A stretch of 64,000 bases of DNA from Azospirillaceae bacterium (GTDB taxonomy: Bacteria; Pseudomonadota; Alphaproteobacteria; Azospirillales; Azospirillaceae). A model generated the notes under the pieces. It worked only from the letters and a program-made list of their open reading frames with translations. It had not been told where the DNA came from and did no database searches. How positions within the stretch are numbered: the stretch's first letter is position 1; every line of letters begins with the position of its first letter. Shown here piece by piece: positions 1-64,000 of the stretch. Both the position numbers and the translations under genes were made by a program. The stretch lies in contig JAPWJW010000002.1 in assembly GCA_028283825.1 (NCBI GenBank), positions 558,001 through 622,000 of the forward strand, given 5' to 3'.

Positions 1-1
1 T

Positions 2-3000
2 GACACCATCATCGGCAGTGATGCGGTGGCCAGCACGCTGACCAGCAGCGGCACGGACGACACACTGATCGCCGGTGCCGCCGCCTCCACCCTCATCGCT
101 ATCGGCGGCAACGCCACCCTGCTGGGCCATGCCAATGGCAGCACCTTAGAGGTGAATGGGGGGATCGCGCTGGCCACTTACGCTGCCGACGACATGGACA
201 TCAGCATCGGCAGTCCCCTCGGTCAGGATGAAGCCTTTGACAACCTGCACGGCTCTTCGGACACGCTGGTGGGTGTCACGGCGGTGGAAATATCGGGCGC
301 GTGGTCATTTGCCCGTGTGTCCGCAGGCGCCACGGGCACTTACACCCTTATCGCCGATGGGGCGGGCGAGATCTTGGCCGCCGGCGGCGACCTGACGACA
401 TTGGTGTCGAGCGGGATGGGCAATACCTTGGATGCCAATAACGCCGTGGCGGTGATTGCCCAGTATTCCGCCGACAATTTGGTCGTCAATCTGGGCGGGA
501 ACGGGCCATTGATGATGGCTTATACTGCCAGTATTGACGGTAGCGATACCTACGATACCTTGATGAATATTAATACGGTTACCACCTCCGGCAATACTAA
601 TACGCTGTATGGTGACGATAGCAGTGTCTTCATGGTAACCGGCACCAGCGACCTGATCGATGTCGCCGGATCGCACGTCACCCTCAACGGTGCGGCCGGC
701 CAGGTGGCAACCATCTCCGGGTACGAGGGCGTCATCAAGATGGTCGCGGTCGGCAACACCCTCACGTTGGGCGGCGCGGACCAGACCTTGGCCGCCAGCG
801 GGGACACCATCAATGTGAACGCGGCCACGGCGATACTGATGGGGAGCGGCAACACCGTGTCCCTGGCCGCCGCGGACGCGCTGACCATCGCCAGCGGCAA
901 CGGCAACGTCATCACCACGGCCAATGGTGTCATGGCGCTTCCAAACACAACCCTGACAATCCCCACCCCAGGCGGAACCCTGACGATCGCGGATGGCCTG
1001 GCGGAAACCATTGCGGGCAGTGGTGCCGTTGTCGCCCTGAGTGCCGGTGACACACTGACCGTTACCGGCACGAAGCAAACGCTGACGGGTAGCGGTGATA
1101 CCATCTTCCTGGGGGCGGGGGCCGTCGCGACGCTGACCGGAAGCAACGACGTGGTGAGCCTGGCCAGCGGCGCATCGCTCTCCCTGTCCGGCAGTGGCGC
1201 CGTCATCACCGGCACTGACGCCACCGTCACCCTAGGGGCGACCGACGGCCTGGTGGAAACCCTGGGCGGCAGCGGCAACACCCTGACGGCGTTGGCGGGT
1301 GCAACCATCAATGTCAGCGGCAGCGGCCAATCCTTGAAGGTCAGCCAGGGCGTCGTCATTTTGGCGGCGGGGGCCGACATGAGCCTCCACGGTGCCGGCA
1401 ACACCGTCACCGCGGTCAGCGGCGGTAACGTCACCGTGGGCGGCAATACCAAGACGGGCACGACGAATGCCGTGACTTTGTCCAACGGCACGTTGACGGA
1501 AAGCGCCAACGCCGTCGTGGACCTGACCGGCTCCGGCAACCAAGTGACCATAGGCTCCAGCGACGTTGCCGGCATTTACGGCGCCAACAACGTCGTGACG
1601 GCCACCGGCAGCAGTGATTCCCTGTGGATGAGCGGCACCGGCAACACGGCCACGGCCACGGCCGCCGTGTTCAATCTGTATGCCGGCACCGGCCTGACCA
1701 TCAACGGCAACCGCAACAGCGTGAGCGGCAGCCAGGGAAGCACGGTCGTCACCCTGACCGGCAACAACGACGTTTCCACCCTGACGGCGGGCACGCTGGT
1801 CCTGGCGGGGGCCCTGGGCTACATTGAAACCCTGGGCGGCAGCAACGATACGATCAACGCGACCCTGTCCGGCACCACCATCAGCCTGAGCGGGACCGGC
1901 CACGTGCTGACGGGCAGCGGTGAGACGGTCCTGGTGGCGGCCAGCACCACGGCCACCGTCAATGGCGGCCAGAACGCCGTCAGCCTGTCCAGCGGCGACA
2001 GCGTCACGGTGAACAACGACAGCAACGCCGTCACGCTGGCGGCCGGCGGGGTCGCCACCATCACCGGCACCGCGGACACGGTTGCCGGCAGCGGCGGCAC
2101 GGTGCTGGTGACCGGCACCTCGGCCTTGGTCAACCTGACCGCCAGCGGCGCCGCGGCCAGCCTGACGGTGGCGGGCGAAACCGCCATCATCAGCGGCACG
2201 ACCAACACCGTCACCGGCACCAGGGATATCATCACCCTGGGCGGCAGCGTCAACACGGTGCTGGGCACGGGCAACACCGTTAACGTCCAGGCCGGCGCCG
2301 ACGGCACCATCGACGGCAGCGGCCAGACCGTCTCGCTGGCTGCCAAGGCCGGCCTGGTATCCATTACCGGGAAGACCATCGGCGTGACGGCGGCCAGCGA
2401 CACCCTGGCCATCTCCGGCACCAGCGTGACTGTCACGGGCGGTGGCGACACCATCTCGATGACTGGTGCCGCCACTGCGATCGTGAACGGCGTTGCCAAC
2501 ACCCTGACACTGACGGGTGCCGCCGCCGTTCTTGCCACGGGCGAGAGCGACAATCTGACGCTGAATGGCAGTTCGCTGACCGGTACCAACCCCAGCGCGA
2601 CACTGACGGGCTCCAAGGCCACCGTCGCCCTGACCTATGCGTCACTGCTCATCAGCACCAACACCGGCCTGGTGGAAACGATCAACGGCCAGCATGGCAA
2701 TGTCACGGTAACCTCCGCGAACGATGCCCTGACCGTCAGCGGCATCAGCCAGGCCGTGACCATCAGCGGTGGCACCGTCACGGTGCTTGCCGGCAGCACT
2801 GCCTCCATCAGCAACGCTGTCTCCATCGGCAACGGCGGCAACCAAGTGAGCTTGCTCGGCGGTTCCACCGCCACCCTGCTGGGTAGCGGTGACGTGGTGA
2901 CGGCGAATTTCACCGACGCCTCGGGTACCCTTCCCTTGGTGGGGGCCACCCTGCTGATCGGGGCTACGGGCCTGAGCGAGACGGTATCGGGTTCGCACGC

Positions 3001-6000
3001 CACCATCACGCTGGCAAGCGACACGCTGACCCTCAGCGGCGGTCCGAACACCGTCACCGCCACCACCAGCACCCTCACCCTGACGGCCTCCAGCACCACC
3101 ACCCTGAACGGCACGGGCAATACCGTGTCGCTGGGCGCCAGCGGCATGGTGACGGTGACCGGCGCGGGCAACGCTGTGACGTCGAGTGGTACGGCGACGA
3201 ACGCCGCCACGGTCATCGTGTCGGGCGCCTCCCTGACGGAAAGCATTGGCGGCAATTATGCCCTGGTCACCGTGACGGACGGTGCCGGCGTCCTGAACGT
3301 CAGCGGCACCGGCCACAGCATCACGCAGAGCGGCGGCACGGTCAGCCTGGCCAACAGCGCCAGCGTCACCGTCACCGGCGCCGGTGAAATCGTCAACGGC
3401 GGCACGGGAGAGGTTCTGACCATCGGTGGCAACGGCCTGTCCGGCACGGTGGACACGGTCAACCTGTCGGGTGCCGTCATCGCGGAAATTGGCACCTCCG
3501 ATATCGTCTCCAACATCATTGTCAACGGTGACAGCAACACCCTGACGGCCGGCAGCGGCGACATCATTACCGTCAACGGCGGCAGCAATACGCTGACGGT
3601 GACCGGCGGCAAAGACAATGTCACGCTGAAGGGAAAGAGCAACGTCGCCACCATCAGTGGCGGGGCGGTTCACGTGCTGACGTCGACGGTGTCCGGCATT
3701 GCCACGTCCGCCACCATCAACGGCAATAGCGACACGTTGATCCTGGAGGCCCAGACCACCACGACCGTGACGGGCGACAACCTGACGGTCACCGGCACCA
3801 ACAGCGTCCTCACGGTGTCGCCGATCGACCCGACGAAGGCGCCCACCATCACCATCCAGTCCGGCACGACCGGGACCACCGTCAATGGCGATAGCTTCAC
3901 GCTGAACCTGAACGCCAATTCCACCATAACCGCGACCGGCAACGCGCTTGCGGTGGCCGCGACCAGCGCCACGGTGACGTTCGCTGGGGCGACCGGTTAT
4001 ACGGAGACCGTCACCGGCGACAGCAATATCATCGGGATGACCGCCGCAGGCGACGTGCTCAACCTGAATGGGGCGGGCAATTCGGTCACCTCCGTTTCCG
4101 GCAATACGATCAAGATCGCCGGGAACGGCAACGCGGGGAATTCCGACCTGGTGCAGATGTCCAGCGGCACTGTCATTCTGGCCGACAGCGCGCGCTCCGA
4201 CGTCACGGGATCGAGCAACCAGATCACGCTGGGCAGCGGTGACGCCCTGGGAGTCATCGGGAACAACGTCACGGTGACGGCCACCAACTATGGTGGCGAC
4301 AACATGATGATTTACGGCACCGGCATCGTCGTCAACACCACCAGCAACGTCATCGGTCTTGCCGCCGCGTCGCAGGTCGCCGTCAACGGAACACTCGATC
4401 TTGTCGAAGTCTATGGCAACTCCACCCTGGCGATGTCGGGCGGTACCGTCACCTTCGGCGCCACCGGCTACGCCTTGGCCCTGTCGGGCAACGGTGACGC
4501 GATCATCGCCAGCGGCGACACCATCAACTCCAGCGGCATCACCAACGGCACCTTGTACGGTAACAGCAACACCGTGAACCTGCGGACCAATTCCGGCGAC
4601 AGCATCACGGTTGCCAGCGGCACGGCCAACATCGTGAACGCGTCCGGCGATGCGGTTTCCATCATCAACGGCGCCCAGGCCACGGTGAACGGCACCAGCG
4701 ACACGCTGACCCTGACCAACGGGGCCTATGGCACCATTACGGGGACCGGGGACACCGTCAACGCCACCAGTTCCAACCTGACGCTTTCCAGTGCCGCCGC
4801 CCAGTCGGCGACCCTGAACGGGAACGGTAACAACGTGTGGATGAACGCGGCGAACGCGACGCTATCCCTGTCCGGCGGCGGTGATACCCTCTGGTTGACC
4901 TCTCAGGATACTCTCAATATCGGTGGAAACGGCCAGGGCGGCACGGCGAACGTCGTGTTCGGGTCGGGAATCACAGTCCATAACTTGGATAATGCCACTA
5001 CAGACATACATGGTGACGGGAATAGCGTTTCCGGTGGAAATAACGATAGTATTGCCATTTATGGAAACAACAACTCTACGACAATTTCTGGTTCCGGCAC
5101 GTACGTTCAATTATCGGGTTCCGGTAATACGGTAAAAATAAGCAATAATAATATCAGTTTGGTGGCGGGTGCGTCCGCGACCATTACCGGTGGTGGCGAC
5201 GTTGCCAAGATTTTTGGTACCGGCGCCAATCTGTCCATGAGCGGGGGCACAGTCATCTTTGCTGCGGCTGCGTACACGCTGACGCTATCGGGCGCAGGCA
5301 ACGCGATCACCGCCAGCGGCGACACCATCAACTCCACCGGCATCACCAGCAGCACCCTGAACGGAAACAGCAACACCGTGAACCTGCGGAGCAGTTCCGG
5401 CGACAGCATCACGGTTGCCAGCGGCACGGCCAACATCGTGAACGCGTCCGGCGACGCCGTGTCCATCATCAACGGCGCCCAGGCCACGCTGAACGGCACC
5501 AGTGACACGCTGACCCTGACCAACGGCGCCTATGGCACCATCACGGGGACCGGGGACACCGTCAACGCCACCAGTTCCAACCTGACGCTTTCCAGTGCCG
5601 CCGCCCAGTCGGCGACCCTGAACGGGAACGGCAACAATGTGTGGATGAACACCGGAAGTGCTGCGTTGACCGTGAACGGCACTGGAAACGTCGTCACATC
5701 GGTTGCTGGCAACACCATCCACGCGAATGGCAATGGCGCCAGCACGGGGGTGAGCAACAGCCTTCTGATGTCGAACGGCGTCATCGTCCTTGCCGATGGC
5801 GCCTATGCGAGTGTCACAGGTTCGGGCGACCAGATCACGCTAGGGGCCACCGACACCGTCAGCGTGGCAGGAAGCAATGATACCGTCACGGCGGCCAATA
5901 ATGCCGGCGATCATATTCGAATTAACGGTACAGGAATTGTCGCCAACACCACCGGCAGCGTCTTGAGCGTGGCTGCCGGCTCGCAAGCCACCGTCAATGG

Positions 6001-9000
6001 CAGCGGTGACGCGATGTATGTGGACGGCAACGCCACGCTGGTGATGTCCGGCGGCACCATTACTTTCGATGTGGCCGGTTTGACCCTGGGCCTGACCGGC
6101 TCCAGCAACGTCATCAACGGCAGCAACATCACCCTGAACGACATCGGCGGCGTCAGCGCCAGTGATATCTATGGCGGTGGCAACATCATCAATTTGCGTT
6201 CGAACACCGGCGACAACATCGGCCTTCACAGCGGCAGCAGCAACACCGTCAATGCCCAGGGGGACACCGTCTCGGTGTATGGGAATGCCCAGGCCACCAT
6301 CAACGGCGGCAACGTCTCGGTGACTGAGTTGGCCGGGGCCAGCGTGTGGCTGACGGGTGGCGGCGACACGGTGAATTCCACCAGCGGCAACGTGACCTTC
6401 AACATCGCGAACGGCCAGACGGAGACGGTCGGCGGCAGCGGCAACAGCACTTGGGTGAACGCCACCGGCGGCATCCTTAATCTGAGCGGCACCAACCAGA
6501 CGGTGGTGATGTCCAGCAGCTACCTCAACACCCAGGCTGGCACGACCGGCAACGTCTCCGGGTCTTCGCTGACCGTCAACGCCGGCACCAACAACACCTT
6601 CAATTTCGCCGGCAACAGCAACAACATCACCATGGGTTCCGGCGGTTACGTCGGCCTTCTTACCGGCAGCCAGGGGACCGTCGTCACCCTGTCCAGCGGG
6701 CGTCTGGCGACCCAGGACAATGTCGGCAACACCAGCATCACCACCCTGTACGGTTCCTCCGACATCGTGACGATGGGGGCCACCAACTCCTTGAACCTGG
6801 TCGGTAGCAGCAATACGCTGAGCCTGGGGAACGGCGGTTACCTGGGCCTGATCGGCGGGTACCAGGGCAATATCATCACCATGTCCAGCGGCACGATCTA
6901 TACCCAGCAGTCCGTCGGCTTCACGCTGAGCGGCAGCAACGACGATGTCCATCTGGACCAGAACAGTGCCGCGACGATCAATGGCTACACCAACACGGTG
7001 TACATCAACGCCGGTGACGTCCTCACCACCACGGGCACTGGCGACAAGATCTACGTCAACGGAAATGCCACGGTGACGACGTCCGGTTCCACGTTGACCA
7101 TGCAGGCGGCCAACACCACGCTCAGCCTGACCGGTTCCGCGAATGTCATCAACGGATCCAACATCACCATCAATGATGTTAGCGGCCTCACCGGCAGTAA
7201 CATCTATGGTGGTGGCAACATCATCAACTTGCGTTCCGGCGCGCATGACGACATCAGCCTTCACGCCGGTGGCAATAATACCGTCAACGCCCAAGGGGAC
7301 ACCGTCTCGGTGTATGGGGACGCGCAGGCGACTATCCACGGCGACAGCGTCACGGTGAATGAATATGCCGGCGCCAGTATCTGGCTGACGGGGGCCAACG
7401 ACGTCGTCAATGGCACCAATGACACCGTGACCTTCAACATCGCGAACGGGCAGACGGAATCTGTCGGCGGCAGCGGCAACAATATCGTCGTGAACGCCAC
7501 GAGCGGTACGCTGAGCCTCAGCGGCAGCAGTGAAACGCTGACCATGTCCAGCAGTTGGGTCAGCGCCCTGGCTGGGACGACGGCGACTTTCATCGGGAAT
7601 AGCGTCACCGCCACGATGGGGGACAACAGTTCCGCCACCCTGGTTTCAGGAGATCAGTCGGACAATCTCAACATGTCCAGTGGGCAGGTGACACTCAAGG
7701 ACAACGTCGGCAACAGCGGCATCATCAGCCTGAACGGTTCCTCCAATGCCGTGACGCTGGGCGCCAACGACTCCCTCAACATATCGGGCAGCAGCAATAC
7801 CGTGTCCGTTGGCAGCAACGGCTATATAGGCCTGATCAACGGTAGCCAGAACAACAACATCACCATTTCCAGCGGCAGGATCAACACGCTGCAGAACATC
7901 AGCGCCACGATCAAGGGCGACAGCAATATCATCGCCGTTGGCACCAGCAGTTCGATGACCGTCAACGGCAACAATAACGTGATTTACGCCAACGACGGTG
8001 ACAGCATCACGGTCAACGGCACGGGTGACGTGATCTATACCAGTGGAACCGTCGCGATTTACGGCAGCGCCAGCATAGTAAATGCCGGTCCAACAGACAG
8101 TTCCAAGCAGAAGCACGTAGTGTACATATATTCGTCCGGCACGACCTTGAACATGACGGGAGACAGTAATGAAACCAGTTCTATTTATGGCGATGGTGTA
8201 ACCGTCAACGGCGATACCGGTAGTGATGTGGCGAACGTTGGGGGTGGCATCTCTACGACCATCACCAGCAGCGGTACGGTTGGCATCATTGGCAGCAATT
8301 CGACGGTTACGGTTTCCAACAGCACGATCAATACGGTCCCGGACGTCAGCTTCACGCTGTCTGGTAGTCATGATGCAATTTACGAGGCTGACAATGTCTC
8401 CGCCAATGTTCATGGGACGTACGATACGGCGTACGGTAGCGGCAGCGCCTCAGTCCTATTCTGGATTGGACCCAGCAAAGGCAACAACGACAGCTACGGT
8501 CCGGTCCTAGATTGGGTAAATGAGGACGATCCGATCATCCTCAACCTTGCGGGCCAGCCGGTATCGACGACGGGGCTGGACGGGTCGACGGTTCAGTTCG
8601 ACATGGCCAACACCGGTACGACGCAGCCGACCGGTTGGGTGACGGCGGGCGAGGGCATCCTGGTCTATGATCCGGATGGCAAGGACACGGTCACCCAGGA
8701 CAGCGATTTCGTCTCCGGCTATTCGCAGTTAGCCCAGATGGACAGCAACAATGACGGGGTGATCAATAGCGCCGACGCCGCCTGGTCCAGCCTCAAGGTC
8801 TGGGTGGACCCGACCGGCCAGGGCGTCTTCAACGCCGCCGACCTGGTCAGCCTGAGTGATCTCGGCATTTCATCCCTCAATGTTCAAGGGACGGACTCCA
8901 GCCGGGACGACAATGGTAACACCATCCTGTCGGATGGGGCCTACACCAAGACCGACGGCACCACGGGGGCCATGGCCGCCGTGGCCCTGGCCTATAGCGT

Positions 9001-9133
9001 GGACGACGCCACCCAGCAGTTGATCCAGGCGATGGCGGGGCTCAGCGGCAGCGGGTCGTCCGGCATGTCGACGGCCTTGCCCGATCCCGCCAGCACCACC
9101 CAGCAGCAATTGCAGTTGGCGGCGGCGCACTGA
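2..9133 (+). CDS. Giant low-complexity repeat protein, 5'-truncated, with calcium-loop C-terminus
   Basis: The reading frame is already open at the first bases (DTIIGSDAV...), so the true start lies upstream; a GTG at 26 is internal. More than 3,000 residues remain. Most are short degenerate units of the form G-x-x-N/D-T-V/L-x-x/SGSG-N, rich in Gly, Ser, Thr, Asn and Ala and poor in charge. I saw no cysteine. This pattern predicts a beta-helix or beta-roll. The last ~230 residues are different: they hold a canonical calcium loop (DSNNDGVINSAD, about residue 2905 counted from base 26) followed by a KVWVDPTGQG...LGISSLNV segment, which is typical of the C-terminal region of RTX/hemolysin-type secreted proteins. 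I infer a type I-secreted surface or matrix protein, possibly an adhesin. No transporter is visible here. The next gene, 102 bp downstream, is a TPR/glycosyltransferase-like protein, a partner often seen beside large adhesins. Confidence 0.8.
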   Translation, partial: DTIIGSDAVASTLTSSGTDDTLIAGAAASTLIAIGGNATLLGHANGSTLEVNGGIALATYAADDMDISIGSPLGQDEAFDNLHGSSDTLVGVTAVEISGAWSFARVSAGATGTYTLIADGAGEILAAGGDLTTLVSSGMGNTLDANNAVAVIAQYSADNLVVNLGGNGPLMMAYTASIDGSDTYDTLMNINTVTTSGNTNTLYGDDSSVFMVTGTSDLIDVAGSHVTLNGAAGQVATISGYEGVIKMVAVGNTLTLGGADQTLAASGDTINVNAATAILMGSGNTVSLAAADALTIASGNGNVITTANGVMALPNTTLTIPTPGGTLTIADGLAETIAGSGAVVALSAGDTLTVTGTKQTLTGSGDTIFLGAGAVATLTGSNDVVSLASGASLSLSGSGAVITGTDATVTLGATDGLVETLGGSGNTLTALAGATINVSGSGQSLKVSQGVVILAAGADMSLHGAGNTVTAVSGGNVTVGGNTKTGTTNAVTLSNGTLTESANAVVDLTGSGNQVTIGSSDVAGIYGANNVVTATGSSDSLWMSGTGNTATATAAVFNLYAGTGLTINGNRNSVSGSQGSTVVTLTGNNDVSTLTAGTLVLAGALGYIETLGGSNDTINATLSGTTISLSGTGHVLTGSGETVLVAASTTATVNGGQNAVSLSSGDSVTVNNDSNAVTLAAGGVATITGTADTVAGSGGTVLVTGTSALVNLTASGAAASLTVAGETAIISGTTNTVTGTRDIITLGGSVNTVLGTGNTVNVQAGADGTIDGSGQTVSLAAKAGLVSITGKTIGVTAASDTLAISGTSVTVTGGGDTISMTGAATAIVNGVANTLTLTGAAAVLATGESDNLTLNGSSLTGTNPSATLTGSKATVALTYASLLISTNTGLVETINGQHGNVTVTSANDALTVSGISQAVTISGGTVTVLAGSTASISNAVSIGNGGNQVSLLGGSTATLLGSGDVVTANFTDASGTLPLVGATLLIGATGLSETVSGSHATITLASDTLTLSGGPNTVTATTSTLTLTASSTTTLNGTGNTVSLGASGMVTVTGAGNAVTSSGTATNAATVIVSGASLTESIGGNYALVTVTDGAGVLNVSGTGHSITQSGGTVSLANSASVTVTGAGEIVNGGTGEVLTIGGNGLSGTVDTVNLSGAVIAEIGTSDIVSNIIVNGDSNTLTAGSGDIITVNGGSNTLTVTGGKDNVTLKGKSNVATISGGAVHVLTSTVSGIATSATINGNSDTLILEAQTTTTVTGDNLTVTGTNSVLTVSPIDPTKAPTITIQSGTTGTTVNGDSFTLNLNANSTITATGNALAVAATSATVTFAGATGYTETVTGDSNIIGMTAAGDVLNLNGAGNSVTSVSGNTIKIAGNGNAGNSDLVQMSSGTVILADSARSDVTGSSNQITLGSGDALGVIGNNVTVTATNYGGDNMMIYGTGIVVNTTSNVIGLAAASQVAVNGTLDLVEVYGNSTLAMSGGTVTFGATGYALALSGNGDAIIASGDTINSSGITNGTLYGNSNTVNLRTNSGDSITVASGTANIVNASGDAVSIINGAQATVNGTSDTLTLTNGAYGTITGTGDTVNATSSNLTLSSAAAQSATLNGNGNNVWMNAANATLSLSGGGDTLWLTSQDTLNIGGNGQGGTANVVFGSGITVHNLDNATTDIHGDGNSVSGGNNDSIAIYGNNNSTTISGSGTYVQLSGSGNTVKISNNNISLVAGASATITGGGDVAKIFGTGANLSMSGGTVIFAAAAYTLTLSGAGNAITASGDTINSTGITSSTLNGNSNTVNLRSSSGDSITVASGTANIVNASGDAVSIINGAQATLNGTSDTLTLTNGAYGTITGTGDTVNATSSNLTLSSAAAQSATLNGNGNNVWMNTGSAALTVNGTGNVVTSVAGNTIHANGNGASTGVSNSLLMSNGVIVLADGAYASVTGSGDQITLGATDTVSVAGSNDTVTAANNAGDHIRINGTGIVANTTGSVLSVAAGSQATVNGSGDAMYVDGNATLVMSGGTITFDVAGLTLGLTGSSNVINGSNITLNDIGGVSASDIYGGGNIINLRSNTGDNIGLHSGSSNTVNAQGDTVSVYGNAQATINGGNVSVTELAGASVWLTGGGDTVNSTSGNVTFNIANGQTETVGGSGNSTWVNATGGILNLSGTNQTVVMSSSYLNTQAGTTGNVSGSSLTVNAGTNNTFNFAGNSNNITMGSGGYVGLLTGSQGTVVTLSSGRLATQDNVGNTSITTLYGSSDIVTMGATNSLNLVGSSNTLSLGNGGYLGLIGGYQGNIITMSSGTIYTQQSVGFTLSGSNDDVHLDQNSAATINGYTNTVYINAGDVLTTTGTGDKIYVNGNATVTTSGSTLTMQAANTTLSLTGSANVINGSNITINDVSGLTGSNIYGGGNIINLRSGAHDDISLHAGGNNTVNAQGDTVSVYGDAQATIHGDSVTVNEYAGASIWLTGANDVVNGTNDTVTFNIANGQTESVGGSGNNIVVNATSGTLSLSGSSETLTMSSSWVSALAGTTATFIGNSVTATMGDNSSATLVSGDQSDNLNMSSGQVTLKDNVGNSGIISLNGSSNAVTLGANDSLNISGSSNTVSVGSNGYIGLINGSQNNNITISSGRINTLQNISATIKGDSNIIAVGTSSSMTVNGNNNVIYANDGDSITVNGTGDVIYTSGTVAIYGSASIVNAGPTDSSKQKHVVYIYSSGTTLNMTGDSNETSSIYGDGVTVNGDTGSDVANVGGGISTTITSSGTVGIIGSNSTVTVSNSTINTVPDVSFTLSGSHDAIYEADNVSANVHGTYDTAYGSGSASVLFWIGPSKGNNDSYGPVLDWVNEDDPIILNLAGQPVSTTGLDGSTVQFDMANTGTTQPTGWVTAGEGILVYDPDGKDTVTQDSDFVSGYSQLAQMDSNNDGVINSADAAWSSLKVWVDPTGQGVFNAADLVSLSDLGISSLNVQGTDSSRDDNGNTILSDGAYTKTDGTTGAMAAVALAYSVDDATQQLIQAMAGLSGSGSSGMSTALPDPASTTQQQLQLAAAH
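4481..4846 (+). repeat. Intragenic direct repeat, copy 1 (366 bp)
   Basis: This block within the giant gene recurs at an offset of exactly 804 bp (268 codons). Over the last ~290 bp the two copies differ at only a handful of positions, far closer than any other pair of units in the gene, so the duplication or gene conversion is recent. It encodes the run from LSGNGDAIIASGDTINS to NGNGNNVWMN. Confidence 0.85.
5285..5650 (+). repeat. Intragenic direct repeat, copy 2 (366 bp)
   Basis: This is the second copy of the block at 4481, kept in frame. The DNA between the copies, especially about 4975-5160, is noticeably richer in A and T (runs such as aaaaataagcaataataata) than the rest of the gene. 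Confidence 0.85.
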
Positions 9134-9235
9134 TCACGGTTTGGTATAGTGAAGGGAAGGGCGGCCCGCCGGTGTTCGGCCTTGGCCAGACACCGATGGG
9201 CGCCCAACCCCATCCCATGGGTCGGAGAAGAGTGA

Positions 9236-10621
9236 GTGGACACGGTTCAAGTGACGGAAGTCTTGAGCGCTCCGGAAGTCCTGCGCCAGGCGACGGCGCT
9301 GCACGATGCGGGCAAATATGCGGAAGCCGAGGTGATGCTGCGGGAAGCCATCGCCCGCCTGGGCCATGACGGCGATTTGCTGAACGCGCGCGGCGTCATG
9401 TTCGCGCAGATGGGGCGGCACCTGGATGCCTTGTGGTGCTACCGCGACGCGGTGGCGGCCAACCCGCGCGGGTCGGGCATCTGGACCAACCTGGGCAATG
9501 CGCTGACCAAGCTGAAGTACCTGAAAAGTGCCGTCAACGCCCACCGCCGGGCCATCGAGCTGGCGCCCCGGGATGTGCTGCTGCACCACAACCTGGGCAC
9601 CTCGCTGGCGGAGGCCGGCGACCATGGGGAGGCGGTGCTGTCCTTCAGCCGCGCCCTGGAGCTGAACCCGGATTTCCACAAGGCGCGTTGGGACCGGGGG
9701 CGCAGCTACCTCTACTTCGGCAACTACCTGCCGGCGTGGGAGGATTACGAGGTCCGGCTGATCAGCGGCCAGGTGCCGATCCGCGAGAACCTGAAAAGCG
9801 CCAAGTGGGATGGCCGCCCCTACGGCGGCAAGCGCTTGGTGCTGCTGGCGGAGCAGGGGTTCGGCGACACGCTGTGGGTGGCGCGCTATCTGTCGCGGGT
9901 GAAGGCGCTGGGCGGGGAATTGATCGTCGAATGCCAGAAGGAGATCATTCCCCTGCTGGCGGAAATGGGCGTCGCCGACCAGTTGATCCCCTGGGGGGCG
10001 CCGTTGCCGGAAGCCGACTACCACGCCCATCTGTGCAGCCTGCCCGGCCTGTTCACGGCGGATTTCGCCCGCATCCCGACCCAACCCTACCTGAAGGCGC
10101 CGGCTGACCGGCGGGCGAAGTTCACGCAATTGGTGGGCCCCCGCGACGGCCGCCTGCGGGTGGGGGTCGTCTGGTCCGGCAGCACGACCTTCAAGCGCAA
10201 CGAGGAACGGGCCCAGCCGCTGCTGCGTTTCTTCCAGGCCTTCGCGCTGCCCGGCGTCCAACTCTACAGCCTGCAGAAGGGGCCGCCGGAGAAGTCGCTG
10301 CATGACTTGCCCAAGGGGGGGCCCATCATCGACCTGGCTCCGCACCTGGGCGATTTCGCCGACACCGCGGCGGCGATCGAGCAGATGGACCTGATCATCA
10401 TGACCGACAGTTCCGTGGCCCACCTGTCGGGTGCGCTGGGCAAGGAGGTCTGGGTGCTGCTGGGCCATGTCGCCCATTGGTTGTGGCTGCTGGACCGTAC
10501 GGACTGTCCCTGGTACCCGTCCATGCGTCTGTTCCGCCCGCGCGCGGAGGGCGACTGGGACAACGTCTTCGACAGTGCGTCGCTGGAGCTGACCATGCGC
10601 ACCAAGATCTTGAACCTCTGA
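9236..10621 (+). CDS. TPR protein with C-terminal glycosyltransferase-like domain
   Basis: The product has 461 residues. The GTG start at 9236 has a GGAG ribosome site at 9224. Residues ~15-175 form four to five tetratricopeptide units (for example GKYAEAEVMLREAIARLG, YLKSAVNAHRRAIELAP, GEAVLSFSRALELNPDF). Residues ~190-455 look like the GT-B/heptosyltransferase-type domain often fused to TPRs: GGKRLVLLAEQGFGDTLW near the start, RVGVVWSGS in the middle, and MDLIIMTDSSVAHLSGALGKEVWVLL near the end, where the TDS...H loop usually contacts the nucleotide sugar. It lies 102 bp after the giant repeat gene in the same direction, so modification of that protein is a reasonable guess, but the substrate cannot be read from sequence. 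Confidence 0.75.
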   Translation: MDTVQVTEVLSAPEVLRQATALHDAGKYAEAEVMLREAIARLGHDGDLLNARGVMFAQMGRHLDALWCYRDAVAANPRGSGIWTNLGNALTKLKYLKSAVNAHRRAIELAPRDVLLHHNLGTSLAEAGDHGEAVLSFSRALELNPDFHKARWDRGRSYLYFGNYLPAWEDYEVRLISGQVPIRENLKSAKWDGRPYGGKRLVLLAEQGFGDTLWVARYLSRVKALGGELIVECQKEIIPLLAEMGVADQLIPWGAPLPEADYHAHLCSLPGLFTADFARIPTQPYLKAPADRRAKFTQLVGPRDGRLRVGVVWSGSTTFKRNEERAQPLLRFFQAFALPGVQLYSLQKGPPEKSLHDLPKGGPIIDLAPHLGDFADTAAAIEQMDLIIMTDSSVAHLSGALGKEVWVLLGHVAHWLWLLDRTDCPWYPSMRLFRPRAEGDWDNVFDSASLELTMRTKILNL

Positions 10622-10860
10622 TACGAAAACGCGCCGGGCTGCTGCCCGTGCCCAAGGCGGCCCCCGTCACGTGCAGGCAGTCGGCGGCACGGGGGGAAGC
10701 CGACGACGCACGCCGGTGAACATCTCGTCCGTCATGATGGATGCAGGGGGCTCAAGCCATCCGGGGCGGGGGCTATACCACCAGGCGTATTGCCCCCGGC
10801 CTATAGCAACTATTGGGGACGGAGTATATCTTGTCTGACCAGTCGAAAGGGGGGGCTTAA

Positions 10861-11124
10861 ATGGCGAATTCAGGTCAGGAGTTGCAAGTCGTCCCGCATA
10901 AGCGCGAATTGAACATGCTCGACCCGAGTGACCTGATCGATGCGCTGTATGAGGCACGGCAGGTCTGCAACGAAAAGACGACCGCCTACGCGGGGAAGAA
11001 ACTCGATATCGCCGACGTGGATGAGGCTTATCTGCAATGCGCAAAAATAGAAAACATGCTCAAGGAGTGTCTTGGGGATGGGTACATGACGATTTACAAG
11101 GCAAGATATCCAAAAATAATCTGA
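10861..11124 (+). CDS. Small hypothetical protein, 87 residues
   Basis: The ATG at 10861 follows a purine-rich GGGGGG stretch about 5 bases upstream. The product is soluble, largely helical and charged, with three cysteines (QVCNEK, LQCAK, KECLG) and no signal peptide or membrane segment. I do not recognise the family. Codon use is less GC-biased than in neighbouring genes and the following DNA is AT-rich, so the gene may be foreign or weakly constrained. It is the last gene before the IS66 insertion. Confidence 0.5.
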   Translation: MANSGQELQVVPHKRELNMLDPSDLIDALYEARQVCNEKTTAYAGKKLDIADVDEAYLQCAKIENMLKECLGDGYMTIYKARYPKII

Positions 11125-11434
11125 ATTTACCAACGAATAACACAACACTTTATTTGTGAAATTAACCAAATTCTATTAATGTAGTAAATATGCGTGTGCG
11201 CTGGTGTGGTGATTGCTATCTATTGGACGAAACTGTCTGAAATTCATCAAGCGCTGCCGCCAGGCTTCCAAAATACATCTTCGGTCATTCGCCCCGTTCC
11301 GCTCTAATGTCCCAATGGCTTGGCGGACATCATTTTAGGCCCCAGGTCCACGATTCCACTGCGGACGATGTGCATTTTTCCATAATAAATCCACCATTGG
11401 CTGTCAGTTAATTATGGACGCCATTCGTTGGTGA
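11125..11434. other. AT-rich intergenic stretch left of IS66
   Basis: About 310 bp with no convincing gene. The composition is clearly more AT-rich than the surroundings. Its last eight bases (11427-11434) are the left target-site duplication of the insertion sequence. I see no clear terminator or promoter. Confidence 0.5.
11427..11434. repeat. IS66 target-site duplication, left copy
   Basis: GTTGGTGA, identical to 14628-14635 on the other side of the element. Eight bp is the usual duplication length for IS66. Confidence 0.95.
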
Positions 11435-11456
11435 GTAAGCGCTGTTTTGCCCCCAC
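11435..11456. repeat. IS66 left terminal inverted repeat
   Basis: Starts with GTAAGCG, the typical IS66 end. It pairs imperfectly (16 of 22) with 14606-14627. Confidence 0.85.
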
Positions 11457-11509
11457 GTCGTCCGGCATCCCACGATGTGCGACGATCGGGCCTGTTGAAG
11501 GAGGCCCGG

Positions 11510-11896
11510 TTGGATCGTTTGCCCATTAATTTGCCAATCAATGAGCCCACGTCGCTTTTGGCGGAGGTGCTGGACGGACCTGAGCGTCGGCGCCGGTGGA
11601 GTGCTGAAGAGAAGGCGCGGATCGTGGCGGAGAGTAGGGAGCCGGACGCGGTGGCGAGCGCCGTGGCGCGGCGTCACGGGATGCATCGGAACCAGTTGTA
11701 TGCGTGGCGCCGGGAACTTCGCGGCGAGGAGAAGGCGGTCGGCATCACGTTCGCACCCGTGCTCGCGGAAGGGATGGCGGCGGCGACAGGTCCGGGTATC
11801 GAGATCGCCTATGCGGGCGCCGTGATCCGAGTAGGCGATGATACCGATCCGGCCCTGCTGGCGCGGGTGCTGCGCACGCTGAAGCGGCTGGGATGA
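11510..11896 (+). CDS. tnpA: IS66 accessory protein TnpA
   Basis: 128 residues from the TTG at 11510, chosen because a perfect AAGGAGG lies at 11498-11504, five bases upstream; the frame opens earlier at 11447 without a ribosome site. The N-terminal half has the helix-turn-helix of IS66 OrfA/transposase-8-type proteins (RRRWSAEEKARIVAESREPDAVA, then HGMHRNQLYAWRREL). The C-terminal half, ending ALLARVLRTLKRLG, is typical of IS66 TnpA. Its stop overlaps the tnpB start (ATGA at 11893), so the two are translationally coupled. The protein is needed with TnpB for transposition in IS66 elements; its exact role is not established. Confidence 0.9.
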   Translation: MDRLPINLPINEPTSLLAEVLDGPERRRRWSAEEKARIVAESREPDAVASAVARRHGMHRNQLYAWRRELRGEEKAVGITFAPVLAEGMAAATGPGIEIAYAGAVIRVGDDTDPALLARVLRTLKRLG

Positions 11897-12246
11897 TCAT
11901 CCCCCCGTCCGGCATCCGGGTTCTGGTGGCGACGCGGCCGGTGGACTTCCGCCGCGGTGCTGACGGCCTGGCAGCGCTGGTGCAGGAGGTGCTGGCGCAG
12001 GACCCGTTCTCGGGGACGGTCTTCGTGTTTCGCTCCAAGCGCACGGATAGACTGAAGCTCCTGGTCTGGGATGGCACCGGGTTGGTGTTGGTGTGGAAGC
12101 GCCTGGAGGCCGGCGCCTTCCGCTGGCCGCCGATCACCGACGGGGTTATGCGGCTGTCGGGCGCACAGATGGAGGCGCTGTTGGCCGGGCTGGACTGGAG
12201 CCGGTTGCACGTCCCGCGGCAGGGACGTCCGAAAGCCGCGCAATAG
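11893..12246 (+). CDS. tnpB: IS66 accessory protein TnpB
   Basis: 117 residues, the normal length of IS66 Orf2. The family signature is plain: IRVLVATRPVDFRRGADGL at the N-terminus, then PFSGTVFVFRSKRTDRLKLLVWDGTGL and LVWKRLEAGAFRWP. The start overlaps the tnpA stop as ATGA. The protein is essential for transposition in tested IS66 elements, but its biochemical role is unknown. The gap to tnpC is 61 bp. Confidence 0.95.
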   Translation: MIIPPSGIRVLVATRPVDFRRGADGLAALVQEVLAQDPFSGTVFVFRSKRTDRLKLLVWDGTGLVLVWKRLEAGAFRWPPITDGVMRLSGAQMEALLAGLDWSRLHVPRQGRPKAAQ

Positions 12247-12307
12247 CGCCGGGGCCGCAGGGGGCTATGGCCCAAGTGGCTGATTCCGTGCTATAAATGC
12301 CGCTACC

Positions 12308-13903
12308 ATGCGGATTGATCCCGACACCCTTCCGGCCGACGTCGAGGCCTTGCGCGCCCAGGTTCTGGCGCTGGCGGAGACGTTGGAGGCCGAGCGGACG
12401 GAGCGCCGACGGGTCGAGGATCTGAACGACCGGTTGCGCCACCTCATCCGCCAACTGCAGCGCATGCAGTTCGGCCCGCGGTCGGAGCGGCTCGATGCCG
12501 ACCAGCTCAACCTGGCGCTGGAGGGCGTTGAGCAGGCGCAGGCTGAGACCGAGGCGGTGGCGGAGAAGGATGATCCCGCGCTGAAGCGGCGGCGAACCGG
12601 CGAGCGCCGCAAGGCACGGGGATCGCTGCCGCCGCACCTGCCACGCGTCGAGGTGGTGGTGGCGCCGGAGAACACGGCCTGTCCCTGCTGCCGGGGCGCC
12701 ATGCATGTGATCGGCGAGGACCGGTCGGAGCGGTTGGACGTGGTGCCAGCCCGCTACCAGGTGATCGTGACCCGCCGTCCCCGCTATGGCTGCCGCGCCT
12801 GTTCGGGCGCGGTGGTCCAAGCCCCGGCACCGGCCCGCCTGATCGAAGGAGGCTTGCCGACCGAGCGGCTGGTGGCGAATGTGCTGGTCACCAAATACGC
12901 CGATCACGTTCCCCTCTACCGGCAGGCCCAGGGCTTCGCCCGGCAGGGGATAAAGATCGACCGCTCGACCTTGGCCTTCTGGGTGGGCTATGCCGCCGCT
13001 GAATTGACGCCGGTCTGGCGGGCGATGCGTGCCAACCTGTTGAACTCCGCCAAGCTGTTCGTCGATGAGACCAGGGCGCCGGTGCTCGACCCGGGCCGGG
13101 GCAGGACCAAGAGCGGCTACTTCTGGGCGCTGGCGCGGGATGACCGGCCTTGGCGGGGAAGTGATCCGCCGGCGGTGGTCTATCACTACGCGCCTGGCCG
13201 GGGTGCCAAGCATGCCGCCGCCGTGCTCGACGGGTTCGCCGGCGTCATCCAGACCGACGGCTATACCGTCTACAAGACGGTAGCGGGCCGCACCGGCATC
13301 GGGCTCGCGCATTGCTGGGCGCATCTGCGGCGGGAGTTCGTCGACATCACCAAGACGGGACCGGCACCCATCGCCGAGGAGGCGTTGCGACGGATCGCCC
13401 GGCTCTACGCCATTGAGGCGGAGATACGGGGCCGCACGGCGGCGGAACGGCGATCCGTCCGGCAGGCACGGAGCCAGCCGCTGGTCGAAGAGTTCAAGCA
13501 ATGGCTGGAGCGGCAACTGGGACGCGTCTCCGCCAAATCGACCACGGCTGAGGCCATCCGCTACGCGCTCAACCAGTGGACCGGCCTCGTCCGCTTCCTT
13601 GACGACGGGCGGATAGAGATCGATTCCAACACGGTGGAACGGAGCATCCGGCCCTTGGTCCTCAATCGCAAGAACGCGCTCTTCGCCGGTCATGACCGGG
13701 GGGCGGAGAACTGGGCGGTGATCGCCTCGCTCATCGAGACCTGCAAGCTGCAGGGCGTGAACCCGGAGGCCTACCTGGCCGACGTGCTGGCCCGGCTGGT
13801 CGACGGCTGGCCCAACGCGCGGCTGGCAGAGCTCACGCCGTGGGCCTGGGCCAAGGCGCAGGCCACCGTGACGGGGCCCATCGCGACGAGGTGTGCTGCA
13901 TGA
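12308..13903 (+). CDS. tnpC: IS66 transposase TnpC
   Basis: 531 residues, full length. An N-terminal leucine-rich helical segment (residues ~15-75) is followed by a zinc-binding region with CPCC near residue 120 and CRAC near 160. The DDE catalytic core follows: Asp in FVDETRAPV (~251), Asp in [13 protein letters not shown] (~317) and Glu in [11 protein letters not shown] (~443). The C-terminal IS66 domain ([30 protein letters not shown]) is present. The stop codon overlaps the start of the passenger gene (ATGA at 13900). It catalyses cutting and joining of the element ends. Nothing essential appears missing. Confidence 0.95.
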
Positions 13904-14586
13904 CCATCACCTCCTCATCCACCGCCTGGCTGGGCCTCCTCACCTCGCCGGCGGCGCCGGGGAACGCGCTGTCGCCGCTGGCGCTGGAAGGCTATCTGAC
14001 CGGCGTCGTGGTGGCGCCCGACCTGATCCCGCCCAGCCGCTGGATCGCCGCTCTCTGGGGCGACGAGGAACCGGTCTTCGACAACGACGCCGACCTCAAT
14101 GCGGTGCTCGGCACGCTGATGACCCGTTACAACAGCCTCCTGAGCGAGATCGACGCCGGCCTTGAACGGCTGGAAACGGAGCGGGTCTGCGACTACCGCC
14201 CGGCCTTCCTGGACGCTGGAGAAAAGCCCACCCACCAGGCTGTCCGGGAATGGGTCTCCGGCTTCTGGCGGGCCATGGCTCTGGCGCCCGAGGGCTGGAC
14301 CGCCTTTGCCGGAGATGAACGGCTGGAGGCGGTCATCACCCCCTTCGCCGGCTTCATCGACCTCGACGACGGCGCCTTCGTCCCCGCCGAGGACATCGAC
14401 GAACGCCTCAATGAGGCCGCCGGACAAATCCCCCGCGCCATCCTCGTCCTGCACAAGATCGCCAAGATCAGAGCGGCACGCGGCCCCCGGAAGGCGGAGC
14501 CGATCCGCCAGGCCAAGGTCGGCCGCAACGACCCGTGCCCCTGCGGATCAGGCAAGAAATACAAGCGCTGCTGCGGCGCCAACTGA
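13900..14586 (+). CDS. UPF0149/YecA-like protein with SEC-C zinc motif, IS66 passenger
   Basis: 228 residues from the ATG at 13900, which overlaps the tnpC stop. An upstream start at 13840 would extend into tnpC and is unlikely. Most of the protein is the UPF0149/YecA-type helical domain ([23 protein letters not shown], then [14 protein letters not shown]). The last ~25 residues are a SEC-C zinc-binding motif ([20 protein letters not shown]) as at the end of SecA. The gene lies between tnpC and the right inverted repeat, so it moves with the element. YecA-type proteins bind zinc and associate with ribosome/Sec components; its role in transposition is unknown. Confidence 0.85.
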
Positions 14587-14605
14587 ACCGTCAACCGCTA
14601 TGCCG

Positions 14606-14627
14606 GTGGGGCGTACGCACCGCTTAC
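14606..14627. repeat. IS66 right terminal inverted repeat
   Basis: The complement of the left end, finishing ...CGCTTAC at 14627 and followed directly by the second target-site copy. Confidence 0.85.
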
Positions 14628-14635
14628 GTTGGTGA
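14628..14635. repeat. IS66 target-site duplication, right copy
   Basis: GTTGGTGA, identical to 11427-11434. Confidence 0.95.
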
Positions 14636-14780
14636 TCATCCGACGCCGGGAATATTGGCACCAAATCGTAAAATCGCCCGCACCGGGCGGGGGCCCGCGT
14701 GGACGCCCCGCCGCGGCCGCGTGATGGCCCCGGTGAGGCGCGACAAGAAAGGCATGGACGGTTCCGGGCGGAGCCGATAT

Positions 14781-14804
14781 TTAGTTATGTTATAACGTAA
14801 CTAA
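14781..14804. promoter_or_regulatory. Zur-box-like palindrome upstream of the ABC operon
   Basis: A 24-bp inverted repeat centred on GTTATAAC; 11 of 12 base pairs match (core GTTATGTTATAACGTAAC). It resembles the Zur operator of proteobacteria, TGTTATA-N-TATAACA. It ends 19 bp before the start codon, where a bound repressor would block transcription. A second copy of the core lies at 17149-17160. Confidence 0.7.
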
Positions 14805-14823
14805 TTTATCGCCAGGATCGCCC

Positions 14824-15492
14824 ATGCCCTTGCCACCCCTGATCCATCTGCGTGACCTGCGCCATGCGGTGGCCGGCCGCCTTGTGTTGGACCTGCCCGA
14901 CTGGCGGGTGAATTCCGGTGATCACGGACTGTTGCTGGGGCCCAGCGGCAGCGGCAAGACCACTTTGTTGCAGATCATCGCCGGCCTGCTGGCGCCGACG
15001 GCGGGGCAGGTGACCGTGGCGGGGCAGGACATGACCAGCCTGAGCGAAGGCGTGCGCGATGTGGTGCGCGGCGCCTGCATCGGCCTGGTGTTCCAGCAAC
15101 TGCACCTGGTGAACGCCCTGACGCTGGCCGACAATCTGCGGCTGGCGCAACGGCTGGCCGGGTATCCCCTGGATGACGGCCGTGTCGCCGACCTGCTGGA
15201 CCGCATCGGCCTGGGTCCTCTCGCCCAGGCCTATCCCCGGCAGCTTTCGCAAGGCGAACGCCAGCGCCTGGCCATCGCCCGCGCTGTCGTCAACCGGCCG
15301 GCGCTGGTGCTGGCGGACGAACCCACCAGCGCGCTGGACGACGGCAATTGCCAGCGCCTGCTGGATCTGATGCTGGAGCAGGCGGCCGAGAACGGCGCCA
15401 CCCTGCTGATCGCCACCCATGACGCGCGGCTGAAGACCCGCCTGTCCACCCGGCTGGTGCTGGCGTCCCCCGTTCTGGGGGCCGCGGCATGA
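14824..15492 (+). CDS. ABC transporter ATP-binding protein, LolD/MacB type, zinc-regulated
   Basis: 222 residues. Walker A is GPSGSGKTT (~38-46), the Q-loop is in VFQQLHLVNALT, the signature is LSQGERQRLAIARA (~140) and Walker B is ALVLADEPTSALD (~160). The organisation is that of the small cytoplasmic ATPases that pair with FtsX/MacB-type permeases. Its stop overlaps the permease start (ATGA at 15489). The Zur-like palindrome just upstream and the DUF3299 neighbour match the P. aeruginosa PA4063-PA4066 arrangement, a Zur-controlled cluster induced by zinc shortage. The transported substrate is unknown; a link to zinc is inferred from regulation and from the His-rich loop of the partner. Confidence 0.85.
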   Translation: MPLPPLIHLRDLRHAVAGRLVLDLPDWRVNSGDHGLLLGPSGSGKTTLLQIIAGLLAPTAGQVTVAGQDMTSLSEGVRDVVRGACIGLVFQQLHLVNALTLADNLRLAQRLAGYPLDDGRVADLLDRIGLGPLAQAYPRQLSQGERQRLAIARAVVNRPALVLADEPTSALDDGNCQRLLDLMLEQAAENGATLLIATHDARLKTRLSTRLVLASPVLGAAA

Positions 15493-16727
15493 CCGGCACC
15501 CTGGGTCCCATCGGCCTCAGCCTGGCGTATTTGCGCCGGAACCGCCTGGCCACCGGCCTGAACCTGCTGCTGCTGGCGCTGGGCGTGGCCGCCATCGCCG
15601 GCCTGGCGCTGATCGACGCCCAGATGCAGGGCCGGCTGACCCGCGATGTCGCCGGCATCGACCTGGTGGTGGGCGCCAAGGGCAGCCCGCTGCAACTGAT
15701 CCTGTCCAGCGTCTACCAGGCCGACGTGCCCACCGGCAACGTGCCGCTGGCGACGCTGGAGGATTTGCGGCGCAACCCGCTGGTGAAACAGGCCATCCCG
15801 GTGGCGCTGGGCGACAGCTATCGCGGGTTCCGCATCGTGGGCACCACGCCGGATTACCCGGCCCACTACCAGGCGGTACCGGCCGAGGGGCGGATGTTCG
15901 CCGCGGCGATGGAGGCCACGGTGGGGGCATCCGTGGCGCGGGCGGCCGGGCTGCGCGTGGGCGACACCATCGCCGGCAGCCACGGCCTGACCCCGGGTGG
16001 GGAGGTGCACGCCCACATGCCCTATACCATCGTCGGCATCCTCGCCCCCACCGGCACGGTGGTGGACCGCCTGGTGCTGACGCCGGTGGAAAGCGTCTGG
16101 GCGGTGCACGACCACCATCATCACCATGACGACGATGGCGATGGGGATGGCGACCATGCGGAAGTGCCGGGCACCCAGCCACCGCGCGAGGTGACGGCCA
16201 TCCTGGTGCGCTACGCTTCGCCATTGGCCGCCGCCCGGTTGCCGCGGGCCATCAACAGCGAAAGCGGCGCCCAGGCCGCCAGCCCGGCCGCCGAACTGGT
16301 CCGCCTGATGTCCTTGCTGGGGGCGGGGCTGGATGCCTTTCGCGCCATCGGCGTGCTGCTGGTGCTGACCTCGGCACTGGGCACCTTCGTGGCGCTGACC
16401 AACGCCTTGCAACAGCGCCGCTATGATCTGGCGGTCATGCGCAGCCTGGGCGCCAGCCGCGCCCGCATCGTTGTCCAGATCGGGGTGGAGGCGCTGCTGG
16501 TCAGCGGGACCGGAACCCTGGCCGGCCTGGCGCTGGCCCATGGCGGGCTGGCCTTGTTCGCGACCCTGTCGCCCCGGGCCCGCGACTTCGGCCTCAGCCC
16601 GTGGACGGTGGTGCCGGCGGAACTGGGCCTGCTGGGCCTGGCGGTCGCGGTTGCCGCCGTGGCGGCGGCGCTGCCGGCCATCCAGGCCTATCGCACCGAC
16701 GTGGCGCGGACGCTGGCGCAGTCCTGA
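15489..16727 (+). CDS. FtsX/MacB-type ABC permease with His/Asp-rich periplasmic loop
   Basis: 412 residues. One N-terminal membrane helix (~20-42, LATGLNLLLLALGVAAIAGLALI) is followed by a large periplasmic domain and three C-terminal helices (~275-400), the FtsX-like layout. The periplasmic domain carries a striking insertion, VHDHHHHHDDDGDGDGDHAEV, near residues 203-223, which is an obvious potential zinc-binding loop. The conserved family segment DLVVGAKGSPLQLILSSVYQ (~55-75) is present. The gene is translationally coupled to the ATPase. Zur-type control suggests a role in coping with low zinc, for example moving a zinc-binding lipoprotein or ligand. Confidence 0.85.
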   Translation: MTGTLGPIGLSLAYLRRNRLATGLNLLLLALGVAAIAGLALIDAQMQGRLTRDVAGIDLVVGAKGSPLQLILSSVYQADVPTGNVPLATLEDLRRNPLVKQAIPVALGDSYRGFRIVGTTPDYPAHYQAVPAEGRMFAAAMEATVGASVARAAGLRVGDTIAGSHGLTPGGEVHAHMPYTIVGILAPTGTVVDRLVLTPVESVWAVHDHHHHHDDDGDGDGDHAEVPGTQPPREVTAILVRYASPLAAARLPRAINSESGAQAASPAAELVRLMSLLGAGLDAFRAIGVLLVLTSALGTFVALTNALQQRRYDLAVMRSLGASRARIVVQIGVEALLVSGTGTLAGLALAHGGLALFATLSPRARDFGLSPWTVVPAELGLLGLAVAVAAVAAALPAIQAYRTDVARTLAQS

Positions 16728-16731
16728 TTTA

Positions 16732-16778
16732 GAGCGGGTCGCGTAAAGGCGGAATCGCCTTGAAGCGTGAATCCGCTC
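16732..16778. terminator. Stem-loop between convergent genes
   Basis: GAGCGG (16732) pairs with CCGCTC (16773), and an inner hairpin AAGGCG-GAAT-CGCCTT spans 16746-16761. It lies between the permease stop and the stop of the convergent small gene, so a bidirectional terminator is likely. No clear T-run is present. Confidence 0.5.
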
Positions 16779-16804
16779 GCGGACAGACTCAACTAGAGTC
16801 GGCT

Positions 16805-17113
16805 CTAGTGGCACCACTCCGTGCCGTAGGGTGTGGGATGACAGCACAGGCCCGATGCGCCCGGCGGCGCGTCAGGTCCCAGGGTGGCCTGATAGGCGCG
16901 CGCGGCCTCCCGCCATTTCTCCTCCCGCATGTTGCGGATGGCGGCGGCGGCCAGTTCCGGGTCTTCCGGCGTGGTGCTGGTCGCCCGCGGCGGGGTGGCC
17001 GGGGTGGGCGCCTGGGGCGGTGGGGCGGATGTGGTCGTCGCGTCCTGCGCCCGCGCCGTCCCGGCGGCCAAGCCTATGGCCAGCGCCATGATCCCAACGA
17101 TTGCCCTGTTCAT
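16805..17113 (-). CDS. Small secreted protein with Cys/His-rich tail
   Basis: 102 residues. I chose the ATG at 17113 because it gives a clean signal peptide (MNRAIVGIMALAIGLAAGTARAQ) and a GGGAC ribosome site; an upstream extension would run through the divergent promoter. A Thr/Pro/Ala-rich linker follows, then a helical segment (ELAAAAIRNMREEKWREAARAYQATLG) and a C-terminal tail LCCHPTPYGTEWCH with three cysteines and two histidines. The gene is divergent from the DUF3299 gene across a Zur-like box, so it is probably zinc-responsive, and the tail could bind metal. I do not recognise the family. Confidence 0.65.
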   Translation of the reverse strand: MNRAIVGIMALAIGLAAGTARAQDATTTSAPPPQAPTPATPPRATSTTPEDPELAAAAIRNMREEKWREAARAYQATLGPDAPPGASGLCCHPTPYGTEWCH

Positions 17114-17148
17114 CGTCCCGTTTCCCGTCGAAGTGCTGGAATTGAGAG

Positions 17149-17160
17149 ATGTTATAACAT
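17149..17160. promoter_or_regulatory. Zur-box-like palindrome in divergent promoter
   Basis: ATGTTATAACAT is a perfect 12-bp palindrome, followed by AACGTC. It shares the GTTATAAC core with the box at 14781. It lies between the divergent small gene (start 17113) and the DUF3299 gene (start 17195), so it could control both. The leader after each box also shares TTTATCGCCA. Confidence 0.65.
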
Positions 17161-17194
17161 AACGTCTTTTTATCGCCATCCACGGAATTGCCCC

Positions 17195-17690
17195 ATGCCG
17201 CTGCCCCACCGTCCGGTCCTGCTGCTGGCCGCCCTTCTTCCCGTCTTGATGCCGTCCTCCGCCCTGGCCTTGCGCCTGGAAAAGGGGACGGCCCCCAAGG
17301 TGCAGGACATTCCCCGGGCCACCCTGGGCTGGGACAGGATCGCCGACGTGAAGGAGGTCGAGGTCAAGGTGAAGAACGGCACGCGGCTGCGCGCCATCTT
17401 CGGCCCGAACGTGCAGCATATGGCGGGGCAGAGCCTGACCCTGGGCGGCTATATCATCCCGCTGGAACAGACGGAGCGCTCCACCCATTTCCTGTTGAGC
17501 GCGCTGGCCCCCAGCTGCCCCTTCTGCCCGCCGCCGGGCGCGGCCGACGGTGGTGGAGGTACGCACGACGGTGCCGGTCACCGTCAGCTATGACCTGGTG
17601 GTCGTTACCGGTACCGTGCGCCTGACGCCGGATGACGAGAATTGCCTGTATTATCATCTGGACGGCGCCAGCCCCCAATCCGGGGGCTGA
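17195..17690 (+). pseudogene. DUF3299 protein gene with one-base frameshift
   Basis: The frame from the ATG at 17195 encodes a signal peptide (LLLAALLPVLMPSSALA) and a DUF3299 domain (LGWDRIADV, LGGYIIPLE, FLLSALAPSCPFC). After GAAD near 17548 it runs into an unrelated Gly-rich tail and stops at 17593. Shifting by one base at 17549 restores the expected end: VVEVRTTVPVTVSYDLVVVTG...DDENCLYYHLDGA, with a stop at 17688-17690. The gene therefore carries a single extra base, either a true inactivating mutation or an assembly error. Repaired, it would give ~164 residues, normal for the family. DUF3299 proteins accompany Zur-controlled ABC systems such as PA4066. Confidence 0.75.
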
Positions 17691-17706
17691 CGGCTCGGGC
17701 GGCCGG

Positions 17707-19755
17707 TCAATGCTTGGGCGGCTGCACCGCCAGGTAGACGGTGCTCCACAGCTGGGCGGCGTTGGACTCATCGGCATCGCCGCCGCCGGCGCCGAAGGGG
17801 GCCACCACATAGTGCCCGTCGCGGAAGTCCCAGGACCACAGTTCGGAGCTTTGCACGCCCTTGGCGGCGTCGATCACCTGCCATAGGGCCGTCTGCATCC
17901 GAGTCAGCTTGGCCCTGGTTCCGGCCGGCAGGTCGGTTCGGGTGAGCTGCCGGGCCAGGCCGGCGGCGGTCAGCGCCTGCTGCCAGGACCAGACCACCGT
18001 GCCGTGATAGGCGGTACGCGGGAACAGGTCCTGCACCGCTGCCGGAGCGTAGGCCGGGTTGGCCACCACCATGCCGATGCCGGTCATCAGGCCGGCCGGG
18101 AAGGGGCGGTCGGCGGCATCCATGGCGGCGTCCAGCGCCTGGGCTGTGGGGCGGCTGAACAGCAGGTCGAACCCCTCATCGGAATTCAGCACCGGGATGG
18201 GCTTGCCCGCCGCGTCCAGCGACAGGGCGTGGAAACGCACCGGCGCCAGAGGCAGGGCGGCCAGGGCGGCATCGGCCGGCACGCCCACCTTGGCGGCGTA
18301 GGCGGCGACGGCCATGCGCGCCGCGTTCGGGGTCACCGTCACCTCAAACAGGGCGGGGGCCTTGGCCCGCCAGACCTTGGCCAGGGTGGCGGCCTTGGCG
18401 AGATCCGTGCGGGCCGCGCCGTCCAGCCACGGGTCCAGCAGCTTGGCGGCCAGCAGGGCGTCCACCGCCTCCAGTGCCGCCGGCACCAGGATGGCGTTGA
18501 CGTCATAGGGATAGACGCCGCCGCCCAGGCCGTCGTTGCTGTCGCGCCACTCACCCACCGGCACGCCCGGCTTCAGCCGTATCAGGGTGTGGGCGCCGGG
18601 CGCGGCGGCGAAGGGTTCTGCCTGGGCCACCACCCGGCGCAGGTTGCGCACCAGGGCGGCACCCGCCGCCTCCGCATCCTGTCCAGCCGTTTGGCGCCCA
18701 TCCGGGGCGGCCAGGAAGGCGGCGGCCGTGGCCCGGCCGCGCGCGTCGTCCACCAGCCAGGCCCGCGCCACCGGCGCCAGCAGGAAATCGCTGTCCACCA
18801 TCTTGTAGTCATAGACCGGCGCGTCGGATTTGGTGCCGTCGGTCTTCAGATGGTCCAGGATGGCGAATTCGCCGATATCCTCCTCATGCGCCACCTGTCC
18901 ATCCGGCGACAGGCGGGCCAGGACGGAGCCCAGGCCCGCCTGCACCGCGTCCGGCTGCAAGGCCGGCATCAGCAGCATGACGGACATCAGGGTGTCGCGC
19001 CCGAAATAGGTGTGAAAACGCCAGGACCCGGCCAGCAGCTTTTCGCGATAGCTGAGGAAGGTCAGGGCGTCGCGCGCGGCCGGCTGGTCCGCTGCCTGGG
19101 CGTTCAACAGATGGTCGCCGGCCAGCGGGGTCAGCGGCGTCTCCCCCGTCAGCGCCGTGACGCGCAGGCCGATGGTACCGCCGGCGCCGGCCTTCAGGCC
19201 AGCGTCCGTCAACTGGCCGTGCGTCACCGTCACCGTCAGGCGATAGCCGGGCGCACCGTCCAGGCGGTCGCGGGCCCAGTCCAGCGTGTCGCCGGTGCGG
19301 GTGGACTGAACCTGAACCTGGGCCGGCAGGGTGTGCAGCCCCTCATAATCGCGCAACACCCGGGTGCTGGACAGCACGCCCTGGCGGGGCACGGCGCTGT
19401 CCGCCTTCAGCGTGGCCTCGAACACGATGCCGCGCATCGGGCGGCCCTGGCCGTCGGTGGCGGTCACCGGCCGGGGTGCACCGTCCAGGGCCCAGGTGGC
19501 AGTGTCGGCGGTGTCCAGCCACAGGCCCACGCTGCTGTTGCCGGCGGGGAAGGCCACCAGGATGCGGGCGTCCCGGCCGGAGCGCAGCAGCAGGTGGGCC
19601 GCCACATTGCCATCACGGGTGAAGCTGTTGAGGTTGCGCCCCTCCGTCAGGCTGTACGACAGCGCCGGGGCGGTGTCGGCGACGGCCGGCATCGGCGCCC
19701 AGGCCAGCGTCAGGGCCAGGACGGAACTGGAGAGCAGGTGGGAAAGGCGTGGCAT
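17707..19755 (-). CDS. Periplasmic six-hairpin glycosidase-like protein
   Basis: 682 residues from the ATG at 19755, which begins a clear signal peptide (LLSSSVLALTLAWAPMPAVA). The N-terminal ~220 residues look like a beta-sandwich. The remainder resembles the (alpha/alpha)6 catalytic domain of amylo-alpha-1,6-glucosidase/GH15-like enzymes: FHTYFGRDTLMSVMLLMP (~270), HEEDIGEFAILDHL and YDYKMVDSDFLL (~310-345), EWRDSNDGLGGGVYPYDVNAIL (~430). The acidic residues in these segments are candidate catalysts. It is exported, lies 38 bp after the halogenase-like gene on the same strand and is followed by the convergent DUF3299 gene. With the TonB receptor upstream it suggests oligosaccharide breakdown in the periplasm. 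The substrate is unknown. Confidence 0.65.
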   Translation of the reverse strand: MPRLSHLLSSSVLALTLAWAPMPAVADTAPALSYSLTEGRNLNSFTRDGNVAAHLLLRSGRDARILVAFPAGNSSVGLWLDTADTATWALDGAPRPVTATDGQGRPMRGIVFEATLKADSAVPRQGVLSSTRVLRDYEGLHTLPAQVQVQSTRTGDTLDWARDRLDGAPGYRLTVTVTHGQLTDAGLKAGAGGTIGLRVTALTGETPLTPLAGDHLLNAQAADQPAARDALTFLSYREKLLAGSWRFHTYFGRDTLMSVMLLMPALQPDAVQAGLGSVLARLSPDGQVAHEEDIGEFAILDHLKTDGTKSDAPVYDYKMVDSDFLLAPVARAWLVDDARGRATAAAFLAAPDGRQTAGQDAEAAGAALVRNLRRVVAQAEPFAAAPGAHTLIRLKPGVPVGEWRDSNDGLGGGVYPYDVNAILVPAALEAVDALLAAKLLDPWLDGAARTDLAKAATLAKVWRAKAPALFEVTVTPNAARMAVAAYAAKVGVPADAALAALPLAPVRFHALSLDAAGKPIPVLNSDEGFDLLFSRPTAQALDAAMDAADRPFPAGLMTGIGMVVANPAYAPAAVQDLFPRTAYHGTVVWSWQQALTAAGLARQLTRTDLPAGTRAKLTRMQTALWQVIDAAKGVQSSELWSWDFRDGHYVVAPFGAGGGDADESNAAQLWSTVYLAVQPPKH

Positions 19756-19793
19756 CGGCGGGTCCTGTGGGGAAAGTCGGAAAGGGCTTGAGG

Positions 19794-21299
19794 TCACGCC
19801 GGTCCCATCATGCGGCGGATGTAATCCTCGTGCGTGGGCAAGGTGGCGGCGGCCTTGGCCATCTGTTCGCGCAGGCGCTTCAGATAGGTCAGGTTCTCCG
19901 CCGCCGGCACGGTGTCCAGCAGCGGGTTGTAGTCGGTGGCCCGCAGGCCCTGGCCCATCATCACGGCGAACCAGCTGGCCTCGCGGAACAGTTCATCGGT
20001 GGACAGCACGATACGGCCGGTGCGGGTGAAGTGCCGTTCCTTCCAGGTCAGGCCCTCCGGCACGGCCATGGCCTGGCAATGGCGCCATAGCGGCTCCTCC
20101 CGACCCTGGGTGCGGCTGTAGTGCAGCACCAGCAGATCGCGCACCGCCTCCACGTCGGCGCCATAGACCTGGTTGAACTGGTGGGATGTCTCTTCCGGGC
20201 AGTCGCGGGTGGGGAACAGGGACAGGAGCTTGGCGATGCCGCTCTGGATCAGGTGGATGGAGGTGGACTCCAAGGGCTCCAGGAAGCCGCTGGACAGGCC
20301 GATGGCCACCACGTTCTTGACCCAGGCGCGGGGCCGTCGCCCGGTCTGGAAGCGGATCAGGCGCGGGTCGGCCAGCGGCTTGCCGTCCAGGTTGGCCATC
20401 AGGGCGGCCGCCGCCTCATCCTCGCTGGCGAACGCGCTGCTGTAGACCATGCCGTTGCCAGTGCGGTGCTGCAGCGGGATGCGCCATTGCCAGCCGAAGG
20501 CGTGGGCGGTGGCGCGGGTGTAGGGCAGGGGGGCGGCCACCCGCTCACACGGCACCGCCAGGGCGCGGTCGCAGGGCAGCCAATGGGACCAGTCCTCGAA
20601 CCCGCTTTTCAGGGTGCCGTCGATCAGCAGGGCGCGCAGGCCGGAGCAGTCGATGAACAGGTCGCCTTCCACCATCTCACCCCGGTGGGTGGTAAGGCGG
20701 GTGACGAAGCCGGTTTCCGGATCCTGCTCGATCCGTTCCACCTTGCCTTCGATACGCTTCACCCCGCGCGCTTCTGACCGGCGGCGCAGATGGGCGGCAT
20801 AGAGGCCGGCGTCGAAATGGTAGGCGTAGCCCAGGGGGGCGAATATGGAATTGGGATCGGGGGCGGGCGGCCCGAAGCGGCCCTGCATCGCCGCCAGGGT
20901 GGCCAGGGAATAGTCCTGGTGGCTTTCCGTGGCTCCGTCCAGGCCGGCGCGGATCCAGCGATGGAAGAACATCTGCGCGTCGGCCGGTCCGCCATAGCGG
21001 CCGAAGGGGTGGAAATAGCGGCAGTCGCCGCCGTTCCAGCCGACGAACTCGATGCCCAGCTTGAAGGTGGCGCGGGTCTCGCGCAGGAACTGCCCCTCGT
21101 CCAGGTCGACCAGGCGGTTGAACCAGTGGATGGTGGGGATGGTGGCCTCACCCACGCCGATGATGCCGATCTCATCGGATTCGATCAGCGTCACCTCGAA
21201 CTGCGGCGGGGTGTTCACCTTGGCCAGTGCCGCCGCCGTCATCCAGCCGGCGGTGCCCCCACCCAGGATGACGACCTTCCGGATCCGCCGATCTGACAC
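19794..21299 (-). CDS. Tryptophan halogenase-like flavoprotein
   Basis: 501 residues from the GTG at 21299, chosen because it has GAGGAG nine bases upstream and gives the standard start (M)SDRRIRKVVILGGGTAGW; an ATG at 21335 is possible. The dinucleotide-binding motif GGGTAGW is at ~12-18, the candidate catalytic lysine lies in ATFKLGIEFVGW (~75), and the flavin-dependent halogenase motif WxWxIP is present as WQWRIP (~270). The C-terminal FLEPLESTSIHLIQSGI segment is also diagnostic. It lies directly downstream of a TonB receptor, a common pairing in Caulobacterales and Xanthomonadales sugar-uptake loci. The substrate need not be tryptophan. The real chemistry is not predictable. Confidence 0.9.
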   Translation of the reverse strand: MSDRRIRKVVILGGGTAGWMTAAALAKVNTPPQFEVTLIESDEIGIIGVGEATIPTIHWFNRLVDLDEGQFLRETRATFKLGIEFVGWNGGDCRYFHPFGRYGGPADAQMFFHRWIRAGLDGATESHQDYSLATLAAMQGRFGPPAPDPNSIFAPLGYAYHFDAGLYAAHLRRRSEARGVKRIEGKVERIEQDPETGFVTRLTTHRGEMVEGDLFIDCSGLRALLIDGTLKSGFEDWSHWLPCDRALAVPCERVAAPLPYTRATAHAFGWQWRIPLQHRTGNGMVYSSAFASEDEAAAALMANLDGKPLADPRLIRFQTGRRPRAWVKNVVAIGLSSGFLEPLESTSIHLIQSGIAKLLSLFPTRDCPEETSHQFNQVYGADVEAVRDLLVLHYSRTQGREEPLWRHCQAMAVPEGLTWKERHFTRTGRIVLSTDELFREASWFAVMMGQGLRATDYNPLLDTVPAAENLTYLKRLREQMAKAAATLPTHEDYIRRMMGPA

Positions 21300-21381
21300 G
21301 GGATGACTCTCCTCAAAAAGACGGGCGGCGGACATCGATCCGCCGCCCTCAGGGAGGGAACGGGAAGAAGGAAACGTGGGA

Positions 21382-24312
21382 TCAGAACTTCACGGTCAGG
21401 GACACCATGGCGTTGGTGCCGACGATGCCGCGGCCGTAGAAATAGCCGTTGACGATTTCCTGGGTGAAGCCCTGGCGGGGGTTGCCCTCCGTCAGGCCCA
21501 ACTCGTTGGTCACGTTGTCGACACTGACGTTCAGGGTGGTCGCCTGCGTCACGTTGTAGATGGCACCGATGCTGAGCACGCCGTAGCCGGGCAGTTCCAC
21601 CTGGTTGCCGTTGTCGGCGAAGATGCGGCCGACATACTTGTAGCGCAGGTAGATCTGGCCCTTGTTGTCGGGCAGGTCGTATTCCGGCGTGATGGCGTAC
21701 AAAAGCTTCGGCGTGCGGCCCGGGATCTTGCCGTCATAGAAGGCGGCCACCTGCGGCGCGATGTTGGTGCCGTTGACGTCGGTGTAGCCGACCTTGACGT
21801 TGCTGAACTTCGGATCCTGGTAGGTCGCCTGGGCATGGATGGCGAAGGCCCGCAGCGGCTCGTACGTCGGGCGGTAGAACAGGTCGACGTCGACGCCGTT
21901 GGTCTGGGAATCGGCGAAGAAGGCCTGGTTCAGGTTGGGGTTGTCGACGTCGACGCCGCCGCCCCAGTTCTGGTTGTTGAACTCCGTCCGGAAGCCGCGG
22001 ATGGTGCCCGTCAGGCCATAGTCGGAATATGTCACGCCCGCCTCATACAGGGTCAGGGCGGTGGCGACGGCGTTGGTGCCCTGGGTCTGGTAGGCGTGGG
22101 CGTAGCGGCCGTAGACCGACAGGTTCTGGGCGATGGTGTAGTTGACGCCGGCGGTGACGTTCACCGGCGATTCATGGCCCGAGGTGTAGCTGTAGGTGCC
22201 GTTGAAGGCGTTGGGGTTGGTCTGCACGATGCCGCCGACGCCGGCCGGGATGGCCAGGGCCGAGCTGTTGCCCGCCACCGCGTCGGTATCCTCGCGCTCA
22301 TACCGCACGCCGAAGTCGACGTGCAGATCCTGGTTCCAGGTGAACTCATTGTTCACATAGACGGATTTTGAGGTCTGGTGCGTGGCGCTGATGCCCTGGC
22401 CCCAGTCGCCGTAGGAGATCAGGCCGTTGTTGCTGATGGATCCCAGCACGCCGCCGGCGCTGTTCAGCGCGACGACGTCGTAGATGTTGGACCCGTTGCT
22501 CACGTCGTTGATGACGGTGGCGACGCCCGACTGGTCGGTGTTGATGTCGGTGGCGTAAATCATGCCGCCCACGGTCAGGCTGTTGGCCCAACTGTCGCCC
22601 GACGTTTCCCACTTGGCGCCGAAATCGCTGCCCCAGTCGCGCAGCTTGACCAGCTGGCGGTTCAGCACCGTCTGCTGCAGCAGGCCGTTGCCGTTCAGCG
22701 CGTTCAGGGCCGCCGTGTTGGACGCGGCGGTGATCTGGCCGGTGGTCAGGTTGCGGATGCCGAACTGCGCCGTGGTGGGGTAGGCCGCCAGGCCGGACTG
22801 CAGCAGGCTGTAGATGGGCGAGACGCTGCTGGGCGTCAGGTAATCGACCGCCGAGGCCAGGCCGCCGTTGCCGGTGCCGCTGCCGGCGAACACGCCGTTG
22901 AAGTTCCAGTCCGTCTCGGTGTACCGGCCCCGGAAGAACACGGACAGGCCGTTGTCGAACTCCCGCTCCCCATCCACGCGGAACTGGTGGCCCTTGGCGT
23001 GGATGCCTTCCTGCATGCTGAAATTGCGGAAGCACTGGCCGTTGGCGTAGCAGGAGTCCGGCACCGAGATGTTGGCGAAACCCTTGCCGATGATGTTGCC
23101 GTACTGGCTGTCCAGGCCGGCCACACTGGAAATCTGGCCGTTGCTGTAGGCGTAGGGCTGGTCGGCGTAGTAGGGGTCGTGCTCGTCCCAATCCTTGACG
23201 GTGAAGCGGATCCAGCCGTCTTCGAACTTGTGCTCCAGCTGCGCCTTGATGTGATAGGTGTCGTAGCGGAACGGGGAATCGCGCACGCCCGGCGTGCTGT
23301 CGTAATAGCCGGAAATGGCGAAGGCGGTGTCCTTCAGGCCCGGGATGGGCGAGGAAAACCACAGATCGCCGCGCCGGTCGCCATAGGTGGTGCCGGTCAT
23401 GCGGGCGATGCCGCCGGCCTCATCGAAGTTCAGCTTGCGCGAGATGAAGTTGATGGAGGCGCCGGCCGCGTTGGGCGTCAGGATGCCCGAGCTGCCGCCC
23501 TGCAACGCCTCCACCCGCTCGATCGAGATGTCGTTCTGGAACACCTCGTCATCGTTCAGGCCGCCATAGATGCCGGGCATGCCGTCCTCGATCAGGCGGA
23601 CGAACTGCTGGCTGCCGCCGGGCAGGCCGCGGACCGAGTAGTTGTTGGACACGGGGCCGGCGGTGGCCTCCACGAAGATGCCGGGAATGGTTTCCAGCAC
23701 CTCGGCCGTGCTGCGCGCCGCCTTCTGGTCCAGGTCGCCCTCGTTCACCGCCGTGATGGCGACGGAGGCGTTCAGCAGGTTGCGCTTGGATCGCAGGCCG
23801 GTGACGATGATTTCCTGAAGGTCGGGGGCGCCGGCCACGGCGGTGTCGATGGTGTCCGCCTGCGCCACCTGGGGCTGGGCCACCACGGCGCCGGCCGCCG
23901 CCGCGTTGCGCACAGCCGGGGCCGCATCGGCGCTGCTGGCAGACTTGCGGCTGACCACCACGGCGCCCGAGGGGTCGCGGTGGACGGTCAGGCCGGTGTT
24001 GGCCAGGATGCTGTCCAGTGCCTGCTGTGCCGACAAGTGGCCTTGCGCGCCCTGGGTGCTGAGGCCGGCGACATCGTCGGCGCGGTAAATCAGCTGCGAT
24101 CCCGTCTGGCGGATATAGCTTTCCAGCGCCGTGCGCAGGTCGCCGGCCGGAATGTTGATCGCGGTCTCGGTCGCCGTATCGGCGGCGGCCACAGTGATCG
24201 TTGGCGCGGTGGGGGACTGGGTGATGGATTCGGCGGCATGCGTCAAGGCGGGCCAGCAGACCGTCGTCATCAGGGCGGCCGAAACGGCACGCCGGATATT
24301 CGGATTTGGCAC
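21382..24312 (-). CDS. TonB-dependent receptor with N-terminal STN signalling domain
   Basis: 976 residues from a GTG at 24312 with AGGGAGA five bases upstream. After a signal peptide comes a secretin/TonB short N-terminal domain (~50-125: INIPAGDLRTALESYIRQTGSQLIYRADDV), the part that talks to an anti-sigma factor. A plug domain follows (LNASVAITAVNEGDLDQKAARSTAEVLETIPGIFVEATAG, ~180-330), then a beta-barrel ending in the expected aromatic C-terminus (VSLTVKF). FecR and an ECF sigma gene lie immediately upstream on the same strand, so this is a transducing receptor: ligand binding outside would induce its own operon. Downstream halogenase and glycosidase genes point to a glycan or glycoside ligand rather than iron, but this is inference. 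Confidence 0.9.
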   Translation of the reverse strand: MPNPNIRRAVSAALMTTVCWPALTHAAESITQSPTAPTITVAAADTATETAINIPAGDLRTALESYIRQTGSQLIYRADDVAGLSTQGAQGHLSAQQALDSILANTGLTVHRDPSGAVVVSRKSASSADAAPAVRNAAAAGAVVAQPQVAQADTIDTAVAGAPDLQEIIVTGLRSKRNLLNASVAITAVNEGDLDQKAARSTAEVLETIPGIFVEATAGPVSNNYSVRGLPGGSQQFVRLIEDGMPGIYGGLNDDEVFQNDISIERVEALQGGSSGILTPNAAGASINFISRKLNFDEAGGIARMTGTTYGDRRGDLWFSSPIPGLKDTAFAISGYYDSTPGVRDSPFRYDTYHIKAQLEHKFEDGWIRFTVKDWDEHDPYYADQPYAYSNGQISSVAGLDSQYGNIIGKGFANISVPDSCYANGQCFRNFSMQEGIHAKGHQFRVDGEREFDNGLSVFFRGRYTETDWNFNGVFAGSGTGNGGLASAVDYLTPSSVSPIYSLLQSGLAAYPTTAQFGIRNLTTGQITAASNTAALNALNGNGLLQQTVLNRQLVKLRDWGSDFGAKWETSGDSWANSLTVGGMIYATDINTDQSGVATVINDVSNGSNIYDVVALNSAGGVLGSISNNGLISYGDWGQGISATHQTSKSVYVNNEFTWNQDLHVDFGVRYEREDTDAVAGNSSALAIPAGVGGIVQTNPNAFNGTYSYTSGHESPVNVTAGVNYTIAQNLSVYGRYAHAYQTQGTNAVATALTLYEAGVTYSDYGLTGTIRGFRTEFNNQNWGGGVDVDNPNLNQAFFADSQTNGVDVDLFYRPTYEPLRAFAIHAQATYQDPKFSNVKVGYTDVNGTNIAPQVAAFYDGKIPGRTPKLLYAITPEYDLPDNKGQIYLRYKYVGRIFADNGNQVELPGYGVLSIGAIYNVTQATTLNVSVDNVTNELGLTEGNPRQGFTQEIVNGYFYGRGIVGTNAMVSLTVKF

Positions 24313-24379
24313 GATTCTCCCTAACTTCTTAAGTTATTGTATTTTGTAATGACGAAGGGCGCCGCCGGATCCCCTATCC

Positions 24380-25336
24380 TCAATTTGAAATTTTTATTTC
24401 CCACCCGTCGTCGTTTACCTTCAGCCCGAAACCGCTGTGCAGCAGCCGGGCGAAGGCGTCGACATTGGTGGCCTCGAAACTGCCGCCGATGCGGATGTCG
24501 CCCAGGGGGCCATCCACCGGCACCACCAGCTGCTTGCGGTTATAGCGGTTGAACTCCGCCGCCACCTCACGCAGTGGCCGGTCGGTGAAGACCAGCGCGC
24601 CCCGGCGCCAGCCCAGCGCGTCGCGCACCTGTTCCTCGCTGCGGTTGCTTTTGCGGATGGCTTTGGGCTGGGCCACGGCCGAGCCCAGCTGGGTCACCAG
24701 CGTGGGCGGCACGTCGTTGGGATGGGCCATGTCCTCCACCAGGACGGCGCCCTCCGCCACCACCACCTCCAGCCTGTCGCCATCGCGCCGCACGGAGAAC
24801 TTGGTGCCGACATCGACGATGCGCAGGTCGCCGGCGATCACCACGAAGGGGTGCTTGTCGTCGTGCACGACCTCAAAGAACGCCTCACCCTTGTCCAGCC
24901 GCACTTCACGTGTCGTCTGGTCGACGGAGGCGCGCAGACGGGTGTTGGTGTTCAACTCGATCTGCGAGCCGTCCTGCAAATGCGCGGTATAGCGGTCGCC
25001 GACGCCGGTGCTGAACTTCTGGCCCCCGGCGAAGGGCCAATCCCAGTCCACCAGCGGCACCACGGCCACCAGGGCCACCGCCGCGGCCGTCGCCATCAGG
25101 GGCGCCCAGCGGCGCCAGGGCGCGCGCGGCGTGGATGGGCGTGCCGGAACCGGGGCGGTGCCCAGCCGGTCGGCATGCCGCCAGGCGGCCTCCAGCCGCA
25201 AATAGGTGACGCGATGGCGGGTGGAGGTGGCGATCCAGGCGTCGAAGCCGGCCGTGGCCGCCGCGTCCAGGGGGCCGGCATCCTGGCGGGCCAGCCAGCG
25301 GGCCGCCTGTTCCTCGATGGGGTCATGCTCGGTCAT
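24380..25336 (-). CDS. FecR-type anti-sigma regulator
   Basis: 318 residues. The cytoplasmic N-terminal DUF4880-like domain (IEEQAARWLARQDAGPLDAAATAGFDAWIATSTRHRVTY) captures the sigma factor. One membrane helix follows at ~80-100 (LMATAAAVALVAVVPLVDW), then the FecR domain (FSTGVGDRYTAHLQDGSQIELNTNTRLR; LDKGEAFFEVVHDDKHPFVV; VVVAEGAVLVE) and a C-terminal STN-like/DUF4974 domain. The start overlaps the sigma gene stop by four bases (ATGA). It transmits the signal from the receptor's STN domain to the ECF sigma factor. Confidence 0.92.
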   Translation of the reverse strand: MTEHDPIEEQAARWLARQDAGPLDAAATAGFDAWIATSTRHRVTYLRLEAAWRHADRLGTAPVPARPSTPRAPWRRWAPLMATAAAVALVAVVPLVDWDWPFAGGQKFSTGVGDRYTAHLQDGSQIELNTNTRLRASVDQTTREVRLDKGEAFFEVVHDDKHPFVVIAGDLRIVDVGTKFSVRRDGDRLEVVVAEGAVLVEDMAHPNDVPPTLVTQLGSAVAQPKAIRKSNRSEEQVRDALGWRRGALVFTDRPLREVAAEFNRYNRKQLVVPVDGPLGDIRIGGSFEATNVDAFARLLHSGFGLKVNDDGWEIKISN

Positions 25337-25938
25337 GAGCGGCCCGCCTTGTGTCCCGCTGGGTGTCCCGCCGGGTGCCCCATGGGCCGGGCCTGCCGGC
25401 CGAAGCGGCTGGCGATGGGTTCGGGAACGATGTCGACCATGGCGTCGGCGATCAGGCGGACGCCCTTCGCCACCTGCTGCTCCACCGTGCTTTCGCTGAT
25501 GCCCATGCGGCGGGCGACATCGCGCTGGGGCAGGCCGTGCACCTTGCGCAGCAGGGTCACCTCGCGGCAGCGCGGCGGCAGGCGGTCGATCGCCGCCTGC
25601 AACAGGCGCAGCGCCTCGCGGCCCACGGCGCTCTGTTCCGGATTGGGGACGGTGTCGGCCACGTCCAGGCCTTCGCTGTCCAGGATGGTTTCGATCGACA
25701 CCACCTGGGCGCGGCGCGCCCGGTCGATCAGCAGGTTGCGCGCGGTCATGAACAGAAAGGGCTTGGTCATGTCAGGGATGGCCACGGTCGCCGCCTCGTA
25801 GACGCGGGTGTAGATTTCCTGGCGCAGATCGGGAATCTCGCTCGCTTCCCGCCATTTGCGGCGCAGGTAACCGGTCAGCGCCGCCTCCAGCGGCAGGACT
25901 TCCTCGACAAACCATAAATCCACCGCGTTTCTGTTCAC
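25333..25938 (-). CDS. FecI-type ECF sigma factor
   Basis: 201 residues. Region 2 spans ~20-85 (LTGYLRRKWREASEIPDLRQEIYTRVYEAA, then FLFMTARNLLIDRARR) and region 4 ~110-170 (AIDRLPPRCREVTLLRKVHGLPQRDVARRMGISESTVEQQVAKGVRLI), the usual FecI layout. The C-terminus carries an unusual tail, GHPAGHPAGHKAG, made by a short in-frame nucleotide repeat (gtgtccc gctggg type). It heads the operon sigma-FecR-receptor-halogenase-glycosidase and is expected to direct its transcription. Confidence 0.9.
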   Translation of the reverse strand: MNRNAVDLWFVEEVLPLEAALTGYLRRKWREASEIPDLRQEIYTRVYEAATVAIPDMTKPFLFMTARNLLIDRARRAQVVSIETILDSEGLDVADTVPNPEQSAVGREALRLLQAAIDRLPPRCREVTLLRKVHGLPQRDVARRMGISESTVEQQVAKGVRLIADAMVDIVPEPIASRFGRQARPMGHPAGHPAGHKAGRS

Positions 25939-26083
25939 CGGACGCCATTCCTCCCTTGGTTTTTCCGCACCCTGAAGGTGCTGTTTCTATAGAGGACGAA
26001 CGGGCGCCAAAAATCCCTGATGGGCAATTCCTAAAAAATGGGTAGGCCCACCTAAAATTCGTTATGAGGGAAGGGTGGGGTGG

Positions 26084-27085
26084 TCAGACCCGGCTGACGG
26101 TGCCATCCGTGCGCGACCGCCAGGCCTGGCAGTCCGGCACCTGCGCCAGGGTGCGGGCGATGGCGTCCGGGGGCATGACGCTGAAGGCGGTGGACAGGCC
26201 ATCGGCCAGGGCGGCGGTGGGCGCCGCCACCGTCAGGCTGGATGACGGGTCGCTGCAACGGCCGGTGGTGGGGTCGAATAGATGGTTGAAGCGGCCGGTG
26301 GCCTCAAACGGGGTGCCGTAGGCGCCGGAGGTGGACAGGGCGCGGTCCACCAGGTCCAGGGTCAGGACCGTCGCGTCCTGCGCGCCCGGCCGCTTCACGC
26401 CGGCGGTCCAGGGGCGGCCGCTGGGGTGCCGACCCATGGCGCGGATTTCCCCCATGTCGACCAGCGCGCGTTCCACCCCCCGGGCGCGCATCAGGGCCAC
26501 CACCCGGTCGGTGACATAGCCCTGGGCGATGCCGTTGAGGGTCAGGGCCATGCCCGGCCGCCGCAGGGTGATGCGGTCCGCCTCCACCGACAGGGCGTCG
26601 TGGCCGACATGGGCCAGGGCACGCGCCAGGACCGCCGGGGGCGGGCCCGCCGGATCGGCGTCAGGCCGGCTGAAATGGTCGGCGTACAGGGTCCACAGCG
26701 GTTGCACCGTCGGGTCGAAGGCACCACCGGTCAGCCGGGTGACGGCCTGGGCCTGGCCCAGCAAGGCCACCATGTCCGACGGCGGATCGGTCAGCGCGCC
26801 CTGCCGATTCAGGCGGTTCAGGGTGCTGTCCGGCCGGTACAGGCTGAAGATGCCCTCCAGCCGTGCCGCCTCCTCCAGGCTGGCGTGGATCAGCGCCTGG
26901 GCCTGGGCGGCATCGGGGTGGTTGATCAGCAGGCGGGCGTCCGCACCCAGCGTCACGCCGGACCAGCCGTGCAGGGTGGGGATGTCGGACGCCGCCGTGG
27001 CCCAGGCCCGGGGCGCCAGCAGCGGCAGGCCGGCGGCCGCGGCCACGATGGTGATGACGCGGCGGCGGGTGGGGTTCGGGCTCAT
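26084..27085 (-). CDS. nosX: NosX, FAD:protein FMN transferase (ApbE family)
   Basis: 333 residues. A twin-arginine-type signal starts the protein (RRRVITIVAAAAGLPLLAPRAWA). The ApbE core shows the GGAFDPTVQPLW segment, the ALTLNGIAQGYVTDRV motif, LVDMGEIRAMG and the C-terminal STSGAYGTPFEATGRFNHLFDPTTG, whose aspartate region binds magnesium. In nos operons NosX attaches FMN covalently to a threonine of NosR in the periplasm, and the NosR here has the matching site. Its start overlaps the nosL stop by four bases, so it is the last gene of the operon. Confidence 0.93.
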   Translation of the reverse strand: MSPNPTRRRVITIVAAAAGLPLLAPRAWATAASDIPTLHGWSGVTLGADARLLINHPDAAQAQALIHASLEEAARLEGIFSLYRPDSTLNRLNRQGALTDPPSDMVALLGQAQAVTRLTGGAFDPTVQPLWTLYADHFSRPDADPAGPPPAVLARALAHVGHDALSVEADRITLRRPGMALTLNGIAQGYVTDRVVALMRARGVERALVDMGEIRAMGRHPSGRPWTAGVKRPGAQDATVLTLDLVDRALSTSGAYGTPFEATGRFNHLFDPTTGRCSDPSSSLTVAAPTAALADGLSTAFSVMPPDAIARTLAQVPDCQAWRSRTDGTVSRV

Positions 27086-27609
27086 GACGCGCCACCGGTC
27101 GCCGGCTTGTCCTCGCCCTCGAACACCGCGTGCCTGGGGATGGCGGCATAGGGCACGACGGTACCCTGGTGCTGGGCGGCGAAGCGCCGGGCGCCGTCCT
27201 CGGTGCCGAAGGGGAACAACTCCGCCCCGCCCATGGCGCCCGCCTCGGCGCTGCCCACCACGTAGAAGGCGTTGCGGGCGTCGATCCAGGCCGTGAGTGC
27301 CGGGTGGTATTGGTCGGCCAGCTTGTCCATGTCCGTCACGTAGATGGCGGCGATGTCCTTGGGCTCCTCCGGCAGCAGGGTGTAGGCCACGGTATCGCGG
27401 ACGGAGGAGAACCAGACCGGCGTGGGATCGCCCTTCAGCAGGATCTGGCCCTTGGGTCCGGCATGCTCCGTCACCGCCATGTTGCAGAAATGGGCGATGT
27501 CGCCGTCGGCCAGGGCGTGCGGTGCCGGTGGGGCCGCCGCCTCAGGTTTCGGCTTGCAGCCGGCCAGCGCCAGCACGGCCAGGACGGCCAGGATGTAGGA
27601 TTGGCGCAT
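27082..27609 (-). CDS. nosL: NosL, copper-chaperone lipoprotein
   Basis: 175 residues from the ATG at 27609. A lipoprotein signal ends in LALAGC with Cys ~18 as the lipidation site. The Cu(I)-binding HFCNM motif is at ~40 and the NosL core (WFSSVRDTVAYTL, AIYVTDM, FYVVGSAEAGAMGGAELFPFGTEDGARRFAAQHQG) is intact. NosL delivers copper to the CuZ site of NosZ, probably with NosDFY. The nosY stop overlaps its start by one base (TGATG). Confidence 0.95.
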   Translation of the reverse strand: MRQSYILAVLAVLALAGCKPKPEAAAPPAPHALADGDIAHFCNMAVTEHAGPKGQILLKGDPTPVWFSSVRDTVAYTLLPEEPKDIAAIYVTDMDKLADQYHPALTAWIDARNAFYVVGSAEAGAMGGAELFPFGTEDGARRFAAQHQGTVVPYAAIPRHAVFEGEDKPATGGAS

Positions 27610-28439
27610 CAGATTTCCCTTCGCGAGAACAGCCAGGCCGCCAGGGCCAGGGGCACGGCGGTCCAGCCCAGCAGCACGGCCAACAGGGGACCGCGCCCCA
27701 GATGGATTTGCCCCGCCACCCCGGCCATGCCGGCGAACTGGCTGACTTGGGCCGCACCGGTCAGGTTGAACAGGCGGAAGGCGTCGGCCGGGTTGGCCAG
27801 CATCAGCCAGTTCAGCAGGCCGACGCCGATGGTGCGGCCCTGGTCCGCCACCAGCGCGCCCAGCAAAGCCATGTCGAACACCAGTACGAACACCAGCCAC
27901 AGGCCGATGGCGATGCCGCCGGCCGCCGCCCGGTCACGCACCAGGGCGCTGATCAGATAGCCGAGTGCGATGAACACCGCACCCAGCAGGATGCTGGACC
28001 CGATCAGCGCGCCGAAGGCGGCCCAGCCTTCGGGCCCGGCATCGACGCCGGTCAGCGCCAGCGCGGCCCCGGCGGCGCCGTAGCCCACCAGGGTGGCGAA
28101 GGCCAACAGGGCCAGGTGGCCCAGGAACTTGCCCACCACCACCTGCCCCCGCGACACGGGGTATGAGAGCAGCAGGCTCATGGTGCCGCGATCGACCTCC
28201 CCCACGATGGCGTCGAAGGACAGCAGCAGGGCGATCAGCGGCACCAGGAAGATGGTCAGGCTGGACAGGCTGACCACCACCACCTGCAGCGCGTCCACGC
28301 CCACGGTGCCGGTGGGCACGCTGCCCAGGAAGGACAGGCTCAAGGACAGCGTGGCCATCAGCAGGGTGGCCGCCGTGACCCAGCGGTTGCGCAGGCCGTC
28401 GCGGATTTCCTTGCCGGCCAGGATGAGGGGGATGGTCAT
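27609..28439 (-). CDS. nosY: NosY, membrane permease of the NosDFY complex
   Basis: 276 residues with six predicted membrane helices in ABC-2 arrangement. The conserved NosY segment EVDRGTMSLLLSYPVSRGQVVVGKFLGH follows the second helix. The N-terminus IPLILAGKEIRDGLRNRWV is the typical cytoplasmic helix. It overlaps nosF by four bases. NosY and NosF form the inner-membrane ABC part that powers maturation of the NosZ copper centre. Confidence 0.95.
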   Translation of the reverse strand: MTIPLILAGKEIRDGLRNRWVTAATLLMATLSLSLSFLGSVPTGTVGVDALQVVVVSLSSLTIFLVPLIALLLSFDAIVGEVDRGTMSLLLSYPVSRGQVVVGKFLGHLALLAFATLVGYGAAGAALALTGVDAGPEGWAAFGALIGSSILLGAVFIALGYLISALVRDRAAAGGIAIGLWLVFVLVFDMALLGALVADQGRTIGVGLLNWLMLANPADAFRLFNLTGAAQVSQFAGMAGVAGQIHLGRGPLLAVLLGWTAVPLALAAWLFSRREI

Positions 28440-29344
28440 GCGGCCTGCTCCTGTCGCAGGAAATGGGCGTACAGCTCATCCAGCGTCGGCTCGATGACGG
28501 CGATGTCGGTCAGCGGCAGGGCGGACAGGCGGCGCAGCACGGCGACCTTGTCGTCGCCGTTGCACAGGCATTCCACCGCCTCGCCATGCGCTTGGACGCG
28601 GCCGAAGGGGCCCAGGGCGTTTGCCACGCCCTCCGCGTCCGCACCCATAGTCCGGACGCGCACCGGCAGGTCGGCCAGGTGGCGCAGGCTGGCCAAGGTG
28701 CCGTCCGCGATTTTCAGGCCCCGGTTCATGACGATGATGCGGTCGGTCTGCCCCTCCAGCTCCGTCAGGGCGTGGGACGACAGCAGCACGGTGACGCCGG
28801 CGGTGCGCAGGGTCTGTACGATCTCATAGAACACCTGGCGCAAGGCGGGGTCCAGGCCGGTGGTGGGTTCGTCAAGGAACAGCACCCGGGGTTGGCCCAG
28901 CAGGGCCTGGGCCAGGCCCAGGCGCTGGCGCATACCCTTGGAATAGGTGCCGACGCGGCGGCCGGCCGCTTCCGCTTCCAGCCCCACATGGGCCAGCAGG
29001 TCGGCGTTGCCCCGGCGTGGCAGGCCCTTCAGCCGGGCGTAGAAGTCCAGCGTCTCCCGCCCGGTGAGCGAGGGGTGGAAGGCCAGGTTCTCCGGCAAAT
29101 ATCCCACGGCGCGGCGCAGGTGGGCGGCATGGGCGCCGGCCGGATCCTCGCCCAGCAGGCGCACCTGACCCCGGCTGGGGTGGATCAGGCCCAGCATCAG
29201 CTTGATCAGGGTGCTTTTGCCGGCGCCGTTGTGGCCCACCAGGGCCACGCACTGGCCCGGTTCCAAATCCAGGCTCACCTGGTTCAGCGCGGCGCGGCCG
29301 CCGTAGATTTTACTGACCTGGTCGATGGTGACGGTGGCGGTCAT
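28436..29344 (-). CDS. nosF: NosF, ATPase of the NosDFY complex
   Basis: 302 residues from the ATG at 29344. Walker A is GHNGAGKST (~37), the signature is YSKGMRQRLGLAQALLG (~133) and Walker B is RVLFLDEPTTGLDP (~153), with the H-loop in LLSSHALTE. The start overlaps the true nosD stop (TGA at 29343-29341) as ATGA, so nosD and nosF are translationally coupled. Because nosD carries a frameshift just upstream, the assembled sequence gives one continuous frame through nosD and nosF; I treat them as two genes. Confidence 0.95.
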   Translation of the reverse strand: MTATVTIDQVSKIYGGRAALNQVSLDLEPGQCVALVGHNGAGKSTLIKLMLGLIHPSRGQVRLLGEDPAGAHAAHLRRAVGYLPENLAFHPSLTGRETLDFYARLKGLPRRGNADLLAHVGLEAEAAGRRVGTYSKGMRQRLGLAQALLGQPRVLFLDEPTTGLDPALRQVFYEIVQTLRTAGVTVLLSSHALTELEGQTDRIIVMNRGLKIADGTLASLRHLADLPVRVRTMGADAEGVANALGPFGRVQAHGEAVECLCNGDDKVAVLRRLSALPLTDIAVIEPTLDELYAHFLRQEQAA

Positions 29345-30733
29345 GGCAGGGCGCTCGCGGTATCGGGGGAAGGGGCTGCGTCCAAGGGTGGCGGCTTCAT
29401 CAGGGGGGCGCTGTCCACCACCCCGCCGGGATGCAGGGCGGGGAACTGCGCCTGGGCCCAGCGGATGACCTGGACGGCCGGGCTGTTCAGCAGCAGCTTG
29501 GCCGCCGGCAGGCGCCAGACGACGCGGTCCACCAGGTCGTTGGGGCGGTAGTGCCTCATCCGCGATGCCGTCGCCGTTCAGGTCGAAGGCGGGATTGTCG
29601 CTCCAGTAATTGCCGCGGCCGTGGTCGGACCAGTCCAACGAGCGGGTGCCCACATACATGACCTGGGTGCGGTTGGCGATGAAGGCGTTGCCGGTCATCA
29701 CGTTGCGTTCGGCCCCGGCGGTGAAGTGGATGCCGATCTCGCACCCCTCGAACCGGTTGTCGGCCAGGCGGTTCTTGTTGGCGTTGTAGACGAAGACGCA
29801 CTTGGCGGTGCCGATGCGCAAGGTCGGGCCCGCCGCGCGGCCGGGCGTCATCGCCGCGTCGCCGTCGCCGGCGGCGTTGACCGTGGCGGCGGTCACCATG
29901 GGCTTTGAAAAACGGCCCAGCACCCGGTTGCCGGTGATGACGGAGCCGTTGGCGTAGTTCAGCAGCAGGCCATAGTCGCGGTCGCGCACCGACTGGTTGC
30001 CCCGGATTTCCAGCTGGCTGGAGAACATGAGCGCGAAGCCGATGTCGTTGTCGAGCGACACGTTGTCCAGGATGCGGCTGTCGTTGGTGTACATGTAGTG
30101 GATGGCGAACCGCACGCCTTCCATGTGGTTGCCCTGGAACAGGTCCTGGCGGCTGGCGTTGGCGAAGATGCCGTCGCGGCCGCCGGTGATGCGGTTGGCG
30201 ACGATGCGGGCGCCGGGGGCGTTCCACACGGTCACGCCATTGCCCCGCTGGCTTATGGGCAGGTCGGTGCGCCCGGCGATGTCGTTGTCCGCCACCACCG
30301 CGTCCTGCGGGCCCTGGACGTAGACGCCGTAGAGGTTGCCGGTGAGACGGTTGCCCACGATGCGGGCGCGGGCGGCCGTGGGTTGCAGCAGCACGCCGGC
30401 GTCCATCCCGCGCTGGTCGGTGCCGGAACCGGTCAGGGTCAGGTGGCGCACGGTCACGTCGGGCCCCGTGACCGTGACCACCCGCCCCTGGCCCCGCGCG
30501 TCCAGGACGGCCGCATCCGGCCCGGCGCCCTCCAGGGTCAGGGGTTTGTCGATGGTGATGCCGCCGGGGTAGACGCCCGGCGCCAGGCGCAGGACGTCCC
30601 CCGGTGCCGCGGCCGCCACCGCGCGGGCCAGATCGTCCCCGCCCGGAGACACGTCCCGGACCGCGGCGCGGCCGGGGGCGACCCAGGCGGGACACGACAG
30701 CAGCAAAAGCCCGGCGATGGCGGTGCGGCGCAT
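29341..30733 (-). pseudogene. nosD: NosD, periplasmic beta-helix copper-maturation protein, frameshifted near 3' end
   Basis: The first ~390 residues are a normal NosD: signal peptide, then right-handed beta-helix CASH repeats (NRLTGNLYGVYVQG, NDIAGRTDLPISQRGNGVTVWNAPG, NHMEGVRFAIHYMYTNDS) up to NYWSDNPAFDLNGDGIADEA. At about 29551-29554 an extra base moves translation into another frame that runs into nosF. Shifted by one base, the normal ending follows (YRPNDLVDRVVWRLPAAKLLLNS...PALHPGGVVD) and stops at 29341-29343, exactly overlapping the nosF start. Repaired length is ~463 residues, normal for NosD. The change is either an assembly indel or a real mutation that would impair NosZ maturation. 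Confidence 0.85.
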
Positions 30734-30737
30734 CGGC

Positions 30738-32702
30738 TTAGGCCTTCGTCGGGTGGACCAGCATGCGGCCCACCATTTCCATGTGCAGGGCGTGGCAGAA
30801 CCACTGGCAATAATACCAGTGCACGCCCGGCCGGTCGGCGGTGAAGGTGACCGAGGCGGTGGCCTGCGGCCCGATCTCCATGGCGATGCCGTGGCCCGAC
30901 AGGGTGAAGCCGTGGGTCAGGTCATCCACATCATCCATGTTGGTGATGAAGATGGTGACCTCGTCCCCCTGGTTGACCTCGAACTTCTCCAGGCTGTAGG
31001 CCGGCGCCACCGAATACATGTAGACGCGGACCTTCTTGCCGTCGCGGATGACGTTGGCGGCCGATTCCAGCTCCACGCCGTCCTTCTTGGCCCACTGCCG
31101 CGCTTCCTCCCACATCGGGTCGTCGCGCTTGTAGACGCTGAGCGGGTTGATCTTGGACCGGTGGACGATCATGGCGTCGTGCGGCTCGGCGAAGCTGGGG
31201 CCGTCGTGCACCACCACCATCCGGTCGCCGGAGATGTCGATCAGCTGGTCGTTCTCCGGCTTCAGCGGGCCGACGTTCAGGAAGCGGTCCTTGGAGAATT
31301 TGTTGAGGGAGATCAGCCACTTGCCATCCGCCTCCTTGGTTTCGCCCATGGAGGAATGGTTGTGGCCCGGCTGGTACTGCACATCCAGCTTCTGCAGGAT
31401 GGGGTCCACCTTCTCACCCTTGAAGGCGCGCTTGGCCTTTTCGATGTCCCACTTCACCACCTGGCTGTCCAGGAACACGGTGGTGTAGGCGTTGCCCCGG
31501 CCGTCGAAGGCGGTGTGCAGGGGGCCCAGGCCGATCTGCGGTTCCGCCACCACCGCGTCGCGCGGCTTGATCTTGTCGGCGAACAGGTCATCCAGCTTGC
31601 GCACGTCGATGACGGTGACGGTGGGCGACAGCTTGCCGGCGAACATCACGTGGATGCCGTCCGGCGCCACGTTGCAGCCGTGCGGGTTGTTGGGCACGGG
31701 GATGTAGCGGGTGAAACGCGAGCCATGGCGGCCATCGACGACGGGCACGCCGTTGATGATCTTGCAATCGCCCTTCTTGACCGCTTCCTCGATGCGCTTG
31801 ATGTCGAAGACGACGGCCCAGTCCTCGGTGCTGGCGGTCATCTCCGCCAGGGTCACGCCCTCTTCGGAGTTGTAGCAGGTGGCGAAGGCGTACTTGCCCT
31901 GGTAGTCGGCGTCGCAATTGTCGAGGTTGCCGTCCACCAGCACCTGCCAGGACACCTTCATGGCGTCGCCGTCGATGGCGGTGAAGACGCAGCCGTATTT
32001 CTTCGGCTCATCCAGGATGGTGCCGTCGTTCACCAGCGGGGCGCGGTGTTCGCTGTTGGCGAAGATGTAGCCGGTGCGGGGATATTTCTGCGGGCGCAGC
32101 CCGTGGATGTCGTGCGCGTTCGGGATCTCGATGATCTTGTCGCACTTCATGATGTCGCAGCGGATGCGGGCGACGCGGGTGTTGGCCTTGTCGTTGATGA
32201 AGACGTAGCGGCCGTCATAGGTGCCGTTGGTGAACGACATGTGCGGGTGGTGGGTGTCGCCGTTGTGGTAGACGCCGCCCCGGTTGGCCAGGAACTTCTT
32301 GGTTTCCGGCGTCAGGCCTTCCGTCAGGATCTTCTTGGATTCGTTGGTCAGGCCCCAGCCGGTGGCGGAACAGCGGTTGAAGACGGGGATGCGCATCAGT
32401 TCACGCATCGACGGCATGCCCACGATCCGGACCTCGCCCGTCTGCCCGCTGGAGGAGAAGACGTAGTATTCGTCCAGGTCGCCGGGCTTCACCTCGCCCT
32501 TGTTCTGGGGTGCGGCCGCTGGGGCGGCCCCGCCGACCGAGGGCATGACCAGGGCGCCGCCGGTGCCGACGGCACCCACGGCCGCCGCCGCCAGGGCGGC
32601 CTTGGCCGACCCGCCGATCAGGCCGCGGCGGCTGACGGGCCCCAGGATTTCGCTGGTGCCGTCATGGGGGGTTTCGGGGGTGGGCAGTTTCGGGTTGGAC
32701 AT
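30738..32702 (-). CDS. nosZ: NosZ, nitrous-oxide reductase (clade I, Tat-exported)
   Basis: 654 residues. The twin-arginine signal SRRGLIGG at ~24-31 marks the clade I enzyme. The seven-bladed propeller carrying the CuZ histidines is present (for example [20 protein letters not shown] and [22 protein letters not shown]). The C-terminal cupredoxin domain has the complete CuA motif, [12 protein letters not shown] (~633-644). It reduces N2O to N2 in the periplasm, the last step of denitrification. It lies 42 bp after nosR and 4 bp before nosD. No nitrite or NO reductase gene lies in this window, so whether the organism is a full denitrifier cannot be told. Confidence 0.98.
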
Positions 32703-32744
32703 TTTGGGCCTTCTCTCTTCTTGGGAATGATGGTGGCAAGGGCC

Positions 32745-35072
32745 TCAGGCCCGGGGCGTGGCCTCGGGGCGGGGGGGAAGCGTGGTGGGGGGTGCCAGGC
32801 CGTTCTGCCGGTCGCGCTTCAGGCGGCGCTGGATCATGACCGGGCACATCTGGTCGTGGTGGTAGAGCAGCTGGCAGTGCAGGCACTGGATGCATTCGTT
32901 GGGGTTGATGTCCCCCTCCGGATGGATGGCCTGGACCGGGCATTCGTTGCCGCAGCGCTGGCAGGGGTTGCCGCATTCGCGGTAGCGCCGCAGCCAGTCG
33001 AACATGCGCAGGCGCGCCGGGATGGCCAACGCCGCCCCCAGCGGGCAGAGATAGCGGCAGAAGAAGCGTTCGATGAACAGGTTGGCGGCCAGCAGGGCCA
33101 CGGCGAACAGGACGAAGGGCCAGGACCGCCAGAACACCAGGACGATGGCGGTCTTGAACGGCTCCACCTCCGCCAGGCGCTCGGCCATGGACAGTTCGCT
33201 TAAAGACAGGCCGAACAGGATCAGGAAGAGGATGTATTTCAGGGGCCACAGGCGCTGGTGCACGCTGAACGGCACCTTGACCTGTTTGACCTTGAGGCGC
33301 CGGGCCACGCGGTTGGTCAGTTCCTGCAGCGCGCCGAAGGGGCACAGCCAGCCGCAGAACGCCCCCCGGCCCCAGAACAGCAGGGCGGCGGCCACGGCGA
33401 ACCACAGCACGAACAGCAGCGGCTCCATCAGGAAATAGTCCCAGCTGAAGTCGGTGCGCAGCGCGTTCACGAAGGTCAGGACGTTCACGACCGACAGCTG
33501 CGCGTGCTTCCACCACCCCAGCCAGAACAGGGAAGCGACCAGGATCGCCAGCCGCACCCTGTCGTACAGCGCCGGCCGGCGCACCAGTTCGTGCTGGAAG
33601 AAGAAGATTGCGGTGACGGCGGCCAGCAGCAGGGCCAGCAGCGCCAGGTCCAGCCGGTCGCCGTCCCACATGCGCTGCCAAAGCTTGGCGCCGGCGGCGG
33701 AGGGGGCCGCCGTGGGCGCCGCCGCAGGGGCGGGCGCCGGCGGCAGGGTCAGGTATTTCTGCGGCGGGGTGTAATCCAGGTCGACGGTGATGAACGCCTT
33801 GTCCAGGCTGCCCACCTGCCGCTGGATCAGCAGGCGCAGGCGCCAGGGCTGGGCGGCATCGAACGTGCTGCCGTCGGGGATGGTGAACAGGCCGATGTCG
33901 GGGAAGTCCGGCGCCCCGCCCGCCAGCGACCCCAGCCGGGTGTGGTTGCTGTCGCGGAAGCGGATGGTGTTCTCACCCTGGATCAGTTCGATGCGGTCGA
34001 AGATGCCGCCGCGCACATAACCCGACCCCTTGAAGGAATAGCGGCCGGTGCCGGCGATGATGACGGCCTGCTGCCCCGGCTTCAGCCGCTGGCCCAGCCG
34101 GTCATAGCCGTCCTGGCCCAGCAGGCTGCGCCCCACCACCGGCAGGGTGGCGACGGTGGCGTACAGGTCGATGAAGGTGTCGTCGTCGGGCCCCGGTTCC
34201 GGCCGTGCCGCGGCACCGGGGCCGCCGGCCTCGATGAAGGCCTGGTTCACCTGGGCCACGGGCAGCAGCAGGCGGCGCACCGACCCGTCGCCCGTCAGGG
34301 TGGTCCAGTCGGCCTCGCCCGCCAGGTCGCGGTTCACGGTCGGCCGCGCCGCCGCCTTGGCGGCGCCATCATCCGTGCCGGCCGTCAGCCCGCCCAGGCC
34401 CAGGGTGTGCGCCACCTTGATGGCGGACCGCGTGATGGTGTCGCCGATGACCATGACGGTCACGGTGGCGCCGCTGACGATGTCCACCGGCGGTTTTCCG
34501 CCCGTGTCGGCCATCATGTCCGCGGCACTGCGGCCGACATAACCGTTGATGAAATGCTCGATCTTGGCGACCGGTATGCCCACCAGCACGATGGGTTCAT
34601 GATGGTCCACCAGCTTGGCGCCGGTGATGCGGGCGTCGGGCCCGATGCCCACCAGGATGGAGATGGGGCGGCCGGAATAGCCGGTGGCGTTGACCACGTC
34701 GCTGTTGAGGTAGACGTAGCCCACCACCTTGTCGCCGGCCAGCGCCGGCACCACCGGCAGGGGGCCTTGCGGCGCCCCGAAATGGTCGGAACCCGGCACC
34801 AGTTCGGCTGGTGTCGCCAAGGGCAGGTAGGTGGCAAGGTGACTTTCCGCCGCCCGTGCGGGGCCGCCCGGCAATCCCCAGAACGCTAGCAAGAGTGCCA
34901 ATATCGCGATCAGCACCCGGTGCGGAGCATCCTTGCGGTTATGACCAGGGATTGGCGGCACCACGCGGGCAAGCGGGGGCGTTATCGGCCGGGGCCGATT
35001 GGGCAGGGAAGGCGGGCGCATTGAACGGTAGGCTCTCAGGCGAGGCGTTGGGCCGCGAGCGGCTCCAGGCAC
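32745..35072 (-). CDS. nosR: NosR, membrane flavin/iron-sulfur protein for N2O reduction
   Basis: Up to 775 residues. The signal-anchor helix begins only at ~55 (VLIAILALLLAFWG), so the start may be downstream, at the ATG at 35021 or even the GTG near 34922; none has a strong ribosome site. The periplasmic FMN-binding domain carries the flavinylation site SGATVT (~205). Five or so helices follow, with CGWLCP (~600) and two polyferredoxin clusters near the C-terminus (CGNPCQRCGNECP and CIQCLHCQLLYHHDQMCP). NosR supplies electrons for NosZ and supports nos transcription. NosX, which attaches the FMN, is in the operon. Confidence 0.95.
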   Translation of the reverse strand: MPGAARGPTPRLRAYRSMRPPSLPNRPRPITPPLARVVPPIPGHNRKDAPHRVLIAILALLLAFWGLPGGPARAAESHLATYLPLATPAELVPGSDHFGAPQGPLPVVPALAGDKVVGYVYLNSDVVNATGYSGRPISILVGIGPDARITGAKLVDHHEPIVLVGIPVAKIEHFINGYVGRSAADMMADTGGKPPVDIVSGATVTVMVIGDTITRSAIKVAHTLGLGGLTAGTDDGAAKAAARPTVNRDLAGEADWTTLTGDGSVRRLLLPVAQVNQAFIEAGGPGAAARPEPGPDDDTFIDLYATVATLPVVGRSLLGQDGYDRLGQRLKPGQQAVIIAGTGRYSFKGSGYVRGGIFDRIELIQGENTIRFRDSNHTRLGSLAGGAPDFPDIGLFTIPDGSTFDAAQPWRLRLLIQRQVGSLDKAFITVDLDYTPPQKYLTLPPAPAPAAAPTAAPSAAGAKLWQRMWDGDRLDLALLALLLAAVTAIFFFQHELVRRPALYDRVRLAILVASLFWLGWWKHAQLSVVNVLTFVNALRTDFSWDYFLMEPLLFVLWFAVAAALLFWGRGAFCGWLCPFGALQELTNRVARRLKVKQVKVPFSVHQRLWPLKYILFLILFGLSLSELSMAERLAEVEPFKTAIVLVFWRSWPFVLFAVALLAANLFIERFFCRYLCPLGAALAIPARLRMFDWLRRYRECGNPCQRCGNECPVQAIHPEGDINPNECIQCLHCQLLYHHDQMCPVMIQRRLKRDRQNGLAPPTTLPPRPEATPRA

Positions 35073-35107
35073 AGGACACGTTTTACCGTGGGGGCTGACG
35101 GTCGGCC

Positions 35108-35121
35108 TTGCGCTGCATCAA
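35108..35121. promoter_or_regulatory. Candidate FNR/NnrR-type site upstream of nosR
   Basis: TTGCG-CTGC-ATCAA. The right half is a perfect FNR half-site and the left half is the NnrR-type TTGCG. It lies 35 bp before the farthest-upstream nosR start and 86 bp before the ATG at 35021. Control of nos operons by CRP/FNR-family regulators under low oxygen and NO is well known. With one imperfect half this remains a candidate. Confidence 0.4.
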
Positions 35122-35143
35122 TAAGAGGTAAACCAGATGTATA

Positions 35144-35887
35144 TTAAGGGGCCGCATCGTTCAGCGACCCCAGGCGGATGACGGCCGCCTTCAGCAGGTC
35201 GCGCGCCAGGTCGATGCCACCCTCGTCCGCCATCTGGCCCAGGGCATGGGCATAGATATCGACGGCACGCTCCGCCGCCTGCCGTGCGGCCTGCGGCGCC
35301 TGGGTCAGTGCCACGGCGATTTCGGCCTCAATCGTCTCGGCCAGGGCGCGCAAGGCTTGGGCGTCGGCGGCCGTGGGCAGGGGCGGGCGCGTGCCGCGTT
35401 CCCGATGGAAGGCCAGCCGGCGGACCTGTCGCAGGCGGGCGGCGTGGTTCAGTTCCTCCTGCGCCAGCGCCTCCGCCTGTCGTGCGATCTCGGGCGTCGC
35501 GGCGTGGGCGGCGATATAGCTGTAGAAGGCGAAGGTCCGCTCTTCATTGCGCACGGCGATGGACAGGGCGGTGTAGGGGCTGAGCAGGGCGCTGTCCTTG
35601 ACCGCGTCCCACGACGCGGCGATCTCCGGCGGCAGGCGCCACAGGATGTCGGCCGCCTGCGGTTGGTGCCGCGACAGGTGCCGCGCACCCTGGGCCAGGG
35701 CGTCGGCGTGCCGCTTTTCCTCTTCCGCCAGGGTCTGGAACAGGGTCGCCAATTCCGGCGTGCCGCTGTGGTGGTCCGCCAGCGCCAGATAGCGCCGGGC
35801 GGCTTCCTCCTCCAGCATCAGGGCGATGGTCAGCAATTCGTCCATGGATGCGACGGCGGCGGCCGGCTCTTGCCGGAGCAAAGGCAT
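35144..35887 (-). CDS. Ferritin-like/rubrerythrin-type di-iron protein
   Basis: 247 residues from the ATG at 35887, chosen because GAGGG lies about ten bases upstream. Two ferritin-like helix pairs carry the metal ligands: ALMLEEEAARRYLALAD and LAEEEKRHADAL (ExxH, ~45-75), then RNEERTFAFYSYIA and LAQEELNHAARLRQV (ExxH, ~125-170). The C-terminal ~80 residues are helical and Ala-rich, with no rubredoxin domain. It lies upstream of nosR on the same strand with a 71-bp gap and may be co-expressed. The role (oxygen/peroxide defence, iron storage or other) cannot be set by sequence. Confidence 0.75.
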   Translation of the reverse strand: MPLLRQEPAAAVASMDELLTIALMLEEEAARRYLALADHHSGTPELATLFQTLAEEEKRHADALAQGARHLSRHQPQAADILWRLPPEIAASWDAVKDSALLSPYTALSIAVRNEERTFAFYSYIAAHAATPEIARQAEALAQEELNHAARLRQVRRLAFHRERGTRPPLPTAADAQALRALAETIEAEIAVALTQAPQAARQAAERAVDIYAHALGQMADEGGIDLARDLLKAAVIRLGSLNDAAP

Positions 35888-36073
35888 GATGCGCGTTCCC
35901 TCACGGAACCAGGCGGGGCGGGACACGGCATCATGACAGGCGATACGGCGGCGGCCTTGATGCACCTCAAGGTTGGCCGCCGCCGCTCATTTCAGGAAAA
36001 AGGACAGGAACGGGGCTGGGTGTAATAAGCTCTGCCCGGGATGCAAACCGGGGCGGGGCGTTTGGAGCACACC

Positions 36074-37165
36074 ATGGACGGCACGGCAGTGGAACGCGGT
36101 GGGACCAACCCCTATGACCGTTTGCCCGTCACCGCTTTCTGGCGGCCGGCCGTGGCGCAAGCGCATTTCGCCGACGTCGGCCCGTTGTGGCGTCCCAAGA
36201 CCCTCCTCACGGCGGACCAAAGGGTGGCGACCTTCGGTTCCTGTTTCGCCCAGCACATCGGGCGGGCTTTGAGGAAGCGCGGCTTCCAATGGCTCAATAC
36301 CGAACCCGCGCCGGTGACGCTGTCGGCCGAATCCCGCAAGAAATACAATTATGACGTCTTCACCTGCCGCACGGGGAACATCTATACGCCGTCCCTGCTG
36401 CTGCAATGGACGCGCTGGGCCCTGCGGGACGAACGGGTGCCGGCGGAGGTCTGGGAACGGGGTGGTCGGGTCCACGACCCGTTCCGTCCCGCGGTGGAAC
36501 CGGGCGGGTTCGACACCGCTGAAGAGATGATGCGCCTGCGCGGCCTTACCATCCGCGCGTTCGGCGAAGCGATCCGGTCCGCCGATTGTTTCGTGTTCAC
36601 CCTCGGGCTGACGGAAAGCTGGTGGAACGCCGATGGCGGTTATGAGTACCCGGCCTGCCCAGGCACCATCGCCGGCGATTTCGACGCCGCCGCGCACGCG
36701 TTTCGCAACCTGTCTTTCAACGAAATCAGGGATGCGCTGACCGGCGCCTTCGACCTGATGCGGGCGGCCAACCCCAACATCCGTTTCATCCTCACCGTGT
36801 CGCCAGTGCCTCTGGTGGCGACCAATTCCGGCAGTCACGTCCTGGTCGCGACCATGGAGTCGAAATCCATCCTGCGCGCGGTCGCGGGGGAAATGGCGCG
36901 CCAGCACCCCGATGTCGATTATTTCCCCTCGTACGAGATCATCAACAGCCCCGCGGCGCGTGGCGCCTTTTTCGAGCCGAATTTGCGTTCCGTGTCCGCC
37001 ATGGGCGTTGATTGCGTCATGGGGCATTTCTTCCGCGATCCGGCGGCGTCCGGACCGTCGGCTGACGCAAGGGTGGAACCGGCGGCGGCGGCCGACCTTA
37101 CGCCGACACCCAGCGACGTAGCCTGTGAAGAAGAGCTGCTTGAGGCTTTTCTGCCGCGGCCGTGA
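36074..37165 (+). CDS. GSCFA-family protein
   Basis: 363 residues from the ATG at 36074, which has TTGGAG seven bases upstream; an ATG at 36041 lacks one. The family-naming motif appears as VATFGSCFAQHIGRALRKRGF (~50). Further conserved parts are KYNYDVFTCRTGNIYTP, VFTLGLTESWWN, FILTVSPVPLVAT and DYFPSYEIINSP. GSCFA proteins are SGNH-like, have unproven activity and occur near polysaccharide genes. The 3' end overlaps the convergent SGNH-like gene by 68 bp. Confidence 0.85.
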   Translation: MDGTAVERGGTNPYDRLPVTAFWRPAVAQAHFADVGPLWRPKTLLTADQRVATFGSCFAQHIGRALRKRGFQWLNTEPAPVTLSAESRKKYNYDVFTCRTGNIYTPSLLLQWTRWALRDERVPAEVWERGGRVHDPFRPAVEPGGFDTAEEMMRLRGLTIRAFGEAIRSADCFVFTLGLTESWWNADGGYEYPACPGTIAGDFDAAAHAFRNLSFNEIRDALTGAFDLMRAANPNIRFILTVSPVPLVATNSGSHVLVATMESKSILRAVAGEMARQHPDVDYFPSYEIINSPAARGAFFEPNLRSVSAMGVDCVMGHFFRDPAASGPSADARVEPAAAADLTPTPSDVACEEELLEAFLPRP

Positions 37166-37934
37166 ACGGCGGTGGCGGGAAGGCCGCTTCCACCCCTTCC
37201 AGGACCGCCGCCAGGACCAGCGCTCCACCCGTCTGGTTGAGGTGAACCAAATGGTGATGGGGCTGTTCGATCCGGTCCGGTTCGACGCCGTCGACGTTCA
37301 GCGATCCGGAATAAAGATCAGGCAGGGGGTGGCCGTCACCCCCGAACAGGGGGACCGGAAACGGGATGTGGCAAGCCGGGCGGATCGCCTCGGCGAAAAG
37401 GGCATCCGTCCGTTCCGCCACATCCCCATTCCCGCGGCATTCCTCGACGCTGTAGTTCCGGGAAAGCAGGAAGACGGGCCGGTCCTGGGCCGTCAGCAAT
37501 TGCCCGCAGATACGATAGGCGTGGGACTGGAGAAGCCGTTCCCGAAGTGCCGCCGCCCGCACTTGCCGGGAGTAGGATTCGGTTGAAAGACCATCCATGA
37601 AGGTCCTGATTTCCACCGGCGTCGGCGTGTCGCCATAGACGACGAAGGCATCATAGTCATCGACGTCATCGCTGCCCCCGTCGGAAAAGGGGGCGTCGAC
37701 GATGCGTTTTCCGTCCAGCCTGAGGTTGATGAAATTCGGTCCCGGATTGGCGAAGAAGTTCAGCGTATGGCCGCGCGTGTCCACAAGGCCCAATTGATAG
37801 GCCCGCTTCACGGCCCCCGTGTAGCTGTTGCCGATCACGCAAACGCGCCGCCTTGCCCGTGGTGCGGCAAGGGAAGTGTCGCTCCTGTTTTCCAGCACGG
37901 GGTCCATGCCCTTGTTCAGCCTCGGCGTGATCAT
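37098..37934 (-). CDS. SGNH-like hydrolase, last gene of a surface-glycan operon
   Basis: 278 residues. The N-terminal RRVCVIGNSYTGAVKRAY (~30-47) resembles the GNS variant of the SGNH block I serine motif. A late segment, HHHLVHLNQTGGALVLAAVLEG (~225-246), would hold the catalytic His/Asp region. No signal peptide is visible. It follows the Stf0 sulfotransferase gene by 50 bp on the same strand. An acyl-ester hydrolase or transferase acting on a glycan is plausible, but the family call is tentative. Confidence 0.5.
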   Translation of the reverse strand: MITPRLNKGMDPVLENRSDTSLAAPRARRRVCVIGNSYTGAVKRAYQLGLVDTRGHTLNFFANPGPNFINLRLDGKRIVDAPFSDGGSDDVDDYDAFVVYGDTPTPVEIRTFMDGLSTESYSRQVRAAALRERLLQSHAYRICGQLLTAQDRPVFLLSRNYSVEECRGNGDVAERTDALFAEAIRPACHIPFPVPLFGGDGHPLPDLYSGSLNVDGVEPDRIEQPHHHLVHLNQTGGALVLAAVLEGVEAAFPPPPFTAAAEKPQAALLHRLRRWVSA

Positions 37935-37984
37935 GGTCCAGGCCTCGTGCTGCCTTCAACGCCGAAATGGCGCGGCCCTTGGGG

Positions 37985-38875
37985 TTACAGCCGGTCGAAA
38001 CGATCAACGCTGCCGCATTCATGGATATAGCGGGCGCGCCATTCCACGGACAATTCATCGGCCTGTCTGCGGATCGGCGTGAAGCTGGTCACCATCGTCC
38101 GGTCCACCGTCTCCCCCATGGCGGCGGCGACACGATGCACCACCTGGAACGAATCCGCGCACAATTCCTCATAGGTGACGGTCAGGGGCGATGTGCCGAT
38201 GCGGGCGAAATACAGGTCCCATCGCGCCCGGTTGGCCGCCAGGTCCCGCATCGTCGTTCCGATGGCCTCGGCATCGAACCCGGCGGGACGTTCTTCCTGG
38301 ATATGGGAATGGTAGCGGCCCGTCTGCCGCGCGCGATGCAGCGAAATCGCCTGGCCCAGCAGGTCCCGCCGCATCAGTCGCACGAAGGTCGGGGTGGGGA
38401 AGGTGTGGGAGATGGTGCCTTCCGACAGCAGCCGGTCGATGTGCCAGGGGTGTACCTTCATGGAGAAACAGCCGTTGGGCGTCGTCCCGGCGCGGTGGGC
38501 GATGGCGACCTGTGATGCGACGTCCGCCGGATAGTCGGGGATGAACCGCTGCATCCAGCTGGTGTTCAGGTATTCCGACGGTCGTCCCAGCCGGCCGGTG
38601 GCCCCCAGCAACTGGCATAGCAGTTCGCTGCCCGTCCGCTCATCGGTTGCCAGGACCAGGGAATGCCGGGGCTGGACATCCGCGGGGAAGCCCGACAGCC
38701 AGGAATCGAGGGACACCCCGGCGATTCGTCCGAAATGGGGGTGCCAGTCGGGCCCGGGAACCGCGGCCTCGCCGTCCTTGGGTGCGGTGCTGCCGAATAG
38801 CCTGTGCAAATAGCCGCGAAGTGTCTTGGGGCTGGGGGCGGGCAATGGGGTGCCTCTCGGGCTGGATAGGGGCAT
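37985..38875 (-). CDS. Stf0-type sulfotransferase
   Basis: 296 residues from the ATG at 38875. The PAPS 5'-phosphosulfate-binding segment is HSLVLATDERTGSELLCQLLGATGRLG (~50-76), the Stf0 form of the P-loop. Further family features are EYLNTSWMQRF, FSMKVHPWHIDRLL, FVRLMRRDLLGQAISLHRARQTGRYHS (the 3'-phosphate-binding arginine region) and LTVTYEELCAD. Stf0 moves sulfate to a sugar hydroxyl such as trehalose; here the acceptor is probably a glycan made by the neighbouring genes. The gap to the GT2 gene is 26 bp. Confidence 0.85.
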   Translation of the reverse strand: MPLSSPRGTPLPAPSPKTLRGYLHRLFGSTAPKDGEAAVPGPDWHPHFGRIAGVSLDSWLSGFPADVQPRHSLVLATDERTGSELLCQLLGATGRLGRPSEYLNTSWMQRFIPDYPADVASQVAIAHRAGTTPNGCFSMKVHPWHIDRLLSEGTISHTFPTPTFVRLMRRDLLGQAISLHRARQTGRYHSHIQEERPAGFDAEAIGTTMRDLAANRARWDLYFARIGTSPLTVTYEELCADSFQVVHRVAAAMGETVDRTMVTSFTPIRRQADELSVEWRARYIHECGSVDRFDRL

Positions 38876-38901
38876 CAGCGAATGGGACGACGGTCGATGG
38901 C

Positions 38902-40242
38902 CTAGATGCGGCCCCTCAGTTTCGCGACCAGGCGTCGCAACGGCGTGATGCGTCGCCAAATTCCGCGAAGGGGGCGGATCAATTGATTGATCCTGTGGTG
39001 GATCTCCAGGACCAACTGGCGCGTTTCCGCGGCCAGCTGGGTACTTTCCAGGATCAGGTGGCGGTTTTCCGCGGCCAGCTGGTGATTTCCCGCGACCAGC
39101 TGTTGGATCAGCTGATGGTTGCCAGCCGCAAGCCGGCGGCTTTCCAGGGATATTTGCCGCAGTTCCTCCGCCTGGCTTTCCAACTGGACGATCCGGTTCT
39201 GCAGATCGATGTGCCGGTTGTGGCTCCAGTCGGCATTCCGGTCGAGTACCTGCCGCAGGTCGGCGTACCGGTTGTGGCTCCACTCGGCGTTCCGGTTGAG
39301 CATCTGCTGCAGGTCGACGTGCCGGTTATGGCTCCAGTCCGCGTTCCGGTTGAACAGCTGGGAAAGCTGGGCCTGCCGGTCATCCGCTTGCCGCAGCAGG
39401 ACGTGCAGCAGGCCGATATGGCCCGGTTCCTTTTGCAGCAGCGGCCGCACCAGGCTGTTGCGATACAGCACGTCGTAAAGCTGATGCTGGTCCAACCCGG
39501 CATGCACGGAATTGCCGTAGAAATCGGCGTCCGTCTTGAAGCGGTGATGATAGTAGGCAAGGGGTTCATTGATGGTGGCGATATCGCCAACCATCAGGAT
39601 GCGCAGGGTGTAATCCCAATCGCCCAGCACCGGCAGTGCCGCGTTGTAGGGGCCGATGAGGTCGGCGACGGACTTTCGGATCAGCAGGCAGATGGGGGGG
39701 GAGGAGTTCCTGGTCAGCAGATAGGTGAGGTCGACATGGGGCTGCCAGTGGCCCCAGGGACGGCGTTCTTCCTCCAGGACGCGATCGTCCTCAATGCGTT
39801 CGACGATGACTTCGCAGTTCGTCAGGACGGCGGCGTAACGGGTGTTCGCCGGGGCGTTGAGGAAGGTGGTCGTGGTCTCCAGGAAATCCGGGTGCCAGGA
39901 GTCGTCATCGTCATGCACGACGATGAAGTCCCCTTCCGCCACGCCCAGGCCGGCATTCGACGCGGCCTCCATGCCAAGGCTTCGGTCATGGTGGATAAGG
40001 GTCAGGCGGCCGGCGAATGATGTCCGGTACGTGTCGACCAATTCATTGACGGCGTCCGTTTCACCGCCGTCGTTCACCAGATACAGATGCCAGTTCTGGT
40101 GCGTCTGGCTCAGGATGCTGGCCAGGGCGCGTGCCAGCAGGATCGGGCGGTTCTTGGTCCTGGTGAGAATGGCGACGCGGTCGCCGAGGGGCCGTGGTTG
40201 CTCCACCGTGGCCATGCTGGTCGGGAAGAGAGTGGTCGTCAT
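38902..40242 (-). CDS. Family 2 glycosyltransferase with repeat/coiled-coil tail
   Basis: 446 residues from the ATG at 40242. Residues ~18-265 are a GT-A family 2 domain: VAILTRTKNRPILLARALASILSQTHQNWHLYLVNDGG, the metal-binding DDDDSWHPDFLE, then GDWDYTLRILMVGDIATINEPLAYYHHR. After it comes an odd tail: three 18-residue repeats with the consensus NRNADWSHNRHxDLQQxL (~310-363), then a long coiled coil (LAAGNHQL, LAAENRHLILES, LAAETRQLVLEIHHR) and a basic C-terminus. The tail probably mediates oligomerisation or membrane association. It belongs to a five-gene minus-strand operon for a surface glycan. Confidence 0.85.
   Translation of the reverse strand: MTTTLFPTSMATVEQPRPLGDRVAILTRTKNRPILLARALASILSQTHQNWHLYLVNDGGETDAVNELVDTYRTSFAGRLTLIHHDRSLGMEAASNAGLGVAEGDFIVVHDDDDSWHPDFLETTTTFLNAPANTRYAAVLTNCEVIVERIEDDRVLEEERRPWGHWQPHVDLTYLLTRNSSPPICLLIRKSVADLIGPYNAALPVLGDWDYTLRILMVGDIATINEPLAYYHHRFKTDADFYGNSVHAGLDQHQLYDVLYRNSLVRPLLQKEPGHIGLLHVLLRQADDRQAQLSQLFNRNADWSHNRHVDLQQMLNRNAEWSHNRYADLRQVLDRNADWSHNRHIDLQNRIVQLESQAEELRQISLESRRLAAGNHQLIQQLVAGNHQLAAENRHLILESTQLAAETRQLVLEIHHRINQLIRPLRGIWRRITPLRRLVAKLRGRI
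39190..39351 (-). repeat. Three tandem 54-bp repeats inside the GT2 gene
   Basis: Units lie at 39190-39243, 39244-39297 and 39298-39351 and encode three 18-residue repeats that differ at a few positions (DWSHNRHI / EWSHNRYA / DWSHNRHV). No spacers are present, so this is not a CRISPR array. Confidence 0.9.
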
Positions 40243-40268
40243 CAATTCTCGCTGTTTTTTCGCGGCGT

Positions 40269-42401
40269 TCAATCGAACTGCCGCAGCGCCCGTGCGCCGT
40301 AATGGCTGAAATTTTCCCTGGCCAGCGTGCGCACCAGTTCGCGCTGGTCGGCGGAACCGTTGGCGGACCAGTACTTCAATGTTCCCATCGACCAGCCGCC
40401 GGTAAGCGCCTTGCGCATCGCCTCTTCGCCAGTGGGAAGGGTGGTGGCGATGATGCCGTCCAGATGCGCATGATCGAAGGTTGCGCAATGGCCGATCCGG
40501 CCGAACATCATGAGGTCGTGCTTGGATGGCGCCACGCTGAAGGCCGCCATGGCGGCCCTGGCGGCGGCCGGCGTCAGGTCGTCCAAGGTTAGCGGCCCGC
40601 AGGCGCCGGTGGCGAACAGTTCCGTGACCGTCTCCAGCGCCCCATCCTGGAAGTGACGGGTGATTGCCTCGTATTGCGCCTTCTCCACCGGGTTCTCCGC
40701 CAGTACCGGATGCCATCGGCCCGCTTTCCAGGCATAGGAATGGACGGTGCCGTGCGGTGCCGCGTGCAGTTCTTCCAGGATGTCGACGGCGCTGTGCAAT
40801 TGGAACTGCTGCCCCGTCGGCCTGAATTCGTTGCCGAACGCCGCCTCCATCAACCCCGCGCCGTAACGGTTGCTCAAGGCATTGGACCAGAGGCCGTAAT
40901 AGAAGCCGCTCAGCCGCGCCTTGCCGTGCATGCGTTCCAGGATCAGGCGCAAGCACCGCTGCATGGTGGCGTTCCATCCCATGTCGACAATCGCCGACCG
41001 GCCGTCGCAGTCCAGCCTTTCCTGCTCCAGGTATCCCCTAAGGCCCTCATATGCCGGCGCCATCCGCGCGTGGACGGCGGCGGAATGGCGCTGCAGGAGG
41101 GCATCGAATTCCGGGGCGTCCAGGGGGACGTCCAGCGATCCGAACCGGGTGGCGCAATCCTCCACCAAGGCGGCCTCGCCCAGCAGGTCGGCCCGCGCCA
41201 GGGCCAGCCGGACGGTGACCCGGTCATCGACATTGTTATGGAGGAATTCAAGCAAGCCCGGGCTCAGGCGGTGCGGGGTGCTTTCCATGTAACCCTGCGC
41301 CAGGTTCAGCGGCCGCCGGGACGTATGGAAATACTGATCCTCGACCCCCGTTTCCCGGGCCAGGTTCGCGGCTTGCCAAGCCTGGTGCATAAGCCAGCCG
41401 TCCCGGGCGCAAAAGTACAACCGCCTGATGCCGTGAAGCTTTACCCTCTGGGCCAGCCAGCGGATGTAGCCGCCGACCACGATGCCGCCCAGGGTCCGGC
41501 CCACCCCACGCCAATAGTCGGCGGATGTCTCGGGCGCCTGGAAATCAGCGCGCGCGTTCAGGACTGTGGCGCGTCGGAACCGTGAAAAGGGAAGGCAGGC
41601 GGGGGTAAGGGGGCCGGCGAGGCGCCGCTCTGACCGGGCGCGCAGATAGATGCGCGCTTCAATCCCATGCTCCCGGGCGGTACGGCCATCGGACCAATCG
41701 TCGTCGCCGATATGAAGGAAGCGGGATGCCTGCGGGTGCCGCGTCTTGACGACGTCCCATTGGCGGCCACCCGACTTCGTGGCCATCGTCTCACAGGAAA
41801 CATGCAGCGCCTGCCATCCCGTGTACCCGCAGCCGGCCAGAACGTCCGCCAGGAAATCAGCCGGCAAGTACATGTCGGAAACAAAGATGTACGGCTTGCC
41901 GATCACGGCAAGTCGCCGCGTCAGTTCCAGGATGTCCGGAACCGCCACCAATATGTCCCGTTCCACCTCAAGCTCGACTTGTCGGGCGATCTCGAGATGG
42001 GGTGCCAGGGCCGGCATGCGCTGCCCGATCTCGGTGTAGATCTGCTGGAAGGTAACCTCTTCCGCGCCCTTCAGCCGCTGCTGCCGCTTGCGCGCGTCGC
42101 GCTCCGCCTCTTCGCGTTCGGTCGCGAAACCCTTGGCCATGGGGCCGAATTGCAGGATGAGGCGCCTTTCCATCTCGGCAAAGGTGTCGGCGGGGCTATC
42201 CACCAGGCGGGTCAGGGCGGTATCGAAAATGTCCAGGGAGACGATGTCGCAACGTGCGCTGAGTGATCGGATTTCGTTAATGAACGGCTCGTCCAGGGAC
42301 CAGTCGGACAGCGTCCTGATGCCATTCTTTACGGGGCGGTCTTCCGTCGTTTCAGCATCTGCGCTGTTAAAGTCAAAAGAAGACGGAAATCTGTTAAGCA
42401 T
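40269..42401 (-). CDS. Large HAD-domain protein of a polysaccharide locus
   Basis: 710 residues. The N-terminal third is a HAD hydrolase domain: nucleophile motif DIVSLDIFDTALTR (~52-65), FVSDMYLPADFL (motif II region, ~175) and FLHIGDDDWSDGRTAREHGI (motif IV, ~225). The C-terminal two thirds are a less common domain that starts IRRLYFCARDGWLMHQAW (~325) and includes AIVDMGWNATMQRCL and FYYGLWSNALSNRYGAGL. This two-part form is seen in glycan and capsule clusters, usually annotated only as HAD-like. Its substrate is unknown. It lies in the operon methyltransferase-HAD-GT2-Stf0-SGNH. Confidence 0.7.
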   Translation of the reverse strand: MLNRFPSSFDFNSADAETTEDRPVKNGIRTLSDWSLDEPFINEIRSLSARCDIVSLDIFDTALTRLVDSPADTFAEMERRLILQFGPMAKGFATEREEAERDARKRQQRLKGAEEVTFQQIYTEIGQRMPALAPHLEIARQVELEVERDILVAVPDILELTRRLAVIGKPYIFVSDMYLPADFLADVLAGCGYTGWQALHVSCETMATKSGGRQWDVVKTRHPQASRFLHIGDDDWSDGRTAREHGIEARIYLRARSERRLAGPLTPACLPFSRFRRATVLNARADFQAPETSADYWRGVGRTLGGIVVGGYIRWLAQRVKLHGIRRLYFCARDGWLMHQAWQAANLARETGVEDQYFHTSRRPLNLAQGYMESTPHRLSPGLLEFLHNNVDDRVTVRLALARADLLGEAALVEDCATRFGSLDVPLDAPEFDALLQRHSAAVHARMAPAYEGLRGYLEQERLDCDGRSAIVDMGWNATMQRCLRLILERMHGKARLSGFYYGLWSNALSNRYGAGLMEAAFGNEFRPTGQQFQLHSAVDILEELHAAPHGTVHSYAWKAGRWHPVLAENPVEKAQYEAITRHFQDGALETVTELFATGACGPLTLDDLTPAAARAAMAAFSVAPSKHDLMMFGRIGHCATFDHAHLDGIIATTLPTGEEAMRKALTGGWSMGTLKYWSANGSADQRELVRTLARENFSHYGARALRQFD

Positions 42402-42502
42402 ATCGACTTCAATCCATGGGGATGATGGTCTTCAGTATTCTTGTTGACCGTTACCGCTCCAGCGGCGCCGCAACCCGTTAGGTCGCCCCCGTGTCCTGAT
42501 AA

Positions 42503-43582
42503 TCAGTGGGATCGATTTTTCAGAACTGATGCGATCTTGCGGATCGGGGCGGTGATCCGCCAAGAAGACGAGGATTCCAGTGCGGCGACCTTGGCCTCGG
42601 CTATCAATGCCCGGTGCCGCATCGCCGCCAGTTCGTGTGCCAAAGCCCGCGTTTCGGCAAGCGCCGCCTGCAACGCCGCTTCCTTGGTGGCGGCCAGGGC
42701 CTCCGGTTCATGCTGTTCCATGCGGGTTGCTGGAAAGACCGCGATGGAGCCGTGCGGCGCCTCCTCGGCCATCATCGGGGCAGTCAATTGCGGTGGCCGT
42801 GAGGCGCCCGACCGCCATGCCTGGACGCCGGCATCGTAGTCCCGCTCCTCCACGCCGCGCGCGGCGGCGCGATGGGTGCGAAAATTATAGAGAACCTGCG
42901 TCAGGAAGCTTTTGGGGTGCACGAAACTCAACGGCCCGTTTTCCCGCAAACTTTCGCGAGGCAGGACCCGCGCTGCAACGGAGTCGGGACGGGCGAAGAT
43001 CAATGAGTTCTGGGCATACCACCAGTCGACCCCTTCCTGCTGCCAGATCAGCGGGCGCAGGGCATCGAAGCAAAGATAGCCTTTCGCCCGAAAATGAACG
43101 GCCCAATATTCGGCCCATAGTTCGTTGATGTGCCCCGTCCCCCCCTGGAAGGGGATGGCCGCGCCGAACAGAATGGTGTCGCCCAACTGGGTCAGTCCGG
43201 TGATGAACGCTTCCCCGCGGTCATGGGGCAGATGCTCCACGACCTCCATTGAGATGACCAGGTCGAAAGGGGCGCTGCCGGGCGGTAGCTTGTCCCTGGG
43301 CAATTCCCGGTCCAGGGCCGTCGGGTAAAAGGCGTCCGGCGCGATTTGCAGCGTCGCCCGGTCAACGTAATCACCGTCGAAGCCCGCGACCTCCGATGCG
43401 CCAAGGGCCTGCGCGATCCGAAGCCAAGTGGCGACTCCGCAACCGACATCAGCCACCCGCCTGGGCTGGAGCCACTGGAAAAGATGCCCAAGAATGATTG
43501 CGGCCGATCGGGCGCTTCCGGGGGCCTGGCTGGCATAAAACGCTTCGTCATACAGGGTGACGTTTGTTGTTATGTCATGCAT
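42503..43582 (-). CDS. SAM-dependent methyltransferase, first gene of the glycan operon
   Basis: 359 residues from the ATG at 43582, with AAGG six bases upstream. The SAM-binding motif I is VADVGCGVATW (~42-52), the acidic end of strand 2 is AGFDGDYVD (~65), and motif IV is FDLVISMEVVEHLPHDRG (~105). The C-terminal ~80 residues form a coiled coil (EALAATKEAALQAALAETRALAHELAAMRHRA) ending in SSSSWRITAPIRKIASVLK, a tail often found on glycan-modifying enzymes. The methyl acceptor is unknown, probably a sugar. Confidence 0.8.
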   Translation of the reverse strand: MHDITTNVTLYDEAFYASQAPGSARSAAIILGHLFQWLQPRRVADVGCGVATWLRIAQALGASEVAGFDGDYVDRATLQIAPDAFYPTALDRELPRDKLPPGSAPFDLVISMEVVEHLPHDRGEAFITGLTQLGDTILFGAAIPFQGGTGHINELWAEYWAVHFRAKGYLCFDALRPLIWQQEGVDWWYAQNSLIFARPDSVAARVLPRESLRENGPLSFVHPKSFLTQVLYNFRTHRAAARGVEERDYDAGVQAWRSGASRPPQLTAPMMAEEAPHGSIAVFPATRMEQHEPEALAATKEAALQAALAETRALAHELAAMRHRALIAEAKVAALESSSSWRITAPIRKIASVLKNRSH

Positions 43583-43754
43583 GAGGGACCTTGGTGGCCT
43601 CGACGCCAAACAATCGCATTTTCCGCGTATTTATATGGAGTGTGGTGTGCTGGGGGGCAAGGAAATTGAGTGGCCGATGGGCATTCTATTCTGATGCTAT
43701 TATTGTTGGCTTTTCTGCTCATTTTCTTCGGCGAATAAACAATAGCCGGCCGAG

Positions 43755-43776
43755 TGGGGGCTGGATCCAGCCCCCA
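43755..43776. terminator. Perfect palindrome downstream of the ABC-F gene
   Basis: A 22-bp perfect inverted repeat, TGGGGGCTGG followed by its complement around a central GATC, lies 23 bp past the end of the ABC-F gene on the minus strand, with T-rich sequence further on. It is a likely terminator that separates that gene from the glycan operon. Confidence 0.6.
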
Positions 43777-43798
43777 TGCTTTGCGTGGCCCGCCCCTC

Positions 43799-45418
43799 TC
43801 AGTGCAGACCCGGCGCTTCCTGTCCGGTGCGCGCCACATATTCGGTGTAGCCGCCGCCGTACTGGTGGATGCCCTCCGGCGTCAGTTCCAGCACCCGGTT
43901 GGACAGCGTCGCCAGGAAATGCCGGTCGTGGGACACGAACAGCATGGTGCCCTCGTAGGCCGCCAGCGCCGTGATCAGCATCTGCTTGGTGTCCAGGTCC
44001 AGATGGTTGGTCGGCTCGTCCAGCACCAGGAAGTTGGGCGGGTTGTACAGCATGATGGCCATGACCAGCCGCGCCTTCTCGCCACCCGACAGGACGCGGC
44101 ACTTCTTTTCCACATCGTCGCCGGAGAAGCCGAAACACCCGGCCAGGGTGCGCAACGATCCCTGGTTGGCCTGCGGGAAGTTGCCCTCCAGCGCCTCGAA
44201 CACCGTGCGCTCGCCATCCAGCAGTTCCATGGCGTGCTGGGAGAAATAGCCCATCTTGACGCTGCCGCCGACCTGGACGGTGCCGGTGTCCGGCTGGTCC
44301 GCCCCCGCCACCAGTTTCAGCAGCGTCGACTTGCCGGCGCCGTTGACGCCCATGACGCACCAGCGTTCCTTGCGGCGGATGGTGAGGTCGAAGCCCTGAT
44401 AGATGGTGCGGCTGCCGTACCCCTTGTGCACGTTCTTCAGGACCGCGACGTCGTCGCCGGAGCGTGGCGCGGGCGGGAAGTCGAAGGTCACGGTCTGGCG
44501 GCGCTTGGGCGGTTCCACCCGCTCGATCTTGTCCAGCTTCTTCACCCGGCTCTGCACCTGGCTGGCGTGCGAGGCGCGGGCCTTGAAGCGCTCGATGAAC
44601 TTCAGTTCCTTGGCCAGCATGGCCTGCTGCCGTTCGAACTGCGCCTGCTGCTGCTTTTCGTTCAGCGCCCGCTGCTGTTCGTAAAAGACATAGTCGCCGG
44701 AATAGCTGGTCAGCGCCCCGCCATCGATCTCGATGATCTTGTTGACGATCCGGTTCATGAATTCCCGGTCGTGCGAGGTCATCAGCAGGGCACCCTCATA
44801 CCCCTTCAGGAAGCCCTCCAGCCAGATCAGGCTTTCGAGGTCCAGATGGTTGCTGGGTTCGTCCAGTAGCATGGCGTCGGGTTTCATCAGCAGGATGCGG
44901 GCCAGCGCCACGCGCATCTTCCAGCCGCCGGACAGCATGCCGACGTCCTTGTCCATCATCTCCTGGCTGAAGCTGAGGCCGGCCAGCACTTCGCGCGCCT
45001 TGCCCTCCAGCTCATAGCCGCCCAGTTCGTCGAAGCGCGCCTGCACCTCGCCATAGCGTTCGATGATGGTGTCCATCTGGTCGGCCTGCTCGGGGTCGGC
45101 CATAGCCGCCTCCAGGTTGGCCAGTTCCCGCGCCACGTCGCTGATCGGGCCGGCGCCGTCCATCACCTCCGCCACGGCGCTACGGCCGGACATTTCACCG
45201 ACATCCTGGTTGAAATAGCCGATGGTGACCAGCTTCTCGACCGACACCTGGCCGGTGTCCGGCAATTCCTCGCCCGTGATCATGCGGAACAGGGTGGTCT
45301 TGCCCGCACCGTTGGGACCGACCAGGCCGACCTTCTCGCCCCGGTTCAACGCCGCCGACGTTTCCATGAACAGGATGCGGTGGCCGTTGTGCTTGCTGAT
45401 GTTTTCGAGGCGGATCAT
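43799..45418 (-). CDS. ABC-F family ATPase (ribosome-associated type)
   Basis: 539 residues from the ATG at 45418; a longer frame starting at 45517 is less likely because MIRLENISKHNGHRILF is the family start. Two ATPase domains are complete: Walker A GPNGAGKTT (~36) and GVNGAGKST (~350), signatures MLSGGWKMRVALARILL (~155) and VLSGGEKARLVMAIMLY (~435), Walker B DAMLLDEPSNHLD and NFLVLDEPTNHLD. The inter-domain linker is charged (EQQRALNEKQQQAQFERQQAMLAKELKFIERFKARASHASQ). No membrane segment is present. ABC-F proteins act on the ribosome; length and layout are closest to the YbiT group. It is not clearly connected to its neighbours. Confidence 0.92.
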   Translation of the reverse strand: MIRLENISKHNGHRILFMETSAALNRGEKVGLVGPNGAGKTTLFRMITGEELPDTGQVSVEKLVTIGYFNQDVGEMSGRSAVAEVMDGAGPISDVARELANLEAAMADPEQADQMDTIIERYGEVQARFDELGGYELEGKAREVLAGLSFSQEMMDKDVGMLSGGWKMRVALARILLMKPDAMLLDEPSNHLDLESLIWLEGFLKGYEGALLMTSHDREFMNRIVNKIIEIDGGALTSYSGDYVFYEQQRALNEKQQQAQFERQQAMLAKELKFIERFKARASHASQVQSRVKKLDKIERVEPPKRRQTVTFDFPPAPRSGDDVAVLKNVHKGYGSRTIYQGFDLTIRRKERWCVMGVNGAGKSTLLKLVAGADQPDTGTVQVGGSVKMGYFSQHAMELLDGERTVFEALEGNFPQANQGSLRTLAGCFGFSGDDVEKKCRVLSGGEKARLVMAIMLYNPPNFLVLDEPTNHLDLDTKQMLITALAAYEGTMLFVSHDRHFLATLSNRVLELTPEGIHQYGGGYTEYVARTGQEAPGLH

Positions 45419-45663
45419 GGGCTGCTGAGTTCCAAGGGCGGGATTGGCCCCCTTATGCCACAGGAAGATGTCGGCGATGGAGTCCCGATCACAGCCCGCG
45501 CCCAGCGTCCATGACATAACACGGGCTATTCGGGGGCTGTCGGCCCGGCCCCGGGTGGGGGCAGGGGCGGGGGAAGCAGATCTTTACCCTTCCGTGCCTT
45601 TCGGGCTAGAACGGGCCCGCATCATGTGCAGGAATGCTTTTCTGGATTCCGAAGGATAGGAAA

Positions 45664-46470
45664 ATGGCACAGAAACTCGCCTGGGGCCGCAGTTGGCATG
45701 GGCGCAGTTACGACCTCGGCCGCATGACCCTGGCGGATCTTTGGCGCGCGTACCTGACCTATCCGGCGATCCAGCTGTACGCCGCGTTGGCCGTGGCCGC
45801 CGCGGTCTACGCCGTCGTGGCGCCGGAGGGCATCGCCGCCGGGCATTGGCTGGCGCCGCTGGTCGCCGTGGTGGCGGTCTTCTTCGTCTATCCCATGGCC
45901 TGGTTCTTCATCCACCGCTACATCCTGCACGGCCGCTGGCTGTACCGGATCAAGTGGACGGCCACCCTGTGGAAACGCATCCATTTCGACCACCACCAGG
46001 ATCCCCATCTGCTGGAGGTGCTGTTCGGGTCGCCGGTGAACACCCTGCCGACCATCGCCGGCGTGACCATGCCCATCGGCTACGCCATCGGCGGCTGGCC
46101 TGCGGCGGCGGCGGCCTTGTCCATGGGGCTGTTCCTGACCTGCACCTATGAATTCATCCACTGCATCCAGCACCTGAACTACAAGCCCAGGAACCAGTTC
46201 ATCCAGAAGCTGAAGCGCGATCACCTGATCCACCATTTTCATAATGAGGATACCAACCTGGGTATCGTCAGCTTCACCCCGGACCGGATTTTCGGCACCT
46301 ATTTCGCCTCGGCACGGGACTGTCCGAAAAGCGCCACCGTCTTCAACCTGGGCTATGATGTGGAAGAGGCGCGCCGCTATCCCTGGGTGATGGAGGCGAC
46401 GGGCGCGCCACCGCGCGACCGCCCGCCATCCGCCTTCGCCACGTCCGAGACCAGGGGTACCGCTTCGTGA
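45664..46470 (+). CDS. Membrane fatty-acid hydroxylase/sterol desaturase family, candidate ceramide hydroxylase
   Basis: 268 residues from the ATG at 45664 with AGGA upstream; an ATG at 45634 is less well placed. Four membrane helices surround the eight-histidine di-iron signature: HRYILH (~85), HFDHHQDPH (~110), HCIQH (~170) and HLIHHFHN (~190). The following gene starts inside its stop codon and is a candidate ceramide synthase, so hydroxylation of a sphingoid base or N-acyl chain is the best guess, as for fatty acid 2-hydroxylase or Sur2. The exact position on the lipid is inference. Confidence 0.75.
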   Translation: MAQKLAWGRSWHGRSYDLGRMTLADLWRAYLTYPAIQLYAALAVAAAVYAVVAPEGIAAGHWLAPLVAVVAVFFVYPMAWFFIHRYILHGRWLYRIKWTATLWKRIHFDHHQDPHLLEVLFGSPVNTLPTIAGVTMPIGYAIGGWPAAAAALSMGLFLTCTYEFIHCIQHLNYKPRNQFIQKLKRDHLIHHFHNEDTNLGIVSFTPDRIFGTYFASARDCPKSATVFNLGYDVEEARRYPWVMEATGAPPRDRPPSAFATSETRGTAS

Positions 46471-47597
46471 GTTCGGTCGAGATCATTCCGGTCGCGGGCA
46501 GCGCCCTGCTGGACCGCTTCATCCGGCTGCCGGAACGGCTGCATAAGGACGATCCCCACTACATCGCGCCGCTGCATATGGAGCGGAAGGACGCGCTGAC
46601 GCCCAAGAACCCCTTCTTCGGTTTCGCCGATGTCCAGTTCTGGCTGGCGCGCAAGGACGGCCGGGACGTGGGGCGCATCAGCGCCCAGGTCGACCGCCAC
46701 GCGCTGGAGCGCAACCCCGACGCCCCCGGCCAGTTCGGCATGATCGCGGCCGAGGACGATCCCCAGATCATCAAGGCGCTGGTGGATACCGCCGCCGACT
46801 GGCTGCGCGCGCGTGGCATGAAGCGCATGCAGGGCCCGTTCAACCTCAACATCAATGAGGAGATCGGGCTGCTGGTCGATGGCTTCGATACGCCGCCCAT
46901 GCTGCTGATGGGCCACGACAAAGCCTATCTGGGCCCGCGGCTGGAGGAACAGGGCTTCGCCCGGGAAAAGGACGTCCTGGCCTACCTCTACGACATCACC
47001 CAGGAATTGCCCGCCGGCGCGCGGCGCCTGATCGACCGGCCCCTGCCCAAGGGCCTGATCGTGCGGTCCCTGGACTTCAAGCGCTATGACGACGAGATCC
47101 GGGCCGTCACCTCCATCTTCAACGATGCCTGGCAGGACAATTGGGGTTTCGTTCCCCTGACGGAGATCGAGACAGACCATTTGGCCAAGTCGCTGAAGCC
47201 CCTGCTGCATGCCGACCTGGTGCGCTTTGTCGAATTGAACGGCGAGCCCGTCGGTTTTATCGTCTGCCTGCCCAACCTGAACGAGGCCATCCGTGGCCTG
47301 GACGGCAAGCTGCTGCCCTTCGGCTGGGCCAAGCTGCTGTGGCGCATGAAGGTATCAGGGCTCAAGACCGCACGCGTGCCGCTGATGGGCGTCCGCAAGT
47401 CGGCCTCGCAAGGGGTGATCGGCAGCCTGCTGCCCTTCCTGCTGATCGACGCGGTGCGCAAGTCGGCGGCGGAGAAGGGGTTCCAGCAGATCGAGCTGTC
47501 CTGGATCCTGGAGGACAACCTGCCCATGCGCCGCATCAACGAAAGCCTGGGCGGCGTCGCCTACAAGACCTACCGCTTGTACGACAAGGCGCTTTGA
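46467..47597 (+). CDS. GNAT-fold acyltransferase, candidate bacterial ceramide synthase
   Basis: 376 residues from the GTG at 46467, which overlaps the previous stop (GTGA). There are two GNAT-like halves: N-terminal HKDDPHYIAPLHMERKDALTPKNPFF with WLARKDGRDVGRISAQVD, and C-terminal VRFVELNGEPVGFIVCLPNLN with FQQIELSWILEDNLPMRRINESLGG. Length and shape fit the GNAT-type ceramide synthase (bCerS) of Caulobacter, which N-acylates 3-ketosphinganine. The surrounding serine palmitoyltransferase, acyl ligase and reductase genes support this. Without a database search the bCerS identity is inference; a GNAT fold is well supported. Confidence 0.65.
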   Translation: MSSVEIIPVAGSALLDRFIRLPERLHKDDPHYIAPLHMERKDALTPKNPFFGFADVQFWLARKDGRDVGRISAQVDRHALERNPDAPGQFGMIAAEDDPQIIKALVDTAADWLRARGMKRMQGPFNLNINEEIGLLVDGFDTPPMLLMGHDKAYLGPRLEEQGFAREKDVLAYLYDITQELPAGARRLIDRPLPKGLIVRSLDFKRYDDEIRAVTSIFNDAWQDNWGFVPLTEIETDHLAKSLKPLLHADLVRFVELNGEPVGFIVCLPNLNEAIRGLDGKLLPFGWAKLLWRMKVSGLKTARVPLMGVRKSASQGVIGSLLPFLLIDAVRKSAAEKGFQQIELSWILEDNLPMRRINESLGGVAYKTYRLYDKAL

Positions 47598-47611
47598 TAC
47601 GTCCCCTCAGG

Positions 47612-47685
47612 CGCCGGGCGGCCACATCCGTGGCCTTGGGCTTCCTCAGTTCCCGGTCCGGGACACTCCCCGGGAACTTCCGGCG
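47612..47685 (+). repeat. Structured intergenic repeat, copy A
   Basis: An outer stem CGCCGG (47612) / CCGGCG (47680) encloses two hairpins: GGCCAC-ATCC-GTGGCC (47620-47635) and GTTCCCGG...CCGGGAAC (47649-47677). Copy B at 52697 has the same layout with different but still complementary stems, and shares CCCCTCA before, TTGG...GCTTCCTC between and CTCCCC inside the hairpins. Both copies follow a stop codon set in TTTGATACGT. Confidence 0.75.
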
Positions 47686-47702
47686 GATGCGGTCGCGTCC
47701 TA

Positions 47703-47729
47703 GCGGCCTGAGACACTGTCTCAGGCCGC
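47703..47729. terminator. Strong hairpin between convergent genes
   Basis: GCGGCCTGAGAC-ACT-GTCTCAGGCCGC: a perfect 12-bp stem with a 3-base loop, ten bases before the convergent gene end at 47739. A bidirectional terminator is likely although no T-run follows. Confidence 0.7.
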
Positions 47730-47738
47730 CAATCTAAC

Positions 47739-48707
47739 TTACGTCAGCCAGCCGGCGGCGCGGTACCAGGCCACGGTCTCGCGGAAGCCTTCCGCCAGGC
47801 CGATGCGGGACGCGTGGATGCGGGCGGGCAGCAGTTCGCCCGGCGCCACCGTCCAGTCGGGGTGCAGGATTTCCCGCGCCTTGCCGTCGGTGAAGATGGG
47901 GGCGGTGCCGCGCAGGGCGCCCCAGCGGGCGGACAGCGTGCCGGCCGCCAGCAGCAACGGTCCGGGAATAGCCCATAGGCGGGGTGGGGCGGTGTGGCCC
48001 ATGGCGCGCGCCGCCTCCCGCATCATGTCGGCCATGGCGTAGCCGGCGGGGTTGGTGTCGGCCAGGGCATAGGTGCCGCCGGTGGGGCCACGTAGGCCCG
48101 CACCAGTGACGGCGACCAGGGCGGCGGCCGCATCGGTGACGTGGATTGCGGCCAGGCGCCCGGTGCCGACCAGCGGTGCCAGCGGACGTCCGGCTGCCTG
48201 GAAGATGGCCAGGGTCTCGCGGTCGCCGGGGCCGTAGATCATGGGCGGCCGCACGATGGTCAACTGTTCGGGCGCATCGGCGTAGACGCGCCGCACCTCC
48301 TCCTCGCCGGCGCGCTTGCTGGCGGCATAATCCGACAATTGCGGTTCGCGGGCGGCGAGGGAGGAGACGAGGATGAAGGGCGCCGCCGGTGCCTGCCGGC
48401 GCAGGCACGTGGCCACCGCCCCGGCGCCGTCCCGGTTGGTCCGCAGGAAGGCGGCCCGGTCACGCGCCTTGATCAGGCCGGCGGCATGGACCAGGGCGTC
48501 GACGCCGTCCGTCAGCCGGGCCAGCGCGCCCGCGTCCTCCAACCCGCCCTGGACGACATCGACGGGCAGGCCGGCCCAAGTGGCCGGATCGGGCGGACGA
48601 CGCGCCAGGACGCGTAACTGTACACCCGAGTCGGCCAAAATCTGGACCAGATGCCCCCCCAGGAACCCCGTCGCCCCCGTGATCGCGACGATCGGCGCGG
48701 CTGTCAT
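47739..48707 (-). CDS. NAD(P)-dependent epimerase/reductase (extended SDR), candidate CerR
   Basis: 322 residues. The Rossmann motif GATGFLGG is at ~10-17. The active-site serine is in FILVSSLAAREP (~112), and YAASK (~127) is the YxxxK catalytic pair. The C-terminal half is substrate-binding and ends with the HASRIGLAEGFRETVAWYRAAGWL helix typical of this group. It follows the fatty acyl-AMP ligase gene by 35 bp on the same strand. In Caulobacter an SDR of this kind (CerR) reduces the 3-keto group of the acylated base, and its gene also neighbours an acyl ligase. The assignment rests on context. Confidence 0.7.
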   Translation of the reverse strand: MTAAPIVAITGATGFLGGHLVQILADSGVQLRVLARRPPDPATWAGLPVDVVQGGLEDAGALARLTDGVDALVHAAGLIKARDRAAFLRTNRDGAGAVATCLRRQAPAAPFILVSSLAAREPQLSDYAASKRAGEEEVRRVYADAPEQLTIVRPPMIYGPGDRETLAIFQAAGRPLAPLVGTGRLAAIHVTDAAAALVAVTGAGLRGPTGGTYALADTNPAGYAMADMMREAARAMGHTAPPRLWAIPGPLLLAAGTLSARWGALRGTAPIFTDGKAREILHPDWTVAPGELLPARIHASRIGLAEGFRETVAWYRAAGWLT

Positions 48708-48742
48708 GGGCAGTTACGGGGCATGGGGCCGGGACTCGGGGG

Positions 48743-50494
48743 TCACGCCGTCGCGGCTTGGGCCAGCGGCGTGCTCACAGGCTCGAAGAAGCCGTCGAGA
48801 TACATCGCCCGCGCGCGGCTGCGGCTGAGCTTGCCCGAGGTGGTCTGGGGCAGGCTGTGCGGCGGCACCAGCACGATGCGGGACAGGATGCCGTGCCGGC
48901 TGCGGAAGACCTGGGCGATTTCATCGGCCAGCGCGCCGCGGGCGCTCGGGTCGGGGCTGCGGCACTGCACCAGCGTCACCACCTCTTCCTCCACACCGCT
49001 GTCGACCGAGAAGACCGCGACGTCGCCGCTGCGCAGTGCCGCGATCTCATTCTCCGCCGTCCATTCCAGGTCCTGGGGCCACAGGTTGCGGCCATTGACG
49101 ATGATCAGGTCCTTGGCCCGGCCGGTGATGACGATCTGGTCGTCCAGCAGGTATCCCAGGTCGCCGGTATCCAGCCAGCCCGCCGAGTCCATGACGCGGG
49201 CGGTTTCCTCCGGCGCGCCGTAATAGCCGGTCATCAGGCTGGGGCCGCGCACGAAGATGCGGCCGATGCTGCGCGGCGGCTGGGGCTTGCCGGCGGCGTT
49301 GCGCACCTCAAGCTCATGTTCCGGCAGGATGTGTCCGCACAGGACGAAGGCGCGGGCGCGGTCGCCCTCCCGCTGCGGCGGCACGGCGCGGTGCTCGTTT
49401 TCCAGGATGACGCTGTCGACCACGTCCAGCCGCACGCCATGGCCCTTGGACGTGAAGTTCAGGGCCAGGGTCGCCTCCGCCATGCCGTAGCTGGGGACGA
49501 AGGCGTTGCCGCTGAAGCCGTTGGCGGCGAAGCGCTTGGTGAAATTGGCCAGGACGTTGGGGCGGATCATGTCGCCGCCGATGCCGGCGCTGCGCCAGGT
49601 CGACAGGTCGATGCCGGTGGTCGACAACGTCTCCGCGCGGCGGGCGCACAACTCATACCCGAAGGACGGGCTGTAGGAGATGGTGCCCTTGTTGCGGCTG
49701 ATGAGATCCAGCCAGATCAGGGGCCTACGGGCGAAATCCCGGGTGGGCAGGGTGTCCACCGACATCTGGCAGGCCAGGGGGATCAGCAGGAAACCCACCA
49801 GCCCCATGTCATGGTAGAACGGCAGCCAGGACACACAACGGTCGCCGTCGGTGATCACCAGGCCGCTGCGTCCGACATGGGCGGCGTTGCTGAGGAAGGC
49901 GCGGTGCGTGACCGCGATGCCCATGGGGAAGCGTGTGCTGCCGGACGAGAATTGCAGATAGCTGGTGCCGTCCAGCGACTGCTGCGGCAGGTCGCCGGTG
50001 ATGGGCGCCACCGTCGCCAGAAAGTCCAGGGTGCCCGACATCTTCAGGTCCAGGCCCTGCACCGCCTGCGACAGCCAATCCTCCAGCATGGCCGGCCCGA
50101 AGGCGGCCGTGGCGCCGCAGCTTTGCAGCATGCGGCGGATGTGGGCGATGTAGGCGTCCTTGCCGCCGAAAGCGGCGGGCAGGGGCAAGGGGGCCGGCAC
50201 CAGCCCGGCATACTGGCAGGCGAAAAAGGCGCGGACGAAGTCGCCGTCGCTTTCGGCGATCAGGCCGACGCGCTCACCCGGTTCCAGTCCGGAGGCCAGC
50301 AGACGGCGGGCGAGGTCGATCGCCTGGTCCCGCAGATCGTGATAGGAAAGCGCCTCGGTAAGGACGCCCTTCCCGGAATAAAAATTAAAGCCCGTCGGGC
50401 CCTGGGCGGCATAGTCCAGCGCGTCGGCGATGGACGTGAAGTCCGCATAGCGCGTGGGAAGTCCCGGATGGTGGGAGGGCGTAGGAGACAGCAT
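48743..50494 (-). CDS. Fatty acyl-AMP ligase
   Basis: 583 residues. The adenylation motifs are present: YLQFSSGSTRFPMGIAVTHRAF (A3, ~180), SWLPFYHDMGLVGFLL (~225), SYGMAEATLAL (A5, ~325), GWLDTGDLGYLLDDQIVITGRAKDLIIVNGRNLWP (A7-A8, ~440-475) and TTSGKLSRSRAR (A10 lysine, ~557). The FYHDMGL motif and overall shape point to fatty acyl-AMP ligases, which load acyl chains onto carrier proteins, rather than to CoA ligases. A dedicated carrier protein gene lies in this locus at 56272. The likely role is to supply acyl-ACP to the serine palmitoyltransferase or ceramide synthase. Confidence 0.85.
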   Translation of the reverse strand: MLSPTPSHHPGLPTRYADFTSIADALDYAAQGPTGFNFYSGKGVLTEALSYHDLRDQAIDLARRLLASGLEPGERVGLIAESDGDFVRAFFACQYAGLVPAPLPLPAAFGGKDAYIAHIRRMLQSCGATAAFGPAMLEDWLSQAVQGLDLKMSGTLDFLATVAPITGDLPQQSLDGTSYLQFSSGSTRFPMGIAVTHRAFLSNAAHVGRSGLVITDGDRCVSWLPFYHDMGLVGFLLIPLACQMSVDTLPTRDFARRPLIWLDLISRNKGTISYSPSFGYELCARRAETLSTTGIDLSTWRSAGIGGDMIRPNVLANFTKRFAANGFSGNAFVPSYGMAEATLALNFTSKGHGVRLDVVDSVILENEHRAVPPQREGDRARAFVLCGHILPEHELEVRNAAGKPQPPRSIGRIFVRGPSLMTGYYGAPEETARVMDSAGWLDTGDLGYLLDDQIVITGRAKDLIIVNGRNLWPQDLEWTAENEIAALRSGDVAVFSVDSGVEEEVVTLVQCRSPDPSARGALADEIAQVFRSRHGILSRIVLVPPHSLPQTTSGKLSRSRARAMYLDGFFEPVSTPLAQAATA

Positions 50495-50809
50495 AATTCG
50501 GAAACCCTAACAATCCAGCGCTTTAACCGGAAGGATATAGACAGCTATGCAAATTGATTGCCGAAAGGCAATATGTGACGACGTTGTGGCAGTGTCCCGG
50601 AAAGCAGCGCTTGTGCCGCACCCTTGTGCCGTTTAGGTGTTGGGGCCGTGGGTTTGCAGTGATATGGCACACTGTATCCCAAAGAATTTGATGCGTTATC
50701 CTCACCTCAGCGATCTGAGCCGGCATTAGTGCGGTTGGCGAATTGCAACTGAAGCGCGATGGGGCGTTGGACGTAATATTCCTACAATTAGCAACTCACA
50801 GGTTACGTC
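50495..50809. promoter_or_regulatory. Divergent promoter region between acyl ligase and inositol-phosphate synthase genes
   Basis: 315 bp without a gene, AT-richer than its neighbours, serving the start of the minus-strand ligase operon and the plus-strand inositol operon. It holds one clear small inverted repeat, ATTGCC-GAAA-GGCAAT at 50557-50572. I could not assign -35/-10 boxes with confidence. Confidence 0.5.
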
Positions 50810-51937
50810 ATGCAGAAGGGCAAAATCCGTATCGCCATCGCGGGGATCGGCAACTGTGCGAGCGCGTTGATCCAGGGCATCCACTACTACACGGCGGAAC
50901 GATGCCGTGAGGGTGTGGTTGGCCTGATGCACCGTGAGATCGGCGGCTTCCTGCCGTGCGATATCGAGGTCGTGGCCGCGTTCGACGTTGATGCCCGCAA
51001 GGTCGGCACGGATGTGCACCGCGCCATCTTCGCCAAGCCGAACTGCACCAAGATCTTCCAGGCCGAGGTCCCCGACAGCGGCGTGACGGTGAAGATGGGC
51101 CAGGTGCTGGATGGCATTTCCGAGCACATGGCCGACTATGCCGATGACCGGACCTTCATCCGCGCCGACGCGGTGGAACTGACCCAGGCGGAAATCGTCG
51201 CGGAACTGAAGCGCAGCGGCGCCGAGGTACTGCTGAACTACATGCCGGTGGGTTCGGAACAGGCCGCGCGCTTCTACGCCGAATGCGCGCTGGAGGCCGG
51301 TGTCGCCTTCATCAACAACATGCCGGTGTTCATCGCCAGCAATAAGGCCTTCGCCGACCGCTTCAAGGCGAAGAACCTGCCCATCGTCGGCGACGACATC
51401 AAGTCCCAGGTGGGCGCCACCATCACCCACCGCGTGCTGACCGACCTGTTCGCCAAGCGCGGCGTGAAGCTGCTGCGGACCTACCAGCTGAACACCGGCG
51501 GCAACACCGACTTCCTGAACATGAAGAACCAGAGCCGCCTGGTTTCCAAGAAGACCTCGAAGACCGAGGCGGTGCAGGCCGTGGCGCACAAGCGCCTTGA
51601 GGATGAGAACATCCACGTCGGCCCCAGCGACTATGTTCCGTGGCAGAACGACAACAAGCTGTGCTTCATCCGCATGGAAGGCCACCTGTTCGGTGACGTC
51701 CCCATGGACATCGAGCTGCGCCTGTCGGTCGAGGACTCGCCCAATTCCGCCGGCGTGGTCATCGACATGATCCGCTGCTGCAAGCTGGCGCTGGACAACG
51801 GCATCGGCGGCATCCTGGAAGGCCCCAGCGCCTACTTCTGCAAGCATCCGCCGGTGCAGTACACCGACGACGATGCCTACCAGATGACCGAGACCTTCAT
51901 CCGTGGCAACACGGTGAAGCTCGCCGTCGCTAAATGA
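50810..51937 (+). CDS. ino1: myo-Inositol-1-phosphate synthase
   Basis: 375 residues. The NAD-binding start is IRIAIAGIGNCASALIQGI (~6-24). Family segments are VLLNYMPVGSEQAARFYAECALEAGVAFINNMP (~135-167), the core IVGDDIKSQVGATITHRVLTDLF (~187-209), LRTYQLNTGGNTDFLNM and the active-site region SVEDSPNSAGVVIDMIRCCKLAL (~305-327). Length is that of the bacterial/actinobacterial type. It converts glucose-6-phosphate to inositol-1-phosphate. Its stop overlaps the next start (ATGA at 51934), which couples it to a nucleotidyltransferase that would use the product. Confidence 0.95.
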   Translation: MQKGKIRIAIAGIGNCASALIQGIHYYTAERCREGVVGLMHREIGGFLPCDIEVVAAFDVDARKVGTDVHRAIFAKPNCTKIFQAEVPDSGVTVKMGQVLDGISEHMADYADDRTFIRADAVELTQAEIVAELKRSGAEVLLNYMPVGSEQAARFYAECALEAGVAFINNMPVFIASNKAFADRFKAKNLPIVGDDIKSQVGATITHRVLTDLFAKRGVKLLRTYQLNTGGNTDFLNMKNQSRLVSKKTSKTEAVQAVAHKRLEDENIHVGPSDYVPWQNDNKLCFIRMEGHLFGDVPMDIELRLSVEDSPNSAGVVIDMIRCCKLALDNGIGGILEGPSAYFCKHPPVQYTDDDAYQMTETFIRGNTVKLAVAK

Positions 51938-52650
51938 AGTGCCTGATCGTCGCGGCCGGGCAGGGTACCCGGCTGCGGGAGCGGGGGGCGTCAAAGCCCC
52001 TCATTCCGATCAAGGGCAGCCCGCTGATCGAACGCGTGATCACGCAGGCCCACAGCGCCGGTATCAATGAGTTCGTGGTGGTCAGCGGCTATCGCGGCGC
52101 GGACCTGCGGGCGGCGCTGGACGAATTGGCGGCGCGCATCGGTGTGGCCGTCACCCACGTCATCAATGATGAATGGGAACGGGCCAATGGCGTTTCCGTC
52201 CACAAGGCCAAGGCCGTGCTGACGGAACCCTTCCTGCTGACGATGTGCGACCACCTGGTCGATCCCGGCATCTTCCAGGCCCTGATGGCCCTGCAGCCGG
52301 AACCGGGCACGGTCACCCTGGCGGTGGATTTCAACCTCGACCGCCCGCTGAACGATCCGGAGGACGTCACCCGCGTGAAGTGCGTGGACGGCCGGATCGA
52401 GCATATCGGCAAGGTGATCCGCGACTTCAACGCCTTCGACACCGGCGTCTTCCTGTGCACGCCCGGCATGTTCGCGGCGCTGGAGGAGGGGCAGTCCAAG
52501 GGCGACGACAGCATCTCGGGCGCCATGAACGTCCTGGCGGGCTGGAAGAAGGCCCACGTCCTGGACATCGGTGAGAAGATCTGGATCGACGTGGATGATC
52601 CCGCCGCCTTCGATAAGGCGGAAAAGCTTCTGGACGCCGGGCAGCTTTGA
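51934..52650 (+). CDS. Inositol-1-phosphate cytidylyltransferase-like nucleotidyltransferase
   Basis: 238 residues. The nucleotide-binding start is KCLIVAAGQGTRLRERGASKPLIPIKG (~2-28, GxGTR...KP). The rest matches what I recall of the archaeal IPCT domain closely: NGVSVHKAKAVLTEPFLLTMCDHLVDPGIF (~71-100), IGKVIRDFNAFDTGVFLC (~152-169) and a late WIDVDDPAAFDKAEKLL. It would make CDP-inositol from CTP and inositol-1-phosphate. The gene is translationally coupled to inositol-phosphate synthase and is followed by a CDP-alcohol phosphotransferase, the other half of the fused archaeal IPCT/DIPPS protein. Another phospho-headgroup is possible. Confidence 0.75.
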   Translation: MKCLIVAAGQGTRLRERGASKPLIPIKGSPLIERVITQAHSAGINEFVVVSGYRGADLRAALDELAARIGVAVTHVINDEWERANGVSVHKAKAVLTEPFLLTMCDHLVDPGIFQALMALQPEPGTVTLAVDFNLDRPLNDPEDVTRVKCVDGRIEHIGKVIRDFNAFDTGVFLCTPGMFAALEEGQSKGDDSISGAMNVLAGWKKAHVLDIGEKIWIDVDDPAAFDKAEKLLDAGQL

Positions 52651-52655
52651 TACGT

Positions 52656-52688
52656 GCGGCATTTGATCGTGATCCGCTCAAATGCCGC
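52656..52688. terminator. Hairpin after the cytidylyltransferase gene
   Basis: GCGGCATTTGA pairs perfectly over 11 bp with TCAAATGCCGC across an 11-base loop, starting six bases after the stop codon. It could end or weaken transcription before the phosphotransferase gene at 52900. Confidence 0.6.
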
Positions 52689-52696
52689 CCCTCAAT

Positions 52697-52769
52697 CGCC
52701 GGGCGCGACCATCCGGTCGCTTGGCTTCCTCGCTTTCCAGTCCGCCATGCTCCCCGGAAAGCTCCGGCG
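52697..52769 (+). repeat. Structured intergenic repeat, copy B
   Basis: The outer stem CGCCGG (52697) / CCGGCG (52764) encloses GCGACC-ATCC-GGTCGC (52705-52720) and GCTTTCC...GGAAAGC (52732-52762). Compared with copy A at 47612 the loop ATCC and outer stem are the same, while both inner stems have changed on both sides and still pair. Confidence 0.75.
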
Positions 52770-52899
52770 GCCCCGGTCGGGGCCTATTAAGGATGCGTGG
52801 GAAAGCCCGCGCCAAGCTTCCGGCTGATCAGAATCATGGCGCCGGCAATGGGTTCCGGTTAAACCGGGCCGGCGCCATTTCTCTCAAACCCGGGCACCC

Positions 52900-53778
52900 A
52901 TGCACATCACCGAACCGGTCAAGCGGACCTCCGAAATCGAGGAGGTCACAAACCTGTATGTCATCCATCCCATCTCAAGCTGGCTGACGCCCCGGTTCGC
53001 CCGCCTGGGCATACACCCCAACGCGGTGTCCCTGGCCGGCATGGCCTTCGGCATCACCGCCGGCATCGCCTATTCGCACTACCAGAACCTGGGCTGCACC
53101 CTGGCGGCCTTCGTCCTGATGGTCGCCTGGCACGTCATGGACGGTGCCGATGGGCAACTGGCGCGCCTGACCAATGCCCAGTCCGAGACCGGCAAGATCC
53201 TGGACGGCATCTGCGACTACGTCACCTTCATCGCCGTCTATGTCGGCCTGGCCATCACGCTGACGGCGGAACAGGGCGCCTGGGTGTGGATTGTCATCGT
53301 GGCAAGCGGCGTCGCCCACGCGGTCCAGTCCGCCGCCTATGAGATGCAGCGCCAGTGCTACAATTTCTGGGGCTGGGGCCGCAAGTCGGCCGAACTGGCC
53401 AAGCTGGACGCCCCGGCGGCGCACCGGCCCGGCATCCTGGGCGGCCTCTACCGCCTGTACCTGCGCCTGCAGTACCTGACCACCGGCGTCACCGTCGGCT
53501 TCCATGACGAACTGGCGCGGGCCCTGGCCGCGGACGCCGCGCGCGCACCCCGCATCCGGGAGGCCTACCGCGCCGTCTTCGCCCCGTCGGTGCGGCGCTG
53601 GTCCATCCTGTCGGCCAACTACCGCACGCTGGGCATCTTCATCGCCGCCGCGGCCGGCCGGCCGCTGCTGTACTTCTGGTTCGAGCTGATCGGCTTCAGC
53701 CTGATCCTGGCCGTGCTGCTGTCGCGCCAGGCGGCGCGCAGCGCCCGCTTCCTCAGGGACTTGGAACGGGTGGCGTAG
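52900..53778 (+). CDS. CDP-alcohol phosphotransferase, candidate inositol-phosphate transferase
   Basis: 292 residues with about six membrane helices. The family catalytic motif D-x2-D-G-x2-A-R-x8-G-x3-D-x3-D is complete: DGADGQLAR followed by G, D and D in GKILDGICDY (~85-108). The N-terminal WLTPRFARLGIHPNAVSLAGMAFGI resembles the start of the archaeal DIPPS domain. In that family the enzyme moves the phospho-inositol of CDP-inositol onto an alcohol. The sphingolipid genes around it suggest ceramide as acceptor, which would give a phosphoinositol ceramide; this is inference. Its 3' end overlaps the convergent LptG gene by 26 bp. Confidence 0.8.
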   Translation: MHITEPVKRTSEIEEVTNLYVIHPISSWLTPRFARLGIHPNAVSLAGMAFGITAGIAYSHYQNLGCTLAAFVLMVAWHVMDGADGQLARLTNAQSETGKILDGICDYVTFIAVYVGLAITLTAEQGAWVWIVIVASGVAHAVQSAAYEMQRQCYNFWGWGRKSAELAKLDAPAAHRPGILGGLYRLYLRLQYLTTGVTVGFHDELARALAADAARAPRIREAYRAVFAPSVRRWSILSANYRTLGIFIAAAAGRPLLYFWFELIGFSLILAVLLSRQAARSARFLRDLERVA

Positions 53779-54871
53779 CGGGCACCGGGCGCACCCGGTG
53801 CTCGCGCTGATACAGGTAGGCCGCCAGCCCGATGAGGATGAACGACGGCCCCAAGGCCGTCACCGCCGGGTTCAGGTTCAGCAGCAGGTCCAGGCGGTTG
53901 GAGATTTGCTGTGTCAGGGAAAAGACGATGCCGATGACGGCGCCGATGGTGATCTGCTGTCCGGTGTTCTGGGAGCGCGGCGGCCCGAACACGAAGGGCG
54001 CGGCGATCAGCGCCATGGCCAGCATGGTCAGCGGCAGGCCCAGCTTTGCCCACAATTCCTGCACATAGCGCACGGCGTACTGGCCCTGCCGGCTCATCTC
54101 GCGGACATAGCGGAAGAGGTCGGTGGGCGACATGTTCTCCGGCGCCGGCATCAGGTCCTGGACGCGCTTGCCCGGCAGGAAGGAGGCCCAGGACAGGGTG
54201 TCCAGGTGCTCGGTCTGGAAACGCTGGGCGACGATGGTCTTGCGGGTGACATCGCGTAGCTGCCAGGGACCGTCGGCCTGGATTTCCGCGCGGTCGGCAT
54301 GGATGAAGGTCTCCAGCCGTCCGTCCGCGGAAAAGCCATAGACGTTGACGCCGCGCAGGACGTTCTTGCTCTCGATCGAGCGCACGTTGAGGTACTGCCG
54401 GGCGCCCCCGGCCCAGAAGCTGTCACCGCTGTCGGCCAGGGGCGAGTCGGCCAATGCCGCGGCCCGTGAGGTCAGCGCCAGGTGCTGCGCCGGCGGGATG
54501 ATGAACTGCGCGATCACGAACAGCACCAGCAGGACCGGCGGCAGGATCTTCAGCACCGATCCGATGATGCGCATCTCGGATTGGCACAGGGCCCGCATGG
54601 CGGTCACTTCGGAATCCTTGGCCAGGCCGCCCAGGGACAGCAGGGTCCCGATCAGCATGGCTACCGGCGCCACCTGCAGGACACGCGCCGGGATGGTCAG
54701 CGCCACGTAGGCCACGGCGTTGATGACGCGGTACTGCCCCTCGCCCACGGATTTCAGCTGCTCCACGAACTCAAGCAGGCTGAACAGGGCCGCCAGGCCG
54801 GCGGTGACCATCAGGAAGGCCTTGAGGGCGGCGCCGCCGATGTAACGGTCAAACTGCGTCATGTGGATCAT
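53753..54871 (-). CDS. lptG: LptG/YjgQ-family permease in the sphingolipid locus
   Basis: 372 residues from the ATG at 54871, which overlaps the LptF stop (ATGA). The N-terminal FDRYIGGAALKAFLMVTAGLAALFSLLEFVEQLK is the family start. Three helices, a periplasmic beta-jellyroll (~130-265) and three helices follow; a conserved segment is GEGQYRVINAVAYVALTIPARVLQVAPVAMLIG. LptF/LptG form the inner-membrane part of the LptB2FG machine that pulls lipopolysaccharide from the membrane. No lptB, lptC or other LPS gene is near. The setting suggests a second set for sphingolipid export, but it could be the only copy. Confidence 0.85.
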   Translation of the reverse strand: MIHMTQFDRYIGGAALKAFLMVTAGLAALFSLLEFVEQLKSVGEGQYRVINAVAYVALTIPARVLQVAPVAMLIGTLLSLGGLAKDSEVTAMRALCQSEMRIIGSVLKILPPVLLVLFVIAQFIIPPAQHLALTSRAAALADSPLADSGDSFWAGGARQYLNVRSIESKNVLRGVNVYGFSADGRLETFIHADRAEIQADGPWQLRDVTRKTIVAQRFQTEHLDTLSWASFLPGKRVQDLMPAPENMSPTDLFRYVREMSRQGQYAVRYVQELWAKLGLPLTMLAMALIAAPFVFGPPRSQNTGQQITIGAVIGIVFSLTQQISNRLDLLLNLNPAVTALGPSFILIGLAAYLYQREHRVRPVPATPPVPSP

Positions 54872-56007
54872 ACCGTACGTTCGCGCTCCGGCGCTTCCAT
54901 GCGCCCGAACAGGCGCTTGGCCAGCGTCCGGACGCGGAACTCGACGTTCCACAGGGGCCAGTAGATGGCGGTGATCAGCAGCATGGCCAGCAAGGCCGGC
55001 GCCCACCAGATGCCGGGGGTGGCGCCGATGGTGCCGTGCTGCACCCAGGTGCGGGCCGACGTGCACAGCAGGTAATAGCCGGAATAGACCAGGATGGCGG
55101 TGCCGAAATTGGCGTACTTGCCGCCCTGCCGGGGGCGGACGCGGCTGAGCGGCACGCCCAGCATGCCCAGCAGCAGGGTGGACAGCGGGGTGGACAGGCG
55201 CCACTGGAACTCCGCGATGTCGTCCGCGTGGTCGGATGCGGCCAGCAGGGCGCTGCTGATGCCCGTGGCGCTGTACTCCTGCGGGGTGATGTTGCGGTTG
55301 CTGGGGTCCAGGGTGATGTTCTTCACATCCATCATCCGGTCCGCCACCTCATTATCCCGTCCCAGGAAATAGACGTGGGCATCATCCAGGCGCACGTTCG
55401 ACCCGCCGTCCGGCTTCTGCGGCAGGGCGCGGGCGGTGCGGGCCAGGATGATGTCGGTGCGCTTGGGATGCTGAAGCTGGATGAAGACGTCCTGCGCCGG
55501 CCCGCCCAGTCCCTGGCGGTTGGGGAAGAAGATCACCCGATTGCCGTGCTGGCTTATGTAGAAGGTACCGGATTCCATGGCATCGACGTTCATCGACAGT
55601 TGCGCCCGGCGGGAAATATCGTGCGACTTTTCGTAAGCCCACGGCCGGATGAACAGCGACACCAGCAGCACCACCGTGGCCAGCGCCGCGGACAGCAGGA
55701 AGACGCTGCGCAGCACGATGGCGGGGGAGATGTTCAGCGCGTACATGGCGGTGAACTCGGAATCGCCATACAGCTTGCCGAAGGACATCACCACCGAGAT
55801 GTAAAGCGAGATCGGCACCAGGACTTCCAGCGCGATCAGCAGCTTAAGGCCGATCAGCTCGGCGATTGCGCCGGTGGGCAGCAGGCCGTTGACGGCGTCG
55901 GACAGCAGGCTGGCGGTACTGTAACCGGCGAAAAGGGCGACCAGGATGCCCAGCACGGCCGCCAGCGGCTTCGCGATTTCGCGGATCAGGTAGCGTTCGA
56001 TGATCAC
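54868..56007 (-). CDS. lptF: LptF/YjgP-family permease in the sphingolipid locus
   Basis: 379 residues. The family start is MIIERYLIREIAKPLAAVLGILVALFAGYSTA, followed by the coupling region PISLYISVVMSFGKLYGDSEFTAMYALNISP (~65-95), a periplasmic jellyroll (~130-270) and the C-terminal helices beginning RLSTPLSTLLLGMLGVPLSRVRPRQGG. It is coupled to lptG by a four-base overlap. The pair lies between the phospho-headgroup genes and the ACP-serine palmitoyltransferase operon, and is transcribed away from the latter. Confidence 0.88.
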   Translation of the reverse strand: MIIERYLIREIAKPLAAVLGILVALFAGYSTASLLSDAVNGLLPTGAIAELIGLKLLIALEVLVPISLYISVVMSFGKLYGDSEFTAMYALNISPAIVLRSVFLLSAALATVVLLVSLFIRPWAYEKSHDISRRAQLSMNVDAMESGTFYISQHGNRVIFFPNRQGLGGPAQDVFIQLQHPKRTDIILARTARALPQKPDGGSNVRLDDAHVYFLGRDNEVADRMMDVKNITLDPSNRNITPQEYSATGISSALLAASDHADDIAEFQWRLSTPLSTLLLGMLGVPLSRVRPRQGGKYANFGTAILVYSGYYLLCTSARTWVQHGTIGATPGIWWAPALLAMLLITAIYWPLWNVEFRVRTLAKRLFGRMEAPERERTV

Positions 56008-56179
56008 GATTGCATATCGTCCCGTACGATGCCTGTTTCGGGGCCTGTTTTGGGGGGCCGTCTTCGGGCGGCTAAGCTAACCGGTGTAGGCCGAACTTAC
56101 TCCCACGGTATTGTGGCAGCAGACGCCCACCCAAGGCATATGGCACCTTGCATTAATGTCTATGACAGTGTGACATAAC

Positions 56180-56193
56180 GCCTTTATAAAGGC
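56180..56193. promoter_or_regulatory. Palindrome in the LptF / ACP divergent promoter region
   Basis: GCCTTTATAAAGGC is a perfect 14-bp palindrome between the divergent lptF (start 56007) and ACP (start 56272) genes. Its TATAAA core could be part of a -10 element or an operator. No regulator is identified. Confidence 0.4.
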
Positions 56194-56271
56194 TTACGAG
56201 GTACCGGCCTTGGCGAACGCGCCAGAGGGTGTTTGGCAGCACCAACACGACGATATGGCTAATATATTCGC

Positions 56272-56523
56272 ATGGATAACTCAATAGAGCAGATTCGGGC
56301 GTTGGTATTGGATGCACTCAAGGCATCTTTACAGAACCCCATCGAACTCTCCGACGATACCAACATCACCGAAGGGCTTGGCTTAGACTCCGTCGCGGTC
56401 ATGGATTTCGTGATGGAAATCGAGGATGCCCTTGATATCTCCATTCCGCTTGACCGGATCGCCGAAGTGAAGACCATTGGTGACCTGATCACGACAGCGC
56501 ACGACTTGAAGGGCAAGTCCTGA
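56272..56523 (+). CDS. Acyl carrier protein dedicated to sphingolipid synthesis
   Basis: 83 residues, acidic, with the four-helix ACP pattern. The phosphopantetheine site is GLDSVAVMDFVMEIED with the serine at ~40. The gap to the serine palmitoyltransferase gene is 3 bp, so both are one unit. In Sphingomonas and Caulobacter an ACP gene sits beside serine palmitoyltransferase and carries its acyl substrate. The acyl-AMP ligase at 48743 is the likely loader. Confidence 0.9.
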   Translation: MDNSIEQIRALVLDALKASLQNPIELSDDTNITEGLGLDSVAVMDFVMEIEDALDISIPLDRIAEVKTIGDLITTAHDLKGKS

Positions 56524-56526
56524 CAG

Positions 56527-57762
56527 ATGGCTCTATTTGACAAGTATGCACCGTTATTGGCCCAGTACGAGAGTCTGGAGGCCGCCGGGCACAATCCCTT
56601 CAACGTCACGTTCGACAACGTTGTCTCGCCGACCGAGGCGATGATCGGCAATCGACGTATTCTGCTGCTGGGCACCAACAATTACCTTGGCCTGACCTAT
56701 GACCCGGCGGTGATCGCTGAGTCGGTGAAGGCTATGGAAAGGTTGGGTGCCGGCACCACCGGGTCAAGGGTGGCCAATGGCAGCTATGGCGGCCATCGGC
56801 AGCTGGAGCGGTCGCTGGCCGACTTCTACGGCCGCAAGCACGGCATGGTGTTCTCGACGGGGTACCAGGCCAACCTGGGCATCCTGTCGGCCCTGGCCGG
56901 CAAGGATGACCACCTGATCCTGGATGCCGACAGCCACGCCAGCATCTATGACGGCTCGCGCCTGGGCCATGCCCAGGTCACGCGCTTCCGCCACAACGAC
57001 CCCGACGACCTGGACAACCGCCTGCGGCGCCTGGCCGACGTGCCCGGCGACAAGGTCATCGTCGTCGAGGGCATCTATTCCATGCTGGGCGACACCGCGC
57101 CGTTGCGTGAGTTCGTCGAGGTGAAGCGCAAGTGGGGCGCCTACCTGGTGGTGGACGAGGCGCACTCCCTGGGTGTCCTGGGCCGCACCGGCCGCGGCCT
57201 GGCCGAGGCCGCCGGGGTGGAGGATGAGGTCGACTTCATCGTCGGCACCTTCTCCAAAAGCCTGGGCGGCATCGGCGGCTTCTGCGTCAGCGACATGGAC
57301 GGTTTCGACATCCTGCGCGTGGCCAGCCGGCCCTACATGTTCACCGCCTCGCTGCCGCCCGCCGTCGTGGCGGCGGTGACCGAGGCGCTGAACCAGTTGC
57401 GCCACCGGCCGGCCCTGCGCCAGCAGCTGCTGGACAACGCCCGCCGCTTCCACGGCGGCCTGGTCGATTTGGGCTTCACCGTGGGGCCCGAGGCCAGCCC
57501 GGTGGTGTCGGCCATCATGCCCGACCCGAAGACGGCCTTCACGTTCTGGAGCCGCCTGCTGGACGCCGGCCTGTACGCCAACGTCAGCCTGCCGCCGGCC
57601 ACGCCCAAGGGCCTGGCCCTGCTGCGGTCCAGCGTCAGCGCCGCCCACAGCCGCAGCCAGATCGACCTTGCCCTGTCGCTGTTCGCGGAGACGGGCCGGG
57701 CCATGGGCCTCATCCCGGCGGAGGCGGTCGCCCCCCCCGAGATGCGCGTGGCGGCTCAGTAA
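56527..57762 (+). CDS. spt: Serine palmitoyltransferase-like PLP enzyme
   Basis: 411 residues, alpha-oxoamine synthase family. Features are NNYLGLTYDP (~50), GSRVANGSYGGHRQLERSLADFYGR (~78-102), a substrate-side DADSHASIYDG, VVDEAHSLGVLG (~210) and the PLP lysine in GTFSKSLGGIGG (~244). The related enzymes KBL, BioF and HemA share this fold, but the adjacent ACP and the ceramide-type genes favour serine palmitoyltransferase, which joins serine and an acyl thioester to 3-ketosphinganine, the first step of sphingolipid synthesis. Confidence 0.88.
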   Translation: MALFDKYAPLLAQYESLEAAGHNPFNVTFDNVVSPTEAMIGNRRILLLGTNNYLGLTYDPAVIAESVKAMERLGAGTTGSRVANGSYGGHRQLERSLADFYGRKHGMVFSTGYQANLGILSALAGKDDHLILDADSHASIYDGSRLGHAQVTRFRHNDPDDLDNRLRRLADVPGDKVIVVEGIYSMLGDTAPLREFVEVKRKWGAYLVVDEAHSLGVLGRTGRGLAEAAGVEDEVDFIVGTFSKSLGGIGGFCVSDMDGFDILRVASRPYMFTASLPPAVVAAVTEALNQLRHRPALRQQLLDNARRFHGGLVDLGFTVGPEASPVVSAIMPDPKTAFTFWSRLLDAGLYANVSLPPATPKGLALLRSSVSAAHSRSQIDLALSLFAETGRAMGLIPAEAVAPPEMRVAAQ

Positions 57763-58259
57763 TACTTCATCTGCACCGAAACCGGATTGTCGCCGGCCTG
57801 GACGGGGATACGCACCTTGTCCAGGCCCGGGGGCCCGAGATAGAGCGTCGGGTTGTTGGAGAAGCCGTACCCTTCCGACGGGATGCCCAGCATCGTCGTG
57901 TCGAAATGCCCGTTGCTGTTCTCATCATGGAACAGGGCCACGGCGTAATGGTCGGCCAGGGGCAGGGCGATGCAGGTCTCGGTCACCGGCAGGGCGACGG
58001 GGATGATCTGGCGGGCGACCTTGTAGGCGCCGTCCAGGAAATGGGCGGAATCGTCGGGATAGACAGTGATGGTGACGTTGCCCTTGTCCGACCGCATGCC
58101 GCTGACGCTGATCTTCAGCCGGACCTGGTCCGGGTTGGCGGCATCGCACGCGGGACCGGGCATCGCCACCGCCTTCTCGGCCAACGCCACAGTTGGCGCC
58201 GACAGCAGTGCCATGAGGGCGCCCGCCGCCGCCACACTCCGATAAAATCCAACTCGCAT
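57756..58259 (-). CDS. DUF2141 secreted protein
   Basis: 167 residues from the ATG at 58259, chosen for the signal peptide (VAAAGALMALLSAPTVALA) and an AAGGA ribosome site. The DUF2141 core is clear: VRLKISVSGMRSDKGNVTITVY and YAVALFHDENSNGHFDTTMLGIPSEGYGFSNN, where the acidic loop may bind calcium. The function of the family is unknown. The 3' end overlaps that of the convergent serine palmitoyltransferase gene by 7 bp. The start is divergent from a glycosyltransferase gene over 85 bp. Confidence 0.85.
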   Translation of the reverse strand: MRVGFYRSVAAAGALMALLSAPTVALAEKAVAMPGPACDAANPDQVRLKISVSGMRSDKGNVTITVYPDDSAHFLDGAYKVARQIIPVALPVTETCIALPLADHYAVALFHDENSNGHFDTTMLGIPSEGYGFSNNPTLYLGPPGLDKVRIPVQAGDNPVSVQMKYY

Positions 58260-58344
58260 TGCCCAGTATCCTTTTCCGGCAACCACCTTCCCACCATCTA
58301 TCGTCTCCGTCGCGGGGACTTCAAGTGCGGCAAAGGGACCCTTC

Positions 58345-59481
58345 GTGCGTGAGGTCGTCATCTTCCGGAACAACCTGTTCCGGATTTCCGAAACCTTCAT
58401 CACCGAACAGGCGCAGCGGCTGCGGCGGCACACGCCCCTGTACCTGGGGCGCCTGCGCTACGGCCCGGCGCCCGAGGGCGCCGATTCCCTGGCCTTGCGC
58501 GATCTGTGGCCGCACTGGCCCTGGCCGCCCATCGGCTGGCAACTGCTGAGCCGCGACCCCGCCCCCTATCTGCGCCTGCTGCGCGGCCGGCACCCCGCCC
58601 TGATGCACGCCCATTTCGGCATCGACGGCGTTTACGCCCTGCCGGTGGCGCGGGCGCTGGGCGTGCCGCTGGTCACCACCTTCCACGGCTTTGACGCCAC
58701 CCTGTCCACCGCCGCCCTGATGCGCTCGCCCGCCTGGATGAACTATCCCCTGTTCCGGGGTCGCCTGGCGCGGCAGGGGGCGTTGTTCCTCTGCGTCTCC
58801 AACTTCATCCGCGACCAGGTGCTGGCCATGGGTTTCCCGGCCGAACGCACCCGCGTGCACTACATCGGCGTCGACAGCCGCGCGGTGCGGGTCCGCCCGG
58901 TGGGGGAGGAGACGCCGACCATCCTGCACGTCGCCCGCCAGGTGGAGGGCAAGGGCGCGGAGTATCTGATCCGGGCCTTCGCGCGGATCGCGGACCGGCA
59001 TCCCACGGTGCAACTGCACCTCATCGGCGACGGCCCCCTGCGCACGGCACTGCAGGCGTTGGCGGGATCGCTGGGACTGGCGGAGCGCATCCGCTTCCTG
59101 GGCGCGCTGCCGCATGGCGAGGTGCTGGCCCACATGCGGCGGGCGGCCATGCTGGTCCTGCCCAGCGTGCGCGCCGCCAACGGCTGGGTCGAGGGCCTGG
59201 GCATGGTGATGCTGGAGGCGGCGGCCACCGGCGTGCCGGTGATCGCGTCGCGCATCGGCGGCATCCCCGAGGTCATCGTCGAGGGCCAAACCGGCCTGCT
59301 GGCGCCGGAGCGGGCGCCGGAGGCGCTGGCCCGCTGCATGGCAACCCTGCTGGACGATGGTGACCTGCGTCACCGCATGGGCGCGCAGGCGCGGGCCCAT
59401 ATCGACGCGCACTTCGACATTCACCGCCAGACGGCGCTGCTGGAGGATTTGTATGACGAGGCGCTTGGCCATGCGCGGTGA
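58345..59481 (+). CDS. Family 4 glycosyltransferase
   Basis: 378 residues from the GTG at 58345, with AAAGGGA upstream. GT-B fold: N-terminal VIFRNNLFRISETFITEQAQRL and ALMHAHFGIDGVYALPVARAL; C-terminal ILHVARQVEGKGAEYLIRAF (~192), HLIGDGPLR and the nucleotide-sugar-binding EGLGMVMLEAAATGVPVIASRIGGIPEVI (~290-318, E-x7-E). It is followed after 63 bp by a radical SAM gene. The acceptor could be the ceramide headgroup or another lipid; sequence does not decide. Confidence 0.87.
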   Translation: MREVVIFRNNLFRISETFITEQAQRLRRHTPLYLGRLRYGPAPEGADSLALRDLWPHWPWPPIGWQLLSRDPAPYLRLLRGRHPALMHAHFGIDGVYALPVARALGVPLVTTFHGFDATLSTAALMRSPAWMNYPLFRGRLARQGALFLCVSNFIRDQVLAMGFPAERTRVHYIGVDSRAVRVRPVGEETPTILHVARQVEGKGAEYLIRAFARIADRHPTVQLHLIGDGPLRTALQALAGSLGLAERIRFLGALPHGEVLAHMRRAAMLVLPSVRAANGWVEGLGMVMLEAAATGVPVIASRIGGIPEVIVEGQTGLLAPERAPEALARCMATLLDDGDLRHRMGAQARAHIDAHFDIHRQTALLEDLYDEALGHAR

Positions 59482-59544
59482 CGGTTGGGTCCGAAATCGC
59501 ATTTATGTCTTCTTCGGAACGCGTTCCTGCTTTAGGGATGTCCC

Positions 59545-60633
59545 ATGACTTCGACGATCGACACCGACACCGCCCAGCTTGAGGCCCTTCCGTCCGACGG
59601 CCTTCCGGCCGGTACGCCCGAAGGCCGGCCGGGCCGCCTGGAAAACCTGGCGGCCGGCCTGCGTTTCGCCGCCCGCGCCATCGGGCAGCGCTATACGCCG
59701 CTGCTGGCCCAGGTGGTGGTGACGCGCCGCTGCAACCTGGCCTGCGGTTATTGCAACGAGTACGACGACTTCTCGCCGCCCGTGCCGCTGAAAGACCTGA
59801 TCGCCCGCGTCGACCATCTGGCCAAGCTGAAGACCGCGTCCATCACCTTCACCGGGGGGGAGCCGCTGCTGAACCCCCATTTGGACAAGGCGGTGCGCTA
59901 CGCCCGGTCCAAGGGCATGATCGTCACCACCATCACCAACGGCTTCCGCCTGACCAAGGATTGGATCGACAGGCTGAACAACGCCGGCCTCCAGGGGATG
60001 CAGATCAGCATCGACAACCTTGAGCCCGACGACATATCGATGAAGAGCTTGAAGTCGGTCGAGGGCAAGCTGGAACTGCTGTCCAAGCACGCGCTGTTCA
60101 AGGTCAACGTCAACTCCGTCCTGGGTGTGACGGGGGAACGGACGCAGGACGTGATCACGGTGGCGGAGACGGCGGCCAAGTACGGCCTGCAGCATTCCGT
60201 GGGCGTGCTGCACGACGGCAGCGGCCTGCTGAAGCCGCTGAGCCCGGCGCAGATGCAGGCCTATGAGCGGGTCACCGAGATTTCGCCGTCCATGGTGCAC
60301 AGCCTGAACTATTGGCTGTTCCAGAAGAACCTGATGAACGGCAAGGGCAACGACTGGAAGTGCCGCGCCGGCGCCCGTTACCTCTACGTCACCGAGGACG
60401 GCCGGGTGCATTGGTGCTCACAGCAGCGCGGATATCCCAACAAGCCGCTGCTGGACTACACGGTCGAGGACATCAAGCGCGAGTACCACACCGAAAAGGG
60501 CTGTGCCGCGACCTGTACCCTCAGCTGCGTGCACCAGATGAGTATGTTCGACCGGCGGCGCCAGGCCATCCCGGACCCGACGACGCCAGCCACCACGGTG
60601 GCTCACCCGGTGGGTGCGAAGCCGGTCAGCTGA
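59545..60633 (+). CDS. Radical SAM enzyme with SPASM-like C-terminus
   Basis: 362 residues. The [4Fe-4S]-SAM motif is CNLACGYC (~64-71), then TFTGGEPLLNP (~100) and SIDNLEPDDIS. The C-terminal quarter has five more cysteines (WKCRAG, HWCSQ, KGCAATCTLSC), as in SPASM/twitch domains with extra clusters. A basic N-terminal segment (~35-55) could lie on the membrane. It is not HpnH-like in its motif. Its place between a glycosyltransferase and a flippase operon suggests modification of a lipid or sugar, but no substrate can be named. Confidence 0.8.
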   Translation: MTSTIDTDTAQLEALPSDGLPAGTPEGRPGRLENLAAGLRFAARAIGQRYTPLLAQVVVTRRCNLACGYCNEYDDFSPPVPLKDLIARVDHLAKLKTASITFTGGEPLLNPHLDKAVRYARSKGMIVTTITNGFRLTKDWIDRLNNAGLQGMQISIDNLEPDDISMKSLKSVEGKLELLSKHALFKVNVNSVLGVTGERTQDVITVAETAAKYGLQHSVGVLHDGSGLLKPLSPAQMQAYERVTEISPSMVHSLNYWLFQKNLMNGKGNDWKCRAGARYLYVTEDGRVHWCSQQRGYPNKPLLDYTVEDIKREYHTEKGCAATCTLSCVHQMSMFDRRRQAIPDPTTPATTVAHPVGAKPVS

Positions 60634-62065
60634 CCGGCTTCTTCTCCCGGTCGTAACGGAACAGACCGGCATAGGTGGCCGCCATCGCCACCACCACGAT
60701 GGCGACGCCGACCATGGGTTGGCCGGCGCCCGGCAGCAGGCGCACGGCCCCGACCACCGCCGCCATGACGGCGACGCCGACAGCCGGCAGCACGAAGGTG
60801 CGGGCCACACCGCCGGCCTTGATGCCCCAGGTCCGCTCCAGATAACGCCCCCCCCAGATCAGCAAGGGCGGGTAGATCGCCAGCCACACGGCCGAAACGG
60901 CGATGATGCCGCTTGCCGCCGGCAACAGCACGCCCACGGCGGCGATGCCCAGGGTCAGCAGGGTCAGGGTGGTGGCCGACAGCCGTGCTGCCAGGCCCGG
61001 CCGGCCCGATGCCATCATCAGGGGCGTCAGCATTTGCGACATGGCGCGCAGCAGGGCGGCACCCGCCAGCAGCTTCAGAGGCAGGGCGGCCCCGGCATAG
61101 CTGCCGCCGTGGTCGTCGTGGATCAGGGTGGTCAGCGGATCGGCCGCCAGGATCAGCCCCACCATCAGCGGGGCGGTCAGCAGGGCCAGGCGGCGCAGCG
61201 ACCAGGTCAGCGCCTGCGTCAGGCCGGCCTTGTCCCCCGACAGGCGGGCGAACACGGGCAGGGCGGTGCGGTTGATCAGGGTGCCGACCGCCATCACCGG
61301 TTCCATGGCGATGTCGAAGGCGACGCGATACAACGCCAGGGGGGCTGTGCCGTAGAACCAGCCGACCAGCAGGAAGTCGATGTTCTTGAAGATTTGCTCG
61401 AACAGATTGACGGCGGCGGCGCGCGTGCCGAAGCGGGTCAGGTGCCGGATGTCCGCCCGGTCGAAATGCAGGCCGGGGCGGAAGGGGCGCGCGACGGTGG
61501 CGCCGATCAGGGTGTAGAGGCCGCTGGCGACATAACCGATGACCAGGGCCCAGGCGCCGGCCCCCAGGGCGGCCAGGGCCAGCCGCGTCAGGGCGGCCCC
61601 CAGGGTGGAGGCTACGTTGATGATGGCGATGCGCTCATACCGCAGGTCGCGGTTCAGCAAGGCCAGCGGGATCACGGCGCCGGCGACGATGGGCTGCTTG
61701 GCCGCGATGGCGACGAAATAGGCCGCCATGCCGGACACGCCGTACAGCGCGCCGATGCCGGGGGCGGCCAACAGGGTCAGGCCGCCCATCGCCAGGGATG
61801 CGACCAGGATGAACCAGAACAGGCTGTCCAGTTCGCGCTTGGCGACGGATGGCGCCTGCAACAGCGCGTCGCCTGTCCCTAAACCGTTGAAGGCCTCCAC
61901 CACCATGCCGACCGACATGACCAGGGACGCCACACCCACCTGCTGTTTGCTGAGGAAACCCAGCACCGCCAGGATGGTGGTGAAGTCGATGACCTTGGCC
62001 AGGACGGTGGCGCCGCCCAGCCAGTTGAAGCCGCGGCGCAGATGGCGCTGATGATCGGCGCTCAC
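60626..62065 (-). CDS. Polysaccharide/lipid flippase of the MOP superfamily
   Basis: 479 residues from the GTG at 62065, which overlaps the stop of the upstream glycosyltransferase (GTGA); the frame is open further upstream but only as a shadow of that gene. The start RRGFNWLGGATVLAKVIDFTTILAVLGFLSKQQVG is typical of Wzx-like exporters, followed by twelve to fourteen helices, including LFEQIFKNIDFLLVGWFYGTAPLALYRVAFDIAMEP (~205-240). It would flip a lipid-linked glycan across the inner membrane. Its 3' end overlaps that of the convergent radical SAM gene by 8 bp. Confidence 0.85.
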   Translation of the reverse strand: MSADHQRHLRRGFNWLGGATVLAKVIDFTTILAVLGFLSKQQVGVASLVMSVGMVVEAFNGLGTGDALLQAPSVAKRELDSLFWFILVASLAMGGLTLLAAPGIGALYGVSGMAAYFVAIAAKQPIVAGAVIPLALLNRDLRYERIAIINVASTLGAALTRLALAALGAGAWALVIGYVASGLYTLIGATVARPFRPGLHFDRADIRHLTRFGTRAAAVNLFEQIFKNIDFLLVGWFYGTAPLALYRVAFDIAMEPVMAVGTLINRTALPVFARLSGDKAGLTQALTWSLRRLALLTAPLMVGLILAADPLTTLIHDDHGGSYAGAALPLKLLAGAALLRAMSQMLTPLMMASGRPGLAARLSATTLTLLTLGIAAVGVLLPAASGIIAVSAVWLAIYPPLLIWGGRYLERTWGIKAGGVARTFVLPAVGVAVMAAVVGAVRLLPGAGQPMVGVAIVVVAMAATYAGLFRYDREKKPVS

Positions 62066-63324
62066 GGGCGTTCCGCGGTGGTGGCGGCCGGTTCCGGTCG
62101 GGGGGGCAACACCAGGGCGCCGGTGCGGACCAGATGGCCCAGCCAATGCCGGGACTGGCCCAGCCAGGTGCGGAACTGCTGCCGGCCCCAGCCACGCCGG
62201 GGCGCCGGTGCGGCGTCCAGCCGTTCCTGGATCAGGGCGTGGATGCGCTGTACCCGCGCCGCCCAGGTATAGTCGCGGCTGTCGGCCAGGGCGGCGTCCG
62301 CCAGCCGCCGGGCGTGCGCCGGATCGGTCAGCAGCGCGTCGATGCCGGCCACCAGGTCGGGGATGCTGTCGGGGGGACAGAGCCAGGCGTTCTGGTCGTG
62401 GCGCAGCACCTCCGCCACGTCCGGCGTCTGTCCGGCCAGGATGGGGCGCCCGGACGCCAGGTAGAAAAAGACCTTGAGCGGCAACACGGTCGATCCGAAC
62501 TCCGCCAGCGGCAGGCGCGAGGGCGGGATCAGCAGGATGTCGGCGGCGTAGACATAGTCGGCCAGGGCGTCGGCCGTCTGATAGGGGACGATGCGCACGT
62601 TGGGCACGTCGCGCGCCATCACCTCGATGGGGCCTTCGCCATAGGAACCGACCAGGATGAACAGCACGTCGGGCCGCTGCTTCGCCGCCTCCACTGCCAG
62701 GGCCAGGCCCTTCTTGTGGTTGACGCGGCCGGTGTAGACCACCGTCTTCTGGGCGGGATCGACGCCGATGCGGCGCTTGGCCTCCTCCACCGGGATGCGG
62801 GCCTGGAAGCGCGCGGGCTCGTACCCGTTGCGCACCACCCGCACCTTGTCCTCCGGCAGTCCCAGGGCCAGGTACTTGCGCCGCGTATACTCGGAATGGC
62901 AGATCTTGACGATGAAGCGCGGGTGGCTGAGCAGGCGGTACAGCCAGAATTGCAGCGGCGGGATCTGGTCGGGCCAGGGCCGGTAATGGTCGAAGGCCAC
63001 ATGCTGCCCGAACCGGATGGCCATCCAGGCGACCCACAGGTTGCGGGTATAGATCAGGTCGGCCCGCCGAAACTCACGGCGGAAGGGCAGGGTCAGGCCG
63101 CACAGGAAGTGGCGCAGGGCCGCGGGCTTCAGCGGCGCATGGGCGCCGACCACGGGCATGCCGACCAGCGCCTGGGCGGCGGCGCGGCCGGCCTCGTCGG
63201 CCAGCGGGACATGCAGCCAGGATTCCTCGGTCAGCGCGGAAAGGTAGCGGGCCGTTGTAGTAAAAACCTCGGCATCGGCCTCAGTGCTGGGCAAAGGATT
63301 TTCAAAGGTGAACAATATTCGCAT
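62062..63324 (-). CDS. Family 4 glycosyltransferase, coupled to the flippase
   Basis: 420 residues, GT-B fold. N-terminal MRILFTFENPLPSTEADAEVFTTTARYL and DLIYTRNLWVAWMAIRFG; C-terminal KTVVYTGRVNHKKGLALAVEAAKQ (~190), FILVGSYGEGP and PPSRLPLAEFGSTVLPLKVFFYLASGRPILAGQTPDVAEVL (~290-330), the sugar-nucleotide site. A proline-rich basic C-terminal tail follows. It is translationally coupled to the flippase gene, so both serve one glycan or glycolipid. Confidence 0.87.
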   Translation of the reverse strand: MRILFTFENPLPSTEADAEVFTTTARYLSALTEESWLHVPLADEAGRAAAQALVGMPVVGAHAPLKPAALRHFLCGLTLPFRREFRRADLIYTRNLWVAWMAIRFGQHVAFDHYRPWPDQIPPLQFWLYRLLSHPRFIVKICHSEYTRRKYLALGLPEDKVRVVRNGYEPARFQARIPVEEAKRRIGVDPAQKTVVYTGRVNHKKGLALAVEAAKQRPDVLFILVGSYGEGPIEVMARDVPNVRIVPYQTADALADYVYAADILLIPPSRLPLAEFGSTVLPLKVFFYLASGRPILAGQTPDVAEVLRHDQNAWLCPPDSIPDLVAGIDALLTDPAHARRLADAALADSRDYTWAARVQRIHALIQERLDAAPAPRRGWGRQQFRTWLGQSRHWLGHLVRTGALVLPPRPEPAATTAERP

Positions 63325-63796
63325 TGAGAACCGCGTGATTTAGATGCCCGAATGCAACCGGGCCTTCTTTCCATATAACGGCCAGCGACTCAAGAGCGCC
63401 GGGGGCTGGCGCTGGCATGCCGATTCAGGGTGGCTGGGGCGGGCGGCGCGTCACCATGGGGCACAAGGTTCGCTGACTGAATAATTATACATCAACCTTA
63501 TGGTTGGCATTAGGGCCGAATTATCCAATTCGGCGATCCGTGCACGCACCGTTATACCTAATGAGGTATTGGCACCACATGGTTAACACGTGTAACTTTG
63601 GCGGCATCCAAGCCCTTGATCACGTTTGGGCCTGAAAATCCAAGATCCTGAACAAGATTTACCTTAATTGAACGTCGTACTTCCGTAACGCGAGGCCAAT
63701 TCGCGCGTATCGTCCAGTCGTTATTTCGTTCAATTCCCGCAAAATCCGAAGTCTCCCCAACAATAAATAAGCTCAATCCAATGATGGGAGAGCGTA
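63325..63796. other. Intergenic region before the cytochrome gene
   Basis: 472 bp without a supported gene; a short antisense frame over its right end (to 63558) has no family features and overlaps the cytochrome start. The region is AT-richer than its neighbours. It contains a perfect 8-bp stem, GCCGAATT-ATCC-AATTCGGC, at 63515-63534, which could be an operator or a terminator of uncertain direction. Confidence 0.45.
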
Positions 63797-64000
63797 ATGG
63801 TTGGTTTCCGCATGGCCACCCGGCTGCCCGCTTTGCGGGCCGTCCTGCCATTGGTGCTGTCAGCGCTTCTTGTCCATGCGGCACCTGCCCGGGCCGCCGG
63901 CAAGGACGCTATGGAGGATCGCCTGCTTGCCTGTGCCGCTTGTCATGGCGCGCAAGGGGCCGGCACCAACAGCGATTATTTCCCGCGCCTGGCGGGGAAG
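63797..64000 (+). CDS. c-type cytochrome, 3'-truncated by window edge
   Basis: 68 residues are visible. The ATG at 63797 follows GGGAGAG. A signal peptide (ALRAVLPLVLSALLVHAAPARAA) leads into a class I cytochrome c domain with the haem motif CAACH (~46-50) followed by GAQGAGTNSDYFPRLAGK, the usual pattern of small periplasmic cytochromes of the c4/c553 kind. The axial methionine lies beyond the edge. Partner and function cannot be read here. Confidence 0.85.
   Translation, partial: MVGFRMATRLPALRAVLPLVLSALLVHAAPARAAGKDAMEDRLLACAACHGAQGAGTNSDYFPRLAGK

Follow-up and report, generated by a model that had tools for sequence, protein, structure and literature searches.

The window, by which we mean the whole 64,000-nucleotide stretch of Azospirillaceae DNA analysed here, carries genes for a myo-inositol-phosphate synthase (MIPS), a nucleotidyltransferase (NT) and a CDP-alcohol phosphotransferase (CAPT). 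We propose, with a probability of about 0.7, that these form a sphingolipid headgroup cassette turning CDP-inositol and ceramide into inositol phosphoceramide and CMP. The basis is the identity of the genes, the fold and residue signature of the NT, the clade of the CAPT, linkage and co-occurrence; the chemistry of each step, above all ceramide rather than diacylglycerol as acceptor, is what we infer. The proposal singles out a small group of alphaproteobacterial genes for making an inositol sphingolipid; for Alphaproteobacteria, the open-licence literature, searched by title and start of abstract, yielded no description of a CDP-inositol:ceramide route.

Organization of the locus

The open reading frames of the three plus-strand genes at 50810-53778 are exactly those of the original prediction, and their profiles agree with it (Table 1). 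MIPS (375 aa) matches PF01658 at 3.9e-35, while its TIGR03450 score of 431 bits lies below the cut-off of 638; its match in the structure database, 1gr0, is the inositol-3-phosphate synthase of M. tuberculosis. The predicted placement inside a sphingolipid locus also holds, with profile searches and synteny revealing genes for the ceramide backbone alongside the cassette, namely a serine palmitoyltransferase (SPT) above its cut-off and bCerS, CerR and acyl-AMP ligase genes as neighbours. The names bCerS and CerR are our assumption from synteny, published work and prior knowledge rather than from comparison with Caulobacter sequences. Two relatives from the genus (L027 and L030) share this gene order and Acidocella aromatica (L053) shows almost all of it, so the arrangement of the cassette within the ceramide cluster is not due to chance. 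Two of the four LptF/LptG matches in the genome lie inside the locus and constitute a second LptF/LptG pair.

Table 1 Features of the inositol cassette and its surroundings in the window.
Feature	Position	Strand	Evidence or remark
Fatty acid hydroxylase-like protein	45634..46470	+	PF04116 4.3e-19
bCerS-type N-acyltransferase (GNAT)	46467..47597	+	PF00583 4.8e-05; homologues found in ceramide loci
CerR-like NAD-dependent epimerase/reductase	47739..48707	-	PF01370 1.3e-21
Fatty acyl-AMP ligase of ceramide locus	48743..50494	-	NF006624 850 bits, cut-off 600
MIPS, myo-inositol-phosphate synthase, actinobacterial type	50810..51937	+	TIGR03450 2.6e-129; 1gr0 4.6e-111
NT, CTP:inositol-1-phosphate cytidylyltransferase-like enzyme	51934..52650	+	
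NT-CAPT spacer, 249 bp	52651..52899		6-21 bp in five genus relatives
CAPT, CDP-alcohol phosphotransferase, proposed CDP-inositol:ceramide inositolphosphotransferase	52900..53778	+	
LptF2 homologue	53753..54871	-	PF03739 3.4e-72; start inferred via LptG2 overlap
LptG2 homologue	54868..56007	-	PF03739 6.9e-56
Serine palmitoyltransferase (SPT)	56527..57762	+	NF047599 666.7 bits, cut-off 500
GT4 glycosyltransferase, travels with inositol cassette	58345..59481	+	PF00534
Radical SAM protein, possible further tailoring	59545..60633	+	PF04055 2.4e-21
Flippase (Polysacc_synt)	60626..62074	-	PF13440 1e-54; start approximate

Proposed pathway

MIPS would convert glucose-6-phosphate into L-myo-inositol-1-phosphate, from which the NT, using CTP, would make CDP-inositol and pyrophosphate. 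The CAPT, a membrane enzyme, would move inositol phosphate from CDP-inositol to the primary hydroxyl of ceramide supplied by the adjoining SPT, CerR, bCerS and acyl-AMP ligase genes, and inositol phosphoceramide and CMP would form without a phosphatidylinositol step. Such a direct transfer, if true, bypasses phosphatidylinositol, unlike the fungal and plant route, where inositol phosphorylceramide synthase (AUR1-type) takes phosphatidylinositol as donor. Transport of the product in the direction of the outer membrane would fall to the LptF2/LptG2 pair, with the flippase perhaps taking part. Because L-myo-inositol-1-phosphate would keep its phosphate, the product would be a 1D-myo-inositol-3-phospho-ceramide, with a headgroup of opposite handedness to the eukaryotic one; if true, this handedness is a fingerprint separating the two routes that can be tested by chemistry alone.

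Ceramide linkage and the acceptor of the CAPT

The CAPT (292 aa) matches PF01066 at 7.2e-16 and contains the full catalytic motif noted in the original prediction, here located as D81xxD84GxxAR...G98xxxD102xxxD106, which together with the family fold makes it a Class I CDP-alcohol phosphotransferase. CAPT alignment A2 omits L059 (one stop in its CAPT stretch). In the CAPT tree, the window CAPT falls within a clade of 25 separate CAPTs (support 97/84) that includes those of the 'alternative' inositol-lipid cluster of Bacteroides and Prevotella. The 15 CAPTs from NT-CAPT fusions form a clade of their own (98/95). The tree includes two stray PgsA-like rows (L052_sep_12274 and L018_fused_18260) and carries a long-branch warning.

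All 17 tested genomes with the window CAPT type also carry bCerS, and the genus member G349, which lacks the NT, lacks bCerS as well. This count includes G373 (its locus is L059) and leaves out L056 and the CAPT-type carriers L090, L202, L203, L206, L207, L213 and L215-L217, of which the first four after L090 are, at a guess, Rhodothermia. Counting against the proposal, no ceramide gene was found in the stretch around the cassette in Gluconacetobacter (L054) and Acidomonas (L061), where the bCerS found elsewhere in the genome is only 40% and 34% alike, respectively. The contig scan gave the best 80 of 363 relatives, which makes the counts for named organisms lower bounds. The records that supplied the loci of Bacteroides, Prevotella, Parabacteroides and Sphingomonas parapaucimobilis are classed as plasmids.

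Within the same family, all 10 fetched ceramide loci without the NT, drawn from the 19 bCerS genomes that lack it, carry a ceramide-phosphoglycerate (Cpg)-type module instead (8 of the 10 stretches reach SPT and 2 stop short of it), and 3 of them have within 20 kb an NT that we take to be CpgD-like, a label resting on synteny, published work and prior knowledge rather than on comparison with the Caulobacter sequence. The cassette occupies the position that a ceramide headgroup module has in relatives, which suggests that bacterial ceramide loci may exchange entire headgroup cassettes, of CDP-glycerate or CDP-inositol type. Of 8 cassette loci, 7 contain the GT4 gene and 6 the radical SAM gene, and neither gene occurs in any of the 10 Cpg-type loci; several cassette loci end at contig ends, where the absence of a gene carries little weight. 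A tentative and rather doubtful extension is that the locus makes, by an entirely different route, a bacterial equivalent of the glycosyl inositol phosphoceramides found in plants and fungi, with one-step transfer, GT4 (perhaps also the radical SAM protein) decorating the inositol, and carriage by LptF2/LptG2.

The strongest competing explanation, which we consider unlikely, is that CDP-inositol is made but the CAPT transfers to diacylglycerol or alkylglycerol to give phosphatidylinositol, ceramide being either no acceptor or receiving its headgroup later from phosphatidylinositol. The Rhodothermus enzyme reportedly has a dialkylglycerol acceptor, and two weak PAP2_3 proteins (29.9 and 24.4 bits) are encoded elsewhere in the genome, through which an AUR1-like exchange may proceed; this search discriminates poorly, as 10 of 14 control genomes exceed the cut-off. 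For the homologous Bacteroides cluster, whose CAPTs are sister to that of the window, Heaver et al. (PMC9246714) propose likewise. However, no HAD gene adjoins the window CAPT, unlike in B. finegoldii (L216), Prevotella (L217) and Parabacteroides (L215), and both the co-occurrence with bCerS (including its joint absence with the NT in G349) and the position of the cassette argue for ceramide. The structural model points the other way: the two nearest folds of the CAPT do not process lipids, which counts against a ceramide acceptor, and the extra C-terminal transmembrane helices described for eukaryotic enzymes with lipid acceptors (PMC4634129) are absent from the model.

It is highly improbable that the CAPT is a PIP synthase acting on CDP-diacylglycerol and inositol-1-phosphate, with the NT a bystander. 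Archaetidylinositol-phosphate (AIP) and PIP synthases, which use a CDP-lipid, do provide its best NCBIfam models, but the scores are far under the cut-offs (54.7 of 180 and 43 of 170 bits, respectively). In the structure-based search suggested with the original prediction, the CAPT fold was nearer to CDP-alcohol users than to CDP-DAG-dependent PIP synthases among the matches listed, and we reject this assignment on the profile scores and the fold. Furthermore, the NT is tied to MIPS and to the CAPT, fusions included (an NT-MIPS fusion occurs in six other genomes), and the annotated cluster genes include no PgpA-like PIP phosphatase.

Identity of the nucleotidyltransferase

The NT (238 aa), which overlaps MIPS by 4 bases, matches NTP_transf_3 at 3.5e-16 and has as its best NCBIfam model the IPCT/DIPPS family NF041135 (6.9e-35). 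Its 121 bits are under the cut-off of 580 for a model spanning the whole fusion, of which the NT is the first half only, and for this reason we name it IPCT-like rather than a member of the fusion family. The predicted motifs were located at N85-G86-x-S88, M104-x-D106-H107, D169-T170-G171 and W217-x-D219-x-D221, and the active-site residues R13, K21 and D106 are all there in the comparison with IPCT. At the 11 positions flagged as separating IPCT from CpgD-like enzymes, the NT agrees with both 2xme and Thermococcus L104 at nine and with 4jd0 at four, whereas eight CpgD-like rows agree at none. Its nearest solved structures among the matches listed are inositol-1-phosphate cytidylyltransferases. 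Most likely, judging from sequence and fold, the NT is a CTP:inositol-1-phosphate cytidylyltransferase-like enzyme predicted to make CDP-inositol, and its position in the NT tree (without L133 and L142, which have stop codons in the stretch), where it is not nested among thermophile IPCTs, counts against this.

There is very little room for another NT substrate, such as a sugar phosphate or phosphoglycerate. Sugar nucleotidyltransferase folds score nearly level with IPCT among the matches listed, and CpgD, of the Caulobacter ceramide diphosphoglycerate pathway, is a cytidylyltransferase of the same superfamily in a ceramide locus (PMC12275187). The CpgD-like rows nevertheless form a separate clade (100/99) and differ at the residues shared with archaeal IPCT, and MIPS, adjoining the window NT, lies beside none of 15 CpgD-like genes in the stretches examined (1.5 kb flanks for 12); on these grounds a CpgD-type CDP-glycerate enzyme is rejected.

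The original interpretation as a whole is partly supported. Its reading of the NT and CAPT as separated IPCT/DIPPS halves stands for the NT, by fold and residues, and not for the CAPT, which is ruled out as a detached DIPPS half by lying outside the fused-CAPT clade. Least probable of all is a soluble product, di-myo-inositol phosphate as in hyperthermophiles, which the enzyme classes of NT and CAPT would allow but which we reject on the CAPT clade and the bCerS distribution (not found in the tested fusion genomes G016, G228, G229 and G378), the ceramide surroundings and LptF2/G2 also speaking against it.

Relation to known systems

Routes to lipids through CDP-inositol have been described or predicted before, reportedly in Rhodothermus, and in Bacteroidota, and the proposed CDP-inositol:ceramide route is a variant with ceramide context. 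Jorge, Borges and Santos are said to have described in 2015 CDP-inositol-dependent inositol phospholipid synthesis in Rhodothermus marinus, in an abstract that reportedly mentions alphaproteobacterial homologues. That system would share with the window the CDP-inositol donor and a transferase moving inositol phosphate to a lipid alcohol, but its acceptor is reportedly dialkylglycerol, whereas the window genes lie in a ceramide cluster.

The Bacteroides/Prevotella 'alternative' cluster likewise combines MIPS, an NTP transferase and a CAPT of a sister clade (PMC9246714); its function is predicted, with diacylglycerol as proposed acceptor and later transfer (Heaver et al. 2022). Phosphoinositol dihydroceramide is made by two species without the BT cluster, including B. 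vulgatus, which has the 'alternative' one (PMC9246714). Unlike the window, these clusters add a HAD hydrolase, and in the three NTs of this type that were compared the IPCT residues are missing and identity to the window NT is 21-22%. The archaeal and thermophile IPCT/DIPPS enzymes (NF041135; 2xme, 4mnd, 4jd0) share the NT fold and most archaeal signature residues, but are fusions, whereas the window genes are separate, with a CAPT of another clade and no soluble-solute context. In Caulobacter, cytidylyltransferase headgroup genes also lie in a ceramide locus with LptF2/LptG2 (excerpt of PMC11324152), but that pathway uses CDP-glycerate and a ceramide kinase (PMC12275187) in place of the CDP-inositol proposed here. 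The AUR1-type route and that of B. thetaiotaomicron BT_1522-1526, which proceeds via PI-phosphate, are expected to give the same product class, with phosphatidylinositol as donor.

Novosphingobium acidiphilum contains a phosphoinositol-dihydroceramide-like lipid without any of the known genes (Heaver et al., PMC9246714), and the cassette offers candidate genes for this unexplained lipid of Novosphingobium. Of 119 genomes sampled from the genus, 75 have a related NT, N. acidiphilum not necessarily among them, and MIPS lies alongside it in all 12 loci fetched.

Identity of the inositol cassette

The three plus-strand genes of the original prediction lie where it placed them, and family searches confirmed each assignment: a myo-inositol-phosphate synthase (MIPS), a CTP:inositol-1-phosphate cytidylyltransferase-like enzyme (NT) and a CDP-alcohol phosphotransferase (CAPT). 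Within the window (558001-622000 of contig C2; genome 7.16 Mb), this cassette is flanked on one side by a ceramide half-cluster of fatty acid hydroxylase, bacterial ceramide synthase (bCerS), a CerR-like protein and fatty acyl-AMP ligase, and on the other by a second half-cluster of LptF2, LptG2, serine palmitoyltransferase (SPT), DUF2141, GT4, a radical SAM protein and a flippase. The NT-CAPT spacer measures 249 bp, against 6-21 bp in five relatives from the genus. It contains a hairpin of 14 nt, and a segment of roughly 100 bp within it is 73% similar to a stretch directly after bCerS.

Coordinates of the cassette genes and related features
Feature	Locus	Positions	Strand	Remark
MIPS	window	50810-51937	+	family searches
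NT	window	51934-52650	+	four-base overlap with MIPS; family searches
NT-CAPT spacer	window	52651-52899
CAPT	window	52900-53778	+	family searches
GT4	window	58345-59481		next to SPT
Stretch resembling part of spacer	window	47603-47702
MIPS-NT in-frame fusion	L017	3427-5304
MIPS-NT in-frame fusion	L070	6894-8720
MIPS-NT in-frame fusion	L023, L024, L025, L075

NT adjoins MIPS in 10 of the 11 closest-clade members with at least 1 kb of upstream sequence, the window included (exception, locus L058). The two genes are fused in frame in six distinct genomes of several lineages among the matches listed, while NT and CAPT are fused in frame in at least eight other genomes. In two MAGs labelled Marinimicrobia with the MIPS-NT fusion (L070, L075), a separate CAPT lies opposite and bCerS is present in the genome. 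Two Bacteroidota loci (L202, L206) carry a CAPT-MIPS-NT operon whose MIPS belongs to another family (PF07994 plus PF01658); CAPT and NT are also present in L203 and L207, and the window CAPT is 42-45% identical to the CAPTs of all four. For the window cassette, the predicted CDP-inositol donor is well supported by sequence. The wider NT clade includes a mostly Myxococcota branch (L085-L101) in whose fetched stretches MIPS was not found, although several of its loci have a CAPT nearby; inositol may therefore not be the substrate throughout the wider clade. Since the stereochemistry of MIPS is established, a 1D-myo-inositol-3-phospho linkage is predicted for the headgroup.

Association with ceramide synthesis

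Of the 82 family genomes, 25 have bCerS and 6 have NT; bCerS is present in all six with NT versus 19 of the 76 without it (p 5e-4). In the seventh genus member, neither was found. Every tested genome with the separate CAPT of this type, from the family or added from the scan, has bCerS (17/17). Where NT occurs and no such CAPT was seen, 12 genomes lack bCerS, G374 has a weak 25% match, and G246, on a short contig, has it; the association between separate CAPT and bCerS has a p of 6e-7, kinship being ignored. A draw of 289 genomes from the class contained 40 with bCerS and 10 with NT at an E-value of 1e-15 or below, both near NTs occurring with bCerS and the eight distant ones without. It is this context that supports ceramide as the proposed acceptor.

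A Cpg-type (ceramide-phosphoglycerate) phosphoesterase (PF00149) and lipid kinase (PF00781) are present in all ten of the family ceramide loci without NT that were fetched, and the corresponding CAPT in nine; none of the three was seen in the window or seven cassette loci. The cassette therefore looks like a headgroup-module swap on a common ceramide core. GT4 occurs in 7/8 cassette loci versus 0/10 Cpg-type loci (eight of which reach SPT), which suggests a glycosylated headgroup and hence a possible glycosylated inositol phosphoceramide. Two of the four LptF/LptG matches genome-wide lie in the window; second copies in Caulobacter probably carry sphingolipids, according to the relevant part of PMC11324152.

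Relation to known inositol-lipid routes

Insect ceramide phosphoethanolamine synthase is a precedent for a CDP-alcohol phosphotransferase acting on ceramide, and the work of Jorge et al. 2015 reportedly concerned Rhodothermus marinus and a dialkylglycerol acceptor. For CDP-inositol as headgroup donor, that study is cited by Heaver et al. 2022 (PMC9246714), whose sections on these lipids characterise a B. thetaiotaomicron route via PI-phosphate and predict, for an alternative cluster, a CDP-inositol route with DAG as acceptor; PMC10191378, where it treats this route, likewise presents it as predicted, not characterised. The outline of the original prediction (a CDP-inositol donor, supported by sequence, and a probable ceramide acceptor, supported by context) stood, while its derivation of the CAPT from an archaeal fusion did not, and its novelty was too strongly put given the route already predicted in PMC9246714. 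With such donor routes and a ceramide-acting phosphotransferase in hand, the proposed chemistry would put known steps together in a new way. In the Bacteroides-type alternative clusters of Parabacteroides (L215), B. finegoldii (L216) and Prevotella (L217), the fourth motif aspartate of the CAPT is displaced by one residue and the NTs lack the IPCT residues; the chemistry proposed there may differ.

Among the best 80 of 363 relatives, Acidocella aromatica (L053) retains nearly the entire window gene order; this set also includes Gluconacetobacter liquefaciens (L054), Acidomonas methanolica (L061), an Elstera MAG (L059), Novosphingobium pokkalii (L090) and Novosphingobium sp. SG919 (L099). Sphingomonas parapaucimobilis (L213) is another named relative. 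N. acidiphilum is described in the part of Heaver et al. 2022 (PMC9246714) concerned with it as having a PI-DHC-like lipid without known genes. Of 119 genomes sampled from the genus to which G382 belongs (its record bears the title Novosphingobium sp. SG919), 75 have a related NT, which adjoins MIPS in all 12 loci fetched; this NT is a candidate for that unexplained lipid.
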